Assembly (NCBI GenBank): GCA_028554795.2
Contig: JAPYKE020000575.1
Span: forward strand, 58,412 to 122,411
Length of the DNA: 64,000 nucleotides
Origin: Sinohyriopsis cumingii
Taxonomy: Eukaryota > Mollusca > Bivalvia > Unionida > Unionidae
Reading direction: 5' to 3'
Shown piece after piece: positions 1 through 64,000 of the stretch (positions are counted from its first letter, which is position 1; every line of letters starts with the position of its first letter). The notes beneath the pieces were generated by a model that saw only the letters and a list, made by a program, of their open reading frames with translations, had not been told where the DNA came from and did not search any database. Both the position numbers and the translations under genes were made by a program.

Positions 1-501
1 AAGTTCAAGGTCCATTTTGTAATAGAAATTTAGAATGTTTGAATGACTGATATTTTTTTTTTTTTATTGAATCTTATGTTCTTATATAAGGTCGCTGTCA
101 TCAAAATTATTTACTTCTATAAGTTCAGTCTGTATATTTGTTTTTCTTTTGTGTTCATATATATAATTAGAGAAGAAATATTTATTTAAAAACTAATATA
201 ATTGCTAATTGATTTTTTGGACAAAAAGTCTACTTTGGTATTATTGTGAATTCAATCAAATACATTTATGGATTCTATCATTTTGTGACTATCAGCACAT
301 TCAATATTGCAATTCATTTGAAACTCACAATACTTTGGGACTTGTGATAGAACGTTTTGGGATTTAGTTCACATTACTCTAAGGTCCTCTTAAAGTTTAA
401 CTTTGTAACTGAGAGAAATAAATTTATTTGTAAATTTTAATAAACTTGTTAGTTTCATTTCTTGATGATGTAATTAATATGATAATTCTGTACTCCAGAC
501 G

Positions 502-504
<3 letters not shown>
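1..504. other. Host intergenic DNA, no gene seen
   Basis: AT-rich sequence with no open frame of note and no recognisable RNA gene. Short T-rich and A-rich tracts only. Confidence 0.6.
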
Positions 505-506
<2 letters not shown>

Positions 507-582
<76 letters not shown>

Positions 583-601
583 GTGTGTGCGTGTGTGTGT
601 G
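507..601. repeat. (AT)n then (GT)n microsatellite
   Basis: About 70 bp of pure AT dinucleotide repeat, followed after a short gap by a TG tract up to about 601. Confidence 0.95.
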
Positions 602-639
602 ATTTTTGGATTTTTAACGTAGCTTTAACAATGTTTCAG

Positions 640-909
640 TCATATTGCTACGATGTCTGCATTGTGACAGTTTATAGTGGCGTCTAGCACTGGGGCATCA
701 TGTCGCAGGCATGTAGCATGATGTCCCACCCAGTCACATTATTCTGACACCAGTCCGACCAGTCCTAACACTAACCTCTTAATGCTAAGCGCCAAGCGAG
801 ACAGCTGCAAGTACCATTTTTATAAATCTTTGTTATCACTCAGCCGGGGCTCGAACCCGCGACCTCCCGTATCCGATGCAGACGCTCTAGCCACTAGGCC
901 TCTGGGCAG
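640..909 (-). repeat. tRNA-derived SINE, minus orientation
   Basis: Read on the minus strand, 909 to about 842 looks like a tRNA-type pol III promoter: an A-box-like TAGTGGCTAGAGCG and a B box GGTTCGAGCCC. The body that follows (about 780 down to 650) recurs on the plus strand at 35,140-35,292, so this is a dispersed family. The open frame across 782-1291 is not a gene. Confidence 0.7.
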
Positions 910-1544
910 TCTATTTATAAATGTAAATTTAACAGAGACAGGCCAATATTGTTTCAGTTCAAATATATTGTTCCATTGCAACCTGCCAAATATATATCAA
1001 CCGAACATCTGCATGGTTTATCTTCATCATGTTTCCGTACCGCCAACCGTTCACGCCTTAGAAAATATACAAGTATCCCCTAACACTGGGAACTATTGTA
1101 ACTCCGCCACCTTAGGCCAGCCAATGTATGCTTTCCAGGCACATTTGGCCAATATAACTGCACCACATTTGCCCCCATGGCGACATAAACGGTATCTGCC
1201 AAGTCCCTTCTTATTCATTCCTTTGTGTAATTTACCGGTTTCCTGTCGTAAATACTGTCACTGCATTCACACCACCAATGTACAGCACTAGATTTTAATA
1301 TGGACTATCTTAAGACAGGGACATTCGTTCGGTTTTGGCCTGAATTCACTACTAGTGAACCATGGCAACATGGAAACTCACTAACACTTCACTCCGTGAC
1401 GTTTGTTCCTAGTAATTGGCTAATTAATTCGGGCTAGGGATATCTTCATTGCGCCAAATTCCAATAATCACACAAGTAATCACACAAATCTGAGAATTCC
1501 TTAAAACGGGGCGTTATAACCAAATGCACATGCTCTAAATTTAT

Positions 1545-1545
<1 letters not shown>

Positions 1546-1640
<95 letters not shown>
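1546..1640. repeat. (TA)n microsatellite
   Basis: About 95 bp of pure TA repeat. It creates a spurious Ile/Tyr-repeat open frame on the minus strand. Confidence 0.95.
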
Positions 1641-1642
<2 letters not shown>

Positions 1643-1689
1643 ATGCAAATGATACGTGTCTTTCCCTTTTATTCAATTTTCTCTAAAAA

Positions 1690-4600
1690 ATGACACTAAA
1701 TAATTGTTTAGAACTATATATATTTTTGTGGATGGAAAATTGTTTGAAAAATTATCACAATCAATATGTTTTACATGTATGTATCATCTATCTTTATGCC
1801 TGCTTTTCTTTAAATAATGGATAAACCATAAATGCTTCACATATTAAGAAACCTTATCCACACGCTTTTCTGAAAACAGCTCTCGACGACTTGCCCCCAA
1901 AGAGGACAGTGTACGAAATTCCCGAAGGCTCGAACCCAAAGAGTACATGTGGCCTTACTTGTGAGACTTTTGTACTTCCAGAGACCACTCTTGTAGACCT
2001 ATTCGGAGGTTTTACGTCTCTTTGGTGAATGGTGTAAGGAGAATTGTGCATCCATTCATTGAAGTGCCAAACCCCCAATCTGCACGTTCTTAGTAGTATA
2101 TTAGAATGGTTTAGGTGCATCCTGTGTTAAACAGAGTAAACTAAGGTGTTATGTATATATAGTATGAATTGTTTGTTTGCTAGTTTTTTTTTATTTCATT
2201 GTATTCTACTGATAATGTAACACTGTAATCGAGTTCATTTTCTACCAGACCTGAATCATTTTTTGTTTTGTTTCGCAAACAACATGTTTGTCTCAATCAT
2301 TGTCTAGAACTTTGGAAATTCCCAATGAATTGCCAGGTCTACCTCTTGTTTACAACATTTCATATTATTGATTTAGCAATAGACTTCTAATTATAACTAA
2401 GATTTTATTTTGTAAACATTAAGAAGCTGTTATGTATATTTGATTTAATTTAATTGTTTGATGTTTTATTTTTTTAAATTTTATTCCATTACATGCTATC
2501 ATAATGTAATATTGTTTGATGGACTTGAATTTTTTTAAATAATTATGTTCAGTTCTGTTTGACCTGACTCTATTTTAAAATATTCATTGGCAAACACCTT
2601 ATAATAAAAATACTGTATTTAGTTTCTGACCTTGATTCAAAACGAGTGACAGTTTTAGTAAACAACTTTTTTATTTTTAAAAAATTCTTTCTCATAGACA
2701 GAATTATTAAGTTAAGTCAAGGCCATACCTGGATTATCTGATTTTTATCATGTAACAAACTTCCATTTCTAGAAGGTTGACACCCATCTGGGAATCGGTT
2801 TTGCGTCTTAGTTAGACCTATTACTGATGTATTGAGAAAGAATTGCCAGTCGTGCCTTAACACTTGAGACATGAATTTGTTTATGTTGTGTCCAGTTTGG
2901 GCTATTTTTTATATTTTCTTCAAATTATTTTGAATTCAAGTGATTCTTTTCTCTGGAAATAACATTGTTCTAAATTTTTGGATTATTTTGGGATTTAATT
3001 CGCAATAATGTATGTTCCTTTTTTTAAATTTTCACTTTGTATTGTAGAGAAATTATTGAATTTTAAAATGTTGTTGCTTCTCACACTTTTCTATTACTTA
3101 TTTGAAGACCCTAGAGTTGTAATAACGGATTATTGTAACATGGGGAAAATAACATTAGACCGTCATGTTGAAATAGTGTTTTGTGATCATAATCCAATTA
3201 TCTACTATCCATCGCCCGGTTATTTACTATCCAACATCCACACTATATCATCCATATGCCGTTTGGTATGACCACCACTCGTTGATATACTACTCGTATC
3301 AGCACCCATTTAGCTGCTATTTTTCATGACCAATACCCAGTTATTTCCTATCCAACGCCCAAAATGCACCATCAACATTACTTTGGAGTGACCAGAACTA
3401 AGTTATCTACTAACCAACAGACGCTAAATAATAAACACCTTTTGTGGTGTTTCGTCTTTCATTTAACGTCTGGTAGGGTAGATCATATATTTTTCTGAAC
3501 GGAATTTATATTGCTCGGACAACGTCAAATCAAAAGGATATATCTGTCTTTAAACATTTTGTATTGGAGAACAGTATTGTATCTAACACAAAAAATGCTT
3601 TGTGTAAGGTTTTGTGTGCATTTATATTAAAAGTTGGTAGGTCCATTGCTTTTTTAAAAAGAAAAAACTTACACAACATTGATTTTATGCATCATACATG
3701 GAGTATTTTATACATGCTATAAAGAACTATTTCTGTCTGTAAAACGCATATCACACATAAGCAAAGGTATGATACTTTCAAACGCTATACCGACACACAT
3801 ACTTATATGCCATCGCAAAAGATGGGTAAGGGTTTAAGGCTCAGTTTGTGTGGAAGACAAGTGCATACACAAAGATAAAACACATATAATGGGAATGATT
3901 GAATAACATCTGTTTCTCAAAGAATTGGCGGCTCTAGAAGAGAACCACTGGGTTTAGGAATAAAATTATGGACTTGGCTGCATCGGCTGCAACTCTTTTA
4001 CACCTTTTCCACATCAAAAAGTATACTCTTACTGTAGCAGTAGTAGCTGTAGTGGCATCTGTGTAGTGGATGGTTTAGGTGAAGGTCTCTGTCTCTTAGG
4101 TCTCTCCTCTCCAAATAAGTTCCTAACACCGCTAAAATATTCTGTAGCACATTATTAGTTTTGTTTTCACCATCTTCTTTCTGTTCAATGTTCAAAGTTT
4201 TCCTCTCCGGTCATTGTTCAAAGTTTTCCTCTTCAGTTTTTGATAACACATTACCTCTTTTTGTTGTTTAACAAATGTCTATTCTTTTGGGCGCTGCAAG
4301 AGAGAATCTAACATCCCTTACATGTCCGTTTAAAATTATCATAACCAGGCAATGATGGAGAAGGAGGTGAAGGTGGTTCTACCAGCAAAAGGTCTTGCTA
4401 GGAATATAAGAAATAGTATAAAGCCGAGTTGAAGTAATTCCCTCCCAGAGGAATACTCGCTTCAGCATCAGTAGTACTATCACTCCAAATGTAAGAAGCA
4501 TCTAAATATTCATATAAAAATATACCCATATTTTTCAACTTTCTCAACCATGTCAATCGTTTGCTATTGTCCCAGACGAATACAACGTTTTTCCTTGTAA

Positions 4601-4840
4601 AGTAACGAAGCGGTGCAGAGACAGTTGCTAAATCAAGAGGGAACATGCCATTGTAACGAAATCTATTACAAAATATTCTTCACTCACGTGTTTCAGCTCT
4701 CGCGTGCTCACAACTGATTCATATTGGACCATGGTTGATCCGTTACCACGTGCTGAAAAAATGCGGCTCATAAATATCAACTGTGAATTCAAATTTCTTG
4801 TAGTTAAAGTGAGGCGGTTTTACTTCTCGATTTCTACCAC
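1690..4840. other. Host DNA, no gene; contains an LTR-like repeat
   Basis: No convincing coding frame. The part around 2,426-2,990 shares its start (GTTATGTATATTTGATTTAA), the phrase TTTTCTTC-A-ATTATTT and a later TCTCTGGAAATA with the 0.9-kb insertion at 10,995-11,887, so it is a diverged copy of the same dispersed repeat. About 3,180-3,440 has loose repeats built on TTATTTACTATCCAAC. Confidence 0.5.
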
Positions 4841-4849
4841 TTTCGGCTG

Positions 4850-6735
4850 TCTTTCTTTCTGCTTATTTTGACTACTACCGTAAACATAATATCACCTAAA
4901 TGACGGGTGCCCCTTTACACTCCTTCAATATTTGTTGCATGGTTTTTTGATATATTTCAAGGGCACAATGTATGCCAAACATAATCATTTGTACTGATAC
5001 AAGCCCTTGCGCGTACTGAAACCAGTTATTTGACGTTTTTCAGAAAAAGTTCAAATTGGCGATATGTCTCATTTAATATCAAGTTTACTAAATACTTTGC
5101 TTTCACTAATGTATTGCATGATATCGTCTATCATTGTAATGGGGTGTCGTTCCCTCATCGCTGCCTCGGGTGCCCTCCTCATGTCGACACATAATCGTTT
5201 GTCATTATTTTACTTTGTAACACAAACCACTTGATATACCCATAAACTAGGTCCTCGGACCGTCTCAATAATTTCTGTATATTTTCCCCAGCTTATCTAG
5301 TTTCCTTTCTAGCTTGTCATGCATTTGGCACAAACACGCAACATTAATGGGATTACAGGTTTGGCTGTTCAATTGTTTTGGAAATTTTAACTGAAGGTCT
5401 TTAACCTACCCAATTCGCGAAATTAAATCTGGATATTTCTTCAGGTATCCCTCTGTTGAAATATAGTTCACAGGAAAGAAACCAAAGTTTCAATGCCATC
5501 TCGTGTCCCAAAAGCGGTTGCCCAGTTCATTCCATAACGATGAACTCCATTTGTGTGATCATTTTGTCAAGACATGTAATTATCGTTTTGAAAGTTCCTC
5601 TTGTCATAATAGGTTTGTTCCAGCAATAGGGGTAAAATAATTTTTTAAGTTTTCTGGACTGGTACATTATCACCTTAGATTTTAGACCTTCTCATGTTTT
5701 ACGGCCCATGACAGGTGGTTCTGGAATCAATTATAACCTGTAAGTCCAAACCTCCAACATTGATGATGATGATGATGATGATAATGATGATGATGACTAT
5801 TATAAAGATTCAAATGTCGCAGTTTTCACTCACATGAATGTTAAATTACATATTCATCACTGTCCGTACTGCCATGTAAATCATTCGCAAATAATGTAAT
5901 TCTCTAAGTTATAACATAAAGTTTAATACCGTATTAAATCCAATATAATCCTAAAAAGTTGACCTCGTCGCTATGTACACGAAGATTTATCCTTGTTTTA
6001 CACCTTCGTTCAAAATGTCGCACTCCCTTAAATTGTAAAATTTCTTTCCTCTAGCAGGGCAATTGAGATCCTTTGATTTACATCCTGCATAATAACATCA
6101 TCTGTGTCGGGTTTCTTTGCGTCTGAATTGGGGTCTCACGTATGTGGAGATTTCAACGACAGCTTATTCACGTGGGATTTTATTCCTTCCATTGATCTGG
6201 CTTATTTTTCTGAATCCTCCATAGCACGCACTATATCTCTCACTTTGTCTATTTTCAATTTTCCTCTTTAACGCATCGGAAAGGAACGTGCCAATCACTA
6301 GATCTCTAATGTATTCCTAGACTGTATCCCCCATAAGTTGCAGTCTTCTGCTTTATTTCTCAGCCTAGAAATGAATTGCTCAGTAGTTTCTGTCTCTAAC
6401 TGATGCTTACCCCTAACTATCTGTCTCTAATAGGGTACATTGCTCTGCAGTGTAAACCGTGTATCAAGTGTTTTCTTCACTTTTACGTGTGGGTCACCGT
6501 CCTCTTCCCCATTTCGTCCGGGGTAACAAAATACATCTTGGACGCTCGTACCTAACCATGTGCAATAACATGGCTCTTTTTGCTTTGAGCCAGTTATTCC
6601 TTTCACTTGAATACAAAGTTCAAAAGCCTGAATCCACGTGTCCACCTCGCAGATATACCATTTGTGTCAATCGAATAAAACCCCGGAATCGTGATGACAT
6701 CACATATTGCCATCTCATAACCATTGGGGATCAAT
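4850..6735 (-). mobile_element. Decayed Ty3/Gypsy-type LTR retrotransposon (gag and RT remnants)
   Basis: On the minus strand the sequence reads, in broken frames, first as a gag-like stretch (about 6,720-6,290: a TWIQAFELC phrase, a VQDVF phrase, then an FISRLRNKAEDC phrase). Then comes a reverse-transcriptase start (about 5,530-5,000), with a polypurine-rich linker, KRLCVDMRRA, HPITMIDDI, and a KVFSKLDIK stretch that carries the first catalytic Asp of RT. Gag followed by RT with these motifs is the order of Ty3/Gypsy elements. Several stops and frameshifts make it a pseudogene. Its LTRs were not identified, so the ends are approximate. Confidence 0.65.
5759..5798. repeat. (ATG/TGA)n microsatellite
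   Basis: Twelve or so GAT/TGA triplets, one interrupted. Confidence 0.9.
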
Positions 6736-6739
6736 AATT

Positions 6740-7905
6740 TATCAAATTTAGCATCAACATTAGGGGTCAGTTATTTATGAAATGTAGCACAACAGATAGT
6801 ACAGACTGGTTTGATTCCTTATTAAAGGGGCTCTACTTCATACATTTTCAAAACAATTACTTTGCTTTCATTACCTCTGTTTGATTAGAAATGTCAAAAG
6901 ATTTGAAAGCTTATGTTCAATCTAATAAGCCTAAAAATCGCGTTTGAAGACGGCCAAATTTTGCTACACTATTATGATCACGTGACAAATCAAAATAATA
7001 GTCAGTTACGACTGTATGGTCCTACATTAAGTAATAGAAAGAAGCAAAACCAACAAATTTTGTAAAACTTAACAAATAATATAATTATCTAAGTCATAAC
7101 ATGAAATTTAATATGAACTTACATTATTAAATATAATATAATCATAACAAGTTCTATCACAAGTACAATAGATTAGTGTTCCGAATAAATTCCAGAACCT
7201 CGACTGTGCTGATGTGACAGCAGTCTTGAATGTGCTAATGTGCCAACAGTCTTGATGTATCACTATAGCACTGCCAAGAATTCCTTTGAATACATTCACT
7301 ATAATGCCAGAATAATATTTTAGTCCTGAGTCAATGAGCAAAATTCCAGTGAATAATCCAAACAAATGTTTCCTCTTAAATTATATCTAAACACAACATT
7401 AAACACATCTGCAAACTAATATTAAAACATAGGCAATAATAATGAATTAATTCATCAACTCTCGACCTTATATAAACCCATGCGGCTCTACGTCGCAATA
7501 TTTCCCTACTCGATCCATGTCGCAATGCCTCATACGTGACTTATGTTACAATAGCACACATCGCAACAGAACCCACCTGACTGAACTATCCAAAGGAAAA
7601 TCACTCCAAACTTGTAACCTGGTTCATTATAACGATTGATTTTAAAACTTGTCAACACCGATTGATAGTTCATATAGGGGCTTTCTACAGATATGAACTT
7701 CTGAGAGAGTGACAAAGGTGAAGTTGTTTGCATTTGCAACATGTACACTATAAAATGTTTGCATACCTCTATGTCACTTTCATGTACAGTGGCTGAAATT
7801 CCTTTGGATACTATACTTGCGGAAATTGTACATAATCTAAGCAGACAGCTAACCAAAATGACTGCTCCCATATCCTAAAAAAAATTAGACAGAATTTGTC
7901 TAATG
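6740..7905. other. Host DNA, no gene seen
   Basis: Short open frames on both strands carry no family features. No repeat was recognised. Confidence 0.5.
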
Positions 7906-7911
7906 TACACT

Positions 7912-8550
7912 AGTAGTGAAGGGGAGCACTTTTCGGACAATGGGAATTGTATGTACAAAACCCACTGGGCACTTTCGCGGACAAGATTTATACGGACCCC
8001 GTGGGCACGTTTATGGACAAGATTTATACGGACAAAAGGTTGGGCCTGTATACCGACATGGGAAAGGTGCGTTTTTGTATAGGGTTAATATGAATGGAAC
8101 AGGCGAGGTGACGTCACGGAACTGGACATTGGCAACAATGTTGCAAGAGGCTGACCTCAATCGGGCCAAACAGCAAACAGTGAGAGCGGGTAAGTTCAAC
8201 TAGTTCAGCGGGTAGCGGATGGCGGGTAAGCTCAGCTAGTTCAGAGGGTAGCGGGTGGCGGGTAAGTTCAGCTAGTTCATAAACTATATGAAAAATAACG
8301 CTTGACGGGGTGGGACTGGCGGGATATCAATGGATAGACATGTATATAGACATCGGACACATACATAGATTTATGAACATAAAATTATCACACATAAAAT
8401 ATAAAATCGACTATAATGTTTTAGGCAAGAGAGTAAATGTTTTCGAGGCAAACATAAAATATAAAATCGTCTAAAGATTTTTTTAGGCAAGAGAGAAAAT
8501 CTTTTCGAGACAGTGGAGTGACCCTGATAAGGACTTTTGGGTTTCTTGTT
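7912..8550 (+). repeat. Element 1 left terminal inverted repeat
   Basis: It matches the complement of 24,455-25,049 with many substitutions and small indels. Inside are two copies of a GACAAGATTTATACGGAC phrase, about 2.5 copies of a 36-bp GGGTAAGTTCAGCTAGTTCA unit (8,190-8,275) and a palindromic CRE site TGACGTCA (8,109-8,116). The inner end includes the histone-like 3' signal of the outermost minus-strand gene. Confidence 0.85.
8519..8536 (-). terminator. Degenerate histone-type 3' stem-loop
   Basis: On the minus strand: AGTCCT, loop TATC, AGGGTC, then ACTCC and a CTCGAAAAGAT purine element about 13 bases on. The stem is partly decayed, but layout and spacing match the better copies at 9,655 and 55,593. 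It lies at the inner edge of the left TIR. Confidence 0.55.
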
Positions 8551-8779
8551 AACATCATTCCATTAGCATGGAGATCATCGCATAGGTCTTCTCTTCCTCA
8601 AACTTCTTTTGACCTCTGGATCGTAAATGAGGACTCTCTTCAGACAGTCATGTCTCTCCACCTATATCCTTCTTTTCCAAACGGTCGTATCCCAGATCTT
8701 GATTATTGTCCATGATGATCTGACATACATGGTTAAGTCCGTGCGGAACGCGTGTAGACGACTCAGAGATAGTCCACAT
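8540..8779 (-). pseudogene. Left-arm small gene of element 1, decayed
   Basis: The frame starts at an ATG at 8,779 and opens with MWTISESST, matching the start MWADVESST of the minus-strand gene at 54,554-54,784 in element 3. The nucleotide sequences align over most of their length, but this copy meets a stop (TGA) after about 43 codons near 8,650. It points outward and ends just before the histone-like 3' signal at the TIR edge. Function is unknown: no domain is visible in either copy. Confidence 0.5.
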
Positions 8780-9007
8780 CTTGTGACGAGAACAGGTGAA
8801 GGGAATGAAGTGAACCGCAGTTATTTAATGTGGAAGAGTGGACCAAAACGGATTAAGTTGTTTCACCAATGCTAACACGCGTTACAAAATTCAGTCACAG
8901 TGCGGAGTCTGTCTTAAAATCCGAAGAGAGCTGACTGTAACGTCACATTCCTATATGGATGCGCTAGCGTCTGTGCCCAGTGACTCAATGCCACATAGTT
9001 TTCAAAC

Positions 9008-9585
9008 ATGACGGAAACTAAGAATACGATGAATTGGGGTGCACCGGCCGTGGAGACGAGAAGCGATGGTATAGCAGCGGCTACCAAAGCCAACACGGGT
9101 CTACTTCCAGAAGAGCTCGATTTTACTTGGGATTTAGTGGATTTTCTCTCTTCGCAAAAATCTGTTCTGGTAACAGCACCTTCGCCCCTTCACCTTGGAA
9201 AAATGTTTGCAACAGCAGAAAGAAGCAGAACAATCTTTTCTCCTTCAACAGCAACAGCGAGACGAGGAAGAGGCAAGAAGAAGGAAAGGACAGGAAGAAA
9301 AAGCAGCACAGAAGAGACAAGGTTTAGGAGAGAAGGAGGACAGTGAAAGTCCAACAGTGACGGTACTCTTAGACATTTTAACAAGAGTTAAGGAGTCTGA
9401 AACAAACATATCAGACTTCTTTCTTACGACCGAAGAGATAAAAACCTTCCCGAGCCAAACAACACAACCCTGTTACTACGCCTGAGATACCAGCCCTAGT
9501 GATTTCTACCAAATCATCGACAGGAGCAAGTCCAGAAGTAGGAAATGGCAATGGCAAAAGCTAAAGGCAATTAAAGCTGATTGCT
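9008..9585 (+). pseudogene. Left-arm coiled-coil protein gene of element 1, broken
   Basis: The start MTETKNTM is shared with the gene at 55,008 in element 3. A conserved N-terminal block (about 9,008-9,165) is followed in a shifted frame by a Gln/Glu/Lys/Arg-rich stretch likely to form a coiled coil (about 9,195-9,345), and then a VTVLLDIL block and a serine-rich tail. At least one frameshift (near 9,190) and later stops break it. It is divergently oriented from the gene at 8,540-8,779 and ends about 70 bases before a good histone-like stem-loop. No enzymatic motif is visible; a DNA-binding or early regulatory role would be a guess. Confidence 0.6.
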
Positions 9586-9654
9586 TCCCGTTCCTGACTT
9601 TGTTTTTTTAGAAAACAAACACCCAATGTTTTTTTTAGAAAACAAACACCCAAC

Positions 9655-9694
9655 GGTCCTTTTCAGGGCCATCCACTTCTCTCGAAAAGAGATA
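9655..9694 (+). terminator. Histone-type 3' end signal (stem-loop plus purine element)
   Basis: GGTCCT, loop TTTC, AGGGCC (9,655-9,670; six pairs including one G-T), followed by ATCCA and then CTCGAAAAGAGATA at 9,681-9,694. This is the layout of replication-dependent histone mRNA 3' ends, in which SLBP binds the stem-loop and U7 snRNA pairs with the purine element. Confidence 0.75.
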
Positions 9695-9904
9695 CTATTC
9701 ATTTTGGAAAAATCAATTGAAACTAAAAATACCTTTTCTTACCAAATGATGTACGTGTATGAGTGCGTGAGTGTAGGTCCTTATTATAAAAAATAAAACA
9801 AAGAGACACGTTTTTCTTTCTGGTCTATTCTGGTTCAAGTTCACAATCCAATTCACAAAACAACACTTTGAAAAGTTCATACACTTCTTCTGTGCCTTTG
9901 TTCA

Positions 9905-10349
9905 CTCTCTTTGTTTTGAATTTCTTCACTGTCACAGTTTTTTCCTCTTCTTCCTTACTTTATTCTCGTGTTCCTTTTTTCTCTTTAGTCTCTGTCTGGA
10001 CGTGTCTAATTTCTTTCTTTTGGGAAGGTACCGCTTCTTCTTCTTACTGTTTGGGACCCTTCTCTTCCTCGTGCTCCTCTTGTTTCTTAGGGCAGTCTAA
10101 AGACCATTGTCCTTTCTCTTGACAATGATAACAGATATCTTGATATTTGTCTCTTCTGACACCTGTCTTGCTTTTTTGACGGTCTGGACATTCTGTAGCC
10201 CAATGCCCTTTCTTCTGGCGATATAGCATGTATCTTGACTTTTATCTCGAAAGGAGGGGATTAGTCCGTCCGCTTGTCTGAAGAAAACATTCGATTAACA
10301 CCTCGCAAAGCTCTAATCAGAAGTTCTATTTGTGTTGGCTCTTTCATCG
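9905..10349 (-). pseudogene. Double CCHC zinc-knuckle protein, element 1 copy, broken
   Basis: Homologue of the gene at 55,846-56,288. The ATG at 10,349 opens an N-terminal region containing LIRALRGV, as in element 3. The first knuckle (GHWATEC) is damaged by a frame change and the second (CYHCQEKGQWSLDC) still has the CX2CX4 spacing but with His replaced by Gln. The tail is rich in Lys and Glu. CCHC knuckles bind single-stranded nucleic acid in retroviral Gag and cellular proteins, so a nucleic-acid chaperone role is plausible. It is divergent from the PolB fragment. Confidence 0.6.
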
Positions 10350-10994
10350 TTCTGATAGGTAAGAGAGTGAAATGAAGACTGGAAGGGAAGGCACTGACCA
10401 TTTATATAGGAAAGACACTGTTCTGACATTGATATAGGAACCCATAGCGTTTAAAATGTTGTCATTTGACTTTTTGCAGTCACGATGAAACGATCACATC
10501 AGTTCTTAGAAAAAGGAGAAGAAAGTAAGAGACAGAAACATTAACCTACCGCCTCGCACAGTAGCTGAAGTCTTGGCTCAAATTCATGCCAGCGATTTTG
10601 AAGATGACATGATTGAGCCTGAATCCAGATCTAGAGAGTATACACCAAACCAAAATCCACAACCACTAGTAAACCCTAAAATGTACTACCACATTCGAGA
10701 GAGGGAAAAGCGTACCTCTAGAAAATTTAGAACCACGGCCTATACGTACACGGTGAAGTTATAAAGATTTCGAGTCTGACGTACCGTTGGAGAATGCAGA
10801 AGAGTTCATCACCGATGTGTGGGATTCAATGTCAAACCAAAAAAGACGATTGTTTGAGACTTTCCCTTTATCACGACAGTCTGAAGTCGCCCGTTTTTGA
10901 ATCGAGTTTAGCAGCCCATCAGAATTATACCTTCAAAGTCATCGACAAGGTTCAACACGTGCAGCAATCTAACGACAAGTTTCACATCACCGAT

Positions 10995-11379
10995 TGTTAC
11001 GTATATTTGATTTAATTTATGTTTGATTCAAGTTGTGTTTGATTTGATTTGAGTGTTTGTGAGGTTTGGGGTCTTTTTATTTCTTTACATGTCAATGTAA
11101 TGTAATTTTGTTTACTAGGAATTTGATATTTTCCAGAAAATTCAGTTTGACCTAAGTTTTCCTTAGAAACCTAGTATTAGAAATACTTGTTTCCATTTTT
11201 GACAATGTTCCTGGCCTTGATTAAGGGTCAAGTAAACAACCTTTTCTGGAGTAAAATGATTGGTTGTTGTCAAGGACACACATGAGCTATGTGACTTTTA
11301 CATATAAACATGATCACTTGATCCTCTATTTCGCAATTAGAAATTTCCAAATTGCGAAATGCTTAGTATTAATAGTGAT

Positions 11380-11423
<44 letters not shown>

Positions 11424-11887
11424 TTTTAGTTGTTGATTTATTTGTTAATTTTCTTCAGATTATTTGGACTCTACAAGATTAATTCGTTTCTCTGGAAATA
11501 TTATTATATTCGTACAGAATTCTTGAACAAGGACATTTCTTGAAAATTTTATTTGGATTTCCAAAACCGGAGGATAAATTATTGTGTTTGCACAAGGAAC
11601 TGTAGACTTCAACACAGTACAGGCTACAGCATACGTCATCGCTTTCCATCGTGGATTCTTCGTCTGGACTCGAACTTGAAATCATTAGAACATTTCAATA
11701 TTAAGACTTCAAAAATTTTATTCGTGGATTATTATTGTATTATTTTTGGATTTGATTCTGGAAACCGTATGTTCTCATATTTTTTCATTTTCCAGGGAAA
11801 TAAATTATTTGTTATATTTTTCAAATCTTGTTGTTTTAGCTCTTTCTTTTGTTACTGTTTATTCGAACCTAAACACGTAACATAAGA
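10995..11887. mobile_element. 0.9-kb insertion in PolB, possible solo LTR
   Basis: The PolB alignment with element 3 is continuous on both sides, so this is an insertion. It opens TGTTACGTATATTTG and, close to its right edge, ends with ACACGTAACA, an LTR-like TG...CA inverted end. CGAT stands at both borders (10,991-10,994 and 11,888-11,891). It has no coding capacity of its own. A diverged relative lies near 2,426-2,990. The 3' boundary is off by about five bases from a perfect LTR model, so the class is not certain. Confidence 0.55.
11386..11420. repeat. (GA)n microsatellite
   Basis: About 17 GA repeats inside the 10,995-11,887 insertion. Confidence 0.9.
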
Positions 11888-13618
11888 CGATGTAAAAGCG
11901 ACACTGTTCATAACACACGTTTTTCTTCCCAAAGCGACCGGACAGCGCAGAAAAGTGTTATTGAAGGACGACTTTCGTAGCATCAAGCGTAGCCTCGTCC
12001 ATATTAACAAACCTCAAGACAAGATGTGTTTTGCCCGTGCCATCATGGTGGGACGAACGTATGCCGACAAGAATGACATGGCAGAATGGAAAAGAGCTAG
12101 CAACTATTCTAAAATCGAACCGAGATAAACAATAAAGAGAAGCAGAACTCCTGTTACAGCAAGAGGGGCGATCTAAAGATGCACCCTGAGGCATTCTTGA
12201 AATGCAAAAATTGCAAGACATCTTAGCTCCACGGTACACCTTGAAAGTGAACCCTTAAGAAGTGCGGGGACCTCTGTTGTCTCGAGGCAAACATTTCAAA
12301 GACGGAAAATACATTCACGTCTATCATCACGATGAACATGTCGATACTATTACCAGTATCGCTGGATTAATGGGATAGAGCTAATACTATGAGGAATGTG
12401 ACTATAGCTATAACAATCGAGAGCAACACAATCATTGTGGATCGAAAAGTGAGGGATATTTGGCCTCAAAAACCTGCCTAGACGACTGACAAAAACGAGT
12501 GCATTGCTTTGCTTGTCAGCGCACTTTTGTCAGCACAACCGGTTACCAACAACATTTGAAGACTCAAGGTTCACAGCGGAAAAGTACTTGTCATCTGCTG
12601 CGATTGGTCCCTACTTCTGGACATGGGTTACGTAGCAATAATGCCAAGGTTCGCGTATGTTCAGGAAAGAAACGATGTCACATTTGTCTCCAAATCGTGG
12701 ACTTGGAACACGAATGCTATATTCAAAAATATTATTGCAATCATCAACAGGAAGAATATGACCGGAAGAAAGGCACTTTTATCTTTTTCGATTTTGAATG
12801 CATGCAGGAGACCGGCATTCACATTCCTAATTTCTGCGTGTCTCATCGAGCATGCGAAAAATGCATCCAAGAGCATATCTTTAGTAATTGTACTCAATGA
12901 AGCAAGATTCATGGAGGACATGAAAAATCTTTCTGGGACCTAACACGCTGGCCAATTTCTCCCAAAGAATCTTAGACCCTATTGACGAAACGTTGAGCCA
13001 AGTGGACATCAAACATTACGTAGATTGCCGTCGCAATGCCACGGTGATGGCTTACAATTTCTCGGGATACGATGGACAGTTTCTTCTGAAATACTATACG
13101 GAACAAAGTACCGAACGTCCGAAAGTGAATTTGAACGGAGCCAAATCATTTACATGAAAGTGGGACAAGGGCAGTTTAAAGATTCGATGAGTTACTTGGC
13201 CATGCCTTTGAGCGGATAGCCTAAAACGTTTGGAATGACAGCAATGGCCAAATGCTATTTACCGCACTTTTTCAATACCGAAGCCAATCAACACGCCGTT
13301 CTGGCCCATTTACCTGAGTCTCACTACAACGACCCCGACAACATACGCACCGAACAACGAGAAGCTTTCTACGCTTGGTACCACACTAACGCCTCAGACC
13401 CCTTCGACTTTCAGGAAGAAATGCTAATGTATTGTCGTTCTGATGTGGACATTTTACGGCGTTGCTTTGGAAAATTTCGAGAATTATTCAATGAGCACGG
13501 ATGAATCGATCCTTTGAAAGAAGCCTGCACCATTACCTAAGCGTGTTCCTCAGTATACCGCTAACGATTCATGCCCGAAAACACCATTGCTGTTATAAGC
13601 CCTCAAACGACCAACTCG

Positions 13619-13748
13619 TGGCTTTAAAACCCACCACCCCGATTATTTGCGATTTCGTACTGGTCTGTTTCACCACTGCCGCCAATATGCAGGGCATGTC
13701 ATATACACGTCCCTGTCGTCGATTCAACAACAAAAAAAATAATCTATA
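13619..13748 (+). pseudogene. C-terminal remnant of packaging ATPase, element 1
   Basis: It aligns with about 61,848-61,949 of element 3, the last 35 or so codons of the ATPase (LKPTTP phrase, then a His-rich block). The Walker-containing body is missing, because an internal deletion joins PolB directly to this tail. A TATA-like AATCTATAAATG (13,739-13,750) follows, as in element 3 at 61,967. Confidence 0.6.
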
Positions 13749-13789
13749 AATGCCTCGAGTACTTTGGGTCTGTCTCAAACCTCGTCAAC

Positions 13790-13950
13790 ATGACGTCCAT
13801 TCAGTCTCATCTTCCCGTCCAATGGATTCGTGCCTTGTACGGCATCGGTCGCGAAAAAAAATCCACAAATACATGCCCTTGTCTTAGAAGCTGGCAGGTG
13901 TTTTATCCTTGTGTCCAATATATCACGGGTCCAGAAGATAAAAGAGACCT
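13790..13950 (+). pseudogene. Fragment of small basic virion-type gene, element 1
   Basis: The start MTSIQSHLP and the RALYGI phrase match the gene at 62,016 in element 3. The similarity is lost after about 35 codons, and the sequence then joins material matching 63,45x of element 3, so a second internal deletion of about 1.3 kb has removed the basic tail and the following gene. Confidence 0.55.
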
Positions 13951-13994
13951 CTGGAGTCAAAAGATCTCAGACGTGAAATTTGGAATCGAATAAA

Positions 13995-14680
13995 AGGACG
14001 AAAACTGGCTTTAGTGTCTTACAAACTATGGATGGAATACCATCGCTGGCAAGAACAACGGACCTCGCATTTGCCTCCCAATCCTCATTTGACAGAGATG
14101 TGCCAGGTACAACACGAATTGCAATCGTTGATTGATCGCAAATATTTATCCGACACAGAAAAATTGCAAAGGTAAGGTCAACTGTTGCAACGACTGCAAG
14201 TCTTTCACCAGAACGCTATAGACGAAACAGATCTGCCAACTCTGAAAGATTTTCAGACCCTGGTGGAAAGTCCATCACCACCACCACCACCCCCAGTGAT
14301 CACGACAGACGCAGCGCCACGAACGCCTGAGGAAGAATAGGCACAAGAAGTCTTTCAAACTCCGTTAGCAGCTCCCATTCCTAGTAAGATTGCAGCGTCC
14401 TTATTGACCCCGTTCCCCAGTCCCCAACAAGAAGAACCAAAAGCTTGGATTAAAAAGATGATGACCACTCCTCCTTCGACAGAAGTCAAACAGAAAGAAG
14501 GGAATCCAGAAGTGAAAAAAGAAAAGAAGACAAAAGTCATTCTACTACTACCACCACCGCCACCACTACCATCGATTTCCACTCCCGAGGCACATTGGAC
14601 ACGTAAAGCCGTTTCCAAACCACCATTTCACCCCATCCAAAGTAGCATCAGTAAAGAGTGGGTGACATATAAACCAAAAG
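13995..14680 (+). pseudogene. Pro-rich unknown Polinton protein, element 1 copy
   Basis: It matches the gene starting at 63,483 in element 3 (GRKLAL, YHRWQEQR and LPTLKDF blocks). It continues beyond what element 3 shows in this window into a Pro/Lys-rich linker and a KAWIKKMM block that is also present near the window end (GWIKMMM). In-frame stops occur near 14,174 and 14,338. A protein of this type commonly precedes integrase in Polintons. Function is not known to me. Confidence 0.6.
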
Positions 14681-15749
14681 ATGGAGAAGGTATTAGACAG
14701 CATTTACTTCGATCCATCCCATCCTGCAGGTTCCAGCGGAGTTCAGCATTTGTATCCTGCTGCCAAAACCAGGATCAAAAGTGTCCGTTTACCTCAAGTT
14801 CAACGATGGTTACAAGAACAAGCCACGTACACTTTACACAAACCCATTCGACGAAAATTTTCCAGACGTCACACCCGAGTGGAGGGCAACGATGATCAAT
14901 GGCAAGCCGATTTAGCCGATGTCTCTCACTTGGCCGCCTACACTCGTGGACAAATAATTTGTTTTGTGTCATCAACGTCTTTTCCAAATTTGCCCGGGTC
15001 GTGCCATTGACTTCCAAATCGAGCACTAAATTAGTGCGATCCCTCAAACTGGTGTTGTAACAAAGCGTTCGATGGCAAACCGACAAAATTATTTTTGAAT
15101 CAAGTTTTCCAAAAAGAAAAGTGACATTCATTTCTTGGACACCTGGAATCCCGAAACCAAAGCCTGTTTCTTGGAAAGTTTTCAACGCACCTTGAAAGAA
15201 CGAATGTGGAAGTCTTTTACGCATCAACACACTCTCAAGTACATCGATGTCTTACCGCAGTTGGTTCAACCGTACAACCATCTTACCATCCAATCATCGG
15301 ATGTGCCCCGCAAGAAGTGACTCTCGACAATGTTATCTTTTAGGCCTGTTTGGTACGTCCCCGATGGTGACAGTCCCCAAATAAGGTAGAGTGTTGGCAG
15401 CAGGAAATTGGGTGTGCATTGGCAAAGCCAAACGCACTTTCGACAAAGGTTACTTACCCAACTGAACCATTGTATTGTTTCGTGTCACTGGACGAGTGCG
15501 TGACCGTCATCCTGCCGTCAATAAATTGGAAGACATGAAGGGAGAAGTGTTAAAAGGAACGTTTTACTTGCCGAAGTTACAACACGTACCATAAAAGAAG
15601 TGTACGACATGGATAATATTCTCGATCGAAGAACCCGTCAAGTTGGAAAACGACGTGTCAAAGAAGTCAAAATACGTTGGAAAGGATATCCTCCCATTTT
15701 TGATTCTTGGATCGACGCATCGCAATTCCTCGACAATAAAATGAAGTGA
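14681..15749 (+). pseudogene. int: Retroviral-type integrase with C-terminal chromodomain-like end, broken
   Basis: The start MEKVLDSIYFDPSHPAG is followed by a QWQADLAD block with the first catalytic Asp of the DDE triad (about 14,900), a QTDKIIF block corresponding to the second Asp region (about 15,075), and an ESFQRTLKERMWK block where the catalytic Glu lies (about 15,177). Near the end, VRWKGY-type residues (IRWKGYPP...SWIDAS, 15,670-15,730) give a chromodomain signature. The integrase inserts Polintons into the genome. Frameshifts near 14,985 and 15,060-15,120 and several stops inactivate this copy. Confidence 0.8.
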
Positions 15750-15754
15750 TCATC

Positions 15755-16152
15755 ATGCCTTTCAATACAGACTGAACCGCTACCAACGCAGTGACCACTC
15801 CTTCACCGAGTTCTTCTCTGCAAGATCTACAAAAGCAACCCTTGTGGATGTTGTGTGGAGAACGTGTGCCTAAAACGCAAATCTTCTTTTTCTGCCAAAT
15901 CTTTGTGGTGTATTGTGTCATCGGTGCTGCCGTTGCCAATTTGAGTGTGCAACAAGGAGACAAAACAGTTGTGGACCATTTTGCGCAACAGCTGAATCGG
16001 TTAGTTCATCCCAATCCGTCCATGAAATACTCTTCTTACAGGAAAAAAACAACGGGAGTGTTTCGTCCAACGTAAGTCACCCTCCGAACAGTCACCACCC
16101 CAACAACAATCTTCTTTTAGACACTCCTGTTATCTCGAGTGACCCCTCGGAC
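15755..16152 (+). pseudogene. Small single-span membrane protein, element 1, broken
   Basis: An early stop and a later frameshift break the frame. The core still shows LCGERVPKTQIFFFCQIFVV followed by a hydrophobic run (about 15,860-15,945), which predicts one transmembrane helix. A short protein of this design sits between integrase and penton genes in many Polintons; its role in virions is not established. Confidence 0.55.
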
Positions 16153-16169
16153 AACAGGACTCTGGAATT

Positions 16170-19100
16170 ATGAATGACCAATTTTACTTAACGCTACCCA
16201 GTGACAGTTCCATGGAGGTTTTTCCCAAAAACACCTTCTGCTGTTTCACTGCCAAATTACCTCAGGCCATCCAGTTAGAATACGAAGCGCTTTGGGAAGT
16301 GGCTTTTGGTGAAATGATTCACCTTACACAAATTCGAAACATCACTGAAACTAAAATACTTTCCATGTCGAAATCTTGAACGAACAATTGCATGAAGAGA
16401 AGAGTAAAATTAGCAACAGGGGACGCCGCTAGAGGGCACTGGCGATCAAGATTAACGTTTTCTCAAAATGTCAACCTCATTACACCCGGTACTTTCTCCG
16501 CTTTAATATGTAAAATGCCGACATTATTACATTCGAATGTATTCATGGTTGAAAGGTCAAATGTCTATATTTAGCGTATATGACACTGGGCCATTTCTAC
16601 AACTTATTCAGCGAAAAACAAAAACGAAAACCGAATTTTTCAAAACGCTGAAAAACTGAATAAACGAACATATACGCTCTCCTACGCCTACGTTTTAAAT
16701 ACTTTGGAATTCTTTTTACGAGAATAATGGTAAAATGTGTGCGAATATTTGCGGAAAACCCATGAATTACGTCTTTTTCAAAGGTCATCCATGCCAGCAA
16801 GAACGGTAACTCTTCCCGTCACATGGATACGTACAAAATGTAAATAATGACAACAATACGACATAATTTGGGTTCAAAACACACGAAAACTTGATTGCAT
16901 GAAAAGGCAGACGTTTATAGCAAGGAATCGGATTATACAGACGTACTGTCATTCATTATACCAAACTTATTACAAAATATTTGTACAACTTTTGTTGTGT
17001 AATAGATTTTCGAGGTTAGAGACTCGACGGGAGTATCACTCACCGACTCAGTGATACTAGACGTATTGATAATATGTATGTGATTGTGATCACTGAGATA
17101 TTATCAATGTCAGGTCATCTGTTCTACGTACGCTTATTATGTAGAGACACTGGTATTAAAATTAAAATGTTCATGTTTAGTAGGGAAGGAGAAGAGGTAA
17201 AAGTTAAACTATTTTCCAGAATTCTGAAGAATGAAAACAAATTCATTTAAAATTGTCATGCCATTTTTTGTGAATATCAATGTGAATAATGCCATCATAA
17301 GCCAAGGAATAGAGAATCGATCTGTAGTATTTCTCCATTTAAACAAATACATAATCATAAATATTTCTTGAGAACCAACTCAGTGCTAGTTTCTTCTCTA
17401 TCTCGATACCAAAATTGTCTTTACTTCATGAACTATGTAATATTTCTCAAAACAATGGTCAGAATTATTATGACAATATCGCAAATTTAGGACATCCAAA
17501 ATTTAATGTTGCACCATCCTAAGCTGACACTATAGAAATCCTAACTTACTGCAATGAAAACTTAGTGGAAAATCTTTTGTCATTGATTTTATTTTATAGA
17601 TATGAAAACTGACCAAATATATATTATGATAACTAAATTCTAAAATAGCAATTGTTATTTACTAAATTGTGATTTCAGATAGATGTATGTATGTACAAGA
17701 ACACTGCAATGAATATGCACTATTGGTTTTAAGAGTAACATACAATTTCAACTTGGTATGAGTCATGATTATGCTATTTCATGCAAAAATGTTAGGAGGC
17801 GTGTGATAAAAAGGCACAGAAAGTCTTCAGAAGTACCTGTAACATAGGAAAAGTAAATTTATTCTTGAAGATGAATGTTCATAATACATTTATATATAAC
17901 CCTATGAATAAAATATGCAACTTTCAGCATGAAGTAACATGAGGTCAAGAATGTTCAAAAAGTGAACAAAGACCAATATTAAAAATGGTGGACGGTACAT
18001 GTGTTTGAATGCTTCCTGTGAATTTATTTGAAAATATATCATACAGATGGCTCATTTTTTAAAATCCGCACACTCTAATTAAGCAGAAAATATTCCATTT
18101 TAAACGCAACATATAATTTCAACTTGTGTATGACTCAAAAATATAGTATTTCATTCAAAAATGCTGGGGTGGGTGGGTGGGTGATAAAAAGGCACAGAGG
18201 ATGTTGCTGAATTCCTTGGAACATATAAAAAGTCAATGTATTCTTAAAACTCAATGTTCACAAAACATTTCTATATAAAATATATGTAAGAAATATGCAA
18301 ATTTCAGCCTGAAATAACATGAGGTCAAGAGTTTTCAAAAATTGCCAAAGACCAATATTAAAAATGGTGGACGGTACATGTGTTTGAATGCTTCCTGGGA
18401 ATTTATTTGAAAAGATATCATAAAGATGGGTCAATGTTTGAAATCTGCACACTCAAATTATGCAGAAAACATTCAATTTTTATATATTCTATAATTATGA
18501 AAAAATCATCCTTTGTTGCTAGTAAAATTCGATTTTCAGGTGACATAAATCCAGTAAAAAAACAATCATTCATTCAGCATCTACACTGAAAATTGCGGCA
18601 GGCTATTATTTAAGCGGTCAACATTTGATGGACACAATTACTGACAGGTTCGAGGAAGCGTTTGACAAAGCCCTGTTGAAAGCTAGAAAAAAGTGTTAAG
18701 ATTGAGTACCATAAAGTGGCTCGTCGCCTAATGATGACATTTTTGGATACGGAAACGTTTGCCATTTCTTTTAATGGTAGTTTGTTTGAAATCTTGGATG
18801 GACATCCACAGATGGTATCACAAAATTTTAGCCCAATGATCAACAGTAATATGGATTTTTACAGGGCTTTTGGATCCCTTGTAGAACTGAACGAAGGACT
18901 CAATTTGATTTTTGTGTACTCCGATGTAGTGGAGTACAACGTGGTGGGACACATCTCGGTACCGTTACTGCCAGTCATTCCTTTCAAAGTGGATTCTGCC
19001 ACGACCAATGGCTAGGACGGTGGAAACACCTATCACGTTCGCCGCGAATTTGTACATCCTCACTATTTACCGGTCAGTATGTCGTATTTCGACACTGTCA

Positions 19101-19187
19101 ACATTGCTTTAAAAGGAGATCTTGGACAAAATATTCCATTCTCCAAAGGGAACGTCACGGTGAACATTTTCGAAAACGATTCTCTAA
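16170..19187 (+). pseudogene. Penton-like minor capsid protein, split by a transposon
   Basis: The first exon-like part (16,170-16,411) begins MNDQFYLTLPSDSSMEVFP, a typical Polinton minor-capsid (penton-like, single jelly-roll) start. The second part (18,521-19,187) includes the blocks NLIFVYSDVVEYNVVG, VPLLPVIP and PHYLPVSMSYFDTVNI expected towards the end of that protein. The 2,109-bp piece between them is an insertion with a 9-bp target duplication. Apart from the insertion there are frameshifts near 16,375, 18,575-18,715 and 19,015. The product would form capsid vertices. Confidence 0.7.
16412..18520. mobile_element. 2.1-kb non-coding DNA transposon inside the penton gene
   Basis: It is flanked by the exact 9-bp direct repeat AGTAAAATT (16,403-16,411 and 18,521-18,529). 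The ends are short inverted repeats: AGCAACAGGGG on the left, AGCAACAAAGG read inward from the right. It has no convincing ORF. Inside, about 17,745-18,080 and 18,125-18,460 are two tandem diverged copies of one unit (both include GATAAAAAGGCACAGA and a GGTGGACGGTACATGTGTTT phrase). A 9-bp duplication with short TIRs fits a Mutator-like non-autonomous element; that class assignment is inference. Confidence 0.75.
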
Positions 19188-19200
19188 CGTCTTGCAAGTC

Positions 19201-19623
19201 ATGTATCCAGTGTACCGAGGAGTCGCTCGACAGCCAGGACATGGTTTATGAGATATGTTGAAATCGGCGTTACGTTCGATGGCCCCGGTTTTGAAACGGA
19301 TGGTGACACGAGTAATACACGCCTTGAAGGATGCTTTTTTGACCCAAGGCAAAGAATTTCTCCAAAATGTCATCATCGACAAACAAAACCCAAAGAAGCT
19401 TCCTTGAGAGCAGGAAATAATGTCTTGCTTCAAACGGTCAAAGACATTTTGGGCCGGCGAGAAACTCCTATAAATGCCCTGAACGCTGCTGAGTCAGGCA
19501 TTCTTGCTTATCTGTCACCACAGCAAGGACAAGGCAGAAAGATACGACCTAGACACCGTTCCAGAGGACTTCATACCCCAAGAGCTAGAAAGACCAAGAA
19601 AAGAAGAACCGTTCGAGCCTTAG
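19201..19623 (+). pseudogene. pVI-like minor virion protein, element 1
   Basis: The ATG at 19,201 opens a frame with MYPVYRG, a GHGL phrase, then an Ala/Leu/Lys-rich amphipathic stretch (LKSALRSMAPVLKRM). This order (a processed N-terminus, then an amphipathic helix) is that of adenovirus pVI-like proteins found between penton and hexon genes in Polintons. At least three stops (near 19,255, 19,405 and 19,470) break it. The tail is acidic and the frame ends at 19,623. Confidence 0.6.
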
Positions 19624-19660
19624 AAGCTTTTGATTATTAAATCACAGAGAGACACAAAAA

Positions 19661-20959
19661 ATGATGCATCGAGAGTCTTGCGCATGTTCCAAGTCGGAAC
19701 TGCATCGGTTTGCCATGCCACCCACAGTGATGATCATGCAAGAGTCCCAGTGGGTAGAATTTCATCCCGTCTCTGCTTTGACGGATTCAGCTCCCATCGA
19801 ATTTTGAAATCAAAGGACAACCAGATGATTAAATCGATCTGAAGAGCAGTTACTTGTACCTGAAAGTCAAAGTTTTAATAAAAATGGACAACACCAATCA
19901 AGCAAACGCTGCTAGAGTATGTCCCTTCAACAATTTCACGTATTCCTTGTTCAGTGAAGTGGATTTTATACTTGCATAACAAACTAGTCAGCAGTAACAT
20001 CGATACGTACCCTAACCGGGCGTACCTGTAAAATCTCTTGACGTACGGAAAAGAAGCCAAGAACACCCATCTGGATGCCTGCGTCGTATGGAAACCTGGC
20101 ACAGCGGGCGAGAACAAGTTTAACAACACAGAAGACGGCGATCTTCACAATGTGGGTCTTATGGAACGTTTACAGAAAATCATGCAAGGACGTAATTTAG
20201 AACTGATAGATCGTTTGCATTTGGAGATTGGTTGCACGAAAAGTATTTGCTGAACGTTTTGTATATCCGCTGCAGACTGAATCGTAGCAGTGCCGCTTCC
20301 ATGTGATGGCTAATGCTGCCGAGTACAAAATCATCATCCAGGAAGCCCGACTTTACGTGCGACGTGTGGAAGTGTTACCTAAAGTGAGAAACGACATGAG
20401 TCACACGTTGATCAGAACGTACGCGAAGTATCCGATACAACATGTGGAAGTGAATACTTTCACCAAAGCCGCTTGACAGCATTCCATGATCGAATATCAT
20501 CCGTTCCAATGACAGTTACCCAAACGTTTAATCATTGGCATTGTCAAGAACTCAGCCTTCAACGGTGTCCACAATGAAAATCCTTTTTACTTCCATCACC
20601 ACAAAGTGTCCAAGTTTGAAGTCAGTCGCGAAGCAAAAGCTTGTGTACCTGACCATTCGAACCTAAGTTTGAGCAGAAGAATTACTTGAGATCGTACTTG
20701 TCCCTGTACCGGATAGTTAGGGATCAAAAACAGCCACGGCATATCGTACGATGATTATGCAGAAAACTATGCTTTGTGGGCTTTTGATTTCACTCCAGAC
20801 CAAAGCATCGACGAGGAACATTTCCACCCTATAAAATCAGGCCAAATTCGTGTGGAACTTCAATTTGCAGAAGACAATACTGTAAATGTCATTCTGTATG
20901 CCGAATTTGATAATACGATGTAAATCAACAGTTTAAGATACGTCATTCTAGACTGTTAG
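19661..20959 (+). pseudogene. Hexon-like double jelly-roll major capsid protein, element 1, broken
   Basis: Pieces in all three frames keep the order of a Polinton major capsid protein: a start with MHRESCACS, a SQWVEFHPV block, NNFTYSLFSEVDF (about 19,930), TYGKEAKNTHLDACVVW (20,040), then GRNLELIDRLHLEI (20,190), a block around 20,330-20,370 with VRR-type residues, and a C-terminal VNVILYAEFDN (about 20,880). At about 1.3 kb it is shorter than typical and carries many stops and shifts. It would have formed the capsid shell. Confidence 0.7.
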
Positions 20960-20964
20960 AAGCT

Positions 20965-21408
20965 ATGGAAGACACTTATCCCTCTTTGAATGGTGGAGAT
21001 TCTTTGGAAATGGAATGAGAGGATACCGTGGAAACAGAACCCAAAGACAAAGACGAAGAGGACATAGTGTTAAGGTCCAGATGGCCAGAACAAGAGCAAC
21101 ATTTAGTCTCCTGTTTTGCCAAACACCTGGCTGATAAAATTACGGAAGTTACTAATGAAGATTGTTATGGATGTCAAAATGATCATCTCAGTCAAATTCA
21201 ATAGAATAAATATATGATGATGAGTCAAGAAGAGAAATTGGATGAGTATCTGGACGACACTTGGGATCTCATCTCAGAAGAATCAGCGTTGCAACAGTGG
21301 TATAAAGACTTGCGTGATCATTCCTCTCCTCCATTGATTGCTCTAGAGATCCATCAGATTGAAACTCTCTTGGCTCAGAATGCGGAGACGAAGCGAAGAA
21401 ACGGTTAA
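20965..21408 (+). pseudogene. Acidic unknown Polinton protein, element 1
   Basis: A single frame from MEDTYPSLNGGD to TAA at 21,408, interrupted by only two in-frame stops (a TGA at about 21,016 and a TAG at about 21,203). The N-terminal third is strongly acidic. It contains an ECYGC-like CYGCQNDHLSQIQ phrase with Cys and His that could bind a metal. It lies between capsid and protease genes, which suggests a virion or assembly role; no family function is known to me. Confidence 0.6.
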
Positions 21409-21498
21409 CAGTCAGAGATTTTTAAGCAAAATGTCAGGACTTAATTGATGAATTATTACCACCTGTGAAAAAATAAAGCAAGAATTTTTAAAAAAAAA

Positions 21499-22056
21499 AT
21501 GGATATCTGGGAACTTTATTACCTTTTAAATCACAGTTCGGACACTGCTTCTTGGAATCTGGTCGTGTGTTCTAAAGATGAACTGCGTTATCGCAAACCT
21601 CAAGACCATGAGGCTTATGTCATCAATACGGACAACAGTCATCTCCCAGGAACCCACTGGGTAGCAGTCTACTTTCCTCGTGTTGGTTACGTGGAGTATT
21701 TTGATTCGTATGGATTGTCACCTTTGGAAGACGACATTATCGACTTTATGAGATGAAATGCCCAGACAACACGATTCAATAATGTTAAATTACAAGACAC
21801 AGATTCCATGGTGTGTGGACAATATTGTGTGTATTTTCTTCATCATCACATTATTGGATATCCTTTAGAACACTGAGTGACTTATTATGATCGCCACTCA
21901 TCTAGAAACGATGACAAAGTAGATCGATGGTTTTGTGACCCTTATGGCTATCTTTTGTCTCTAGCTAGGAAACGTAATGTACATAAATGGCCCATTGACT
22001 TCCATCAGTGGAAATCTACTTTCACTTCACATCGTTGTCAACCTTGTCAAAGATAG
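21499..22056 (+). pseudogene. Adenain-like cysteine protease (C5-type), two nonsense mutations
   Basis: One reading frame runs from MDIWELYYLLN to TAG at 22,056 with just two in-frame TGA codons (about 21,754 and 21,874), so it is only lightly damaged. The adenovirus-protease triad is visible: His in PGTHWVAVYF, the acidic residue in EYFDSYGL, and Cys in CGQYCVYFLHHH. Such proteases cut capsid precursors during maturation. An AATAAA signal follows at 22,104, so this gene appears to use ordinary polyadenylation, unlike the three genes downstream. Confidence 0.8.
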
Positions 22057-22103
22057 TTTGTTTGTGTTTGTTTTATTGTTAATTGTTGGATGTTTGTTAT
22101 TTG

Positions 22104-22109
22104 AATAAA
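22104..22109 (+). terminator. AATAAA poly(A) signal after protease gene
   Basis: AATAAA 48 bases after the protease stop, followed by a T-rich, GT-containing stretch. Confidence 0.6.
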
Positions 22110-22243
22110 TAATGTTGTGTTTTTAAAAAAAAATTGTCTGTCGTTTGTTTTCAAAATATTTTGTGACTATACATGCCTTTTGACTTCTCTCTATCCCTCA
22201 CCATAAAGACAAGCTCTATGGCGTTCCGACCCTAAACATTGTA

Positions 22244-22290
22244 GGGATGTTTTTTCTTTCACGTCCCCGCCTGAGCCATATAAAGCGGGG
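22244..22290 (+). promoter_or_regulatory. Conserved promoter box A with TATA
   Basis: GGGATGTTTT...CTTTCACGTCC...GCCTGAG.CATATAAAG. The same arrangement stands at 22,995 and 23,985, each time about 50 bases before the ATG of a small gene. TATA at 22,278-22,285. Confidence 0.75.
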
Positions 22291-22329
22291 TAGTCTCCAG
22301 TCTGACCATCCATTGTTGACTCATCCTCA

Positions 22330-22685
22330 TATGAAGATGTGTTCAGGACTAGCCAAGCTGAACGAAGCTTACGTGAATTTGCATCGTGTCAGGCAAAGTC
22401 TGATACCCAAGCCTGGTTAGATAGAAAATACCAGGATGTTAAAAGTGGCCGAAGACCAGATAGAAGATGTCAACAGAGACGAAATCAAGAAGGAAAAAGA
22501 AGAGTGGACGGAGAAGTACAGACTTCAGAAGCAGCAGCAACAGCAGGAGCAAGACAGACGTTTTGTTGACTGCCGTGTGGACACGAAAGAGTTCTCCTTC
22601 GCTTTTCGAAGAAGCAGACCCTATCCTGTGGGAAAGCCTGCCGCCAGATGGGGACGCAATCTTAGACCATAAAAGATTGTCATAA
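22330..22685 (+). pseudogene. Right-arm small gene A (helical, Lys/Glu/Gln-rich), broken
   Basis: ATG 52 bases after the start of the TATA box. The first 29 codons (MKMCSGLAKLNEAYVN...) end in a TAG near 22,417; the sequence then continues in shifted frames as a Lys/Glu/Gln-rich, probably helical region and an acidic tail ending at 22,685. A histone-like 3' signal begins 19 bases later. The gene is the first of three similar units in tandem. No domain is recognised. It is smaller and more charged than any Polinton structural protein. Confidence 0.5.
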
Positions 22686-22703
22686 CTCCCCGTCTACGAA
22701 AAC

Positions 22704-22745
22704 AACCCTTTTCAGGGCTACCCAACTATTTAGAAAAGAGATACT
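22704..22745 (+). terminator. Histone-type 3' end signal, gene A
   Basis: AACCCT, loop TTTC, AGGGCT, then ACCCA, and a TTTAGAAAAGAGATACT purine element. One A-C mismatch in the stem. Confidence 0.65.
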
Positions 22746-22994
22746 AGTCCAATTGATAAAGTTTATATATTTGTGTTTGTCTGTACGTTAAAAATAGAAG
22801 TGTGTCTATAAATACTTCATTTCTTTGTTTTATGTATAACAAAAATAGAACTGTGCCTACCAACACTTCATTTTTATGTCTTGTCAGATATTGTGTATGT
22901 GTTTGTAAGTGAAAAAGTCAACGTGAGTGTTTTGCTAGGTCCGCGCGTTCCATATGACGGATAGTAATGTGGAGCTTTTAAGTTTTGGTGTAAT

Positions 22995-23036
22995 GGGATG
23001 TTTTCCTTCACGTCCGCGCTTCACAAATATAATGCG
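22995..23036 (+). promoter_or_regulatory. Conserved promoter box B with TATA-like site
   Basis: GGGATGTTTTCCTTCACGTC, then CGCGCTTCACAAATATAATGCG. Close match to boxes at 22,244 and 23,985. Confidence 0.75.
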
Positions 23037-23084
23037 AAAGCGTTCGTCAGTCTGGCTACCCAGCGTCGACTAGTCAACATAAAT

Positions 23085-23524
23085 ATGAATAACAGATTTG
23101 CCAAATTCTTCGAACTCCAAATGCACCTGGAGTATGCCAGGTGCATTTTAGATGAGCTGGCCATGGAGGCGGTTGCAGAAAGTCCGAGAATAGAAAAGGA
23201 GGAGGAGGAACGGGTAAAAAAGAAAAAGAATGAAAAAGAATCCTTCCCCACCTCATGCTAAGGCCTCTGTGCAAAGTCAAGCCTTTGGTCAGGACACCAC
23301 CACAGCCAGTACCAATACCAAAACCGGTACCAGCACCACATCCACTACCAGTACCACAGTCTCTACCAGCATCACAGCCAGTACCAGCACAGTTGCGTGC
23401 GCAGGAGATAAGGAGGCCACAGCATCCACGAGTGTGGAATAGAAGGAGACTATCCCTGAAAGTGAAGACTGGGGGAATGAAGCCAGTCACACCCCCACCC
23501 CATCGCTACCAGCCACAACCTTAA
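23085..23524 (+). pseudogene. Right-arm small gene B (helical N-terminus, charged/Thr-Pro-rich tail)
   Basis: The ATG at 23,085 opens a 58-codon frame with a helical stretch containing LEYARCILDELAMEA, then a Glu/Lys run ending at 23,261. Beyond it a repeated CCAGTACCA unit is open in other frames (to 23,524), so a frameshift probably separates two parts of one gene. The LEY and A-x-ME residues recur in gene C (LEYVVYTIHRAKME), which hints that B and C are paralogues. Promoter box and 3' signal are as in A and C. Function unknown. Confidence 0.5.
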
Positions 23525-23623
23525 ATTGGGAGCAGGACTAGAGCCCGCGATGTGTCTGTGGTGCCAGGCCTGGGTGATATCTATATTAGCCAGTTGCATT
23601 TAGAGATAGAAGAAAGAAAAAAC

Positions 23624-23663
23624 AGCCCTTCTCTGGGCTAAACAAATCTTTAGAAAAGAGACT
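23624..23663 (+). terminator. Histone-type 3' end signal, gene B (variant loop)
   Basis: AGCCC, TTCTCT, GGGCT, then a purine element TTTAGAAAAGAGACT. The stem is kept while the loop differs from TTTC. Confidence 0.55.
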
Positions 23664-23728
23664 ATTCAAGTTGCCAATTTGTGTGATTGTGGAATAGTGT
23701 GACTATAGAGACTGACTCCTTTAATGAT

Positions 23729-23778
23729 GTGTATGTGTGTGTGTGTGTGTTTGCATGCGTTCGCGTACGTTTGTGTGT
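23729..23778. repeat. (TG)n microsatellite
   Basis: TG-rich tract between genes B and C; the following 150 bp contain loose GGATAGTA repeats. Confidence 0.8.
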
Positions 23779-23984
23779 TGATAGTAGATGTTGGGTTTGT
23801 ATGCGTTCGTGTACGTATGTGGATAGTATAAAATGTTTTGTTTTTTCCTTCTCTTCTGTGGGATAGTAGATTATGGCGTGGATAATATATAAAAATGTTT
23901 TTTCTTCTTCCCCATCTGTGTGGATAGTATATATTGGGGTGTTTTTTCCCTTCCCTTATGTGTGGATAGTAGAACTGAGTGTAA

Positions 23985-24030
23985 GGGATGTTTTCCTTCA
24001 CGTCCGTGCTTGAGACATATAAAGTCGAGC
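23985..24030 (+). promoter_or_regulatory. Conserved promoter box C with TATA
   Basis: GGGATGTTTTCCTTCACGTC, CGTGCTTGAGACATATAAAG. TATA at 24,017-24,024. Confidence 0.75.
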
Positions 24031-24071
24031 GTTCGGCATTCGCGACATTCAACCTTGAATAATCAACGAAG

Positions 24072-24440
24072 ATGGCTTCGAACCAGATTGCCGTGATGAA
24101 GACATTACAAGAGGCTATAGACGACCTTGGGATATCAGAGGGATTCGTCATGAAATTGGAGTATGTTGTCTATACTATTCACAGAGCCAAGATGGAGACA
24201 TACAATGCAAAGAAGACTAAGAAAAGATTGAGAGAGCTGCCGAAAAAAGTAAATGAGGACAAGGAGGACGAAGAAGACAGAATAATAATGAAGAAGTGGA
24301 ATGAAAAATTCGAAAAAGGGACAGAAAGAAAAAAGGAATAAAGAGGAGGAGGAGAAACCGGAGAAGGAGCAAGAGAAGCAGAAAAATAAAAAGAACGTAG
24401 AGGAGAAAATAAGAAGTTGGTGGAGGAAACGAAGAGATTA
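24072..24440 (+). pseudogene. Right-arm small gene C (helical, highly charged)
   Basis: ATG 55 bases after the TATA box. An 89-codon frame: an N-terminal helix-rich part (MASNQIAVMKTLQEAIDDLG... to about residue 45) then a Lys/Glu/Asp-rich part ending at 24,341. The charged character continues in a shifted frame to about 24,440, so this copy is probably truncated by a frameshift. It is the outermost plus-strand gene, and its 3' signal lies at the inner edge of the right TIR. No known domain; charged coiled coils of this sort are not diagnostic. Confidence 0.5.
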
Positions 24441-24454
24441 AAAGGCAAAGAAGA

Positions 24455-25049
24455 AGAGGAAAACCAAATTCCCTTTTCAGGGCCACTTCACTGTCTCGAA
24501 AAGATATGCTCTCTTGCCTAAATAAATGTTTTCGTCGATTTTATATTTTATGTTTGCCTCGAAAACATTTACTCTCTTGCCTACAAATTTGTTTAGTCGA
24601 TTTTATATTTTATGTGTGATAGATTTATGTTCATAAATCTATGTATGTGTCCTATATCTATATATATGTCTACCATTGCTATGTTCCGCCAGTCCAGCCC
24701 CGCCAAGCGTTGTTATTCGTATAGTTTATAAACTAGCTGAATTTACCCGCGACCCGCTACCCGCTGAACTAGCTGAACTTACCCGTCACCCGCCTTTTCC
24801 CCCCGCTCTCACTGTTTGCTGTTTGGGCCGATTGAGGTCAGCCCCTTGCAACATTGCTGCCAATGTCAGGTACCGTGACGTCACCTCACCTGTTCCATTC
24901 CTATTAACCCTATACAAACACAACTTTCCCTTGTCCTTATACAAGCCCAGCCTTTTGTCCGTATAAATCTTTTCAGTAAACGTGCCCAGGTTTTTTTTTT
25001 GTCCATGTAATTCCCATTGTCCGTAAAGTGCCCCTCCCCCTTCACTGCT
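24455..25049 (-). repeat. Element 1 right terminal inverted repeat
   Basis: Inverted partner of 7,912-8,550. It keeps TGACGTCA (24,876-24,883) and the GCTAGCTGAACTTACCCG subrepeats. Its inner end holds the histone-like 3' signal of the outermost plus-strand gene. Confidence 0.85.
24469..24508 (+). terminator. Histone-type 3' end signal, gene C (partly decayed)
   Basis: TTCCCT, loop TTTC, AGGGCC, then ACTTC and CTCGAAAAGATAT. The two outer pairs are lost. It is the TIR partner of the left-hand site at 8,519. Confidence 0.55.
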
Positions 25050-25055
25050 TACACT
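25050..25055. other. Target-site duplication TACACT of element 1 (right copy)
   Basis: Identical to 7,906-7,911 directly outside the left end. Confidence 0.85.
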
Positions 25056-25517
25056 ATCTTTAGCAGTTATTAAAATACGGAAAAATGAATTTTTCCAGAT
25101 TAGACTATACCAGCTTCTGAAAGCGTAATGAATGAATTACCAAATATATCACATATAAAAAGGTTTACAACTTACCTTTGAAGTCCAACAAGTGAAAAAT
25201 AACCAAACGTATCTAGCTCATCTGAAAGGAAGGCCATGCTATATACTCTGTACTCCATATTATACCTCCAATCCACACCAAACGAAAGGGAATTAAAAGA
25301 CCTTTTAAGAAAGACCTAATACATACAAAGTCTTTTTTAAATAAACTACAACCAGTGAGGAACACCTGGGAAATTCTTTCTCTTTAAAAATCTAACCCTA
25401 TTCATAATACCAAATTGTAGTACTGCAAGAAATGAGAACGAAAATTTAGAATTGAATAGACCGATTACAAATCACGAAAATATGTAGTGTGTTTGCTAAA
25501 CCAAATCTCTCTCTCTA

Positions 25518-25566
<49 letters not shown>

Positions 25567-26120
25567 ATCTATGGTTTAACAAATGCCTACTTAAATGTAT
25601 GAATATGCTCACATATTTATCAAGCATTAACATATAAGACTACAAAACTAAGACTGTAAAATAGTACATGCTAAAAAGTACAGTCCTTGAATGGCTAAAT
25701 AAAATAATACAACATAACCAGATATCTTTAGCATACTAAATTTTGCCAAAGCTCTCTATGCCCAGGTCAAGAAATTATTCCTGGTGCTGAAAACTCTCTA
25801 CAAAGTACACTCATCGATATTTTAAACTAAGGTCAGTGTGTAGAGCAAGCTACGATGGCTTTTCTTAACTACATATCAGAACTGATAAACGAAATAATTC
25901 AGCAGCCGTATGCCCGTATACAAAAGCACACATGGCTGACAGTAACGCTAGCCCAATTATTTGTTGTTGGTTTGGTTTGTTGCTGTTATTTCTTAAACGG
26001 ACTGGCTGTGCCATATTTATAAATAACATTTTAATATGTATCTGGCACAAACAGACCGGACTGACAATTAGGACGTATTTTAATTTCCCTGTCACACGCG
26101 TACTAATGTACTGCGAGAAT
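25056..26120. other. Host DNA, no gene; TCTA microsatellite
   Basis: No convincing coding frame. A (TCTA)n tract lies at about 25,509-25,572. Confidence 0.6.
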
Positions 26121-26139
26121 ATCTAGTTCTGTCGAACTC

Positions 26140-26582
26140 CAACTATTCCTCCAGTCAGACTCATCATGTTACATTGTTTCATTTCTAGCCAGACAGACTC
26201 ATCATGTTACATTGTTTCATTTCTAGCCAGACAGACTCATCATGTTACATTGTTTCATTTCTAGCCAGACAGACTCATCATGTTACATTGTTTCATTTCT
26301 AGCCAGACAGACTCATCATGTTACATTGTTTCATTTCTAGCCAGACAGACTCATCATGTTGCATTGTTTCATTTCTAGCCAGACAGACTCATCATGTTAA
26401 CTTGTTTCATTTCTAGCCAGACAGACTCATCATGTTGCATTGTTTCATTTCTAGCCAGACAGACGCATCATGTTACATTGTAGCAGTTCTGTCCAGACAA
26501 ACTCATCATGGTACGTTGTAACATTTCTGTCCAGGCAACTCATGTTACATTGTTACATTTCTAGCCAGACATACTCATCAGG
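26140..26582. repeat. 38-bp minisatellite, about 11 units
   Basis: Tandem copies of AGACTCATCATGTTACATTG joined to TTTCATTTCTAGCCAGAC. The central units are identical; the last three are diverged. Confidence 0.95.
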
Positions 26583-26803
26583 TGAAAAATCTATACCCAA
26601 TAAGACATTACATTGTCCCTAGAGATTTCAACATGGCGACTCGATGTGTTATTTCCCCAGGTCGCTATAATCTTTTTACCCTAGTAAAGCATAGATTGCC
26701 CTCCTTTGCCCTATATCACCTACTATGATCATTTTGTCTTCAAAATGGTTAAAGGTAAAGTTGTGAATAAGTAATCCAGATACTTTTTCGTTCTATACGT
26801 ATT

Positions 26804-27322
26804 TTATTCATCACCTTGGTTCTCAAGATATAGAAAATATTCACTCGATTGTTTTATTGCTGATGCCAATTCTAATGGAAACATCAGGACATCATCGTGG
26901 CCATAAACACGATAAAGAATTATTCCAAGTATGGCTTGGTCAAAGCGATGACAAGTGCCGAGCGGTGTTAGTCCATCAATTTCTGGACAGTCCAACAATT
27001 CCTTTGATCTCGAAGTCACCATGCATCCGAACGATAATGCACATGACACCCAGGGCCTCATGATGGTCTCCAGCGTGAAATTTGTCCGACGAACTATGAT
27101 TCCACCCCCCGCAGCGTCCTTTTCATCGTAAAATAAACAAGGATCTTCGCCGAGGAACTTGAATGTATCGGGATCAACGTGTCCTCCGAGAGAATACCCG
27201 AACTTCCATGTAGATATTCCATAATGCTTTACCTGAGCTTCCAACACTGGGAATAAACTCATGTTTTGGAATCGCATAGACGTATCCAACCACAACACAT
27301 ATCCATATTCGTTGAGAACCGT
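26804..27322 (-). CDS. Probable last exon of a host gene (enzyme-like domain, unidentified)
   Basis: A 173-codon open frame begins directly after a good splice acceptor on the minus strand (pyrimidine tract and CGCAG at about 27,323-27,339), so it is probably a 3' exon, not a complete gene. It reads VLNEYGYVLWLDTSMRF, later IMRPWVSCALSFGCM and LGTCHRFDQAILGIIL, and ends at a TAA that overlaps an AATAAA (near 26,804). The WLDTS and CHRFDQ patterns resemble invertebrate glycosyltransferase-like proteins of uncharacterised families, but I cannot name one with confidence. No upstream exon was firmly identified within the window. Confidence 0.5.
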   Translation of the reverse strand, partial: TVLNEYGYVLWLDTSMRFQNMSLFPVLEAQVKHYGISTWKFGYSLGGHVDPDTFKFLGEDPCLFYDEKDAAGGGIIVRRTNFTLETIMRPWVSCALSFGCMVTSRSKELLDCPEIDGLTPLGTCHRFDQAILGIILYRVYGHDDVLMFPLELASAIKQSSEYFLYLENQGDE

Positions 27323-27329
27323 CTGCGAG

Positions 27330-30300
27330 AAGAAAAAAGAAACTATACTAAATATACTGAAAATTTAGTAAAGACTATTTCCTAGAGGCCGGCCCTTATA
27401 ATTTCGGTGAGTGACGGAAAGGCAATATTTAGAGAAAAAATCCGTTAGCCAAATAACTGTAAAAAAATACTCATTTTGTATTTTTTTGTGGCAGGATTTT
27501 TTAAAATTAATTCTATCATTCGTATTAGTTGGAACAAATATCTTGATGCAAAAGAAAAAACCCCAAACAATTCCTGGTCGAAAGCAACAGTCGATGTTCT
27601 ACCCACCTTCCCTTCCCATCGCATCGTGAATAGAAGGTCCCGGAGACTTGGAAACTTGGGTAACTGTGCCAACCAAAGGTCTTTGGGGTCACAATGAATA
27701 GCATGTTATCGAGTATTCGGTGCAGACGATTGGTTCAGAAGTCAATGTTATTATAGTTGACTTGGTGTTTATGTGGTCTCGTCTACATAACCAAGTCTTT
27801 GAAACTTGGATGTAGATTTGTGCATTAGCTCAAGTCTTATTCAACTTGAGTGTAATTTCATCCATTTATGGTGAAATCTGAAAATTTCGAAACTCCTGAC
27901 GCAAAAGTTCGGATGATTGACAGCAACTAATTTCGAAATATAACGGAGAAAAGGCATTGTCGGATAGAATGTCCAAACATTTGGGGACCAAAAAGACATA
28001 ATTATGGTAGCCAAAATATTCTCTTTGGCATAACTTTAACACCTTTCGGTGGAAACGTTGTAAACAGTCTCAATGAAGTCCACGTATATATGGTGCAACA
28101 ACTACTCCAGCTTAACTGAGTAAGCTTTGTGACATTACACAGGAAATTTCCATGGGATATGCATTATGGAGAAATAATGTCCGTGTCAAATTTTTTATTG
28201 CTTGGAAGGACAACTGTTCTTTGGATTGTGCTTTTAAAATTAAAATCTACTTTAAAAAAATGTTATTAATGTGAACTCATCTACCTTCTTCACGATTTAC
28301 GCCTTCTCGAGCTACGGGTGTGTATAGGGAATGGAGTTTATCCCACTTTCCGCGCGAGGTAACAGAGTGAAAGACTTTGCACGGAATGTACAATACAGGA
28401 GCTTGACGATAAATAGTGCTAAAATTTTCTCATGTTTTGTAGGTTGCATATAATTAAGACAAGCTATACCAGGCAATCACCGTCTTGCTTCTATTAGGTA
28501 GAGTTATATCGGCAGATAACGTACCGTTACAGAGAGTTGCTTTCATATTTTTTTCTCCGTTGTACCCAACCTAAATTGGCAAGTAATATAGGTCAGTAAC
28601 TAATACAACATGTGCCTACCGACTCGTGTTGCAGACTGCCTAGAAGACAATGCAGATTTAATGATCGCGTTGCATCATGGAAAAAATTGACAATGAATAT
28701 AGCCTTGTGGACTAGTCTCCCATGATGCTCCGCCAGGCGCGCACGGGTGAATGGTTGATACCAGTGGAGAAATTCAAGATAGCGGAAGTAAAACTGTTTG
28801 GGTTTAACGTCATTTCTCGGTGGATGATATTATACATGGCACTCAGGGTAACTGGTGGAAGAAAAAAAAAACCCAGAAAATCCCGGTAAGAACCACTGAC
28901 ACAGGAGAAGCTACTAGCTTCCTCACATACCCATACTGGCCGAATACGAAACTCGACTAAGTAAACCCAGCATCTACGTTATGTTAAAGTACTCTTTTCA
29001 AGTTAATATTTCTCAGTCAGTTAATCGCCACATAAGTCTAAAACTCTCTGTGTCAGTCAGAGACTTACGATATAGATCTATTTTCTGGGTATATATTTCA
29101 TGCAGTACTAATATTAATACTTGAACTATCTAGATTTCCAGTCGTGGCTATCACATAATAAATTGCAAATTAGTATTTTTCTAATAAAGGTAGATAGAAT
29201 TGTCAAAATGTAAAGCTCCAAAAATTGTATTACATAATATGGTTTCTGCTGCATTACCAATCTAATCCCACACATCACGACCAAATTATCTGTTCCATCA
29301 ATCCATTTTAAAATACAAGCATGCTGCATGACAGGAAAGTCGGAATATTCGAAAATGTTGAAACTTAATTTAAAATAACTGTAAAACACAATCCAAATAC
29401 TTTCATTTAAGTAAAGCATTTCTGGCACAAATGAAGCACAACCATAAAATTACGCAATCTCTCACCGTACAGCCATTCCCCCAACTCACACATCATGGCT
29501 GAAAATGACAATATTATACAGTGATACTGTAAACAAACACCCATTGCTTCTTTAATTTACATAGTTTTGATTAATACAACGAAAACGTCGGTGGCGACAC
29601 GGTTGGAAATAACTGATTTTAATGCTATTTCTTTATTTGCCAACGCATTTTTAAAAATTTCTTCTGCCATCTTGAATCTTTTTATCTGGTATCGGTTATT
29701 CAACGGAGGGTGTTTTTTCTCGTGTGCTTAGCAGCATAGGAGGCCAAGGTAGACCAGGTTACAGTGAAATACAACATTTGGAACAACCTCGGTTGTTTCT
29801 GCGAGACAGAAATATGCCTCTCACGTACGTCGGGCACAGGTGTCTGATGCGAGTTCAATATTGAAAAAAGTCACTAACTTGAAGAATAAAAAATCATACC
29901 GAGTGACCAGCTTACCTAAGATTATTCCTATGGCCCGTTCCCACACCGCACCCTGTATATCATACTTCGATATAGACAAGATAAGCAAAACTTCATTCCA
30001 CACCTGATCATCAATCTCAAGGCTTCTATTCTCGTCCATGATGACACTAGGCCATACTCTATGGCTGGTTTTATTCCTAAAACATTGTTCTATTCATCAA
30101 GCCATCGCTGACTTTTCTGCATTGCACCAAATGGAAGTTACCTCCTCCGAAACGTAGGAATTGTGCGAGTTTTGCCCTCAGTCAGTCATGCCCACCTACA
30201 ACTTGCGGTACTTACAGACTGAGTCTTACTTGGAGAACAGTGGTAGATGCCAAGGTAAGTTTCTATTTCTACTTACCATTCACTCGAATAAACTTTAGGA

Positions 30301-30770
30301 ATCATGTTGGATGGAAAATTACGCATTTGTAAGCTAATCTCTACTCGGTTTGATTTCAATATACAGTTTTTATACCCACCTGACTGAAAAGCGGCACACA
30401 CAAAACAGGGGCGTAAAATGAATGGCTCAAAGGTCATTACATTTGTAGCAGAAAAATAAACTAAATTTAGTAGACTCCCTATTTACTTTATTTTCTAAAT
30501 CGAAATGGTATGCATTAGAATTATTGTTATATTAAACAGTCAAGTCTGAGCCAATCAGGTTACGCGCCTGAGTTTTATGTGGCACAATCTCTATTCACTC
30601 AGGACTCAGGAGGTAGCGAATTTGGTACTGACTGATTTCGAATAGAGTGGATATTTGCAAACGTACAAGTAATTCTTTCATGGAACAAGATTCCAAGAGT
30701 TGATTCTAGTGAATCATAAATAAACATTTACCTTGCATTTAGAGTCACTTACACTGTATCTAGATACGGA
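27330..30770. other. Host intergenic or intronic DNA, no gene confirmed
   Basis: AT-rich sequence without a supported coding frame, possibly intron of the gene at 26,804-27,322. It includes a decayed SINE at about 28,798-28,965 on the minus strand, recognised by GGGTTTAACG at one end and GAAGCTACTAGC in the centre. Confidence 0.5.
28798..28965 (-). repeat. Decayed tRNA-derived SINE body
   Basis: It shares GGGTTTAACGTCATTT, the TGGTGGAAGAA stretch and GTAAGAACCAC...GAAGCTACTAGC with the SINE at 58,393-58,637. The tRNA head is lost. Confidence 0.6.
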
Positions 30771-30771
30771 T

Positions 30772-31064
30772 GTTGTTCCTATTGGGTTTAACGTTTTCTC
30801 TCAATGCATCATCGGCTATGCATGGCGACCAGTATAACTGTTGGAGGACGAACCAGTGAAAGATCCGGTAAGAACCACCGACCGACGAAAAGCTACTGGC
30901 AAACTTTTTCATATACCCACATTGTCCGAGCCCGATATTTGAACCCTCTCGAAAAGAGGTGAGATGGCAGTGATCGGTAATGGCAAGCGCTTTAGACAAC
31001 TCGGCCACCCTGGATTTAGACCACTCGGCCACGCTGGATTTAGACCACTCGGCCACCCTGGGCC
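30772..31064 (-). repeat. tRNA-derived SINE, minus orientation, with triplicated head segment
   Basis: Same family as 58,393-58,637 and 51,385-51,618. On the minus strand it starts GGGGCCC, and a 24-bp GGCCGAGTGGTCTAAATC unit from the A-box region is present three times in tandem; the rest of the SINE body and a short TGTTGTT tail (plus-strand view) follow. Confidence 0.75.
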
Positions 31065-31639
31065 CCTGTATTTATCTTTAAGTAGCGCAAGTTGTAGGTG
31101 AGCGTAATTTGTCTCGGCAGGCAAAATCGCTCAATTTTTACGTTTCGGGGCCGGTAACTTCAGTTTGGTGCATCGCCAAAAAAGTCAACGATAGCTTGAG
31201 GAACTGAAAAATATATATCAGGAACCTTGTGTTTGGAAGTTACTTTTGTTGTCTCTTGTATTGTATGATATTTAGGGTCCAGTGTCAAAACGGGTCATAC
31301 GAGTAATCTGATGTAATTCTGCCACTTCCTATGAATTTTTTCCTTCAAGTTATTTGCTTTTTGTCTTCCAAAATTAAGCTTTCGTCTGACACCTGTGTAT
31401 CGGTGTAGTAATTCACATGCCTTTCAGGAATTATTTAAAGAGCCAAATATGTCGGGGGGGGGGGGAGGGGGCAGTTAAAAAAGCTCATTACTGAAACAGG
31501 GATACTTCCAATTTCAGAGAAACCCATTTCGAGCCCAGTTCCTTTTTCTCTCTGTGCAGTTTGGTACTGGGTCATGTTGATACAAGTACAGACACAAATC
31601 GGACGAAAATATGGCACAACCACACGTACATACCACAAA

Positions 31640-31760
31640 CGCTTCAGCTGAGAGTTGCTAATACAGACACCGAAGAGACTGCTACAGATACAGACACCGA
31701 AGAGACTGCTACAGATACAGATACCGAAACGAAAATACAATGACATACAAATGCAAATAC
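31640..31760. repeat. Short minisatellite (ACAGACACCGAAGAGACTGCT units)
   Basis: About three tandem copies of a 30-bp unit with ACACCGAAGAGACTGCTACA, then related ACAGATAC repeats. Confidence 0.8.
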
Positions 31761-31989
31761 ATAGATACGGATACAGATTTTGGACTCGTGTACACGGGAC
31801 ACCGACACGAGTAAAGACACCAACGCAGAATATTCCCTCTCATAGAGTTTAATACAAAGTATGTACACTGGCCGAAATACAAAGATGGAAGCAAATATGA
31901 AGATACCGATTCAGGTACTAGTACATATCGATACACGTCGATAAAACATCGATAAAGAAACCCATTTGCAGATGTGGGCAATATGCATC

Positions 31990-33060
31990 CACGTGATGCT
32001 GCAAAATACAGATACGGATACAGATTTTAAAAAAATAACCTTATAGATACGGATACAGTTACAAACACAAATAACCTTATAGATACAGACACAGTTACAA
32101 AAACAAATAACATTATATATACCGATAAAGATACAAACACAAATAACCTTACAGACACATATACAGTTACAAACACAAATAACCTTATAGATACGGTTAC
32201 AATTACAAACACAAAAAAATCTTACAGATACGGATACAGACACAAACACAAATAAAGTTATTGATACGGAAATAGTTACAAACATAAATAACCTTATATA
32301 TACGGATATAGTTACAAACACAAAAAATGTTATAGATTCGGATACAGACATAAACATAAATAACGTTATAGATACGGACACAAATACAAACACAAATAAC
32401 GTTATAGATAGGAATACAAAAACAAAACTCCTTATAGATACGGACACAAATACAAACAAAAATAACCTTATTGATACAGATACAGTTACAAAACAAATAA
32501 CCATAAGATACGGATATAGACACAAACACAAATAACCTTATATATACAGATACAGTTACAAAAACAAATAACGTTAAAGATACGGATATAGACACAAACA
32601 CAAATAACCTTATGGATACGGATACAAATACAAACATAAATAACCTTATAGATACGGATACAGTTACAAACACAAATAACCTTATAGATACGGATATAGT
32701 TTAAAAAATAATATTATAGATACGGATACAGATACAAACACAAATAACGTTATAGATACGGATACAGTTAAAAACACAAATAATCTTATACATACACAGT
32801 TACAAACACAAATAATCTTAAATATACGGATACAAATACAGACACAAATAACCTTATAGGTACAAATACAGTTACAAACACAAATAACCTTATAGATACG
32901 GATACAAATACAAACACAAATAACCTTATAGATACGGATACAGACACAAACACAAATAACCTTATAGATACAGATACAGTTACAAACACAAATAACCTTA
33001 TAGATACGGATACAAATACAAACAAAAACAATATACAGTTACAATAACAAATAACGTGAT
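31990..33060. repeat. 36-bp satellite array, about 30 units
   Basis: Diverged tandem copies of AACCTTATAGATACGGATAC followed by AGTTACAAACACAAAT. Long open frames on the minus strand with FVFVSVSIRL repeats are by-products of a repeat length divisible by three and should not be called genes. Confidence 0.92.
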
Positions 33061-33136
33061 AGATGCACATACAGTTATAAACACACATACAAAAACAACA
33101 ACGTTACAGTTACGGAGACAGTTACCATCAGAAATA

Positions 33137-33245
<109 letters not shown>

Positions 33246-33447
33246 TTACCAACACAATTAAAGTTACAGATAAGGACACAGTTATAAATACCAATGAAGT
33301 TATAAATACGGATACAGTTACAAACACAGACATATACATGTATACCTGAATAATCAGAATCTTCCACGCAAACCCTGGCAACAGTGATACATGATCAGGA
33401 TACTTATCAAAGGGGAAGTCTCGAACCTCACATCTACAATATTTCTT

Positions 33448-33456
33448 TACCTGATG

Positions 33457-33485
<29 letters not shown>
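33448..33485. repeat. (TAA)n microsatellite
   Basis: About 12 AAT/TAA triplets. Confidence 0.9.
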
Positions 33486-33487
<2 letters not shown>

Positions 33488-33599
33488 TATAAGTAACACG
33501 TTTAATTACAAGACTGTGTACTCATTGCTTTACAAATCCAACACGCATTTGAACGATATAAATAATACGAGGCATACATCCTGTGAGTATTTGTAATAT

Positions 33600-35130
33600 T
33601 GGCGTAAGATCAGAACCCTATTTCCGGTATGTGTGCAAATGATGGTGTACATTCTTAGCTGCAGTTATATATTAATACACATACCGTACAATGACAATGC
33701 ATCTTTTGACGCATAGTGGGCCCGAAAATAATATCACAATAATGCGATCTTGATTGCTAGATCACGTCGAATTGTCAGTATTAGAAACTTCGGACCATTA
33801 CGAGACACAAAGCGTTGAGTCCTGATCCGGATTTTCTGATGCTGACAACAAGAATTGATCTACCAGTCAAAACCCAATTATCATAATAATGATATTACCT
33901 GTCAATTTTCAGATAAAAAAGAAATTGCTTACGTTTTCAGCTTTCTCATACGAACTTCATTTTAATTCATAAACCTAATTTCAATTTTTGAACAGGTGAT
34001 TCTCGAATAAATATCGGTTTGATCAAATGAAGCGTGAATAACAAGTCAGTCAGTATCACTACTATCACTGTTAACAACAAGAATTCATCAACGCATGGAA
34101 GCAGAAGACCCATATATGTGATTTAAAGCCATTGTGCAGTTGTCAGATTTTGCATTATGGAAGGCATTATCAGCTGAATAACTAGGAAAGTTCATATCCG
34201 AGGGCCGGCTGATACCGTTTGAACTGCTTCTGGCTGGACATTGGGATTTGGTATGGGAATAATATCATTAGTTTTAACAGTTATTTACAGCGGGACTGAA
34301 ATAATTCTTGGAACTTGATGATACAGATCTTTTTAAAGAAAATGCTACTTGTTTCCTTTTCTATGTAAAGTGAGGGTGAGACGTAGTTATTCACGTTTGT
34401 TCCGTTGTAGCCAAGATATCTGGAGGAAAATGTAGTTCCAGCCTCGTTTGAGAGTATGGTAATACGGAATCAGAAAACGAGAGTATCATTTTCCATACTT
34501 TTCGGATCAGACGGTACAATTCTGGGTCATTGTTTGGCAGAAAATTGATAGCATTATAATAAACTATATTAGCACTTGGAGCAGCGCTGGCTAAGTTGTT
34601 ATCATGCAGGAGTCGAAGAGTGCTGATTCGAATCCTGCCCAGATGAGGCTGAGTCTTGTATTTTTTTTTTTTTGCAAGACGCTTTCCTCCAATTAACGAA
34701 ACATTAGAACCAGTATAACCTTGCCAACTCATCAATACCCGATGAATTAAGACTTACGACGCACTAGGACTTACGACGCCCTAGGATTTACGAGATAAAA
34801 CGAATCCAGCCTTATAGTAATTGGACTGTGCGAAACATTTTTTCTTTCTTTTTGATTGTAATGTGCCTGTTTGTGCTATTTCTATTAGTAGTTTCTCACT
34901 GGCAAGACGATATCGACGACAAAGCACGGAAGGAGGGATAATAATTGCAAACAACGTAACCCACAGGAAAAAATACTCACTGTATAATCAATATGGGCCG
35001 AATTATATTTCCTCATAGCAAATCTGTTTATATCTACCCTGCTTACCGACCCACAAACTCACTCTCATCATGGAAGAAACAATTTGAACGCGAGCTAAAG
35101 GTCGCTTTAGCTTTTATTAATGAAGTAATT
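33600..35130. other. Host DNA, no gene seen
   Basis: Short open frames only. A 17-bp ACTTACGACGC-CTAGG unit recurs about three times at 34,749-34,795. Confidence 0.5.
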
Positions 35131-35139
35131 ATCATATGC

Positions 35140-35292
35140 TTGGCACTCAGCATTAAGAGGTTAGTGTTAGGACTGGTCGGCCTGGTGTCAGGATAATGTG
35201 ACTGGGTGGGATATGTCTGCGGCATGATGCCCCAATGCATGACATCACTATAAACTACCACATTGCAGAGATCGTAGCGACTTGGCCGTTAA
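35140..35292 (+). repeat. SINE body related to 640-909
   Basis: It shares GGCACTCAGCATTAAGAGGT, the GTTAGTGTTAGGACTGGTCG stretch and the TGTGACTGGGTGGGA stretch with the complement of 650-790. The tRNA-like head is missing, so it is a 5'-truncated or head-deleted copy. Confidence 0.65.
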
Positions 35293-35757
35293 ATCAGCCC
35301 CTCACCCGTGATGATACTGGTTGGCAGTTTAGGGGCTGATATCACCAAATCTTTAAAAGCGGCAAAATTCTGCAGCCAGTTTTGGCTGCACACATTGGTG
35401 TAGCTACCGTCGGCTGAAGGGTTCTTTTGGTGGCATGTTTTTTTTTTATATTTCCGGAGGAAATCTTATGTTTGATAGCTTGTATATCCACGTGGAATAA
35501 GACAACCATCTCTCCTTTGGCCATTTTGAATTTCGCGCTAGATATGGCTGTTACCAATTACCGGTATGTGTCTAATGTGTACGCAGGTTGGTTCCGAAAA
35601 GATTTGCATGCAGCAAAATTGCACATTTTAATGAACAGGTGATATCAGACCTACTTATGGTCCATCAGTATCAACACTGATTTGGCGGGTTGATTTATCG
35701 GAATAGGTAGCGATATGGCTGGAAAATTGTTAAAGCTAAGTTAAAAATCCAAATCCT

Positions 35758-35758
<1 letters not shown>

Positions 35759-35795
<37 letters not shown>
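35759..35795. repeat. (CA)n microsatellite
   Basis: About 18 CA repeats. Confidence 0.95.
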
Positions 35796-35798
<3 letters not shown>

Positions 35799-35799
35799 A

Positions 35800-36059
35800 A
35801 TATCTCCGATACTGACTGTAACTGGCAGCATATGATACAACTACACGACCCTACACAAGCAAGCAATGTTCCAACAAGAGCAACAGCCTGTACTTTCACC
35901 CTGATCGACTGCATCTACACTACCCACCCTGAAAACCTCTTCTCTATTAGTGATTACTCTCCCATACGTGCATCTGGTAAGCAGCAGAGCGGAAAGAAAA
36001 TAATTCAAATTCCTATATGCAATAAAGATGCTCAAAAATGCGGAAAATGAACTTCTCTT
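35800..36059 (+). pseudogene. LINE ORF2 remnant: endonuclease domain (5' part)
   Basis: The frame contains TRATACTFTLIDCIYTTHPEN and a SISDYSPI phrase. This matches the APE-type endonuclease of non-LTR retrotransposons around its catalytic Asp/His end (…TLID.I..…SDH…), here with the last His lost. It runs up to the left end of element 2 and continues beyond the right end at 50,627, so element 2 inserted into it. Confidence 0.65.
36053..36059. other. Target-site duplication TTCTCTT of element 2 (left copy)
   Basis: The 7 bp TTCTCTT abut the left end and recur at 50,627-50,633 directly after the right end. A 6-bp duplication is usual for Polintons; the seventh base may be chance. Confidence 0.85.
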
Positions 36060-36261
36060 AGCAGCAGGGAAGTCGTACAGACCAGGTGGCTCAGATAAAT
36101 TTAAGCCTCCCACCAAACATTTATCCGTAGAAGCCTCAGAAAGCAAAAATAACGCCTCCTACGCAAATTAATCCGCAAAATTTCAACCCAAAGTGCATTT
36201 TCAGGCATAAAAAAAACAGCATTTTTGGGGGGGGTATTGTAAAATTTGTTTGTGATTGCAA
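36060..36261 (+). repeat. Element 2 left TIR, 202 bp
   Basis: By eye it is identical to the complement of 50,425-50,626, including homopolymers of eight A and eight G. It starts AGCAGCAGGG. A 29-codon open frame (MLSEASTDKC...) is present in both copies and is not considered a gene. Confidence 0.95.
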
Positions 36262-36276
36262 GATTGGGTTGTAATT

Positions 36277-36927
36277 TTATGAGTAAATCTGATCAAGACC
36301 GATTCGATATCTACTACGCGGATCATGAAGATTAATCGTGACAAATCCGTGCGGTGTCGCTTGAGCGTGACTGAAGAAATTTTTAAACTTATTTATATCC
36401 ATGTCGCCGTTGCACCAAGTTTGATGAATATTCCTCAGCGTGTGAGTATCAACTCCATTGAAAACTGATAAAATATTACAATTATCTCTAATTACCTTCG
36501 GAATTTGCGTATATCGCTGTGTCACGTAAATCACATCGGTGTTCTTGTGTCGGCCACGCGAGAATATCCTAGCTGGGTTAGTTTGCTTATCCAGCATCAC
36601 ATCATCGAAAACAACAAGATTATTAGCATCACCGTCTAAACTTTCCACTGATGGAGCTTCATTAATGTCCGTTATAAATTCTATTGTGCCATCCTCAGTT
36701 TTATCGCTAAATTCCTTTAGTACTTTATAACATCGCTGATCATCAACGGACGGCGCAACCAAATACAATTTGTCCCATTTTAACCATCTCATTATCAAAT
36801 TTAGCAACAACTGTGTTTTTCCAGAACCGGATGGTCCAATAATTATCATTCTAATCGAATTCGGTAATGCTTCGGTGTGCTTTACTTGCTCGCGTTTCTT
36901 TGTGGCTGAAAAATCAATTACATTCAT
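36277..36927 (-). CDS. Genome-packaging ATPase (FtsK/HerA type)
   Basis: 216 codons. Walker A GPSGSGKT at residues 31-38 and a Walker B ending in VVFDD at 105-109, then YVTQRY, which fits the sensor region of viral A32-like packaging ATPases. These proteins pump DNA into preformed capsids in Polintons, virophages and adenovirus-like viruses. The length of about 215 residues is normal. The ATG at 36,927 is preceded by an A/T-only stretch (TAATATTCTAATAAC). The gene ends 16 bases from the left TIR and points outward; the zinc-ribbon gene starts divergently 15 bases away. Nothing is missing. Confidence 0.92.
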   Translation of the reverse strand: MNVIDFSATKKREQVKHTEALPNSIRMIIIGPSGSGKTQLLLNLIMRWLKWDKLYLVAPSVDDQRCYKVLKEFSDKTEDGTIEFITDINEAPSVESLDGDANNLVVFDDVMLDKQTNPARIFSRGRHKNTDVIYVTQRYTQIPKVIRDNCNILSVFNGVDTHTLRNIHQTWCNGDMDINKFKNFFSHAQATPHGFVTINLHDPRSRYRIGLDQIYS

Positions 36928-36941
36928 GTTATTAGAATATT

Positions 36942-37115
36942 ATGGATTCATATTGTGTTAAGTGTCGCACTCGAACTGCTACGATAAATCCAATCGAAGT
37001 CGTTACACGCAACAACAGAAATGCAATTAAGGGAGAATGTGAAGTTTGCAAGACAATTAAGTTTAGATTTGTAAAAAAAAAAGTAGAACCGGAGGAGACA
37101 TCGCAACCTCCTTAA
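36942..37115 (+). CDS. Small zinc-ribbon protein (57 aa)
   Basis: Two CxxC pairs (CVKC at residues 5-8 and CEVC at 33-36) with Arg/Thr/Asn-rich spacing and an IKFRF end make a DUF5679-like zinc ribbon, a small protein often carried by Polintons and large DNA viruses. It shares a 14-bp divergent start region with the ATPase. The end of the gene has a run of ten A (37,073-37,082) that includes the heptamer A-AAA-AAA in the reading frame; slipping back one base there would continue into the phospholipase frame. The short form ends at 37,115 with a Glu/Pro tail. Confidence 0.85.
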   Translation: MDSYCVKCRTRTATINPIEVVTRNNRNAIKGECEVCKTIKFRFVKKKVEPEETSQPP

Positions 37116-37450
37116 CAAATCTACCTGGAACTCCCTGGGCGAAATATCCCGGAGAGAAACATTTACCAGGATATAATTACTGCGGACCTGGTACAAGATT
37201 AGATATAAGACTTAACGATAATAATCAACCAAATCCTGGCGAGGATCCAGTAAACGCTATCGATAACGCATGCTACTATCACGATCTTGTATATCGCAGC
37301 GGAGATTTACAACAAAGACATCTCGCTGATATTAAATTAATTCACGCAATAGATGCTATTCCTGATAAAAATTTCAAAGAGAAATTGGTAACTTGGTTGA
37401 TAAAAGGAGCAATGAAAGGTAAATTAGTACTAGGTGCTGGTAATTTATAA
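37067..37450 (+). CDS. Parvovirus-VP1-like phospholipase A2 domain, no ATG of its own
   Basis: The frame is open from 37,067 to TAA at 37,450 (about 127 codons) but has no ATG before the catalytic region. It contains a calcium loop YCGPGT (TAC at 37,178) and the catalytic pair in ACYYHD (His codon 37,280-37,282, Asp next). This is the arrangement of the PLA2 in parvovirus VP1 and in some adintovirus proteins, where it opens the endosomal membrane during entry. It lies in the -1 frame relative to the zinc-ribbon gene, and the overlap includes the A10 slippery run, so translation as a zinc-ribbon-PLA2 fusion is likely. Alternatives are splicing, a non-AUG start, or a one-base assembly error in the A run. 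The stop overlaps the integrase ATG (TAATG). Confidence 0.8.
   Translation: MCKKKSRTGGDIATSLTNLPGTPWAKYPGEKHLPGYNYCGPGTRLDIRLNDNNQPNPGEDPVNAIDNACYYHDLVYRSGDLQQRHLADIKLIHAIDAIPDKNFKEKLVTWLIKGAMKGKLVLGAGNL
37073..37111 (+). promoter_or_regulatory. Candidate -1 ribosomal frameshift site
   Basis: A-AAA-AAA heptamer (37,073-37,079) in the zinc-ribbon frame. Eleven bases on, GGAGG (37,091-37,095) can pair with CCTCC (37,107-37,111) around a 10-base loop. A -1 slip enters the PLA2 frame. Confidence 0.6.
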
Positions 37451-38400
37451 TGGAGCAAATATATTATTCTCCGCGAGGATTTTGGCGAGGAAAATCAGCA
37501 ATAGCCAAACTTGCTAAGGCAGCAAAAGTAAAGCAATCTGTCGCTGAATCGTGGCTATCGAGGCAAGCAGTCTGGCAAATTTATCTTCCTCCGCCTAAGA
37601 AAATATCATATGCGAGTTTCTCTGTCAGCGTCCCTAATGAAGTCCATCAGGCTGATCTTATGTTTCTTCCTTACGATACCGTCGACGGAGTTACATACAA
37701 ATATGTTCTGACGGTTGTTGATATTGCAAGTAGGTACAAGGAAGCGGAACCGTTATCGAATAAAACAGCAACAGAGATTGCTAAGGCGTTTAGCGAAATT
37801 TATTCACGATCTCCATTAACATGGCCGAAGCTTCTCCAGGTTGATCCAGGTCGAGAATTTCTTGGCGCGGTTACTTCACTGATGAAAAAGAATAATGTTA
37901 AAATCCGTCGCGGTATTGTAGGTGTTCATCACAATCAAGCTATCGTTGAGAGATTCAATAAAACTCTTGCAGAACGATTATTCGGATATCAGTACGCGAG
38001 AGAATTTATCCAAGATAAACGATCTCGCGATTGGGTAACAAGATTACCTCACGTGATTAATGCGCTAAATAACGAAGTAACACGAACAATATCAATGAAA
38101 CCCGCAACTGCAATTACAAAACCAAATATACCACTAAAGCGAAGTTCCACAATTCCGCCTGTGCTAGGTAGCGTTATTGTAAGGTATTTATATAAGGAGG
38201 GAGAAGCCGAGGGTGGCAGAAAAAGAGCAACCGATCCAAACTGGAGTGTTACGACACATAAAATATCAGCTGTAACAAGATCATCAGGAAGGCCAGCAGT
38301 TTATTTTCTAGATTCACTAGCACCACAACGCGGATTTACCAAAGAAGAATTACAAATAATACCAAAGGATACTCAATTACCACCATCGTCGTTAATGTGA
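37450..38400 (+). CDS. int: Retroviral-type integrase (DD35E)
   Basis: 316 codons. The rve core shows the triad D69 (HQADLMFL), D132 (LQVDPGREF) and E167 (NQAIVERFN); D132 and E167 are 35 apart, the classic spacing. The N-terminal 50 residues (helical, SWLSRQAVW) fit the region before the core that binds DNA; the C-terminal 70 residues (NWSVTTHKI...VYFLDSL) look like a chromo/SH3-type fold. It catalyses insertion of element DNA with a short target duplication. Its ATG overlaps the PLA2 stop by one base. The end overlaps the 3' end of the PolB-helicase gene on the other strand by 28 bases. No lesion is seen. Confidence 0.93.
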   Translation: MEQIYYSPRGFWRGKSAIAKLAKAAKVKQSVAESWLSRQAVWQIYLPPPKKISYASFSVSVPNEVHQADLMFLPYDTVDGVTYKYVLTVVDIASRYKEAEPLSNKTATEIAKAFSEIYSRSPLTWPKLLQVDPGREFLGAVTSLMKKNNVKIRRGIVGVHHNQAIVERFNKTLAERLFGYQYAREFIQDKRSRDWVTRLPHVINALNNEVTRTISMKPATAITKPNIPLKRSSTIPPVLGSVIVRYLYKEGEAEGGRKRATDPNWSVTTHKISAVTRSSGRPAVYFLDSLAPQRGFTKEELQIIPKDTQLPPSSLM

Positions 38401-41345
38401 AATTTAATTCTACCTAACTGAGATAATTTTCTTACTCGAGACACGGCCAGATAAACTAAATTTGACCAGGAAATTCTATCATCGACGATCCAAACTTGAC
38501 CATCTACTGTTAATCCTTGTGACGAGTGAATCGTTGCTGCGTATCCGAGTTTCCATGGCGATCTTTCTGCATTTATTGCATCATTGACAAGATTAATATC
38601 AACGAAAATAATATCATTCAAAACTAATATTTTTTCTTCTCCACATGGCAAAATAACATTGATATTTTGTTTCCTAGTATCAGTTGGCCTATAACACAAC
38701 GGCACCTGCAGCGTTGGAAATTTCTCACAGTGAAGCTTGAATAGCATTTCCTGAATAGCATCGCGAATAATTTTTCTGCTAGCAACGATCAAATGATCCG
38801 GACGCCACAAGGTTAGAAAATTATCCATCGAAGTCTCGTTGATTATTTTTCTCATCACATCACATTGAAACTTATTAGGTTGCAACCGAATCATTTTTTT
38901 AAACTCGGTCAGTAAAATATCATTAGATCTATAATCAGCATCAATCTCTTCATAATAATCCACAAAATTTCTAAGCCATCTATGAGGAGATTCGCCATCA
39001 ATAGGATCAGGTTGGCCGTGATCTCCGCACATTATTACAGCGGTATTTTTTTCTTCTAGCCAACTCAGGAATAATTTTAGTATAACTAAATTTACCGTGC
39101 AAATTTCATCAAATATTATAATCTTGTTGATATATTTGTTTCCCATTCGAGCTGAATCCCACAATCCACCGCTATACTTGAAATAACTATGATACGTACA
39201 AGAATTAACGCCACGTTGTTTTATTTCTCTCGCTAATCTGTGAGTTGGAGTTAACACGATCATATCAGAATTTGAAAATAAGTTTATTGCTCGTGTTGTT
39301 TTACCACTACCACCAGGACCATTTAGGTAAACAAATTTATTTCGTGAAATTGGATCGAACGCGGATGCGGCCGTTGATACTTCATCGTATTTATCTTTAT
39401 GAAACTTATCGCAATCTTCCACATCCGCGTCCTCACAATAATCTAGAATATCCTCGTTTTTTATTCTCCAAGTTCCCCAGGAACCATCGGTGATTAAATT
39501 TTCCAATCTACATTGAAATTTCTTATCGATATAAAATGAATCCGTTGCAACCCTTACCGCGATATCAGAAAATTTATTTATCATTGATAGCAAATTAATA
39601 CTCACATAAGCGAGCATTGATGATCTTAAATGAGTATACTGTGCTGATTCTCCATCGAGATAAGTTATCACTGTACCCAATTTTTCTCCATCAATAATAA
39701 TATTTTCTCTGTTGCAAAATATTCCACGAGACACTGTATCAGCAATAATAAAATCCATCTCCGCATCATTGATAAATAACCTAGCGTGGCGATGTTTATG
39801 ATCAACTGATCCTCCTTGAGTAAATTTACCAATTATTTTTCTTCCAATATCTTTCGCGTTCTCACAATCCGTGGGTAACCACACCTCGGTCTGCTTTCTA
39901 TACGATATAATCGCTTCACTTACCGTCAATGATATCAACATCGACGAATCCAACATATACCTCAATAATACCGTAGGGACCCATCTTCGCTGAGATAAAT
40001 GCCGACCAAACCAAATATAACAAATTTTATGCAAATTTTCAGCAAGTTCGAATGAAGTAACATGAGCGAATCCGGTCATGACAAAATCAGGTAACGGTCC
40101 GTTAATTGCCACTCTCGTCATCTCGTTAGTAGGATGACCGAATTTAGCAAAGTAATCTGCACAATCGCCATACCCAAGGAAACTTCCAGGATAGCATGCG
40201 CTCATATCAACGGAAATCATATCTTCGAAATAATACTTGGTATTCCATAATCCTCCATGGCCATATTCGATACAGCTAAGTTGAATATCATTAAGAAACT
40301 CATTTCTTGTAGGTTTCCACGAATTTCTTTCTCTCGCGGCGTGAGCGGCAACAGATGGAACAGTAAAGCAATTTGTCAGTAATCGATCTGGATTAGACGA
40401 ATACTTCTCCGCGATATTTCTCATCGCTTCGTGTAATATTTCATCTCGGTAAATATCTCCGCGTGGTAAGATAAATTGATCGTATCTTTCTTCGCTAGAA
40501 AATAACCAAATCGATATTGGATCGGACTTGGCTAATAGTTTGATATATCTAAACATTGCATCGGAACTATCTTTCCCAGATTCCACGGGATAAAACTTAA
40601 CAACACGATCTCGCGGGAATATCATTACCGACTGACTCCACGCATGTGAATTATGATCAACAATTTCGATTGGTGTTCCTCGAGAATTATACGGCGATGA
40701 ATATAATATTTCACCCGATAGTGTTTTAACCGTAATAGGAAATTTAAGTTTCTTACTTAACGCAGCAACATCATCGATTGATGCGCCATCAGTAACTGTC
40801 TTTGCCCATGAATTAATTTTATCCAATCTCAATTGAGTCAGACCAGATCCGCGACGGGCATTCCTCATATGCTCGATAACTCGCTCAGCAACGCAATTTA
40901 TCATCGGCGATTCCCTCATCGCAGGTAGATTTTTCACATCAGGATTATTATTCAGCCGATAAATTCCATAGACAACAGCACTAGAAGGATACGCCCTAGC
41001 ATAATAAGGACCATCAATCCCCAGCAGCAATCCTGGTTTTGAATTTTTATCAAAAACGACATTTTTCTTACCGCCACGTACTGGATCTCGTTTATCGCGA
41101 ATAATCCAAGTGTCATCGGGCATTTGTGTAATAAATTTTATTCCGAAAATAAATCGCTCTTCCTTGTGTTCAGATTTTATATGCTCAATTATCTTTTTCG
41201 CTCGCTCTAGATTCATCGTAGCATTAACGAAGTTAGTTTTCCACGTCGACCAGGTATGAATCGCTCCATCATCGAAAAATTCTTTCTTAGCACGATCAAC
41301 TTCAGGAATGATAAATTCTGCCTCATCAAGATCAAATATATCCAT
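38373..41345 (-). CDS. B-family DNA polymerase fused to SF1 helicase (990 aa)
   Basis: The middle part has diverged polymerase B motifs: A at about 379-390 (VDMSACYPGSF), B region around 500-512 (GRKIIGKFTQGG), and C at 599-606 (ATDSFYI; the second Asp is kept, the first is Ala). From about 672 a superfamily 1 helicase follows: Walker A GPGGSGKT (676-683), DE of Walker B (746-747), GDHGQ (774-778), a TIHSSQG motif V (938-944), and motif VI-like AVSRVRK (967-973). Standard Polinton PolB ends after the palm and thumb and has no helicase. The N-terminal 370 residues show no clear exonuclease motifs, unlike the polymerases of elements 1 and 3. The fusion would give the replicase its own unwinding activity. 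Open throughout; the ATG is preceded by AAAATATAATA. Confidence 0.85.
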   Translation of the reverse strand: MDIFDLDEAEFIIPEVDRAKKEFFDDGAIHTWSTWKTNFVNATMNLERAKKIIEHIKSEHKEERFIFGIKFITQMPDDTWIIRDKRDPVRGGKKNVVFDKNSKPGLLLGIDGPYYARAYPSSAVVYGIYRLNNNPDVKNLPAMRESPMINCVAERVIEHMRNARRGSGLTQLRLDKINSWAKTVTDGASIDDVAALSKKLKFPITVKTLSGEILYSSPYNSRGTPIEIVDHNSHAWSQSVMIFPRDRVVKFYPVESGKDSSDAMFRYIKLLAKSDPISIWLFSSEERYDQFILPRGDIYRDEILHEAMRNIAEKYSSNPDRLLTNCFTVPSVAAHAARERNSWKPTRNEFLNDIQLSCIEYGHGGLWNTKYYFEDMISVDMSACYPGSFLGYGDCADYFAKFGHPTNEMTRVAINGPLPDFVMTGFAHVTSFELAENLHKICYIWFGRHLSQRRWVPTVLLRYMLDSSMLISLTVSEAIISYRKQTEVWLPTDCENAKDIGRKIIGKFTQGGSVDHKHRHARLFINDAEMDFIIADTVSRGIFCNRENIIIDGEKLGTVITYLDGESAQYTHLRSSMLAYVSINLLSMINKFSDIAVRVATDSFYIDKKFQCRLENLITDGSWGTWRIKNEDILDYCEDADVEDCDKFHKDKYDEVSTAASAFDPISRNKFVYLNGPGGSGKTTRAINLFSNSDMIVLTPTHRLAREIKQRGVNSCTYHSYFKYSGGLWDSARMGNKYINKIIIFDEICTVNLVILKLFLSWLEEKNTAVIMCGDHGQPDPIDGESPHRWLRNFVDYYEEIDADYRSNDILLTEFKKMIRLQPNKFQCDVMRKIINETSMDNFLTLWRPDHLIVASRKIIRDAIQEMLFKLHCEKFPTLQVPLCYRPTDTRKQNINVILPCGEEKILVLNDIIFVDINLVNDAINAERSPWKLGYAATIHSSQGLTVDGQVWIVDDRISWSNLVYLAVSRVRKLSQLGRIKFHINDDGGN

Positions 41346-41376
41346 TATTATATTTTAGACAAATGTTTAAATTATA

Positions 41377-41709
41377 ATGAAGCAATGCGCGTGGATAACA
41401 GTTGGATCAACAAAATCATGTAACAAATCCTGCAGAGGTGAATATTGTGGCGCTCATATATACGAAATTCGACGAGGTAACAAAGGACCACAGCGATGTT
41501 TAGTTTGCCAAGTTGGCATTCGAGGAAAGACACGATTATGTTTCTCCTGTGGAGGGAAAAAATATCGTGAGTTACGGAGATATTATGAAAAAAGATCCTC
41601 CTCGGTAATAAAATGCGAAGAAGATTATATTAATCGTTTCAAAGCAAATTTCGATTTAAACAAAGAGAATATCATATATGGAAATGAAATCAGCGATTCC
41701 CATGAGTGA
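41377..41709 (+). CDS. Cys-rich putative zinc-binding protein (110 aa)
   Basis: Two possible metal sites: C15, C19, C24, H27 and C41, C44, C55, C58 (the latter spaced like a zinc ribbon), followed by a basic RELRRYYEKR stretch and an acidic tail. It starts 31 bases from the divergent PolB-helicase gene, so both probably share a promoter region. Its stop TGA overlaps the HNH gene start. A regulatory DNA- or RNA-binding role is possible; the family is not recognised. Confidence 0.7.
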   Translation: MKQCAWITVGSTKSCNKSCRGEYCGAHIYEIRRGNKGPQRCLVCQVGIRGKTRLCFSCGGKKYRELRRYYEKRSSSVIKCEEDYINRFKANFDLNKENIIYGNEISDSHE

Positions 41710-42238
41710 ATATAAATCGCATCCCATCATCGAAGGTTACGAAGCATCTGAGGATGGTAACGTTAGAAACATCAAAACAAAGAAACGTGTTGGTAGTATT
41801 TGTAATTCGGGATATCTCAAATTTACAGTCCATAAAAGAAATGAAAGAACAGAATGTTATTCGAATCATAGATTTATATTCGAATGCTACAAAGGACCAA
41901 TAGAGAGAGGACTTGTTATCGACCACATTGACGGTAATAAACTTAACAATAAACTTTCCAATCTGCGCGCGGTAACCCAGAGTGAAAATTGTAGGGTTGG
42001 TAATAACCGTGGATTTCCTAATTATTCGAGGACTGTTAAATCAGTGAATCAAGCAACAGGTGAGGAAATCGCGTTTACATCGATGTCTGCAGCAGCAAAA
42101 TATTTCGTTATTGACTCGCATTCAGTAAAACGAGTGGCAGAAGGAAAATACAACGCAACATTTTCTTATGATGCTGATTCGTGGATCAAATTCTCCTATG
42201 TACCAATAATATTTGATTCAGAGAGTGACGAAGAATAA
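41702..42238 (+). CDS. HNH homing-type endonuclease with NUMOD4 and NUMOD1
   Basis: From the ATG at 41,702 (MSEYKSHPIIEGYEASEDG) it has 178 codons; an in-frame ATG at 41,678 would add 8. The first 35 residues are NUMOD4-like. Next is an HNH core (NHRFIFECY, then VIDHIDGNKLNNKLSNLRAVT with His, Asp and the Asn residues). Towards the end SVNQATGEEIAFTSMSAAAKY is a NUMOD1-type helix-turn-helix DNA-binding unit. Such free-standing nucleases are common in phages and giant viruses, where they spread by cutting rival genomes; I know of few in animal Polintons. It overlaps the preceding gene by 8 bases. All key residues are present. Confidence 0.88.
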   Translation: MSEYKSHPIIEGYEASEDGNVRNIKTKKRVGSICNSGYLKFTVHKRNERTECYSNHRFIFECYKGPIERGLVIDHIDGNKLNNKLSNLRAVTQSENCRVGNNRGFPNYSRTVKSVNQATGEEIAFTSMSAAAKYFVIDSHSVKRVAEGKYNATFSYDADSWIKFSYVPIIFDSESDEE

Positions 42239-42367
42239 TTGAATATCTCCGCAAAACAAAAAAAAAGATTAATTTTGAAAATTTCCCTGGATTTTATTTA
42301 TTTTTTTCCCACGGAGACAGATTTGGAAAATCTCACTTGCGATTTAAAAATCAGGAATCAGAGATTC

Positions 42368-43918
42368 TCACGATTTCACCAAAAGATTGATACTTACAGT
42401 TTCTCCTCGTATATCAAGTAAATTTCCTTTCTGATCCGTTAATTTGAAATTTATTCTTGATAAAAATCGATTATGACATCGCAGGTAAAACGGATTCATT
42501 GGTTCTTTTATTATCAAATAACCGGGAGATGCGCTAGGTGAAAATGAATACAATATAAAACCCTGATTCGCTTGATTCGACACTGACGAATCAACATTAT
42601 AGCTACCCTCGACAACATCCGCGTGAAGATAAATCGCGATAACTTCCGTTATATTAACGATACCCGGCGATATGTGCCGTCCACCTTTGTCAGGATCGTT
42701 ATTGTGTTTAAGAATCAATTCTGAATGTACTTTTTTGGTCCATGCGGCATGTAATTTCGGAAATAAATCATCAATGGTATCAGTGACGGATTTTCTCATC
42801 GCATCAAAATCAGAATTGGGAAATTTAAATTTTGGTAGTGTTTCCTCGGTTAATTCAAATACTCTCATGAATTTTTGTTTCTCACCCGAGTTCTTGATCA
42901 ACTCGAATTTGCTAATAGGAAGAACATAGTCGGCAATTGATATATCGTCGATTATCGCCCGAATAAACATATCATGATAATATTCAATATCATTCGCAAG
43001 TTGATTTAAAATTTTCACGTGTTTTATAATTTCGCTACATGAACTAGATTTATTTAGGATGCATTCATGAAATGATCCTCGCAATAAATTTAATTGTAAT
43101 TCGTGTTCTTGAATAAACTCGTCTAGTGTTCTTCTTACCAAGATACCGTCTATGGGGGCTATTATCCTGTTAATGTGGGTAGCGTCGAAGATTTTCACAT
43201 CTGGGGGGATTTTAGGAAGAGGTAACCACGAGAGAATTCTTTCGTTAATAAAAGTGAAAGCGAACATTACTAGGTTAATTTTGTGGTTATTCATGAGATT
43301 GATGGCGCTGTGGATCAAAGGTTTGTGTTTGATATCTCCATACCATCCTTCGTCGGTTGTAAAATCTTCCTTTTTTGGTTCCGGTATTTCTGGAAGGGTT
43401 TCATCATACCAACCTGGAATAATAACATCCGATTTCTTTGGTTTTATCAGAGGTGCAACCTCGGGCCAACCTAATATATTTCTAATCGATGATTGGTAAA
43501 TATCTACCACGTACGGTGATTTCACTTCTATCATTGACGATAGTGTTGGATCATGTGAAGATATCTTTATTCCCGGAGTAGCATCGCCGGTTAAATTTGA
43601 TATTCTAGTGGTAAACTCATTATTCAGTTGATCAATTTCATAACTGCCCGTTGGTATACCAACAACGATCCAATCGGGTGTTCCATCGGGTTTATTTTTA
43701 TTTGCAAAAACAAGTGAATTATTTGGCATCAAATTACCAAATGATTTCGATCTAACATTGGGCCAGCTATTGTAGACACGCAACTGTGTTAATGCAATTT
43801 CGTTAACGTTAATTGGTGTTGAAAAATTAATACTAAACTCGGGTTTCGTTGAACTTAGCGATATTAACGTTGTTGTCGGCGGTGTTGTGTTTGTCACGAT
43901 CTGGGCTAACTCGGACAT
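42368..43918 (-). CDS. Unknown virion-type protein (516 aa)
   Basis: The N-terminal 180 residues read like a beta-rich domain (STKPEFSINFSTPINVNEIALTQ is followed by IPTGSYEIDQLNNEF and a later IRNILGWP). A pattern of a PTGSYEI block then a beta-strand and LGW-like end occurs in uncharacterised proteins of invertebrate Polintons. The rest is helical with no known motif. It is the last gene of the minus-strand virion cluster and overlaps the membrane-protein gene by 86 bases. A minor capsid or vertex role is possible; a penton-like protein would be expected in this element and is otherwise not seen. Confidence 0.65.
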   Translation of the reverse strand: MSELAQIVTNTTPPTTTLISLSSTKPEFSINFSTPINVNEIALTQLRVYNSWPNVRSKSFGNLMPNNSLVFANKNKPDGTPDWIVVGIPTGSYEIDQLNNEFTTRISNLTGDATPGIKISSHDPTLSSMIEVKSPYVVDIYQSSIRNILGWPEVAPLIKPKKSDVIIPGWYDETLPEIPEPKKEDFTTDEGWYGDIKHKPLIHSAINLMNNHKINLVMFAFTFINERILSWLPLPKIPPDVKIFDATHINRIIAPIDGILVRRTLDEFIQEHELQLNLLRGSFHECILNKSSSCSEIIKHVKILNQLANDIEYYHDMFIRAIIDDISIADYVLPISKFELIKNSGEKQKFMRVFELTEETLPKFKFPNSDFDAMRKSVTDTIDDLFPKLHAAWTKKVHSELILKHNNDPDKGGRHISPGIVNITEVIAIYLHADVVEGSYNVDSSVSNQANQGFILYSFSPSASPGYLIIKEPMNPFYLRCHNRFLSRINFKLTDQKGNLLDIRGETVSINLLVKS

Positions 43919-44363
43919 TATTAATATTCATTTGTTCAATCTCCGAGTAAATACTAATCATTGAAGAAAATTCTAGATCGGATATAATACCGTCATTAAG
44001 ACTTTCAGAAAGTAGCGATGATAACTTCGAGTATGCGTCATTGATCTTAGCAAGTTTATTTTTGTATGATGATAATTTTTCACTTGTGCACGATGATATT
44101 TTTTTCGCGATGATATTAAGAACACCAGCGATTGTTGTTGTTGACGAGATTATTATTGTTGCTACGATTGGCGCTATCATCGTCACCGCGGATAGAATTA
44201 TTCCTGCACCAGCGACCACAGCAGATACCGCGTACACTGCAACATCAATGATAACTAATTTGCGCTGGTATTTATTTATTTTTGTTTGATAATCGTCAAG
44301 TTGTTTTCGCAACGAATCCTGCCATGATCGCGCCTGATTGTATCGGTAATCCGATGCGGTCAT
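43833..44363 (-). CDS. Two-span membrane protein with coiled-coil ends (176 aa)
   Basis: Two adjacent hydrophobic helices at about residues 37-57 and 59-87 (LVIIDVAVYAVSAVVAGAGI, then IVATIIISSTTTIAGV), a helical basic N-terminus and a helical C-terminal half with SEKLSSYKNKLAKI-type heptads. No known family. It sits between the fibre-like gene and the 516-residue gene, and its end overlaps the latter's start. A virion membrane or entry role is a guess. Confidence 0.7.
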   Translation of the reverse strand: MTASDYRYNQARSWQDSLRKQLDDYQTKINKYQRKLVIIDVAVYAVSAVVAGAGIILSAVTMIAPIVATIIISSTTTIAGVLNIIAKKISSCTSEKLSSYKNKLAKINDAYSKLSSLLSESLNDGIISDLEFSSMISIYSEIEQMNINNVRVSPDRDKHNTADNNVNIAKFNETRV

Positions 44364-44377
44364 TTATTAGTTATTTA

Positions 44378-45673
44378 TCATTCCAAATCAACAGGGAAAA
44401 ATAACCTTTCATAATCCGAAATATGTTCGGCTAAATATTCGAAAACTATACTATAACCAATTGGTCCCATCTTGGTTCTATCTGGTGGTTCCAACACAAA
44501 TAAATTATTATAACCTGTGTACATAATATAATTAAAAAATTCACCAAAAATTTTACCACCTGCGGCTATTATTTTAAAATTTGCCATAGATTGAATAAAT
44601 ATTCGATAATATCCACTAATTGGCGGGTTAAATTTAAATGTGTTATTCTCGGGTGTCCACCATACCTCTTTTCGTACCTCTACCACAAGTGGCACACTAC
44701 AGGTAAGATTTTTTGTTTCTACTTCCTTTGGTATCGAAATTCGCGATAATCTTCCAAGGTTCATTGACGATATTTTTGTTTTTAAATCTTGAATTTTTTC
44801 ATCGTACGTTGATGTATCGACTTTTTGACGCGCTAATTCACGTACCACGTTAATTTCATCGTTGATGGATTTTATTTGTACTTGCATCGCGTTAATCCCC
44901 CTGGTAAATTCGGGAACAACAACATTACCGAGTTTAATAATTTCCTCGTTGATTTTTTTGTTGAGATCGTCGGTGGATGGTTTCTGGCTCATCAAGATAT
45001 TTACTTCGTTAATTTTGGCAAGAATACCAGTAATTTCCTCGTTGATTTTTTTTATTTTTTTGTTGAGATCGTCGATTGATGTTTTATCGATTTTCTGACT
45101 CATCGAGATATTTACTTCGTTAATTTTGGCAAGAATACCAGTAATTTCCTCGTTGATTTTTTTTATTTTCTCGCTAAGATCGTCATGTGATACTTGATCG
45201 GCTTTTTTATCTGATACGGAGGAAGTATCAGTTGATGTTTTTATATCCTCGTCAAATTTTTTGCTAAATTTATCTAAAGCATCGTCAAGTTTTTTAAGGT
45301 CGTTATTTAGCCTATTAAGTCTTTTTGTCATTCTATCCTGAAGATCGTCGTGTAATGCTTTATCGGCCTTCAAGGGTAACTTTGCTATAATATCGGCGAT
45401 ATCAGCAACAGATTTTAATACCATCTCCGATTGGCGAGTAAATTGACTAATATGATCGCGGTATTCGTCTCGCTTGATTATATCAGTTATTTTGACGTTG
45501 CTAGTTTGTAATCGCCCTTCGGTATTTTGAAAAACAGCAACTTCACCAGGATCAACTTCTGACAACGATAAAAGATTGTTAATATCGCTCTTGGTTGCAA
45601 ACTTTGATGTATCGATGTCGACTGCATCTTTTTTTTCTTTCCTAAAGAGAGACCTACCGTAAATGTCAACCAT
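44378..45673 (-). CDS. Fibre-like coiled-coil protein with C-terminal head (431 aa)
   Basis: It starts MVDIYGRSLFRK. Residues about 75-300 are long coiled coil. Within it a unit of about 41 residues (KKINEEITGILAKINEVN...) is repeated almost identically, and the DNA repeat at 45,000-45,057 and 45,110-45,167 is nearly exact, so the stalk has recently grown by duplication. The last 130 residues (from LTCSVPLVVEV to the end, with WWTPENNTFKF and GYYRIFIQ) form a compact beta-rich domain that could be a receptor-binding head. The layout anchor, stalk, head is that of viral fibres. Its start overlaps the end of the protease gene by 8 bases. Confidence 0.75.
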   Translation of the reverse strand: MVDIYGRSLFRKEKKDAVDIDTSKFATKSDINNLLSLSEVDPGEVAVFQNTEGRLQTSNVKITDIIKRDEYRDHISQFTRQSEMVLKSVADIADIIAKLPLKADKALHDDLQDRMTKRLNRLNNDLKKLDDALDKFSKKFDEDIKTSTDTSSVSDKKADQVSHDDLSEKIKKINEEITGILAKINEVNISMSQKIDKTSIDDLNKKIKKINEEITGILAKINEVNILMSQKPSTDDLNKKINEEIIKLGNVVVPEFTRGINAMQVQIKSINDEINVVRELARQKVDTSTYDEKIQDLKTKISSMNLGRLSRISIPKEVETKNLTCSVPLVVEVRKEVWWTPENNTFKFNPPISGYYRIFIQSMANFKIIAAGGKIFGEFFNYIMYTGYNNLFVLEPPDRTKMGPIGYSIVFEYLAEHISDYERLFFPVDLE

Positions 45674-46004
45674 GATATTTATCTACGGTATATTCAAATA
45701 AAATTTTGCGAAAAGAACGAGATGATTTTGAAATTGCATCAAGGACGTTAATTGTCTCCCGGCCGCATATTGGTGGATCTACTAGTGTTTGTGTTGGAAG
45801 TGTTGAATACCAAACCGGAAGTTTTAATTTTGACACATATTTGATAAATTCATTCGGCGGTGCTAATCCGTATGAATCGAAATAGATGATTTCGCGAGGA
45901 TTAATCGCATACGCAACCCAGTGAGTGCCAGGACCGGAATTTTTATCGAGATTTATTATTCCTGTCTCGGTTGAATTTGGTTTGTCCGGTAGTTGATCTC
46001 GCAT
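45666..46004 (-). CDS. Adenain-like maturation protease, short form (112 aa)
   Basis: His28 in GTHWVAY, Asp43 in YFDSYGL, and Cys80 in PPICGRETINVL supply the triad of C5-type proteases. Adenovirus protease is about 200 residues, while this one lacks most of the N-terminal part and the usual aromatic run after the Cys, so it is a minimal version. Gln72 may form the oxyanion hole, at a spacing of 8 rather than 7. It would process virion precursors. It overlaps the fibre-like gene and follows the 174-residue gene at a 53-base gap. Confidence 0.85.
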   Translation of the reverse strand: MRDQLPDKPNSTETGIINLDKNSGPGTHWVAYAINPREIIYFDSYGLAPPNEFIKYVSKLKLPVWYSTLPTQTLVDPPICGRETINVLDAISKSSRSFRKILFEYTVDKYHG

Positions 46005-46057
46005 AAATACGCCTCTAAAAAATTTTATTTTCTTTTTTTTTGCTTCACTGATTAAAT

Positions 46058-46570
46058 CTAAATTTGAGGTTGGTAAGCTCGACTTAACCCGGATCCGTAC
46101 GGGGGTCGTCTTAGGTAAAGGCCGGATCCTTGTCGTTGTTGCTGCGTCATCATTTTTGCGAGAAGAAGGGGTAAGAGAAGTCCGCCCTTTTTTTTACGAT
46201 ATCCCTTTCCTATAATTTTTCCAACAACTTTTCCTGCTATTGCAGAACCCGCCCCACCAAGTGCACCTAATCCTACTGCCTTCGCACCTGCTATTAACGC
46301 TGGTATAAGCGCGGCCAATGGAAAAAAACCACCTACTTTGATCATATCTCTGATTGCACCTATTGAGATATTCAGACGAATACCAGTATTTGCCGATCTG
46401 GCTCTGGTGAAATGTCCGTGTTGATTTTTAGTTAACGATAGTTTGTTAGGTCCACCGTGAAGTTGATTACTTTTCAAAGTTAAACTTAAACCTCGTCGCG
46501 CTGCTGTTGCTGATTGAAGTTTTTTCACCTGACCGGGGGTCAGAGTTACGCTGACGTGATCGTATGGCAT
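46058..46570 (-). CDS. Small basic virion-type protein with hydrophobic Gly/Ala stretch (170 aa)
   Basis: The preferred start is the ATG at 46,570 (MPYDHVSVTLTPGQ), preceded by GATTATTAAT; an upstream GTG is less likely. The N-terminal 75 residues are basic and beta-like (LSLTLKSNQL). Residues about 80-122 are Ala/Gly-rich and hydrophobic (AALIPALIAGAKAVGLGALG), followed by KKK and a Gln/Arg/Gly tail. The design resembles small core or membrane-active virion proteins encoded near the capsid gene in Polintons. The exact role is unknown. Confidence 0.7.
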   Translation of the reverse strand: MPYDHVSVTLTPGQVKKLQSATAARRGLSLTLKSNQLHGGPNKLSLTKNQHGHFTRARSANTGIRLNISIGAIRDMIKVGGFFPLAALIPALIAGAKAVGLGALGGAGSAIAGKVVGKIIGKGYRKKKGGLLLPLLLAKMMTQQQRQGSGLYLRRPPYGSGLSRAYQPQI

Positions 46571-46604
46571 ATTAATAATCACTTTTATCTAAATTTAGAA
46601 TTTG

Positions 46605-48029
46605 TTACATGTTCTCTACGGGCGCGTCAATAACTCTCATTCTACCACTGATACCTTCCAGGATCATTGTTCTATCACTGAGAATTACTGCGAATACCTT
46701 ATATAAATTATTTCCTGTTCGAATTCTAGCTTTGAAATGAATATCGACGACGGATTGCTTTATCAAATCGAGATGTTCCAAGGAAAAGTAATAAATAGGA
46801 TAAAGTTTATTAAAATCTAGTTGTGATATTTGCAATCCAGTATCGATATTTTGATCGCGACCCATGAAACTTAACAATCGATGATATGCGCGAGCTGTCG
46901 AATAATTTTCAAAATTGATGGATATTTCCTCGGATGGCTCCTGTTGGCCATTTACTCTCAGTGACACGTTTGTTGCGCTGATATTATCGAATATCATGTG
47001 GCTATATAATTGATGATATCTTCGTGTATGCAAAAAAGCGACAAAGATATGACGTGGCGCAGAGGTACCTTGCTGCGATGCAATGCGCCAAGTAAAATCA
47101 CCATCAATATCAGTAGTTGTGGAATCTGTTGTTGTTGTTAGCCATGACATGATAGATTTACCACCTTGATTCATAAATGATAATAATTTTTCTTCCACGA
47201 TTAATGATGGAGTCATCGCTGGCATCCACAAGGTAAATTTTAGTAATCTTACCCTACCTCCATGATTCGTGGTATCATTTGCACCTACCACGTTCGTTTG
47301 GTAATTGATATCACCTTCTCGCCAAATAGCATCATTACTATCTGCTTTTCTAATAAATGTTACGGTATGCTTTGCTCCGTAAATAACTTTTCTAAAATGC
47401 CTGCAAAATCCAAATATATGAGATAACGGAATAGCACAAGAGAATTTTCTACGTATATCCCACAACATGGATTTTCTCGTGGCAAATCCAAGATTATAAT
47501 CAGGATTAGTGCCGAGGGGAAGATCTTGGACAGTATTAATAAGGACTGGGGGGGCGGCGCGATCTCTAGGTTGTCCGATATCAAGCGGTCTATTATCAGG
47601 ACGATCAGAATTATCTTTGGCAAACATCATACCCGGACCAGCTGATCTGGTAAAATCATCCGAGTATCTCGCTAGACCTATTATCGTTGTTGCTAAATCA
47701 ACATCATTGGTAATTGACTCAATCTCTTTTCCATCAATCATGTAAGTGGCGCTCTTGAATAATGCCATAATACCGTTATTAACAAATCCGACTCTAAAAT
47801 CTGCTCCATAGAGAGTAACGCCGTCATCTCTAGTAATTTCACCGGTAACTTCGATATATGCCTCAGATGGAAGAAAATATCTTGTTGTATCGTGAACTTG
47901 AATTTCCAGGCGATTATCAGTATTTGGTGTAACTGTGTCGTACGAGAAATACTGAAGATCTCGCATTGATGTGTCTCTACCTACTGGCTCGTCCATGTCA
48001 AACGCTTCATTTGACATTTGTGAAAACAT
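46605..48029 (-). CDS. Major capsid protein candidate, double jelly-roll (474 aa)
   Basis: Length and character fit double jelly-roll capsid proteins: beta-rich with few charges in runs. Recognisable blocks include LEIQVHDTTRYFLPSEAYIEVTG near the N-terminus, IMALFKSATYMIDGKEIE, IPLSHIFGFC near the centre, and a C-terminal block with IKQSVVDIHFKARIRTGNN and KVFAVILSD. This pattern occurs in Polinton-like capsid proteins of invertebrates. It would form the pseudo-hexagonal capsomers. The ATG at 48,029 follows TTATTAATAATA, the clearest copy of the start context seen in this element. Open throughout. It is in the middle of the virion cluster. Confidence 0.82.
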   Translation of the reverse strand: MFSQMSNEAFDMDEPVGRDTSMRDLQYFSYDTVTPNTDNRLEIQVHDTTRYFLPSEAYIEVTGEITRDDGVTLYGADFRVGFVNNGIMALFKSATYMIDGKEIESITNDVDLATTIIGLARYSDDFTRSAGPGMMFAKDNSDRPDNRPLDIGQPRDRAAPPVLINTVQDLPLGTNPDYNLGFATRKSMLWDIRRKFSCAIPLSHIFGFCRHFRKVIYGAKHTVTFIRKADSNDAIWREGDINYQTNVVGANDTTNHGGRVRLLKFTLWMPAMTPSLIVEEKLLSFMNQGGKSIMSWLTTTTDSTTTDIDGDFTWRIASQQGTSAPRHIFVAFLHTRRYHQLYSHMIFDNISATNVSLRVNGQQEPSEEISINFENYSTARAYHRLLSFMGRDQNIDTGLQISQLDFNKLYPIYYFSLEHLDLIKQSVVDIHFKARIRTGNNLYKVFAVILSDRTMILEGISGRMRVIDAPVENM

Positions 48030-48034
48030 TATTA

Positions 48035-48532
48035 TTAATAATATCGTCTAAAACGAAGACCATCACCTGAAGCAAAACTTGTATTTGCTAGATTTGTCCT
48101 AGCAACATCCTGCGCTAGATTTGTATTAGCAACTTCCTGCGCTAGATTTGTTATAGCAGCTTCCTGTGCTAGATCATTTATTTTTTTATTTGCCGCATCA
48201 TTTATGGCCTTACTGACTTCAGGTGGCATTTCGCTGGTAATGGGTAATTTGACGGGTTGCTTTTTACGTACTAAACTTAATATTTTATCTTTGATAGCGT
48301 TGAAGCCTTTACTGGCCAAATTACCGATACCAGAAATGGCAGTCTCGCCGATCTTTCCTATCGCTTTCAACCCAAATTGCTTAATCACGGGTCCAATTTT
48401 AGGTATTACTCGCGTGACAAGACTTCCAACGATATCGCCGAATCCATTACCGTGAATATATTTGTATACTGGCAATCGAGAGTTTACTATGCGGACCTGA
48501 TTAGGTCTGCGCTGATGTTTATGAATAATCAT
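48035..48532 (-). CDS. pVI-like minor virion protein with 12-residue repeats (165 aa)
   Basis: After a basic start, residues about 30-85 form an amphipathic Gly/Ile/Lys-rich stretch (GDIVGSLVTRVIPKIGPVIK, then AISGIGNLASKG), of the kind that disrupts membranes in adenovirus pVI. Residues about 118-155 are three to four repeats of NLAQEVANT. The gene is 5 bases before the capsid gene and 20 after the 604-residue gene. The pVI analogy rests on composition and position, not on alignment. Confidence 0.65.
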   Translation of the reverse strand: MIIHKHQRRPNQVRIVNSRLPVYKYIHGNGFGDIVGSLVTRVIPKIGPVIKQFGLKAIGKIGETAISGIGNLASKGFNAIKDKILSLVRKKQPVKLPITSEMPPEVSKAINDAANKKINDLAQEAAITNLAQEVANTNLAQDVARTNLANTSFASGDGLRFRRYY

Positions 48533-48552
48533 ATTATTTCAATTGTGTTGAT

Positions 48553-50367
48553 TTAATCGATGAGTTCATCGACAAACTCTTTATAAATGTGAGAATCGAT
48601 GATACCACCACGGAATAATCGCTGACAAATATCTGATGCTTCGTTGACTATCTCACGGGAATTATTTCCGGCTCGTTTTCCTCCGATTAATACTTCGAGG
48701 CGAGATACGTCGTTGACAACACTGTCAGGGCAAACTGAATATCCATATCCTTTTCCTTCCTTTTTTGTTTCTGGAGATTCCAATGGCGTTGAGTAAAATA
48801 TTTCGTCTGACGGCGATGAAGATGTCCCTGACGACGATGACTTCGGTGGCAAATCCCCTATAGGACTATCTTGTTTAGGATATTTATCCTTTATAGTAAG
48901 ATATGGGCTTATAGCAGCCTTTTCAAGAGGAGCATATGGTTGTAAAACAGAAACTTCTTCAAGTGATTTTACACGCGGGGGGTATGTTAATTTAGAAATA
49001 AGTTCCTCTGTGGGATTATAAATTTTTTTAGGACTAAACTTTTCAGGACTATCTTGTTTAGGTGTTATTAAAGTTGATAATCTTGCTTTTCCCTCTGATA
49101 ACTTTATTCTGTAATTACCAACATCCGATGAAAATTTCGCAAAATCTTCATCGGAATATCTTACTGGTTTTCCTAAACTACCAAAATACATTATCGCATA
49201 CCAATCAAGTATGTTAACTTTATCAGCATCAAATTCTTTTCGCAAAAAGAATCTTTTATTTTTCGTAGAATCATCCGCAGCTATTTGAACTACTGAATCA
49301 TAGTCGCCAAGTAAATAAAATCTTTTTGGATTCAAATAAATATCCGCTGTTACACTAGGATCAATTTTAAACACACTAATAGCCGGTGATGATACATGTT
49401 CGGGAACAATTATCGGTTCATCACTCTGATCTTTTTTCTTTCTTGATTTTCTTTCTTTTTTCTGTGGTGGAATATCTTCCTTTGGTCTAGCTCCTAATTC
49501 CTCTGGTTGAAATATTGGCTCCTGTGGTTGAATATCTTCCTGTGATGTTTCTTTTCTCCCTCGTTTTTTAGTTTTTTCCTTCTTCTCCTGTTGTTTTCTT
49601 TCTTTTTCCAGTTGTTTTCTTTCTTCTTTTTCCTGTTGTTTTCTTTCTTTCTCCAGTTGTTTTCTGTCTTTCTCCCTTTGCACAATATCTTTTTGTGTAT
49701 CTCTTGCTGTTTCTAAAAATCTTCTGTAACGCGGATCCGTTGTCTTCCTTACTGATGTTGTTTGTGTGTAAATTTTATATACCATATCGTACCAACTATC
49801 GCGAGTTGCATATCTTTTTTTCCCCACTGCAGTCAAAAATTCAGCTCGACTACTAAAATATTCCTCCGCAAATTGGCCAATCTCATCTATATTATACAAT
49901 GTCGAGAGGGGCTGCGATATTATTTCCCATCCCTCATCGGTGAAATTTTCTCTTAAATTATCGATATTAAACTTCCCTTTTATCATTGAGATTTTTCTTC
50001 CTCCCGGTTTTCCACCTCCAGGTTTTCCTCCATCAGCAATTGCAAGTTGTTGCGCCGCTGCTGCTATTGCTAATCGCTCGGGTAATGTTCGTGATTGATC
50101 CTCAATACCTTTCAACATAGGAAAGATTCCACGTTTTCTAGCATCTGGATCTTTTTCGTCGCCATATACAACCTGCTCAATTGTTCCGGTCACTGGCTTC
50201 AACCATTTTGCCGAAGTTTCTGAAATTCCATGTTGCATATCTTCGTAATCACGAACATTTCTCTTAAATAATTGTTTTGTCGGAATGAACTTCTTTAATG
50301 TCGCTAATTGCTCTCGTGCTAATCTGGCCGAATGAGGTTCTCCAACTGTGCTAACTTTTCGACTCAT
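48553..50367 (-). CDS. Unknown 604-aa protein, first gene of the virion cluster
   Basis: Three parts: residues 1-215, helical, with a Gly-Lys-Pro linker near 112-125; residues about 225-330, a very charged Lys/Glu/Gln repeat (KERKQLEKE units) and Pro-rich segments; residues about 335-604, a globular part (DIYLNPKRFYLLGDYDSVV, ILDWYAIMYFG) and a Ser/Pro linker with a final helical block. No catalytic motif. It starts 57 bases inside the right TIR and is transcribed inward. Candidates are a scaffold, a terminal protein for replication priming, or a tegument-like protein; none can be chosen from sequence alone. Confidence 0.6.
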   Translation of the reverse strand: MSRKVSTVGEPHSARLAREQLATLKKFIPTKQLFKRNVRDYEDMQHGISETSAKWLKPVTGTIEQVVYGDEKDPDARKRGIFPMLKGIEDQSRTLPERLAIAAAAQQLAIADGGKPGGGKPGGRKISMIKGKFNIDNLRENFTDEGWEIISQPLSTLYNIDEIGQFAEEYFSSRAEFLTAVGKKRYATRDSWYDMVYKIYTQTTSVRKTTDPRYRRFLETARDTQKDIVQREKDRKQLEKERKQQEKEERKQLEKERKQQEKKEKTKKRGRKETSQEDIQPQEPIFQPEELGARPKEDIPPQKKERKSRKKKDQSDEPIIVPEHVSSPAISVFKIDPSVTADIYLNPKRFYLLGDYDSVVQIAADDSTKNKRFFLRKEFDADKVNILDWYAIMYFGSLGKPVRYSDEDFAKFSSDVGNYRIKLSEGKARLSTLITPKQDSPEKFSPKKIYNPTEELISKLTYPPRVKSLEEVSVLQPYAPLEKAAISPYLTIKDKYPKQDSPIGDLPPKSSSSGTSSSPSDEIFYSTPLESPETKKEGKGYGYSVCPDSVVNDVSRLEVLIGGKRAGNNSREIVNEASDICQRLFRGGIIDSHIYKEFVDELID

Positions 50368-50424
50368 CTTATTTTCAACAATATTGTTTTATTGTGAAAT
50401 AAAATTAGTATCCGCAGTCGGAAT

Positions 50425-50626
50425 TTGCAATCACAAACAAATTTTACAATACCCCCCCCAAAAATGCTGTTTTTTTTATGCCTGAAAATGCACTTTGGGT
50501 TGAAATTTTGCGGATTAATTTGCGTAGGAGGCGTTATTTTTGCTTTCTGAGGCTTCTACGGATAAATGTTTGGTGGGAGGCTTAAATTTATCTGAGCCAC
50601 CTGGTCTGTACGACTTCCCTGCTGCT
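50425..50626 (-). repeat. Element 2 right TIR, 202 bp
   Basis: Exact inverted partner of 36,060-36,261. Confidence 0.95.
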
Positions 50627-51369
50627 TTCTCTTTGAATTACCTCAAAAAGTTAACACTTAAACTTGCTCTATTACAAATCCTGATTATGATTGTTTTCTA
50701 TCTGGAACCAGTTTTCTTACTCTCCAAAATTAATACGCTGCTATCAAACGAGCAAAACAACCAGAATGGTAGACTAACGAAATCGCAGAGACACAATGTA
50801 AACAAAACTACTATCTTAAATGAAAGAGTTAATTTATGGTATAACATAATCAAATCCCACATTGTAAAACATAAGCACTCCTTTTTCATAAAGACCATCG
50901 CCTCAAACGTTGATAGCAGATCCATTTGGAATCACGGGGAGCGAATTAACTTCGAACAAAACCAGTAATTCTAAATCCACGTGAAATTGTAGTTAATGGC
51001 ACTATAATTACACTGATGATCTCGATATCGTAATCCAACCGAAACGCGTTTTTATTAACACGGTTGTATTTTTCAAACACTTGACAGGTCTAATTGTACA
51101 AAGCCTAAAAGATAAACATACTGCCTTCGAGAATGAAAGGGTAACCGATCATATTATTTTTAATTTTCCTCTAATTGCAATAACTAATGCTACTGACGTT
51201 ATCAATACAACATCTGCTAACATATCAGCGGGTCCAGAGGGAAATCACCTCAAACTCTGAAAAAAATGTCGACTTTTATCAATCTCATAGTCAATGAAAG
51301 AGCTAAATAACCGAAGTAACACTGTATGTACATTTGATTTTCAGAGTCATTGAAATTAGCAGAAGTATT
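50627..51369 (+). pseudogene. LINE ORF2 remnant: linker and start of reverse transcriptase
   Basis: It continues the frame broken at 36,059. Broken frames show KRAKQPEW then a TNEIAET block, a stretch with ISAGPEGNHLKL (about 51,215-51,255) and SLKLAEVFKVHKG (51,345-51,384), all patterns of non-LTR reverse transcriptases (domain 0 to 2). Stops are frequent. It is interrupted again by the SINE at 51,385. Confidence 0.6.
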
Positions 51370-51384
51370 CAAAGTTCATAAGGG

Positions 51385-51618
51385 GGGCCCCGAGTGGCCG
51401 AGTTACAGATCACTGCCATATCACCTCTGTCTGCGTGAGTTCGAGTCTCAGGCTCGGCTAACGTTGGTACCTGAGAAAGCTTGCCAGTAGCTTCTCGTGG
51501 GTCGGTGGTTCTTCCCACGGTTTTCTAGGGTTCTTCCTCCACCAATTATACTGGCCGCCATGTATAGCCTATCTTGTGCTGAAAATGGCGTTAAACCCTA
51601 CAACAACAACAACAACAA
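51385..51618 (+). repeat. tRNA-derived SINE with 15-bp target duplication
   Basis: The direct repeat CAAAGTTCATAAGGG flanks it (51,370-51,384 and 51,619-51,633). The head starts GGGCCCCGAGTGGCCGAG (an A-box-like region of tRNA-Leu/Ser type) and has a B box GAGTTCGAGTCTC; a central region GCTTGCCAGTAGCTTCTCG and a (CAA)n tail follow. Same family as 58,393-58,637. Confidence 0.88.
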
Positions 51619-51633
51619 CAAAGTTCATAAGGG

Positions 51634-51845
51634 AAATGAAACCAATGACTCATCGAAGTTTCGCTACATATTCATTCTATCTATATTATAAAGCATTATT
51701 GAAAGGGAAAAAAAAACACCACATGCCAACAAGCAACTTTTCGGATAACTTTTCAGGTATCGCCGACTCCATAAAATTGATAATCAGGTTTCCGACCAAA
51801 ATATTCATGTCAAACTGCATTGATGAAACGCAAAAAAAGGCGTTT
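51634..51845 (+). pseudogene. LINE ORF2 remnant, continued
   Basis: After the SINE the RT-like pattern resumes (SSKFRYIFILSIL at 51,647-51,690) and then, in another frame, SGFRPKYSCQTALMK (about 51,787-51,832), a conserved reverse-transcriptase block of LINEs. Confidence 0.55.
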
Positions 51846-51854
51846 ACACACTCA

Positions 51855-52025
51855 CACAAAACACCTCTGTCCGCGTGAGTCCGAGTCTTGGCGGACAAAT
51901 GAGATGATGTGAGAAAATTTGCAAGGAACTTCACCTGGGTCTGCATGTCCTTCCTCCGCCAAAATATACTGGCCGCCATGTATAGCCGCCTATCATATTC
52001 TGAAAAACGGCGTTAGACCCCGCAG
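51855..52025 (+). repeat. Decayed SINE body
   Basis: It shares CACCTCTGTCCGCGTGAGTC, ACTGGCCGCCATGTATAGCC and a GGCGTTAGACCCC end with 51,385-51,618; the central part is diverged. Confidence 0.65.
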
Positions 52026-52069
52026 AAGCATAGGCACAAACATTTTACGCGTTTATTTAGAAGACCCCC

Positions 52070-52380
52070 CCCCAAAAAAAAAAAACCTTCTCGCCGACAC
52101 AAACAAATGTGAGTAGAATACAATATTTACCAGCGGAATTGCAAATATTTTATCATTTAATTGTTGTGCGAAAAGTCTGACGGAGTAGAGGTAAAAAGTG
52201 GTAAATACCGTATTTTCCTTCAGTTGGGGTCTACATATTTCGTAGCTATGTCACGGCAACATGACTGTCCACCAAACACACTCTCAGGTAGATAAACTTT
52301 GTATAATATGTGCCACGTGGATCACACGTTGCGCGAGATTAGTGGCTCATTTAAATTTAGAATATATAAAAAAAAAACAG
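52070..52380. other. Host DNA, no gene seen
   Basis: A poly-C/poly-A junction at 52,067-52,086, otherwise unremarkable. Confidence 0.5.
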
Positions 52381-52383
52381 CAT

Positions 52384-52495
52384 CAGATTTACTGACATCT
52401 GGTGGTAAATAGATTTACTGACATCTGGTGGTAAGTAGATTTACTGACATCAGGTGGTAGGTAGATTTACTGACATCTGGTGGTAAATAGACGGG
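52384..52495. repeat. 27-bp tandem repeat, four units
   Basis: Copies of TAGATTTACTGACATCTGGT followed by GGTAAA. Confidence 0.9.
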
Positions 52496-52639
52496 CTTTA
52501 GAGATTTAGTCCATACCTTCGAAATGATGTGAGCTTTGTGTGTTGATGTTAAAACTTATCAATTAATCAATCACTGTTGTATACAATCAATTACGACGTT
52601 TTCGTCTTTCATATCGTTCATCATGTTGGAAAAGTCTTA

Positions 52640-52785
52640 TTTAGAAAGTATTCTTGGAAAATCTTATTTATCTATATTTAGAAAGTATTCTTGGAAAATC
52701 TTATTTATCTATATTTAGAAAGTATTCTTGGAAAATCTTATTTATCTATATTTAGAAAGTATTCTTGGAAAATCTTGCGATTTCT
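52640..52785. repeat. 37-bp tandem repeat, about four units
   Basis: Copies of GAAAGTATTCTTGGAAAATC followed by TTATTTATCTATATTTA; nearly identical. Confidence 0.92.
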
Positions 52786-52889
52786 TGCGTGCTATACATT
52801 ACAAATTGTTTGCTTTGACCTCTCAAAATGGTTGGAAAGAAAGATAATATAGATATCAAAATAAGACGACCCAGGAAATGAACACCGTC

Positions 52890-54015
52890 TTGTAGAAGTT
52901 CAGATAGTGATTATTGATGTCTTTTAGGAATTTAGATAATGATTATTGATGTCTTTTAGGAGTTTATACATTGATTATTGATGTCATTCAGGAGTTCAGA
53001 TAATGATTATTGATGTCGTTCAGGATTTCAGATACTGATTATTGATGTCTTTCAGTATTTCAGATAGTGATTATTGATGTCTTTCAGGATTTCAGATAGT
53101 GATTATTGATGTCATTCAGGATTTCAGATAGTGATTATTGATGTCATTCAGGATTTCAGATAGTGATTATTGATGTCTTTTAGGAATTTAGATAGTGATT
53201 ATTGATGTCATTCAGGATTTCAGATAGTGATTATTGATGTCTTTTAGGAATTTAGATAGTGATTATTGATGTCATTCAGGATTTCAGATAGTGATTATTG
53301 ATGTCTTTTAGGATTTCAGACACTGATTATTGATGTCTTTTAGGAGTTTAGATAGTGAGTATTGATGTCTTTTAGGAATTTAGATAGTGAGTATTGATGT
53401 CTTTTAGGAGTTTAGATAGTGAGTATTGATGTCATTAAGGATTTCAGATAGTGATTATTGATGTAATTCAGGATTTCAGATATTGATTATTGATGTCTTT
53501 TAGGAATTTAGATAGTGATTATTGATGTCTTTTAGGAGTTTAAATAGTGATTATTGATGTCATTCAGGATTTCAGTTAATGATTATTGATGTCTTTTAGG
53601 ATTTCAGATAGTGATTATTGATGTCTTTTAGGAATTTAGATAGTGATTATTGATGTCTTTTAGGAGTTTAAATAGTGATTATTGATGTCATTCAGGATTT
53701 CAGTTAATGATTATTGATGTCTTTTAGGATTTCAGATAGTGATTATTGATGTCTTTTAGGAATTTAGATAGTGATTATTGATGTCTTTTAGGAGTTTAAA
53801 TAGTGATTATTGATGTCATTCAGGATTTCAGATAATGATTATTGATGTCTTTTAGGATTTCAAATAGTGATTATTGATGTCTTTTAGGAATTTAGATAGT
53901 GATTATTGATGTATTTTAGGAGTTTAGATAATGATTATTGATGTCATTCAGGATTTCAGATAGTGATTATTGATGTCATTCAGGATTTCAGATAGTGATT
54001 ATTAAAGTCTTTTAG
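52890..54015. repeat. 31-bp satellite array, about 36 units
   Basis: Unit TTTAGATAGTGATTATTGAT followed by GTCTTTTAGGA, alternating with variants (CATTCAGGATTTCAG). Blocks of two or three units recur in the same order (for example around 53,560 and 53,690), so higher-order duplication has occurred. The array ends at the left edge of element 3. Confidence 0.95.
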
Positions 54016-54022
54016 GAGTAGT

Positions 54023-54235
54023 AAAGGGGGCCACTATAGCCTCAATGGAAATTAGCATTACAAGACCCCCCTGGGCCACTATAGCCTCAATGGAAATTTA
54101 ACATGGAGAAAAACCCTGGGCCACTATAGCCTCAAGGGAAATTTAACGTGGAGAAAAGTCTTGGGCCACTCTAGCCTCAAGGGGATTGAACATGGGTAAA
54201 AAGCATGGGCAACTCTAGCGACAAGGGAAATTGAA
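54023..54235. repeat. Left-end subrepeats of element 3, about five units of 45 bp
   Basis: Tandem units of GGGCCACTATAGCCTCAATG followed by GAAATTTAACATGGAGAAAA and a short spacer. They are part of the presumed left TIR. Confidence 0.8.
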
Positions 54236-54303
54236 CATGGGGAATTGTAACAGGGACCAGACCTGATGGGTCTATGGAAAGGGAACAGGGGGAGAGGGAC
54301 ATA

Positions 54304-54324
54304 ACACACACACACACACACACA

Positions 54325-54377
<53 letters not shown>

Positions 54378-54404
54378 ACCCACACACACAACGTACGCGC
54401 GAAG

Positions 54405-54455
<51 letters not shown>
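54304..54455. repeat. (CA)n microsatellite, two blocks
   Basis: CA repeats broken by a short ACGTACGCGCGAAGACA spacer. Long Val/Cys open frames here are spurious. Confidence 0.95.
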
Positions 54456-54457
<2 letters not shown>

Positions 54458-54490
54458 AAATAATAATTCGGGGTTAGGCAATTGAAAGTC

Positions 54491-54530
54491 AATCTCTTTT
54501 CGAGAAATAGGAGTGGCCCGGAAAAGGGCC
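54491..54530 (-). terminator. Histone-type 3' end signal of left-arm gene, element 3
   Basis: On the minus strand: AAAGGCCCT, loop TTTC, CGGGCC, then ACTCC, and CTCGAAAAGAGATT. The stem has five pairs plus one mismatch at the loop. The AAA before the stem is as in histone genes. Confidence 0.7.
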
Positions 54531-54553
54531 TTTGGATTTATGTTAATATGCCC

Positions 54554-54784
54554 TTAACATAAAGGGCATCTGTGACATCTTCTTGTCCTCAAGCTGCGTC
54601 TTACAGCAGGGCCATACATCAGAGTCCTCTTGAGGCAACCTTGTCTCTCTATGTAGACTCTTTGTATCCACAGACTGCTGGTGGTCCTGTGGACAACGGT
54701 CCACTTGGATCGGACATACATGAGCATGTCCGTCCTGAACATCATTGAAGACACGAGGGTGGAAGATTCAACGTCAGCCCACAT
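54554..54784 (-). CDS. Left-arm small gene (76 aa), unknown
   Basis: MWADVESSTLV start, then a Thr/Arg/Val-rich sequence with two nearby CxxC-like Cys at the end (RCHRCPLC). Homologous to the broken gene at 8,540-8,779. It has its own TATA box on the minus strand (54,831-54,841) and the 3' signal begins 24 bases after its stop. It is open, so this copy could still be translated. No family recognised. Confidence 0.55.
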   Translation of the reverse strand: MWADVESSTLVSSMMFRTDMLMYVRSKWTVVHRTTSSLWIQRVYIERQGCLKRTLMYGPAVRRSLRTRRCHRCPLC

Positions 54785-54830
54785 CTTGCGGCTACGAGAA
54801 TAGGTGAGTGAGTGATTGCACTGAACTGCG

Positions 54831-54959
54831 CTTATTTATAGGGAGAGGAAGGATTGAAACGGATTGAGTTCGTTGACCAATCCAAACACGCGTGACGAAA
54901 TTCAGTCAGTCCGCATCCAATCGGAAGAGAGCAGTCTGTGACGTCACGTGGCCTATATA
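54831..54959. promoter_or_regulatory. Divergent promoter with CRE
   Basis: CTATAAATAAG on the minus strand (54,831-54,841) serves the gene at 54,784; CCTATATAC on the plus strand (54,952-54,960) serves the gene at 55,008. Between them lies a palindromic CRE TGACGTCA (54,939-54,946). Element 1 has a decayed equivalent at 8,930-8,955. Confidence 0.65.
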
Positions 54960-55007
54960 CATTCGCTAGCGCCTGTGCGCTGTCAATCTATGCGACAGTG
55001 ATTCAAC

Positions 55008-55566
55008 ATGACGGAAACTAAGAAAACGATCCATGGGGGTGCACCGACGGTGGATACTACCCAAGGGAACCCGGACTTACTTTCAGAAGCCGTAAACTGG
55101 GATTTTGTGGATTTTCTTACCTCGCAAGAATTTGTTCCATAACCTTCGTTACCATCTTTACCGCACGTGGAGAATTTTCGACAGAGACAGAAAGAAGAAT
55201 TGGAGAAATTTATACAGAGACAAAAGGAAGCAGAACAAGCTTTTCTGCTACAGCAACAGCAGCAAGAAGAAGAGGTAAGAAGAAAAAAAACAGCAAGAAG
55301 AAGAAGAAGAAACAGCAAAGAATCAAGAGGGTGAAAGTCAAACGGTCACGGTACTGTTGGACATTTTAGCGGAGTTAAGAAGTCTGAAACAAATGTATCA
55401 GACTTCTTTATCACGACCGAAGAGAATACGACCTTCCCGAGCTAAACACGCCAACCCTGAGACTAAGCCTACCTTACCACCCTTAGTGATTTCAGCCCAA
55501 TCATCATCATCAAAAGTAGGCCTCGGACGTGGCAAAGGCTTAAGACAGTTAAAGTTGATTGCTTAA
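55008..55566 (+). pseudogene. Left-arm coiled-coil protein gene, element 3, broken
   Basis: The MTETKKT start and conserved N-terminal block are as in element 1. A TAA at about 55,140 and a frameshift in the Gln/Glu/Lys coiled-coil part (about 55,275-55,330) interrupt it. The C-terminal part (from VTVLLDILAELRSLKQMYQ, then Arg/Lys-rich and a GLGRGKGLRQL tail) is open to 55,566. The leucine pattern suggests an oligomerising helix, and the basic tail may bind nucleic acid. Its 3' end lies 27 bases before the best histone-like stem-loop of the window. Confidence 0.65.
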
Positions 55567-55592
55567 ACTCACCCCTACACCAAGAAAATAAC

Positions 55593-55633
55593 GGCCCTTT
55601 TCAGGGCCACCCACTTCTCTCGAAAAGAGATAC
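55593..55633 (+). terminator. Histone-type 3' end signal (best example)
   Basis: GGCCCT, loop TTTC, AGGGCC at 55,593-55,608 (six perfect pairs), directly followed by ACCCA as in animal histone genes, then a purine element CTCGAAAAGAGATACC about 8-10 bases on. The AAAAGAGA core is complementary to the CUCUUUU type 5' end of U7 snRNA. Confidence 0.85.
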
Positions 55634-55845
55634 CATTTCAATTGCCAATAACTCAAAATAACAACCCATTTTACCCCTATAGTACGTGTCTGTGTATGAG
55701 TGCGTGAGTGTAGGTTCTTATTTTAAAATCATAACCCAAAGTCACTTACCATTTATCATTAATGTATTCTGTTATCCATAGTTACAATTCAATTCACAAC
55801 ATAAACGCTCTTAAAAAAGTTCATTCACTTCTTTTGTGTCATTAT

Positions 55846-56288
55846 TTACTCTCTCTGTTTTTTAGATTTCTTCACAGGCTTTTCCTCTTCTTCCTCCTCA
55901 CTTTCTTCCCTTCTTCTTTTCTTCTCCTGTTTATTTTTCTTCACCTGTCTGCTTTCTTCCTCTTCTTCTTCCTCTTCTTTCTCTGAAGAATCCCTCTCTT
56001 CTTCTGACTCCTCTTGTTTTTTTTGGGGGGGCAATCTGGAGACCAATGTCCTTTTTCTTTACAATAATAACAGGTATCTTGACTTTTGTCTCTTTTAACC
56101 CCTGTTTTTCTTTTTTGACGGTCTGGACACTCTGAAGACCAATGCCCTTTCTTTTGACAGATATAGCAAGTATCTTCGCTTTTATCTCGAAAGGAAGGAG
56201 AGTAGTCCGAAGGCTGGTCTGAAGAGAATTTTCTAATGACCCCTCGCAACGCTCTGATGAAACGTTCCATCTGGCTAGTCTCTTCCAT
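55846..56288 (-). pseudogene. Double CCHC zinc-knuckle protein, element 3
   Basis: From the ATG at 56,288 (MEETSQMERFIRALRG). Two perfect CX2CX4HX4C knuckles: CYICQKKGHWSSEC and CYYCKEKGHWSPDC. Straight after the second a run of seven G and eight T (about 56,024-56,038) marks a frame change; the Lys/Glu-rich acidic tail is open in a neighbouring frame to 55,846, and the element 1 copy continues in that acidic frame. So this copy has a homopolymer slip, or the slip is functional or an assembly error. Its TATA box is at 56,343-56,351 (minus). Binding to single-stranded nucleic acid is expected for the knuckles. It is divergent from PolB. Confidence 0.7.
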
Positions 56289-56342
56289 CGTTGTGATCAG
56301 GTAGAGAGTGAAATGAATAGTGAAAGGACAAGACACGTACAC

Positions 56343-56375
56343 TTTTATATACGCTGGTCTGCCAGGACTATAAAG
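56343..56375. promoter_or_regulatory. Divergent TATA boxes, zinc-knuckle gene and PolB
   Basis: TATATAAAA on the minus strand (56,343-56,351), CTATAAAG on the plus strand (56,368-56,375), each 48-65 bases before its ATG. Confidence 0.65.
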
Positions 56376-58392
56376 TAGCTCATGGTGTTTAAACTTGAGT
56401 CATTTGAATTTTTGCTTTCAAGATGAAACGATCTAATTCATTTGAGAAGAAAGAAGAAGAAGAAAGTAAGAGGCAGAAACGCGATCTATCACCTCGTACC
56501 AGAGCTGAAGTCTTGGCACAAATTCATGCCAGTGATTTTGAAGACGACATGAGTGAACCAGAATCCAAGCCCTCTCAACCAAGTTCACCGCCCTTAGTTA
56601 ACCCTGACAAATACTATTCCATTCGAGAGACAGAAAAGCGCTCCTCTAGAAAATTTAGAACCACGGCTTACACCTACACGGTGAAGTTTAAAGATTTCAA
56701 GTCCGAAGTACCCTTAGAGAAAGCAGAAGGGTTCATCACCGAGATGTGGGATTCTTAGTCACCGCACTCAAGCGACAATGTCAACCCAAAGAAGACGATC
56801 ACTTGACACTATCCATACAACACGATGGTTTGAAGTCCCCTGTTTGGATCGAGTTTAGCAGACCCACAGAACTGACCCCTTCCAAAGTCATGGACAAGAT
56901 ACAACAGGTGCAACAATCCAATGACCAGTTTGACATCACCGATGGAAAAGCCACACTGAAAATGGCTCACGTCTCTCTTCCTCAAGGGACTGGACGCAAA
57001 AAGATGTTATTGGTGAACGATCTTCGCAGCATTAAGTGTAGCCTCGTCCAAATTTACAACCCTCATGACCAGATGTGTTTAGAACGGGCTATGGTGGTGG
57101 GGCGAACCTATGCCAACGAGAACGACACGGCAGAATGGAAAAAAGCCTGGAAAACTATTCGACAATCGGACCGAGCCAAACAACGAAACGAAGCAGAACT
57201 CCTGTTACAACAAGCGGGCCTGTCCAAAGACACACCCTGTGGCATTCCTGAAATGCAAACATTGCAAGATGTCCTAGCTCCACGTTACACCTTGAAAGTG
57301 CACCCTCAAGAAGTGCGCGGACCTCTGTTGTTTCGAGGCCAAGATTTAAAGGATGGAAAATACATTCACCTTTATCATCACGATGACCATTTCGATACCA
57401 TTACCAATATCACTGGATTCCTGGGATACAGACATTACTGTGAGAAATGTGACCGTGGTTATAATAATCGAGAGCAACACAAACATTGCGGATGCAAATG
57501 CTCAGGATGTTTGGCCTCTCCACCCTGTCTGAGCGAAGGACCAGTGCCTTGTTCAACTTGTCTGCGCACGTTTGTCAGCCCTACCTGTTACCAACAACAT
57601 TTGAAGACGCAAGGTTCACAGCAGAAATGTGCTTGTCAACTGCTGAGATTGTGCCCTACGTGTGGACAAGGCATACGTACCAATAATGCCAAGGCACACG
57701 TATGTTCAGGAAAGAAAAAATGTCACATTTGTCACCACATCGTGGACTTGGAACATCAATGCTACGTGCAAAAATACCAACCAGAGAAAGAGGATGGTCA
57801 CAAAAATGAAAAAGGCAATTTCATCTTTTTCGATTTCGAATGCATGCAAGAGACCGGCATTCACATTCCTAATTTCTGTGTGGCTCATCAAGCGTGCGAC
57901 AAGTGCATTCAAGAACCTATTTTCAGTCATTGCCCTCACTGCAGCAAGATTCCTGGAGGGCGTGAAAAAAATCTTTCGGGGACCGAACACGCTAGCCGAT
58001 TTTGCCCAATGGGTCTTAGACCCCATCGACAAGACGCGGAGCCAAGAGGACATCGAACGTTACGGAGATTGTCATCGACATGCCACGGTGATGGCTCACA
58101 ATTTCTCCGGATACGATGGACAGTTTCTTTTGAGGCATTATACGGAACAAGGCACCGAACGACCTAAAGTGACTTTGAACGGAGCCAAAATCATTTCCTT
58201 GCAAGTGGGACAAGTACAGTTTAAAGATTCCATGAGTTACTTGGCCATGCCTTTGAGTCGAATGCCCAAAACGTTTGGAATGACAGAAATGGCTAAAGGG
58301 TATTTTCCACACTTTTTCAATACGGAAGCCAATCAACACGCCGTTCTACCCCATTTGCCTGAGGCTAAAGATTACGACCCCGACAACATGGG

Positions 58393-58637
58393 TTGTTGTT
58401 GTTGTTGTGGGGTTTAACGCCATTTTTGAGCACGATGGGCTATACATGGCGGCCAGTATTAATGGTGGAGGAAGAACCCGGAAAACCCCGGAAAGAACCA
58501 CCGACCCACGAGAAGCTACTGGCAAGCTTTCTCACATGCCCACATTGGCTGAATCTTAGACTCGAACCGCCGCAGACAGAGGTGAGATGGCAGTGATCCG
58601 TAACGAAGAGCGCTTTAGACCACTCGGCCACTCGGGG
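58393..58637 (-). repeat. tRNA-derived SINE in PolB, 15-bp target duplication
   Basis: The perfect direct repeat CCCCGACAACATGGG flanks it (58,378-58,392 and 58,638-58,652). It is inserted in minus orientation: the tRNA-like head with A box (GGCCGAGTGGTCTAAAGCG) and B box (GGTTCGAGTCTAAG) is at the right, and the (CAA)n tail, seen as GTT repeats, at the left. Confidence 0.95.
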
Positions 58638-60710
58638 CCCCGACAACATGGGTACCGAACAACGAGAAGCTTTCTACGCTTGGTACCAGGCTCACGCCTC
58701 GGACCCTTTCGACTTTCAGGAAGAAATGCTAAAGTATTGTCGTTCCGACGTGGACATTTTACGGCGTTGCTGTGGAAAATTTCGAGAACTGTTCATGGAA
58801 CACGGAGGGGTCGATCCTTTGAAAGAAGCTTGCACCATTGCCAAAGCGTGTTTCTTAGTGTACAGACAAAGATTCATGCCTGAAAACACCGTGGCGGTCA
58901 TCAGTCCTCAAACGACCAACTATGTCAAACGTCAATACTCGGTCAAAGCCCTACGTTGGTTACATTACTTGTGCGACAAGGAAGACAAATGGATTCAGCA
59001 TGCCCGCAACGGAGGAGGCGAAAAGACCATTGGAACGCATTCGGTAGATGGCTGGGACTTAGAAAACCCCAAGATCGTGTACGAGTTTAACGCCTGCGTA
59101 TTTAAAGGATGTCCCGTCTGTTACCCTGACCGTAAAACTAAAAATCAGTTTCTACAACGAACCATGGAAGACTTGTACCAGGCCACTTGTCAGCGACGCC
59201 TAAAGTTAGAACAGGAAGGATACCAAGTGGTGGAAATGTGGGAACACGAGTACGATCACCGTTTGAAAACCGATCCTGAGTTTAAATGTCTCGTGGAAAG
59301 TTACAAGCTGGTGGACCCACTGAACCGGAGAGATAGTTTGTACGGAGGAAGGATCAATGCCACCTGTTTGATGTACCAAGCCGACGAAGAGAAAGGAGAA
59401 GAAATGAAATACTTGGACGTGTGTTCGCTGTATCCCTACGTGTGCAAATATTGTCGCTTCCCTGCAGGGCACCCACAATTGTTCACGGAACACATCGACC
59501 TAAAAAACATTCGACAATACGAAGGCTTGATCAAGTGCAAAGTTTTGCCTCCCACGGACTTGTACCATCCCGTCTTACCTCACCATTGTCAAGGCAAACT
59601 GATGTTTCCTTTGTGCCGAACTTGTGCCGAAACGTGCAACCAAGACCAGCCTTGTCAGCACACCCAGGAAGAACGGGCCTTGGCGGGGACCTAGGTCAGC
59701 GTAGAATTGTTCAAAGCTCTGGACATGGGATACCAACTGTCAGAAGTGTACGAAATTTGTCACTTTCCCAAGACACAACAATACCACAAGGGTGACCCCA
59801 CGCAGAAAGGGATTTTCGCAGACTACGTGGATGCTTTTTTGAAACTGAAACAAGAAGCCAGTGGCTATCCGTCCTGGTGTCACACTCCCGAAGACCAAAA
59901 GGCATTCAAAGAGAAATACTATGCACAAGAAGGCATCTCTTTAGACCACATCGAGAAAAACGAAGGCAGGCGGTCGTTTGCCAAAGTGATGTTAAATTGT
60001 TTGTGGGGCAATATGGCACAACGTCCGTGTTTACCCAAGACGGAGTATTTGACTGAACCTTCCCGCTACTTTCAGATGATTCACGACAAAACCAAATACA
60101 TGAAACACGTGGACGTCGTTCGCGAGGATTTGATTTTGGTCAATTACGAAGAAGATCTGGACTTTGTACAAGACGACCCTTTTGGAAATGTCATCATTGC
60201 AGCTTACGTGACAGCTCATGCTCGCTTAAAACTGTACGAAGCTTTAGAACTGTTAGGGGAACGCGTCCTGTACTTTGACACGGGCAGTTGCATTTACATC
60301 CATCACCCGAGTCAACAGCACCCTGACATCGAAGGAGACCGTTTAGGAGCCTGGACAGACGAACATCCCGACGACAAGATTCTAAGTTTCGCCAGTGGTG
60401 GTCCTAAAAATTACGGTTACGAATATCGGGATTAACAAGGAGAAGTGCACACGCAGTGAAAGTGAAAGGATTAACTCTGAATTATCGTACCAGTCGAGTG
60501 GTGAACTTTGGGGTATTGAAAGAAGCCTTGCAGTCTGGAGAGGACGAACACTTTAAAGTGACCACCTATCAACCGAACAAGATTGTACGTCTACCCACTC
60601 ACCACATCGTCAGTCGACCCTTGCAAAAAGTCTATCAAATCGTGTACCAGAAGCGAGTGCGACTTCCCAATCATTTCACCTTACCGTATGGACACGTCGG
60701 TATTGGTCTG

Positions 60711-60718
60711 TATATAAA
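60711..60718 (+). promoter_or_regulatory. TATA box for the 60,776 gene
   Basis: TATATAAA inside the last PolB codons, 58-65 bases before the next ATG. Confidence 0.6.
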
Positions 60719-60775
60719 AAAGAACCCTAGGCAAGATCGATAGTTTATTGTGACTACCAGGACCAAGTAAACAAG

Positions 60776-61163
60776 ATGAATACTTTCAGAGAAACACAAA
60801 ACAAGTTTAGAAAGGCACAATTCAAGTGTGGGGTTTCTGAAGTGGAATGCGCTTGTGAGCCTTGCAACTTTTCAAACAGTGTTAGTGACAGTACCAGAAG
60901 AACCCATCACCCAGGACAGGACTGTCGTGGACATTCCTGAAAGGTCATTCCGGGAGGACACTTGTGTGACCGTACCTCATGTAGAGACTGTAAGAACATT
61001 ACACACTGTCCCTAGGACATCTTGGTTACCCAGAACATGTTGCACAGAGACTTGTTTATATTCCACTTTGATCGTTTTGATGTGTTTTTTATTCCTGTAC
61101 ATGACTATTTGGCTTTTATGTATTTTTGTCTTTCGTGTTGTTCATATTAGAAACATTCAATAA
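60776..61163 (+). pseudogene. Small Cys-rich protein with C-terminal membrane segment, broken
   Basis: The ATG at 60,776 opens a Cys-containing N-terminal part (FKCGVSEVECACEPCNF) that ends at a TGA near 60,940. In a shifted frame a second Cys-rich stretch is followed by a long hydrophobic helix (STLIVLMCFLFLYMTIWLLC, about 61,060-61,125). A short protein with a Cys-rich outside and a C-terminal anchor is known in several Polintons, function unknown. AATAAA at 61,159-61,164 ends the transcript. Confidence 0.55.
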
Positions 61164-61164
61164 A
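61159..61164 (+). terminator. AATAAA poly(A) signal
   Basis: At the end of the 60,776 gene and 17 bases before the next TATA box, so this part of the element seems to use ordinary polyadenylation. Confidence 0.6.
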
Positions 61165-61180
61165 CGTGTCCTGAAAAAAG

Positions 61181-61188
61181 TATATAAA
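61181..61188 (+). promoter_or_regulatory. TATA box for the packaging ATPase
   Basis: TATATAAA 46 bases before the ATG at 61,234. Confidence 0.65.
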
Positions 61189-61233
61189 CTCTTGTCTTGT
61201 TTTTTTCGCGTCACAAGTGACATTCCTAACACT

Positions 61234-61949
61234 ATGGCTACTTCTACTGTCTCTGCTCCCTCTTCCTCCACTGTCAAAGTCATCGACGAACACTTAGATC
61301 GTACCAGTTGGGAGGCTTTGTATCTTCGTCATCCCTTTAACATGCTCATTGCTGGACCTAGCGGTTCAGGCAAAACCGAATTTGTCAAATGTTTGATCGA
61401 ACATAAACATCATTTGATCGATCGACCACCTCAACGCATCGTGTGGTGTTACAAAGAGTGGCAATCGGCATACAGCCTCTTGCGAGAAAGTCAAGGCGAT
61501 TCCATCGTGTTTGTGGAAGGCATTCCTAAAGAAGGCGATGGCATCGTCTCTGACTCCCGTCAAACCCATTTGGTCATTTTTGACGACATGTTAGGAGAAG
61601 ACGAAGAAGAAATTAAACTGTGGTTCACGAGCAAAGGGCATCACCGTAATGCCAGTGTCGTTTACATCACTCAAAATTTGTTTCAACAAAGTAAAGCCCA
61701 TCGCACCATCAGTCTCAATGCGCATTACGTGGTCTTGTTTAAAAGCCCTCGAGATAAGTCTTAGCCAAACAGTTAGGAACGCCTTGGCTGACTCAGGCGT
61801 ACGACGATGCCACTCACACTCCACACGCCTATTTACTCGTCGATTTGAAACCTACGACCCCCGAGGATTTGCGATTTCGTACCCACTTGTTTCACCACTG
61901 GTGCCAAGATGGAGGGCCTGTCCTGTACACGTCTCCGTCCTCGACTTAA
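61234..61949 (+). pseudogene. Genome-packaging ATPase (FtsK/HerA type), element 3, one frameshift
   Basis: The preferred ATG is 61,234 (MATSTVSAPSSS), after the TATA box; open sequence extends upstream but without support. Walker A GPSGSGKTE at about residues 43-51 and Walker B HLVIFDDML (about 61,567-61,593), then VYITQNLFQQ. The frame meets TAG at about 61,762. The C-terminal block (about 61,835-61,949) with LKPTTPEDLRFR follows in a different frame, so a single small indel near 61,755-61,765 splits the gene. It has no sequence closeness to element 2's ATPase beyond the family motifs. Confidence 0.85.
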
Positions 61950-61966
61950 CTTCATTCCACAAAAAA

Positions 61967-61975
61967 TCTATAAAA
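61967..61975 (+). promoter_or_regulatory. TATA box for the 62,016 gene
   Basis: CTATAAAAA 41-49 bases before the ATG. Confidence 0.6.
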
Positions 61976-62015
61976 ACCTCAGACCCTTTTCGTCTATCTC
62001 ACACACAGTGTGAAC

Positions 62016-62983
62016 ATGACGTCCCTTCAGTCGCATCTTCCCGTCAAATTGATTCGTGCCTTGTACGGCATCAGTCGAGAAAAAACTCCACAAATACGAG
62101 CTGGTGTCTTAGAAGCTAGTCTCAAAGAAGTCTTACGATGGTTCACGGTGACGGCACGTCAATTACTCCAAGGGATCATTCAGATTCCTCATCAAACCAA
62201 ACGCTTTTTCGATCGAAACAAAGTCGCTTTAACCCAACTGGCCGATCCCCGCATTGACACTCAAACCAAAAAACAAATCATTTTGAAACCTGGAGGGAGC
62301 GGTACTCTAGGAGGGGTCATCATTTGCTCTCTCTTAAGATGGGATCCTAATGCTCCCAAAGTTTTCCCCAAGACAAAAAAAGCAGTCAAACGAAGCTCCA
62401 AGAAGAAAAAGAAAAAGACCAGGTCCCCAAAAAGACCCGTGTCTGCAAGAACTTCTCCAGTGGCGGGACCCTCCTCTTACCAGACACCACCCGGAAAAAG
62501 AAAAGAAGCCCTCAGAAAAAGAAACAGAGAAAAAGTCCCCAGAAAAAGAAAAGCCCACAGAAGAAAACTAGTTGCAAGAGAGGCACTTCGGCCAGGACGC
62601 AACCTTACACTCGCAAACCACGACCTGCCACGGCAGTGACTGCGTCTCCGGTAGCCTCAGGTTCCATCACTTCTCCGTTGATGTCACCAAGAACCGAACA
62701 GTACTTGGAGACGTTGATCACACCAAGAACTTCTCCGTTGATGACCCCAAGAACTTCCCCAGTGGCAGGACCATCCAATTTCGCAACAGTGGCTGCGGCT
62801 CACAAAGTACCTGCTCCCAAAGTCAAAGTCCAAGAAAGATCGGGCATGTTACAAAGTTTACTGGATTTGTCCAAGCAAGAACTGGCTCGATTTAGTCCGT
62901 TGCGTACCCCTCCACGACGTGTCATGCCTGTCCTCAAGTTGATACGACGTCAAGACAATCAGTGGCGACGCGTTCCAGTATAA
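62016..62983 (+). pseudogene. Basic, Lys/Ser/Pro-rich core-type protein, frame changes
   Basis: The ATG at 62,016 (MTSLQSHLPVKLIRALYGI) follows the TATA box. The N-terminal 110 residues are helical (LLQGIIQIP, a GGSGTLGG hinge, IICSLLRW); a basic Lys/Arg/Ser/Pro tract follows (from about 62,380), then, in a different frame, a Ser/Thr/Pro-rich region with repeats of TPRTSP and a helical C-terminal block to TAA at 62,983. The low-complexity tract holds at least one frameshift. Composition fits a DNA-condensing virion core protein. Element 1 keeps only the first 35 codons. Confidence 0.55.
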
Positions 62984-62988
62984 AAAAG
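62979..62988 (+). promoter_or_regulatory. TATA-like box for the 63,031 gene
   Basis: GTATAAAAAA overlapping the stop of the previous gene, about 45 bases before the ATG. Confidence 0.55.
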
Positions 62989-63030
62989 GTCTGTAACTAA
63001 GTAGGGGTATCAGTGTTTTTGGTGCTGAAG

Positions 63031-63432
63031 ATGTCACCCTCCAGAAAGCATCCCTCTTCTAAACCCCAAGGAAAGAAAAGGAAAGGACTGCCTCCTCGTT
63101 TAGTCAAACATGGGGACATGTTATCTGTCCTGTCCAAAGCTTCTCCACCTCTACGAAAAAAACTCATTCAAACAGCCTCCAAAGAGGTCATCGATACCGT
63201 GTGCGAATGTTGTTTGAACGTCTTGAAAGGCACGATCCCTTTGTCCAAACACCAGAAACAATGCTTAGGTAAAAATCGTCACGTTCTTCGCCAAATGGTT
63301 CAAAAGAAAATTCCCATTCGTCAAAAGAAAAAGATGTTGGTCCAACGTGGAGGTATTTTACCCCTCTTGTTAGGTCCCTTACTGAAAGGAGTCTTGAGAA
63401 CCATGTTGGGAGGACTGGTGGGAGCAAGATAA
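63031..63432 (+). CDS. Small basic Polinton virion-type protein (133 aa)
   Basis: The preferred start is MSPSRKHPSS. Basic N-terminus; a helical centre with CECCLNVLKGTIPLSKHQKQCL, then KKIPIRQKKKMLVQRGG, then a hydrophobic Gly/Leu tail (ILPLLLGPLLKGVLRTMLGGLVG). A protein of this pattern, with a QRGG break before a hydrophobic tail, is common in Polintons and could be cleaved by the viral protease after the Gly pair. Open, undamaged. Absent in element 1 because of its internal deletion. Confidence 0.75.
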   Translation: MSPSRKHPSSKPQGKKRKGLPPRLVKHGDMLSVLSKASPPLRKKLIQTASKEVIDTVCECCLNVLKGTIPLSKHQKQCLGKNRHVLRQMVQKKIPIRQKKKMLVQRGGILPLLLGPLLKGVLRTMLGGLVGAR

Positions 63433-63482
63433 AAAGGCCCTCGGAAGTCCCAAGATCTCAGAATCGACCCCTGACAACCCCA

Positions 63483-64000
63483 TGGAAGGACGAAAACTAG
63501 CTTTAGTGCCTTACAAACGATGGATGGAATATCATCGTTGGCAAGAACAACGCACTCCGCATTTACCTCCCAATCCCCATTTGAGCGAGATGTCCCAGTT
63601 GCAACACGAATTGCAGTCCTTGATGGATCGCCAAGATTTGTCCGAAACAGAAAAATCGCAAAAGTACGGTCAACTCTTGCAACGACTGCAACTCTTTCAC
63701 CAGAAAGCTTTAGACGAAACAGCTCTACCCACTCTGAAAGATTTTAAGACCTTGATGAAAAGTCCAGCACCATCACCAGTAGCAGTACCAGTACCACCAC
63801 TACCAGTGACCAAGACAGAAAAAGGAGAAGAAGAAGAAGGGTTTCAAACTCCACCAGAAAAAGTACGCAAGTTAACAACACCACCTACCTCCAGAATTGG
63901 ATGGATTAAAATGATGATGGCCACCCCTTCTTCATCACAAGAGAAAAAGAAAGTGAAGACAGAAGTGAAGACAGAAGTGAAACAAGAACCGATATCCCCC
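63483..64000 (+). CDS. Pro-rich unknown Polinton protein, truncated by window end
   Basis: The ATG at 63,483 (MEGRKLALVPYKRWMEYHR). Helical N-terminal 95 residues with LQHELQSLMDRQDLSETEKS, then Pro/Val and Lys/Glu-rich linkers and a GWIKMMM block near the end. It runs off the window; its relative at 13,995-14,680 is followed by integrase, so integrase should come next. No catalytic motif. It has no lesion within the window. Confidence 0.65.

Follow-up and report, generated by a model that had tools for sequence, protein, structure and literature searches.

Introduction

Can genes that encode no histones, and that belong to a mobile element, end in the signals that mark the 3' ends of histone mRNAs? 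The question is raised by a 64-kb stretch of DNA from Sinohyriopsis cumingii (the window), where the original prediction placed such signals on the two outer left-arm genes of a Polinton-type element. In passages of PMC7026596, PMC9756948 and PMC6303110, the pathway is described as one in which SLBP binds the hairpin, the U7 snRNP pairs through its CUCUUU core with a purine-rich element, and cleavage takes place about 5 nt past the stem; the AAAGAG/CUCUUU pairing and the position of ACCCA ahead of the cut are given in PMC7026596. The gene ends analysed here share with metazoan replication-dependent histone mRNA ends the stem, a TTTC-type loop, an ACCCA-type flank, GAAAAGA at 13 nt and a short distance from stop codon to stem. 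They differ in that the genes are not histone genes and lie in a mobile element, and that their processing is a prediction.

The presence of histone-type 3'-end signals on Polinton genes is close to certain. The reading developed below, in which we have high confidence, is that five small genes of the element family have come to depend on the 3'-end pathway that the host uses for its replication-dependent histone mRNAs.

Three Polinton-type elements

The window holds three Polinton-type elements, numbered 1 to 3. Element 1 extends from about 8.0 to 25.0 kb and has terminal inverted repeats (TIRs) at both ends, the left one at 8002-8545 and the right one at 24988-24459, which are 85.6% identical over 549 nt. 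Element 2 (36060-50626) is bounded by 202-nt TIRs that are 100% identical, and element 3 starts near 54.4 kb and has its right end beyond the window. Elements 1 and 3 are of one kind: in pieces, the left arm, PolB and the downstream genes of one can be aligned with those of the other at 75-87% DNA identity. Both are decayed, with broken frames in several genes.

DNA polymerase B (PolB) of element 3 is present as broken pieces on the plus strand (56890..60435), three of which match Pfam DNA_pol_B_2, two over the cut-off and one below it (best E 9e-21). It is followed on the same strand by a partial A32-type packaging ATPase (61234..61764; Pox_A32, E 2.5e-8, over the cut-off). A zinc-knuckle gene (55941..56288, minus strand; zf-CCHC, E 1.9e-13) lies convergent with the left plus gene. 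The integrase may be represented in element 1 by a chromodomain piece (E 9e-6), and Pfam gave no rve match among the broken core pieces; penton-like and protease-like pieces, recognised by eye, gave no Pfam match either. Elsewhere in the host genome, the gene order of the PolB region is the same as in the window at three loci (L038-L040), as is the order of the integrase-region pieces at a fourth (L041). Elements 1 and 3 are members of a multicopy Polinton/Maverick family with PolB, an A32-type ATPase, a putative chromodomain integrase fragment and penton-like and protease-like pieces.

Besides an rve integrase and an A32-type ATPase, element 2 encodes a protein of 990 aa that has an AAA/helicase domain. 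It resembles elements 1 and 3 in the ATPase and the TIRs, and perhaps in the integrase, but no PolB was recognised in the pieces tested, no histone-type end is present, and there is no DNA match to element 1 or element 3.

The ATPase of element 3 has 416 relatives, one of which was found in a MAG of Thiodiazotropha, a symbiont of lucinid clams. No ATPase relatives were found in the prokaryote genomes searched, and the viral contigs searched held no relatives of the PolB or ATPase queries.

Seven histone-type 3' ends

Histone-type gene ends occur seven times in the window, twice in element 3 and five times in element 1, and in every one of them exactly 13 nt separate the stem from GAAAAGA. The clearest lies at the end of the left plus gene of element 3 (55588..55631, plus strand) and consists of a 5' flank, the stem-loop GGCCCT-TTTC-AGGGCC (55593-55608), ACCCA and the downstream element (HDE) GAAAAGAGAT at 55622-55631. 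A scan with the Rfam model of the histone stem-loop, RF00032, which the original prediction had proposed, returned a significant match at this site (36.4 bits at 55588-55632; cut-off 34; E 6e-7 for the whole window). The end of the left minus gene (54492..54535, minus strand) has the stem-loop GGCCCT-TTTC-CGGGCC at 54530-54515 and GAAAAGAGAT at 54501-54492, and scores 25.7 bits with RF00032 at 54490-54535, below the cut-off, with E 1.9e-4 in a 2-kb search and 0.006 in the whole window. Both left-arm genes of element 3 thus end as predicted. The predicted wording, a GGCCC(T) stem with a TTTC loop and an ACCCA-like flank, fits the plus strand as it stands, but for the minus strand it left unmentioned a T-C mismatch at the loop-closing pair and the flank ACTCC. 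It was also too narrow in extent, given that the signal lies on three right-arm genes of element 1 as well.

The sites of element 1 were scored with a model, R1, built from the seven window sites with no histone gene included, and with RF00032. The left minus gene ends in a decayed stem (8497..8540, minus strand, site 8535; R1 54.5 bits, RF00032 14.0 bits) and the left plus gene at 9650..9693 (plus strand, site 9655; R1 63.2, RF00032 29.0). The right-arm ends, all on the plus strand, lie at 22699..22742 for right gene 1 (site 22704; R1 60.2, RF00032 20.8), at 23619..23662 for right gene 2 (site 23624; R1 54.6, no RF00032 match) and at 24464..24507 for the outermost right gene 3 (site 24469; R1 56.9, RF00032 13.6). 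The last retains four of six stem pairs and is the mirror copy, within the TIR, of the site at 8535. RF00032 alone therefore leaves three of the seven window sites below 15 bits or unmatched.

Could such sites arise by chance? A strict scan for the hairpin followed by GAAAAGA recovered six of the seven (8535 was missed), and 60 order-2 Markov shuffles gave a mean of 0.05 matches and a maximum of 1. A looser scan discriminates poorly, because 20 order-1 shuffles already gave one to seven places as against ten in the window, four of these ten having no 13-nt spacing. R1 scored the seven sites at 54.5-64.9 bits, the upper value belonging to the element 3 plus site, and the next place in the window at 13.5. 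Against circularity, leave-group-out profiles were trained without the homologous group of the site being scored. They gave 31.5-51.1 bits to the seven sites and at most 9.8 to the best other window place; the minus site of element 3 reached 43.4 against 9.8, and site 23624, which RF00032 does not match, reached 34.9 against 1.2. Chance origin is rejected by the strict-scan shuffles, the R1 scores and the leave-group-out profiles. Stem covariation within the seven window sites alone was not significant.

Two further sequences accompany the HDE: UUUCAAUUG is located downstream of GAAAAGAGAT, and TTTCAATTGCC is conserved closely 3' of GAAAAGAGAT in many copies (55630-55643 and equivalents).

The genes that carry the signal

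The signal follows five non-histone genes, namely a divergent left pair and three right-arm genes; R1 found no further site in the window, hence none on the core genes present or on element 2. In element 3, the left minus gene has a 76-aa open frame (54554..54784, minus strand) whose stop lies 23 nt before the stem, and the left plus gene (55008..55566, plus strand) has its stop 26 nt before the stem. The window copy of the latter is broken by one stop and one frame change. The protein appears by eye to have a coiled coil and a basic C-terminus. Elsewhere, 7 of 13 copies of the gene have an uninterrupted frame of 183-193 aa that starts at the ATG and whose stop is 19-27 nt short of the stem; the median pairwise dN/dS over 21 pairs is 0.51. 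The pair shares a divergent promoter region (54785..55007), 74% identical to that of element 1, in which TATA-like and CCAAT-like motifs can be seen by eye. On the right arm of element 1, the first open frame of right gene 3 has 89 aa (24072..24340, plus strand). The stop codon of an open frame of 30 codons or more is located 18-31 nt ahead of the stem at six of the seven window sites and 43 nt ahead of it at 9655; several frames qualify at some sites.

The plus-strand site has 91% identity between elements 1 and 3, and its gene 74%; for the minus-strand site and its gene the values are 77% and 58%. One right and one left outer protein piece had no database relatives, and the right outer protein gave an AlphaFold model whose mean pLDDT of 54.7 is too low for use.

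The two outer sites of element 1 form the inner edges of its TIRs, the hairpin of the left minus gene on the left and that of the outermost right gene on the right; therefore both outermost genes read outward into a shared signal, shared because it sits in the terminal repeats. This placement lends some support to the idea that a cassette derived from a host histone 3' end now serves mainly as a generic terminator or in a DNA-level role of the TIRs, in replication or packaging, and not through SLBP and U7. The signals at left plus, right 1 and right 2, however, lie at internal gene ends in sense orientation, and in the window the signals stand 18-43 nt past stop codons. A DNA-level role would, moreover, need neither ACCCA nor GAAAAGA nor the 13-nt spacing of the host histone genes, and we regard such a use as unlikely beside use of the host's histone mRNA pathway.

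Other types of gene end may coexist with the histone type. R1 found no histone-type end on the zinc-knuckle gene. Of three 10-kb regions with left arms, L038 and L040 have AATAAA downstream of this gene and L039 does not; the elements may thus use histone-type ends on some genes and poly(A) on others. AATAAA also lies 36 and 121 nt past the stem at two of the seven window sites, which makes a poly(A) fallback possible there.

Right genes 2 and 3 have a common upstream motif, TTTTCCTTCACGTCCG and then GCTT, ahead of a TATA-like box (22960-23040 and 23980-24040). Since they share this motif, duplicated promoter-gene-terminator units are suggested for the two genes.

Comparison with host histone genes

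The host genome gave 114 histone H4 matches, mostly at intervals of about 8.3 kb in tandem arrays. Twenty histone loci (L057-L076) were taken for comparison, with histone identities confirmed by tblastn in three of them. Their H3 and H4 genes end in GGCCCTTTTTAGGGCC, found in 19 and 20 loci respectively, and their H2B genes in GGCCCTTTTCAGGGCC, found in 19 loci, followed in each case by 13 nt and GAAAAGA. The host H3 and H4 are 100% identical to animal H3 and H4 sequences, and H2A had no match in the three loci checked by tblastn. In these three loci (9,927 bases), R1 scored the H3 end at 52.9, the H4 end at 36.7 and the H2B end at 56.1 bits, with nothing beyond these ends at E<=1. In hairpin, 13-nt spacing and GAAAAGA core the Polinton gene ends thus match those of host H3, H4 and H2B, and the 3'-end signal of the elements is of the type that the host has on its histone genes. 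The signal probably originated from a host histone 3' end and later spread within the element.

So close a match could also be expected if the hairpins were relics of a histone gene cluster captured by the element or lying beside it, and the left pair is divergent, as many histone gene pairs are. Pfam found no histone family in ten outer-gene pieces, among them the 76-aa left minus frame, and tblastn with H2A, H2B, H3 and H4 matched in none of the 15 Polinton regions tested (a set apart from the first 30 loci), in line with the earlier statement that the encoded proteins are not histones. The relic explanation fails because the histone genes lie elsewhere, in arrays, and are absent from these 15 regions. 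Five different genes, besides, carry the signal in dozens of copies, and the frames of one of them run open to just before it in the 7 of 13 copies noted above. A captured cluster, which the original prediction had named as a possible refutation, is itself refuted as a description of the present state, and relics of one are a very improbable source of the hairpins; the element's own genes remain the bearers of the signal.

The host arrays have about 8.27-8.29 kb per unit and are spread over many small contigs; by a count made by eye, 109 of the 114 H4 matches run over the full length with 100% identity to the probe.

Copies across the host genome

The host assembly searched has 2.905 Gb in 1,138 contigs. 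RF00032 gave at least 75 matches in it, spread over many contigs, and all 75 that were scored (among 589,472 candidates) exceed the cut-off; the 36.4-bit site of the window is not among the matches listed. In the control genomes only 1 of 14 had a match, which was below the cut-off. The loci examined cover 45 of the 75 listed matches, as 30 loci and 15 regions, and homologues of element 1 or 3 proteins were found in 42 of the 45 (28 of 30 and 14 of 15). The remaining three (L022, L024 and L053) had no protein match and have hairpin flanks of the right-arm type.

In the first 30 loci, the gap between stem and HDE was 13 nt at 57 of 57 sites, with gaps of 9-17 allowed and none preferred. The loci examined and the window together contain 98 distinct sites, of which 96 have a gap of 13 and 2 a gap of 14. 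The filter behind this count required 10 or more of the 16 stem-loop letters, 6 or more of the 7 HDE letters and a gap of 11-15, with preference for 13 on ties. The loop is TTTC in 94 and the flank ACCCA in 76; 81 have six pairs, and the outer stem pair, G-C in 67 sites, has become A-T in 23 through a compensatory change. Hairpins stand on all three right-arm genes at L041, where right gene 1 has, by eye, a gap of 14 nt.

Hairpin conservation is inflated in these figures because the genome loci were retrieved by RF00032, and only 16 partner sites escape this bias. These are the partner hairpins of left arms that had been retrieved by the other hairpin, located from the coding flank after exclusion of BLAST matches ending more than 40 nt short of the gene end; at the fixed offset, every one of the 16 shows five or more pairs and six or more of the seven HDE letters. 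The hairpins of the retrieved copies are 95-100% identical in each of the four classes of gene end. The 200 nt upstream are less conserved (65-85%) in three classes but reach 93-94% at left plus, and in the left plus copies the signal is hardly more conserved than the gene (hairpin 96%, HDE 93%, gene 91-94%).

The 98 strong sites would also suit copies that act as decoys, titrating SLBP and U7 and disturbing the host's histone supply, with coding output secondary. A decoy requires neither a gene nor a short stop-to-stem distance, though, and the signals here belong to genes that evolve under constraint and have kept their frames open in many copies, so that we consider decoys exceedingly improbable and continue to favour signals that serve the genes they follow.

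The hairpin with its HDE was also sought outside animal genomes. Hairpin patterns occurred in three and one of the viral contigs with no GAAAAGA following, and the combination was found in none. The prokaryote genomes gave three matches to hairpin plus HDE, which were rejected for having no RF00032 support at E<=0.01.

Proposed processing and mechanism

Each of the five genes has, usually about 20-30 nt past its stop codon, a 6-bp stem closed by a TTTC loop; a flank of the ACCCA type comes next, and GAAAAGA lies 13 nt past the stem. By analogy with the established pathway, SLBP would bind the hairpin, the U7 snRNP would pair with GAAAAGA(GAT), and the CPSF73 complex would cleave about 5 nt past the stem, leaving mRNAs with no poly(A) tail whose synthesis, translation and decay would follow S phase. 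Processing of these ends as in histone genes is very likely on this analogy, and coupling of the genes to S phase is likely. The messages would probably be histone-style, free of poly(A) tails and tied to cell division, because the hairpin, the downstream signal and the spacing equal those of the host histone genes. The benefit to the element may lie in the copying of its own DNA, for which a bulk supply of protein during host replication would be of use. The full form of the reading, a five-gene regulon of non-polyadenylated, SLBP/U7-processed, S-phase-only mRNAs with the signal within the terminal repeats themselves, goes further and is considered reasonably likely.

Pairing with U7 was compared with shuffled sequences. 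Against the published human U7, 50-349 of 500 shuffles paired as well as the seven HDEs, which are thus not clearly better than shuffles; against the fly U7 the result was mixed, with 1-65 of 500 shuffles as good. At the two element 3 sites, the predicted duplex with fly U7 takes in the downstream UUUCAAU, which recurs in many copies, and since fly U7 starts with AUUGAAA, TTTCAATTGCC may extend the pairing. The host U7 was not found among 65 scored of 801,960 candidates, and the controls were likewise silent.

Relation to known elements and significance

With Polinton/Maverick elements and adintoviruses the family shares TIRs, PolB and the A32-type ATPase, together with protease-like and penton-like pieces recognised by eye and perhaps a chromodomain integrase fragment; what sets it apart are five accessory genes with histone-type ends. 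No mobile element or DNA virus is known to us that sends protein-coding genes of its own through the processing route of histone mRNAs, and this family would be the first. The earlier statement that no Polinton with such signals had been described holds for the open-access papers covered by the searches, among which no description of histone-type 3' ends on Polinton, adintovirus or other viral genes turned up, but needs one amendment, since PMC12220804 counts six matches to the 'histone 3'UTR stem-loop' (RF00032) in 8,300 Polinton-like and virophage genomes. These matches appear there as a count, and in the ncRNA section no host, gene, HDE or function is attached to them. Passages of PMC8363768 describe adintoviruses with no such signals, and passages of PMC11071296 mention proteins resembling histones from other animal viruses but no 3' ends.

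Since this set of signals was taken to be used almost only by replication-dependent histone genes, its full presence on five non-histone genes would, if the reading is true, break that rule. A genomic parasite would then couple its expression to S phase at the RNA level, and there would be an explanation of how Polintons might keep their expression in step with the replication of host DNA. The predicted transcripts are non-polyadenylated, and such expression may have gone unseen so far because poly(A)-selected RNA-seq would miss them.

Further features of the element copies

Some structural features of the copies were also observed. At position 13616 of element 1, sequence like 58638-58921 is joined directly to sequence like 61835-62117 (element 3 coordinates), an internal deletion of about 2.9 kb that takes in the end of PolB and the start of the ATPase. 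A dispersed repeat lies within the PolB of element 3 (58392-58640); it recurs in inverted orientation at 51402-51616 (87%) and, in part, at 30858-31013 (79%). A long tandem array of 32-nt units (52766-54100), located immediately beyond the left arm of element 3, is possibly a degenerate terminal region of that element. At L038:1-2700, two left arms stand head to head with about 800 nt between them, an arrangement that could represent either a replication-intermediate junction or two neighbouring insertions.
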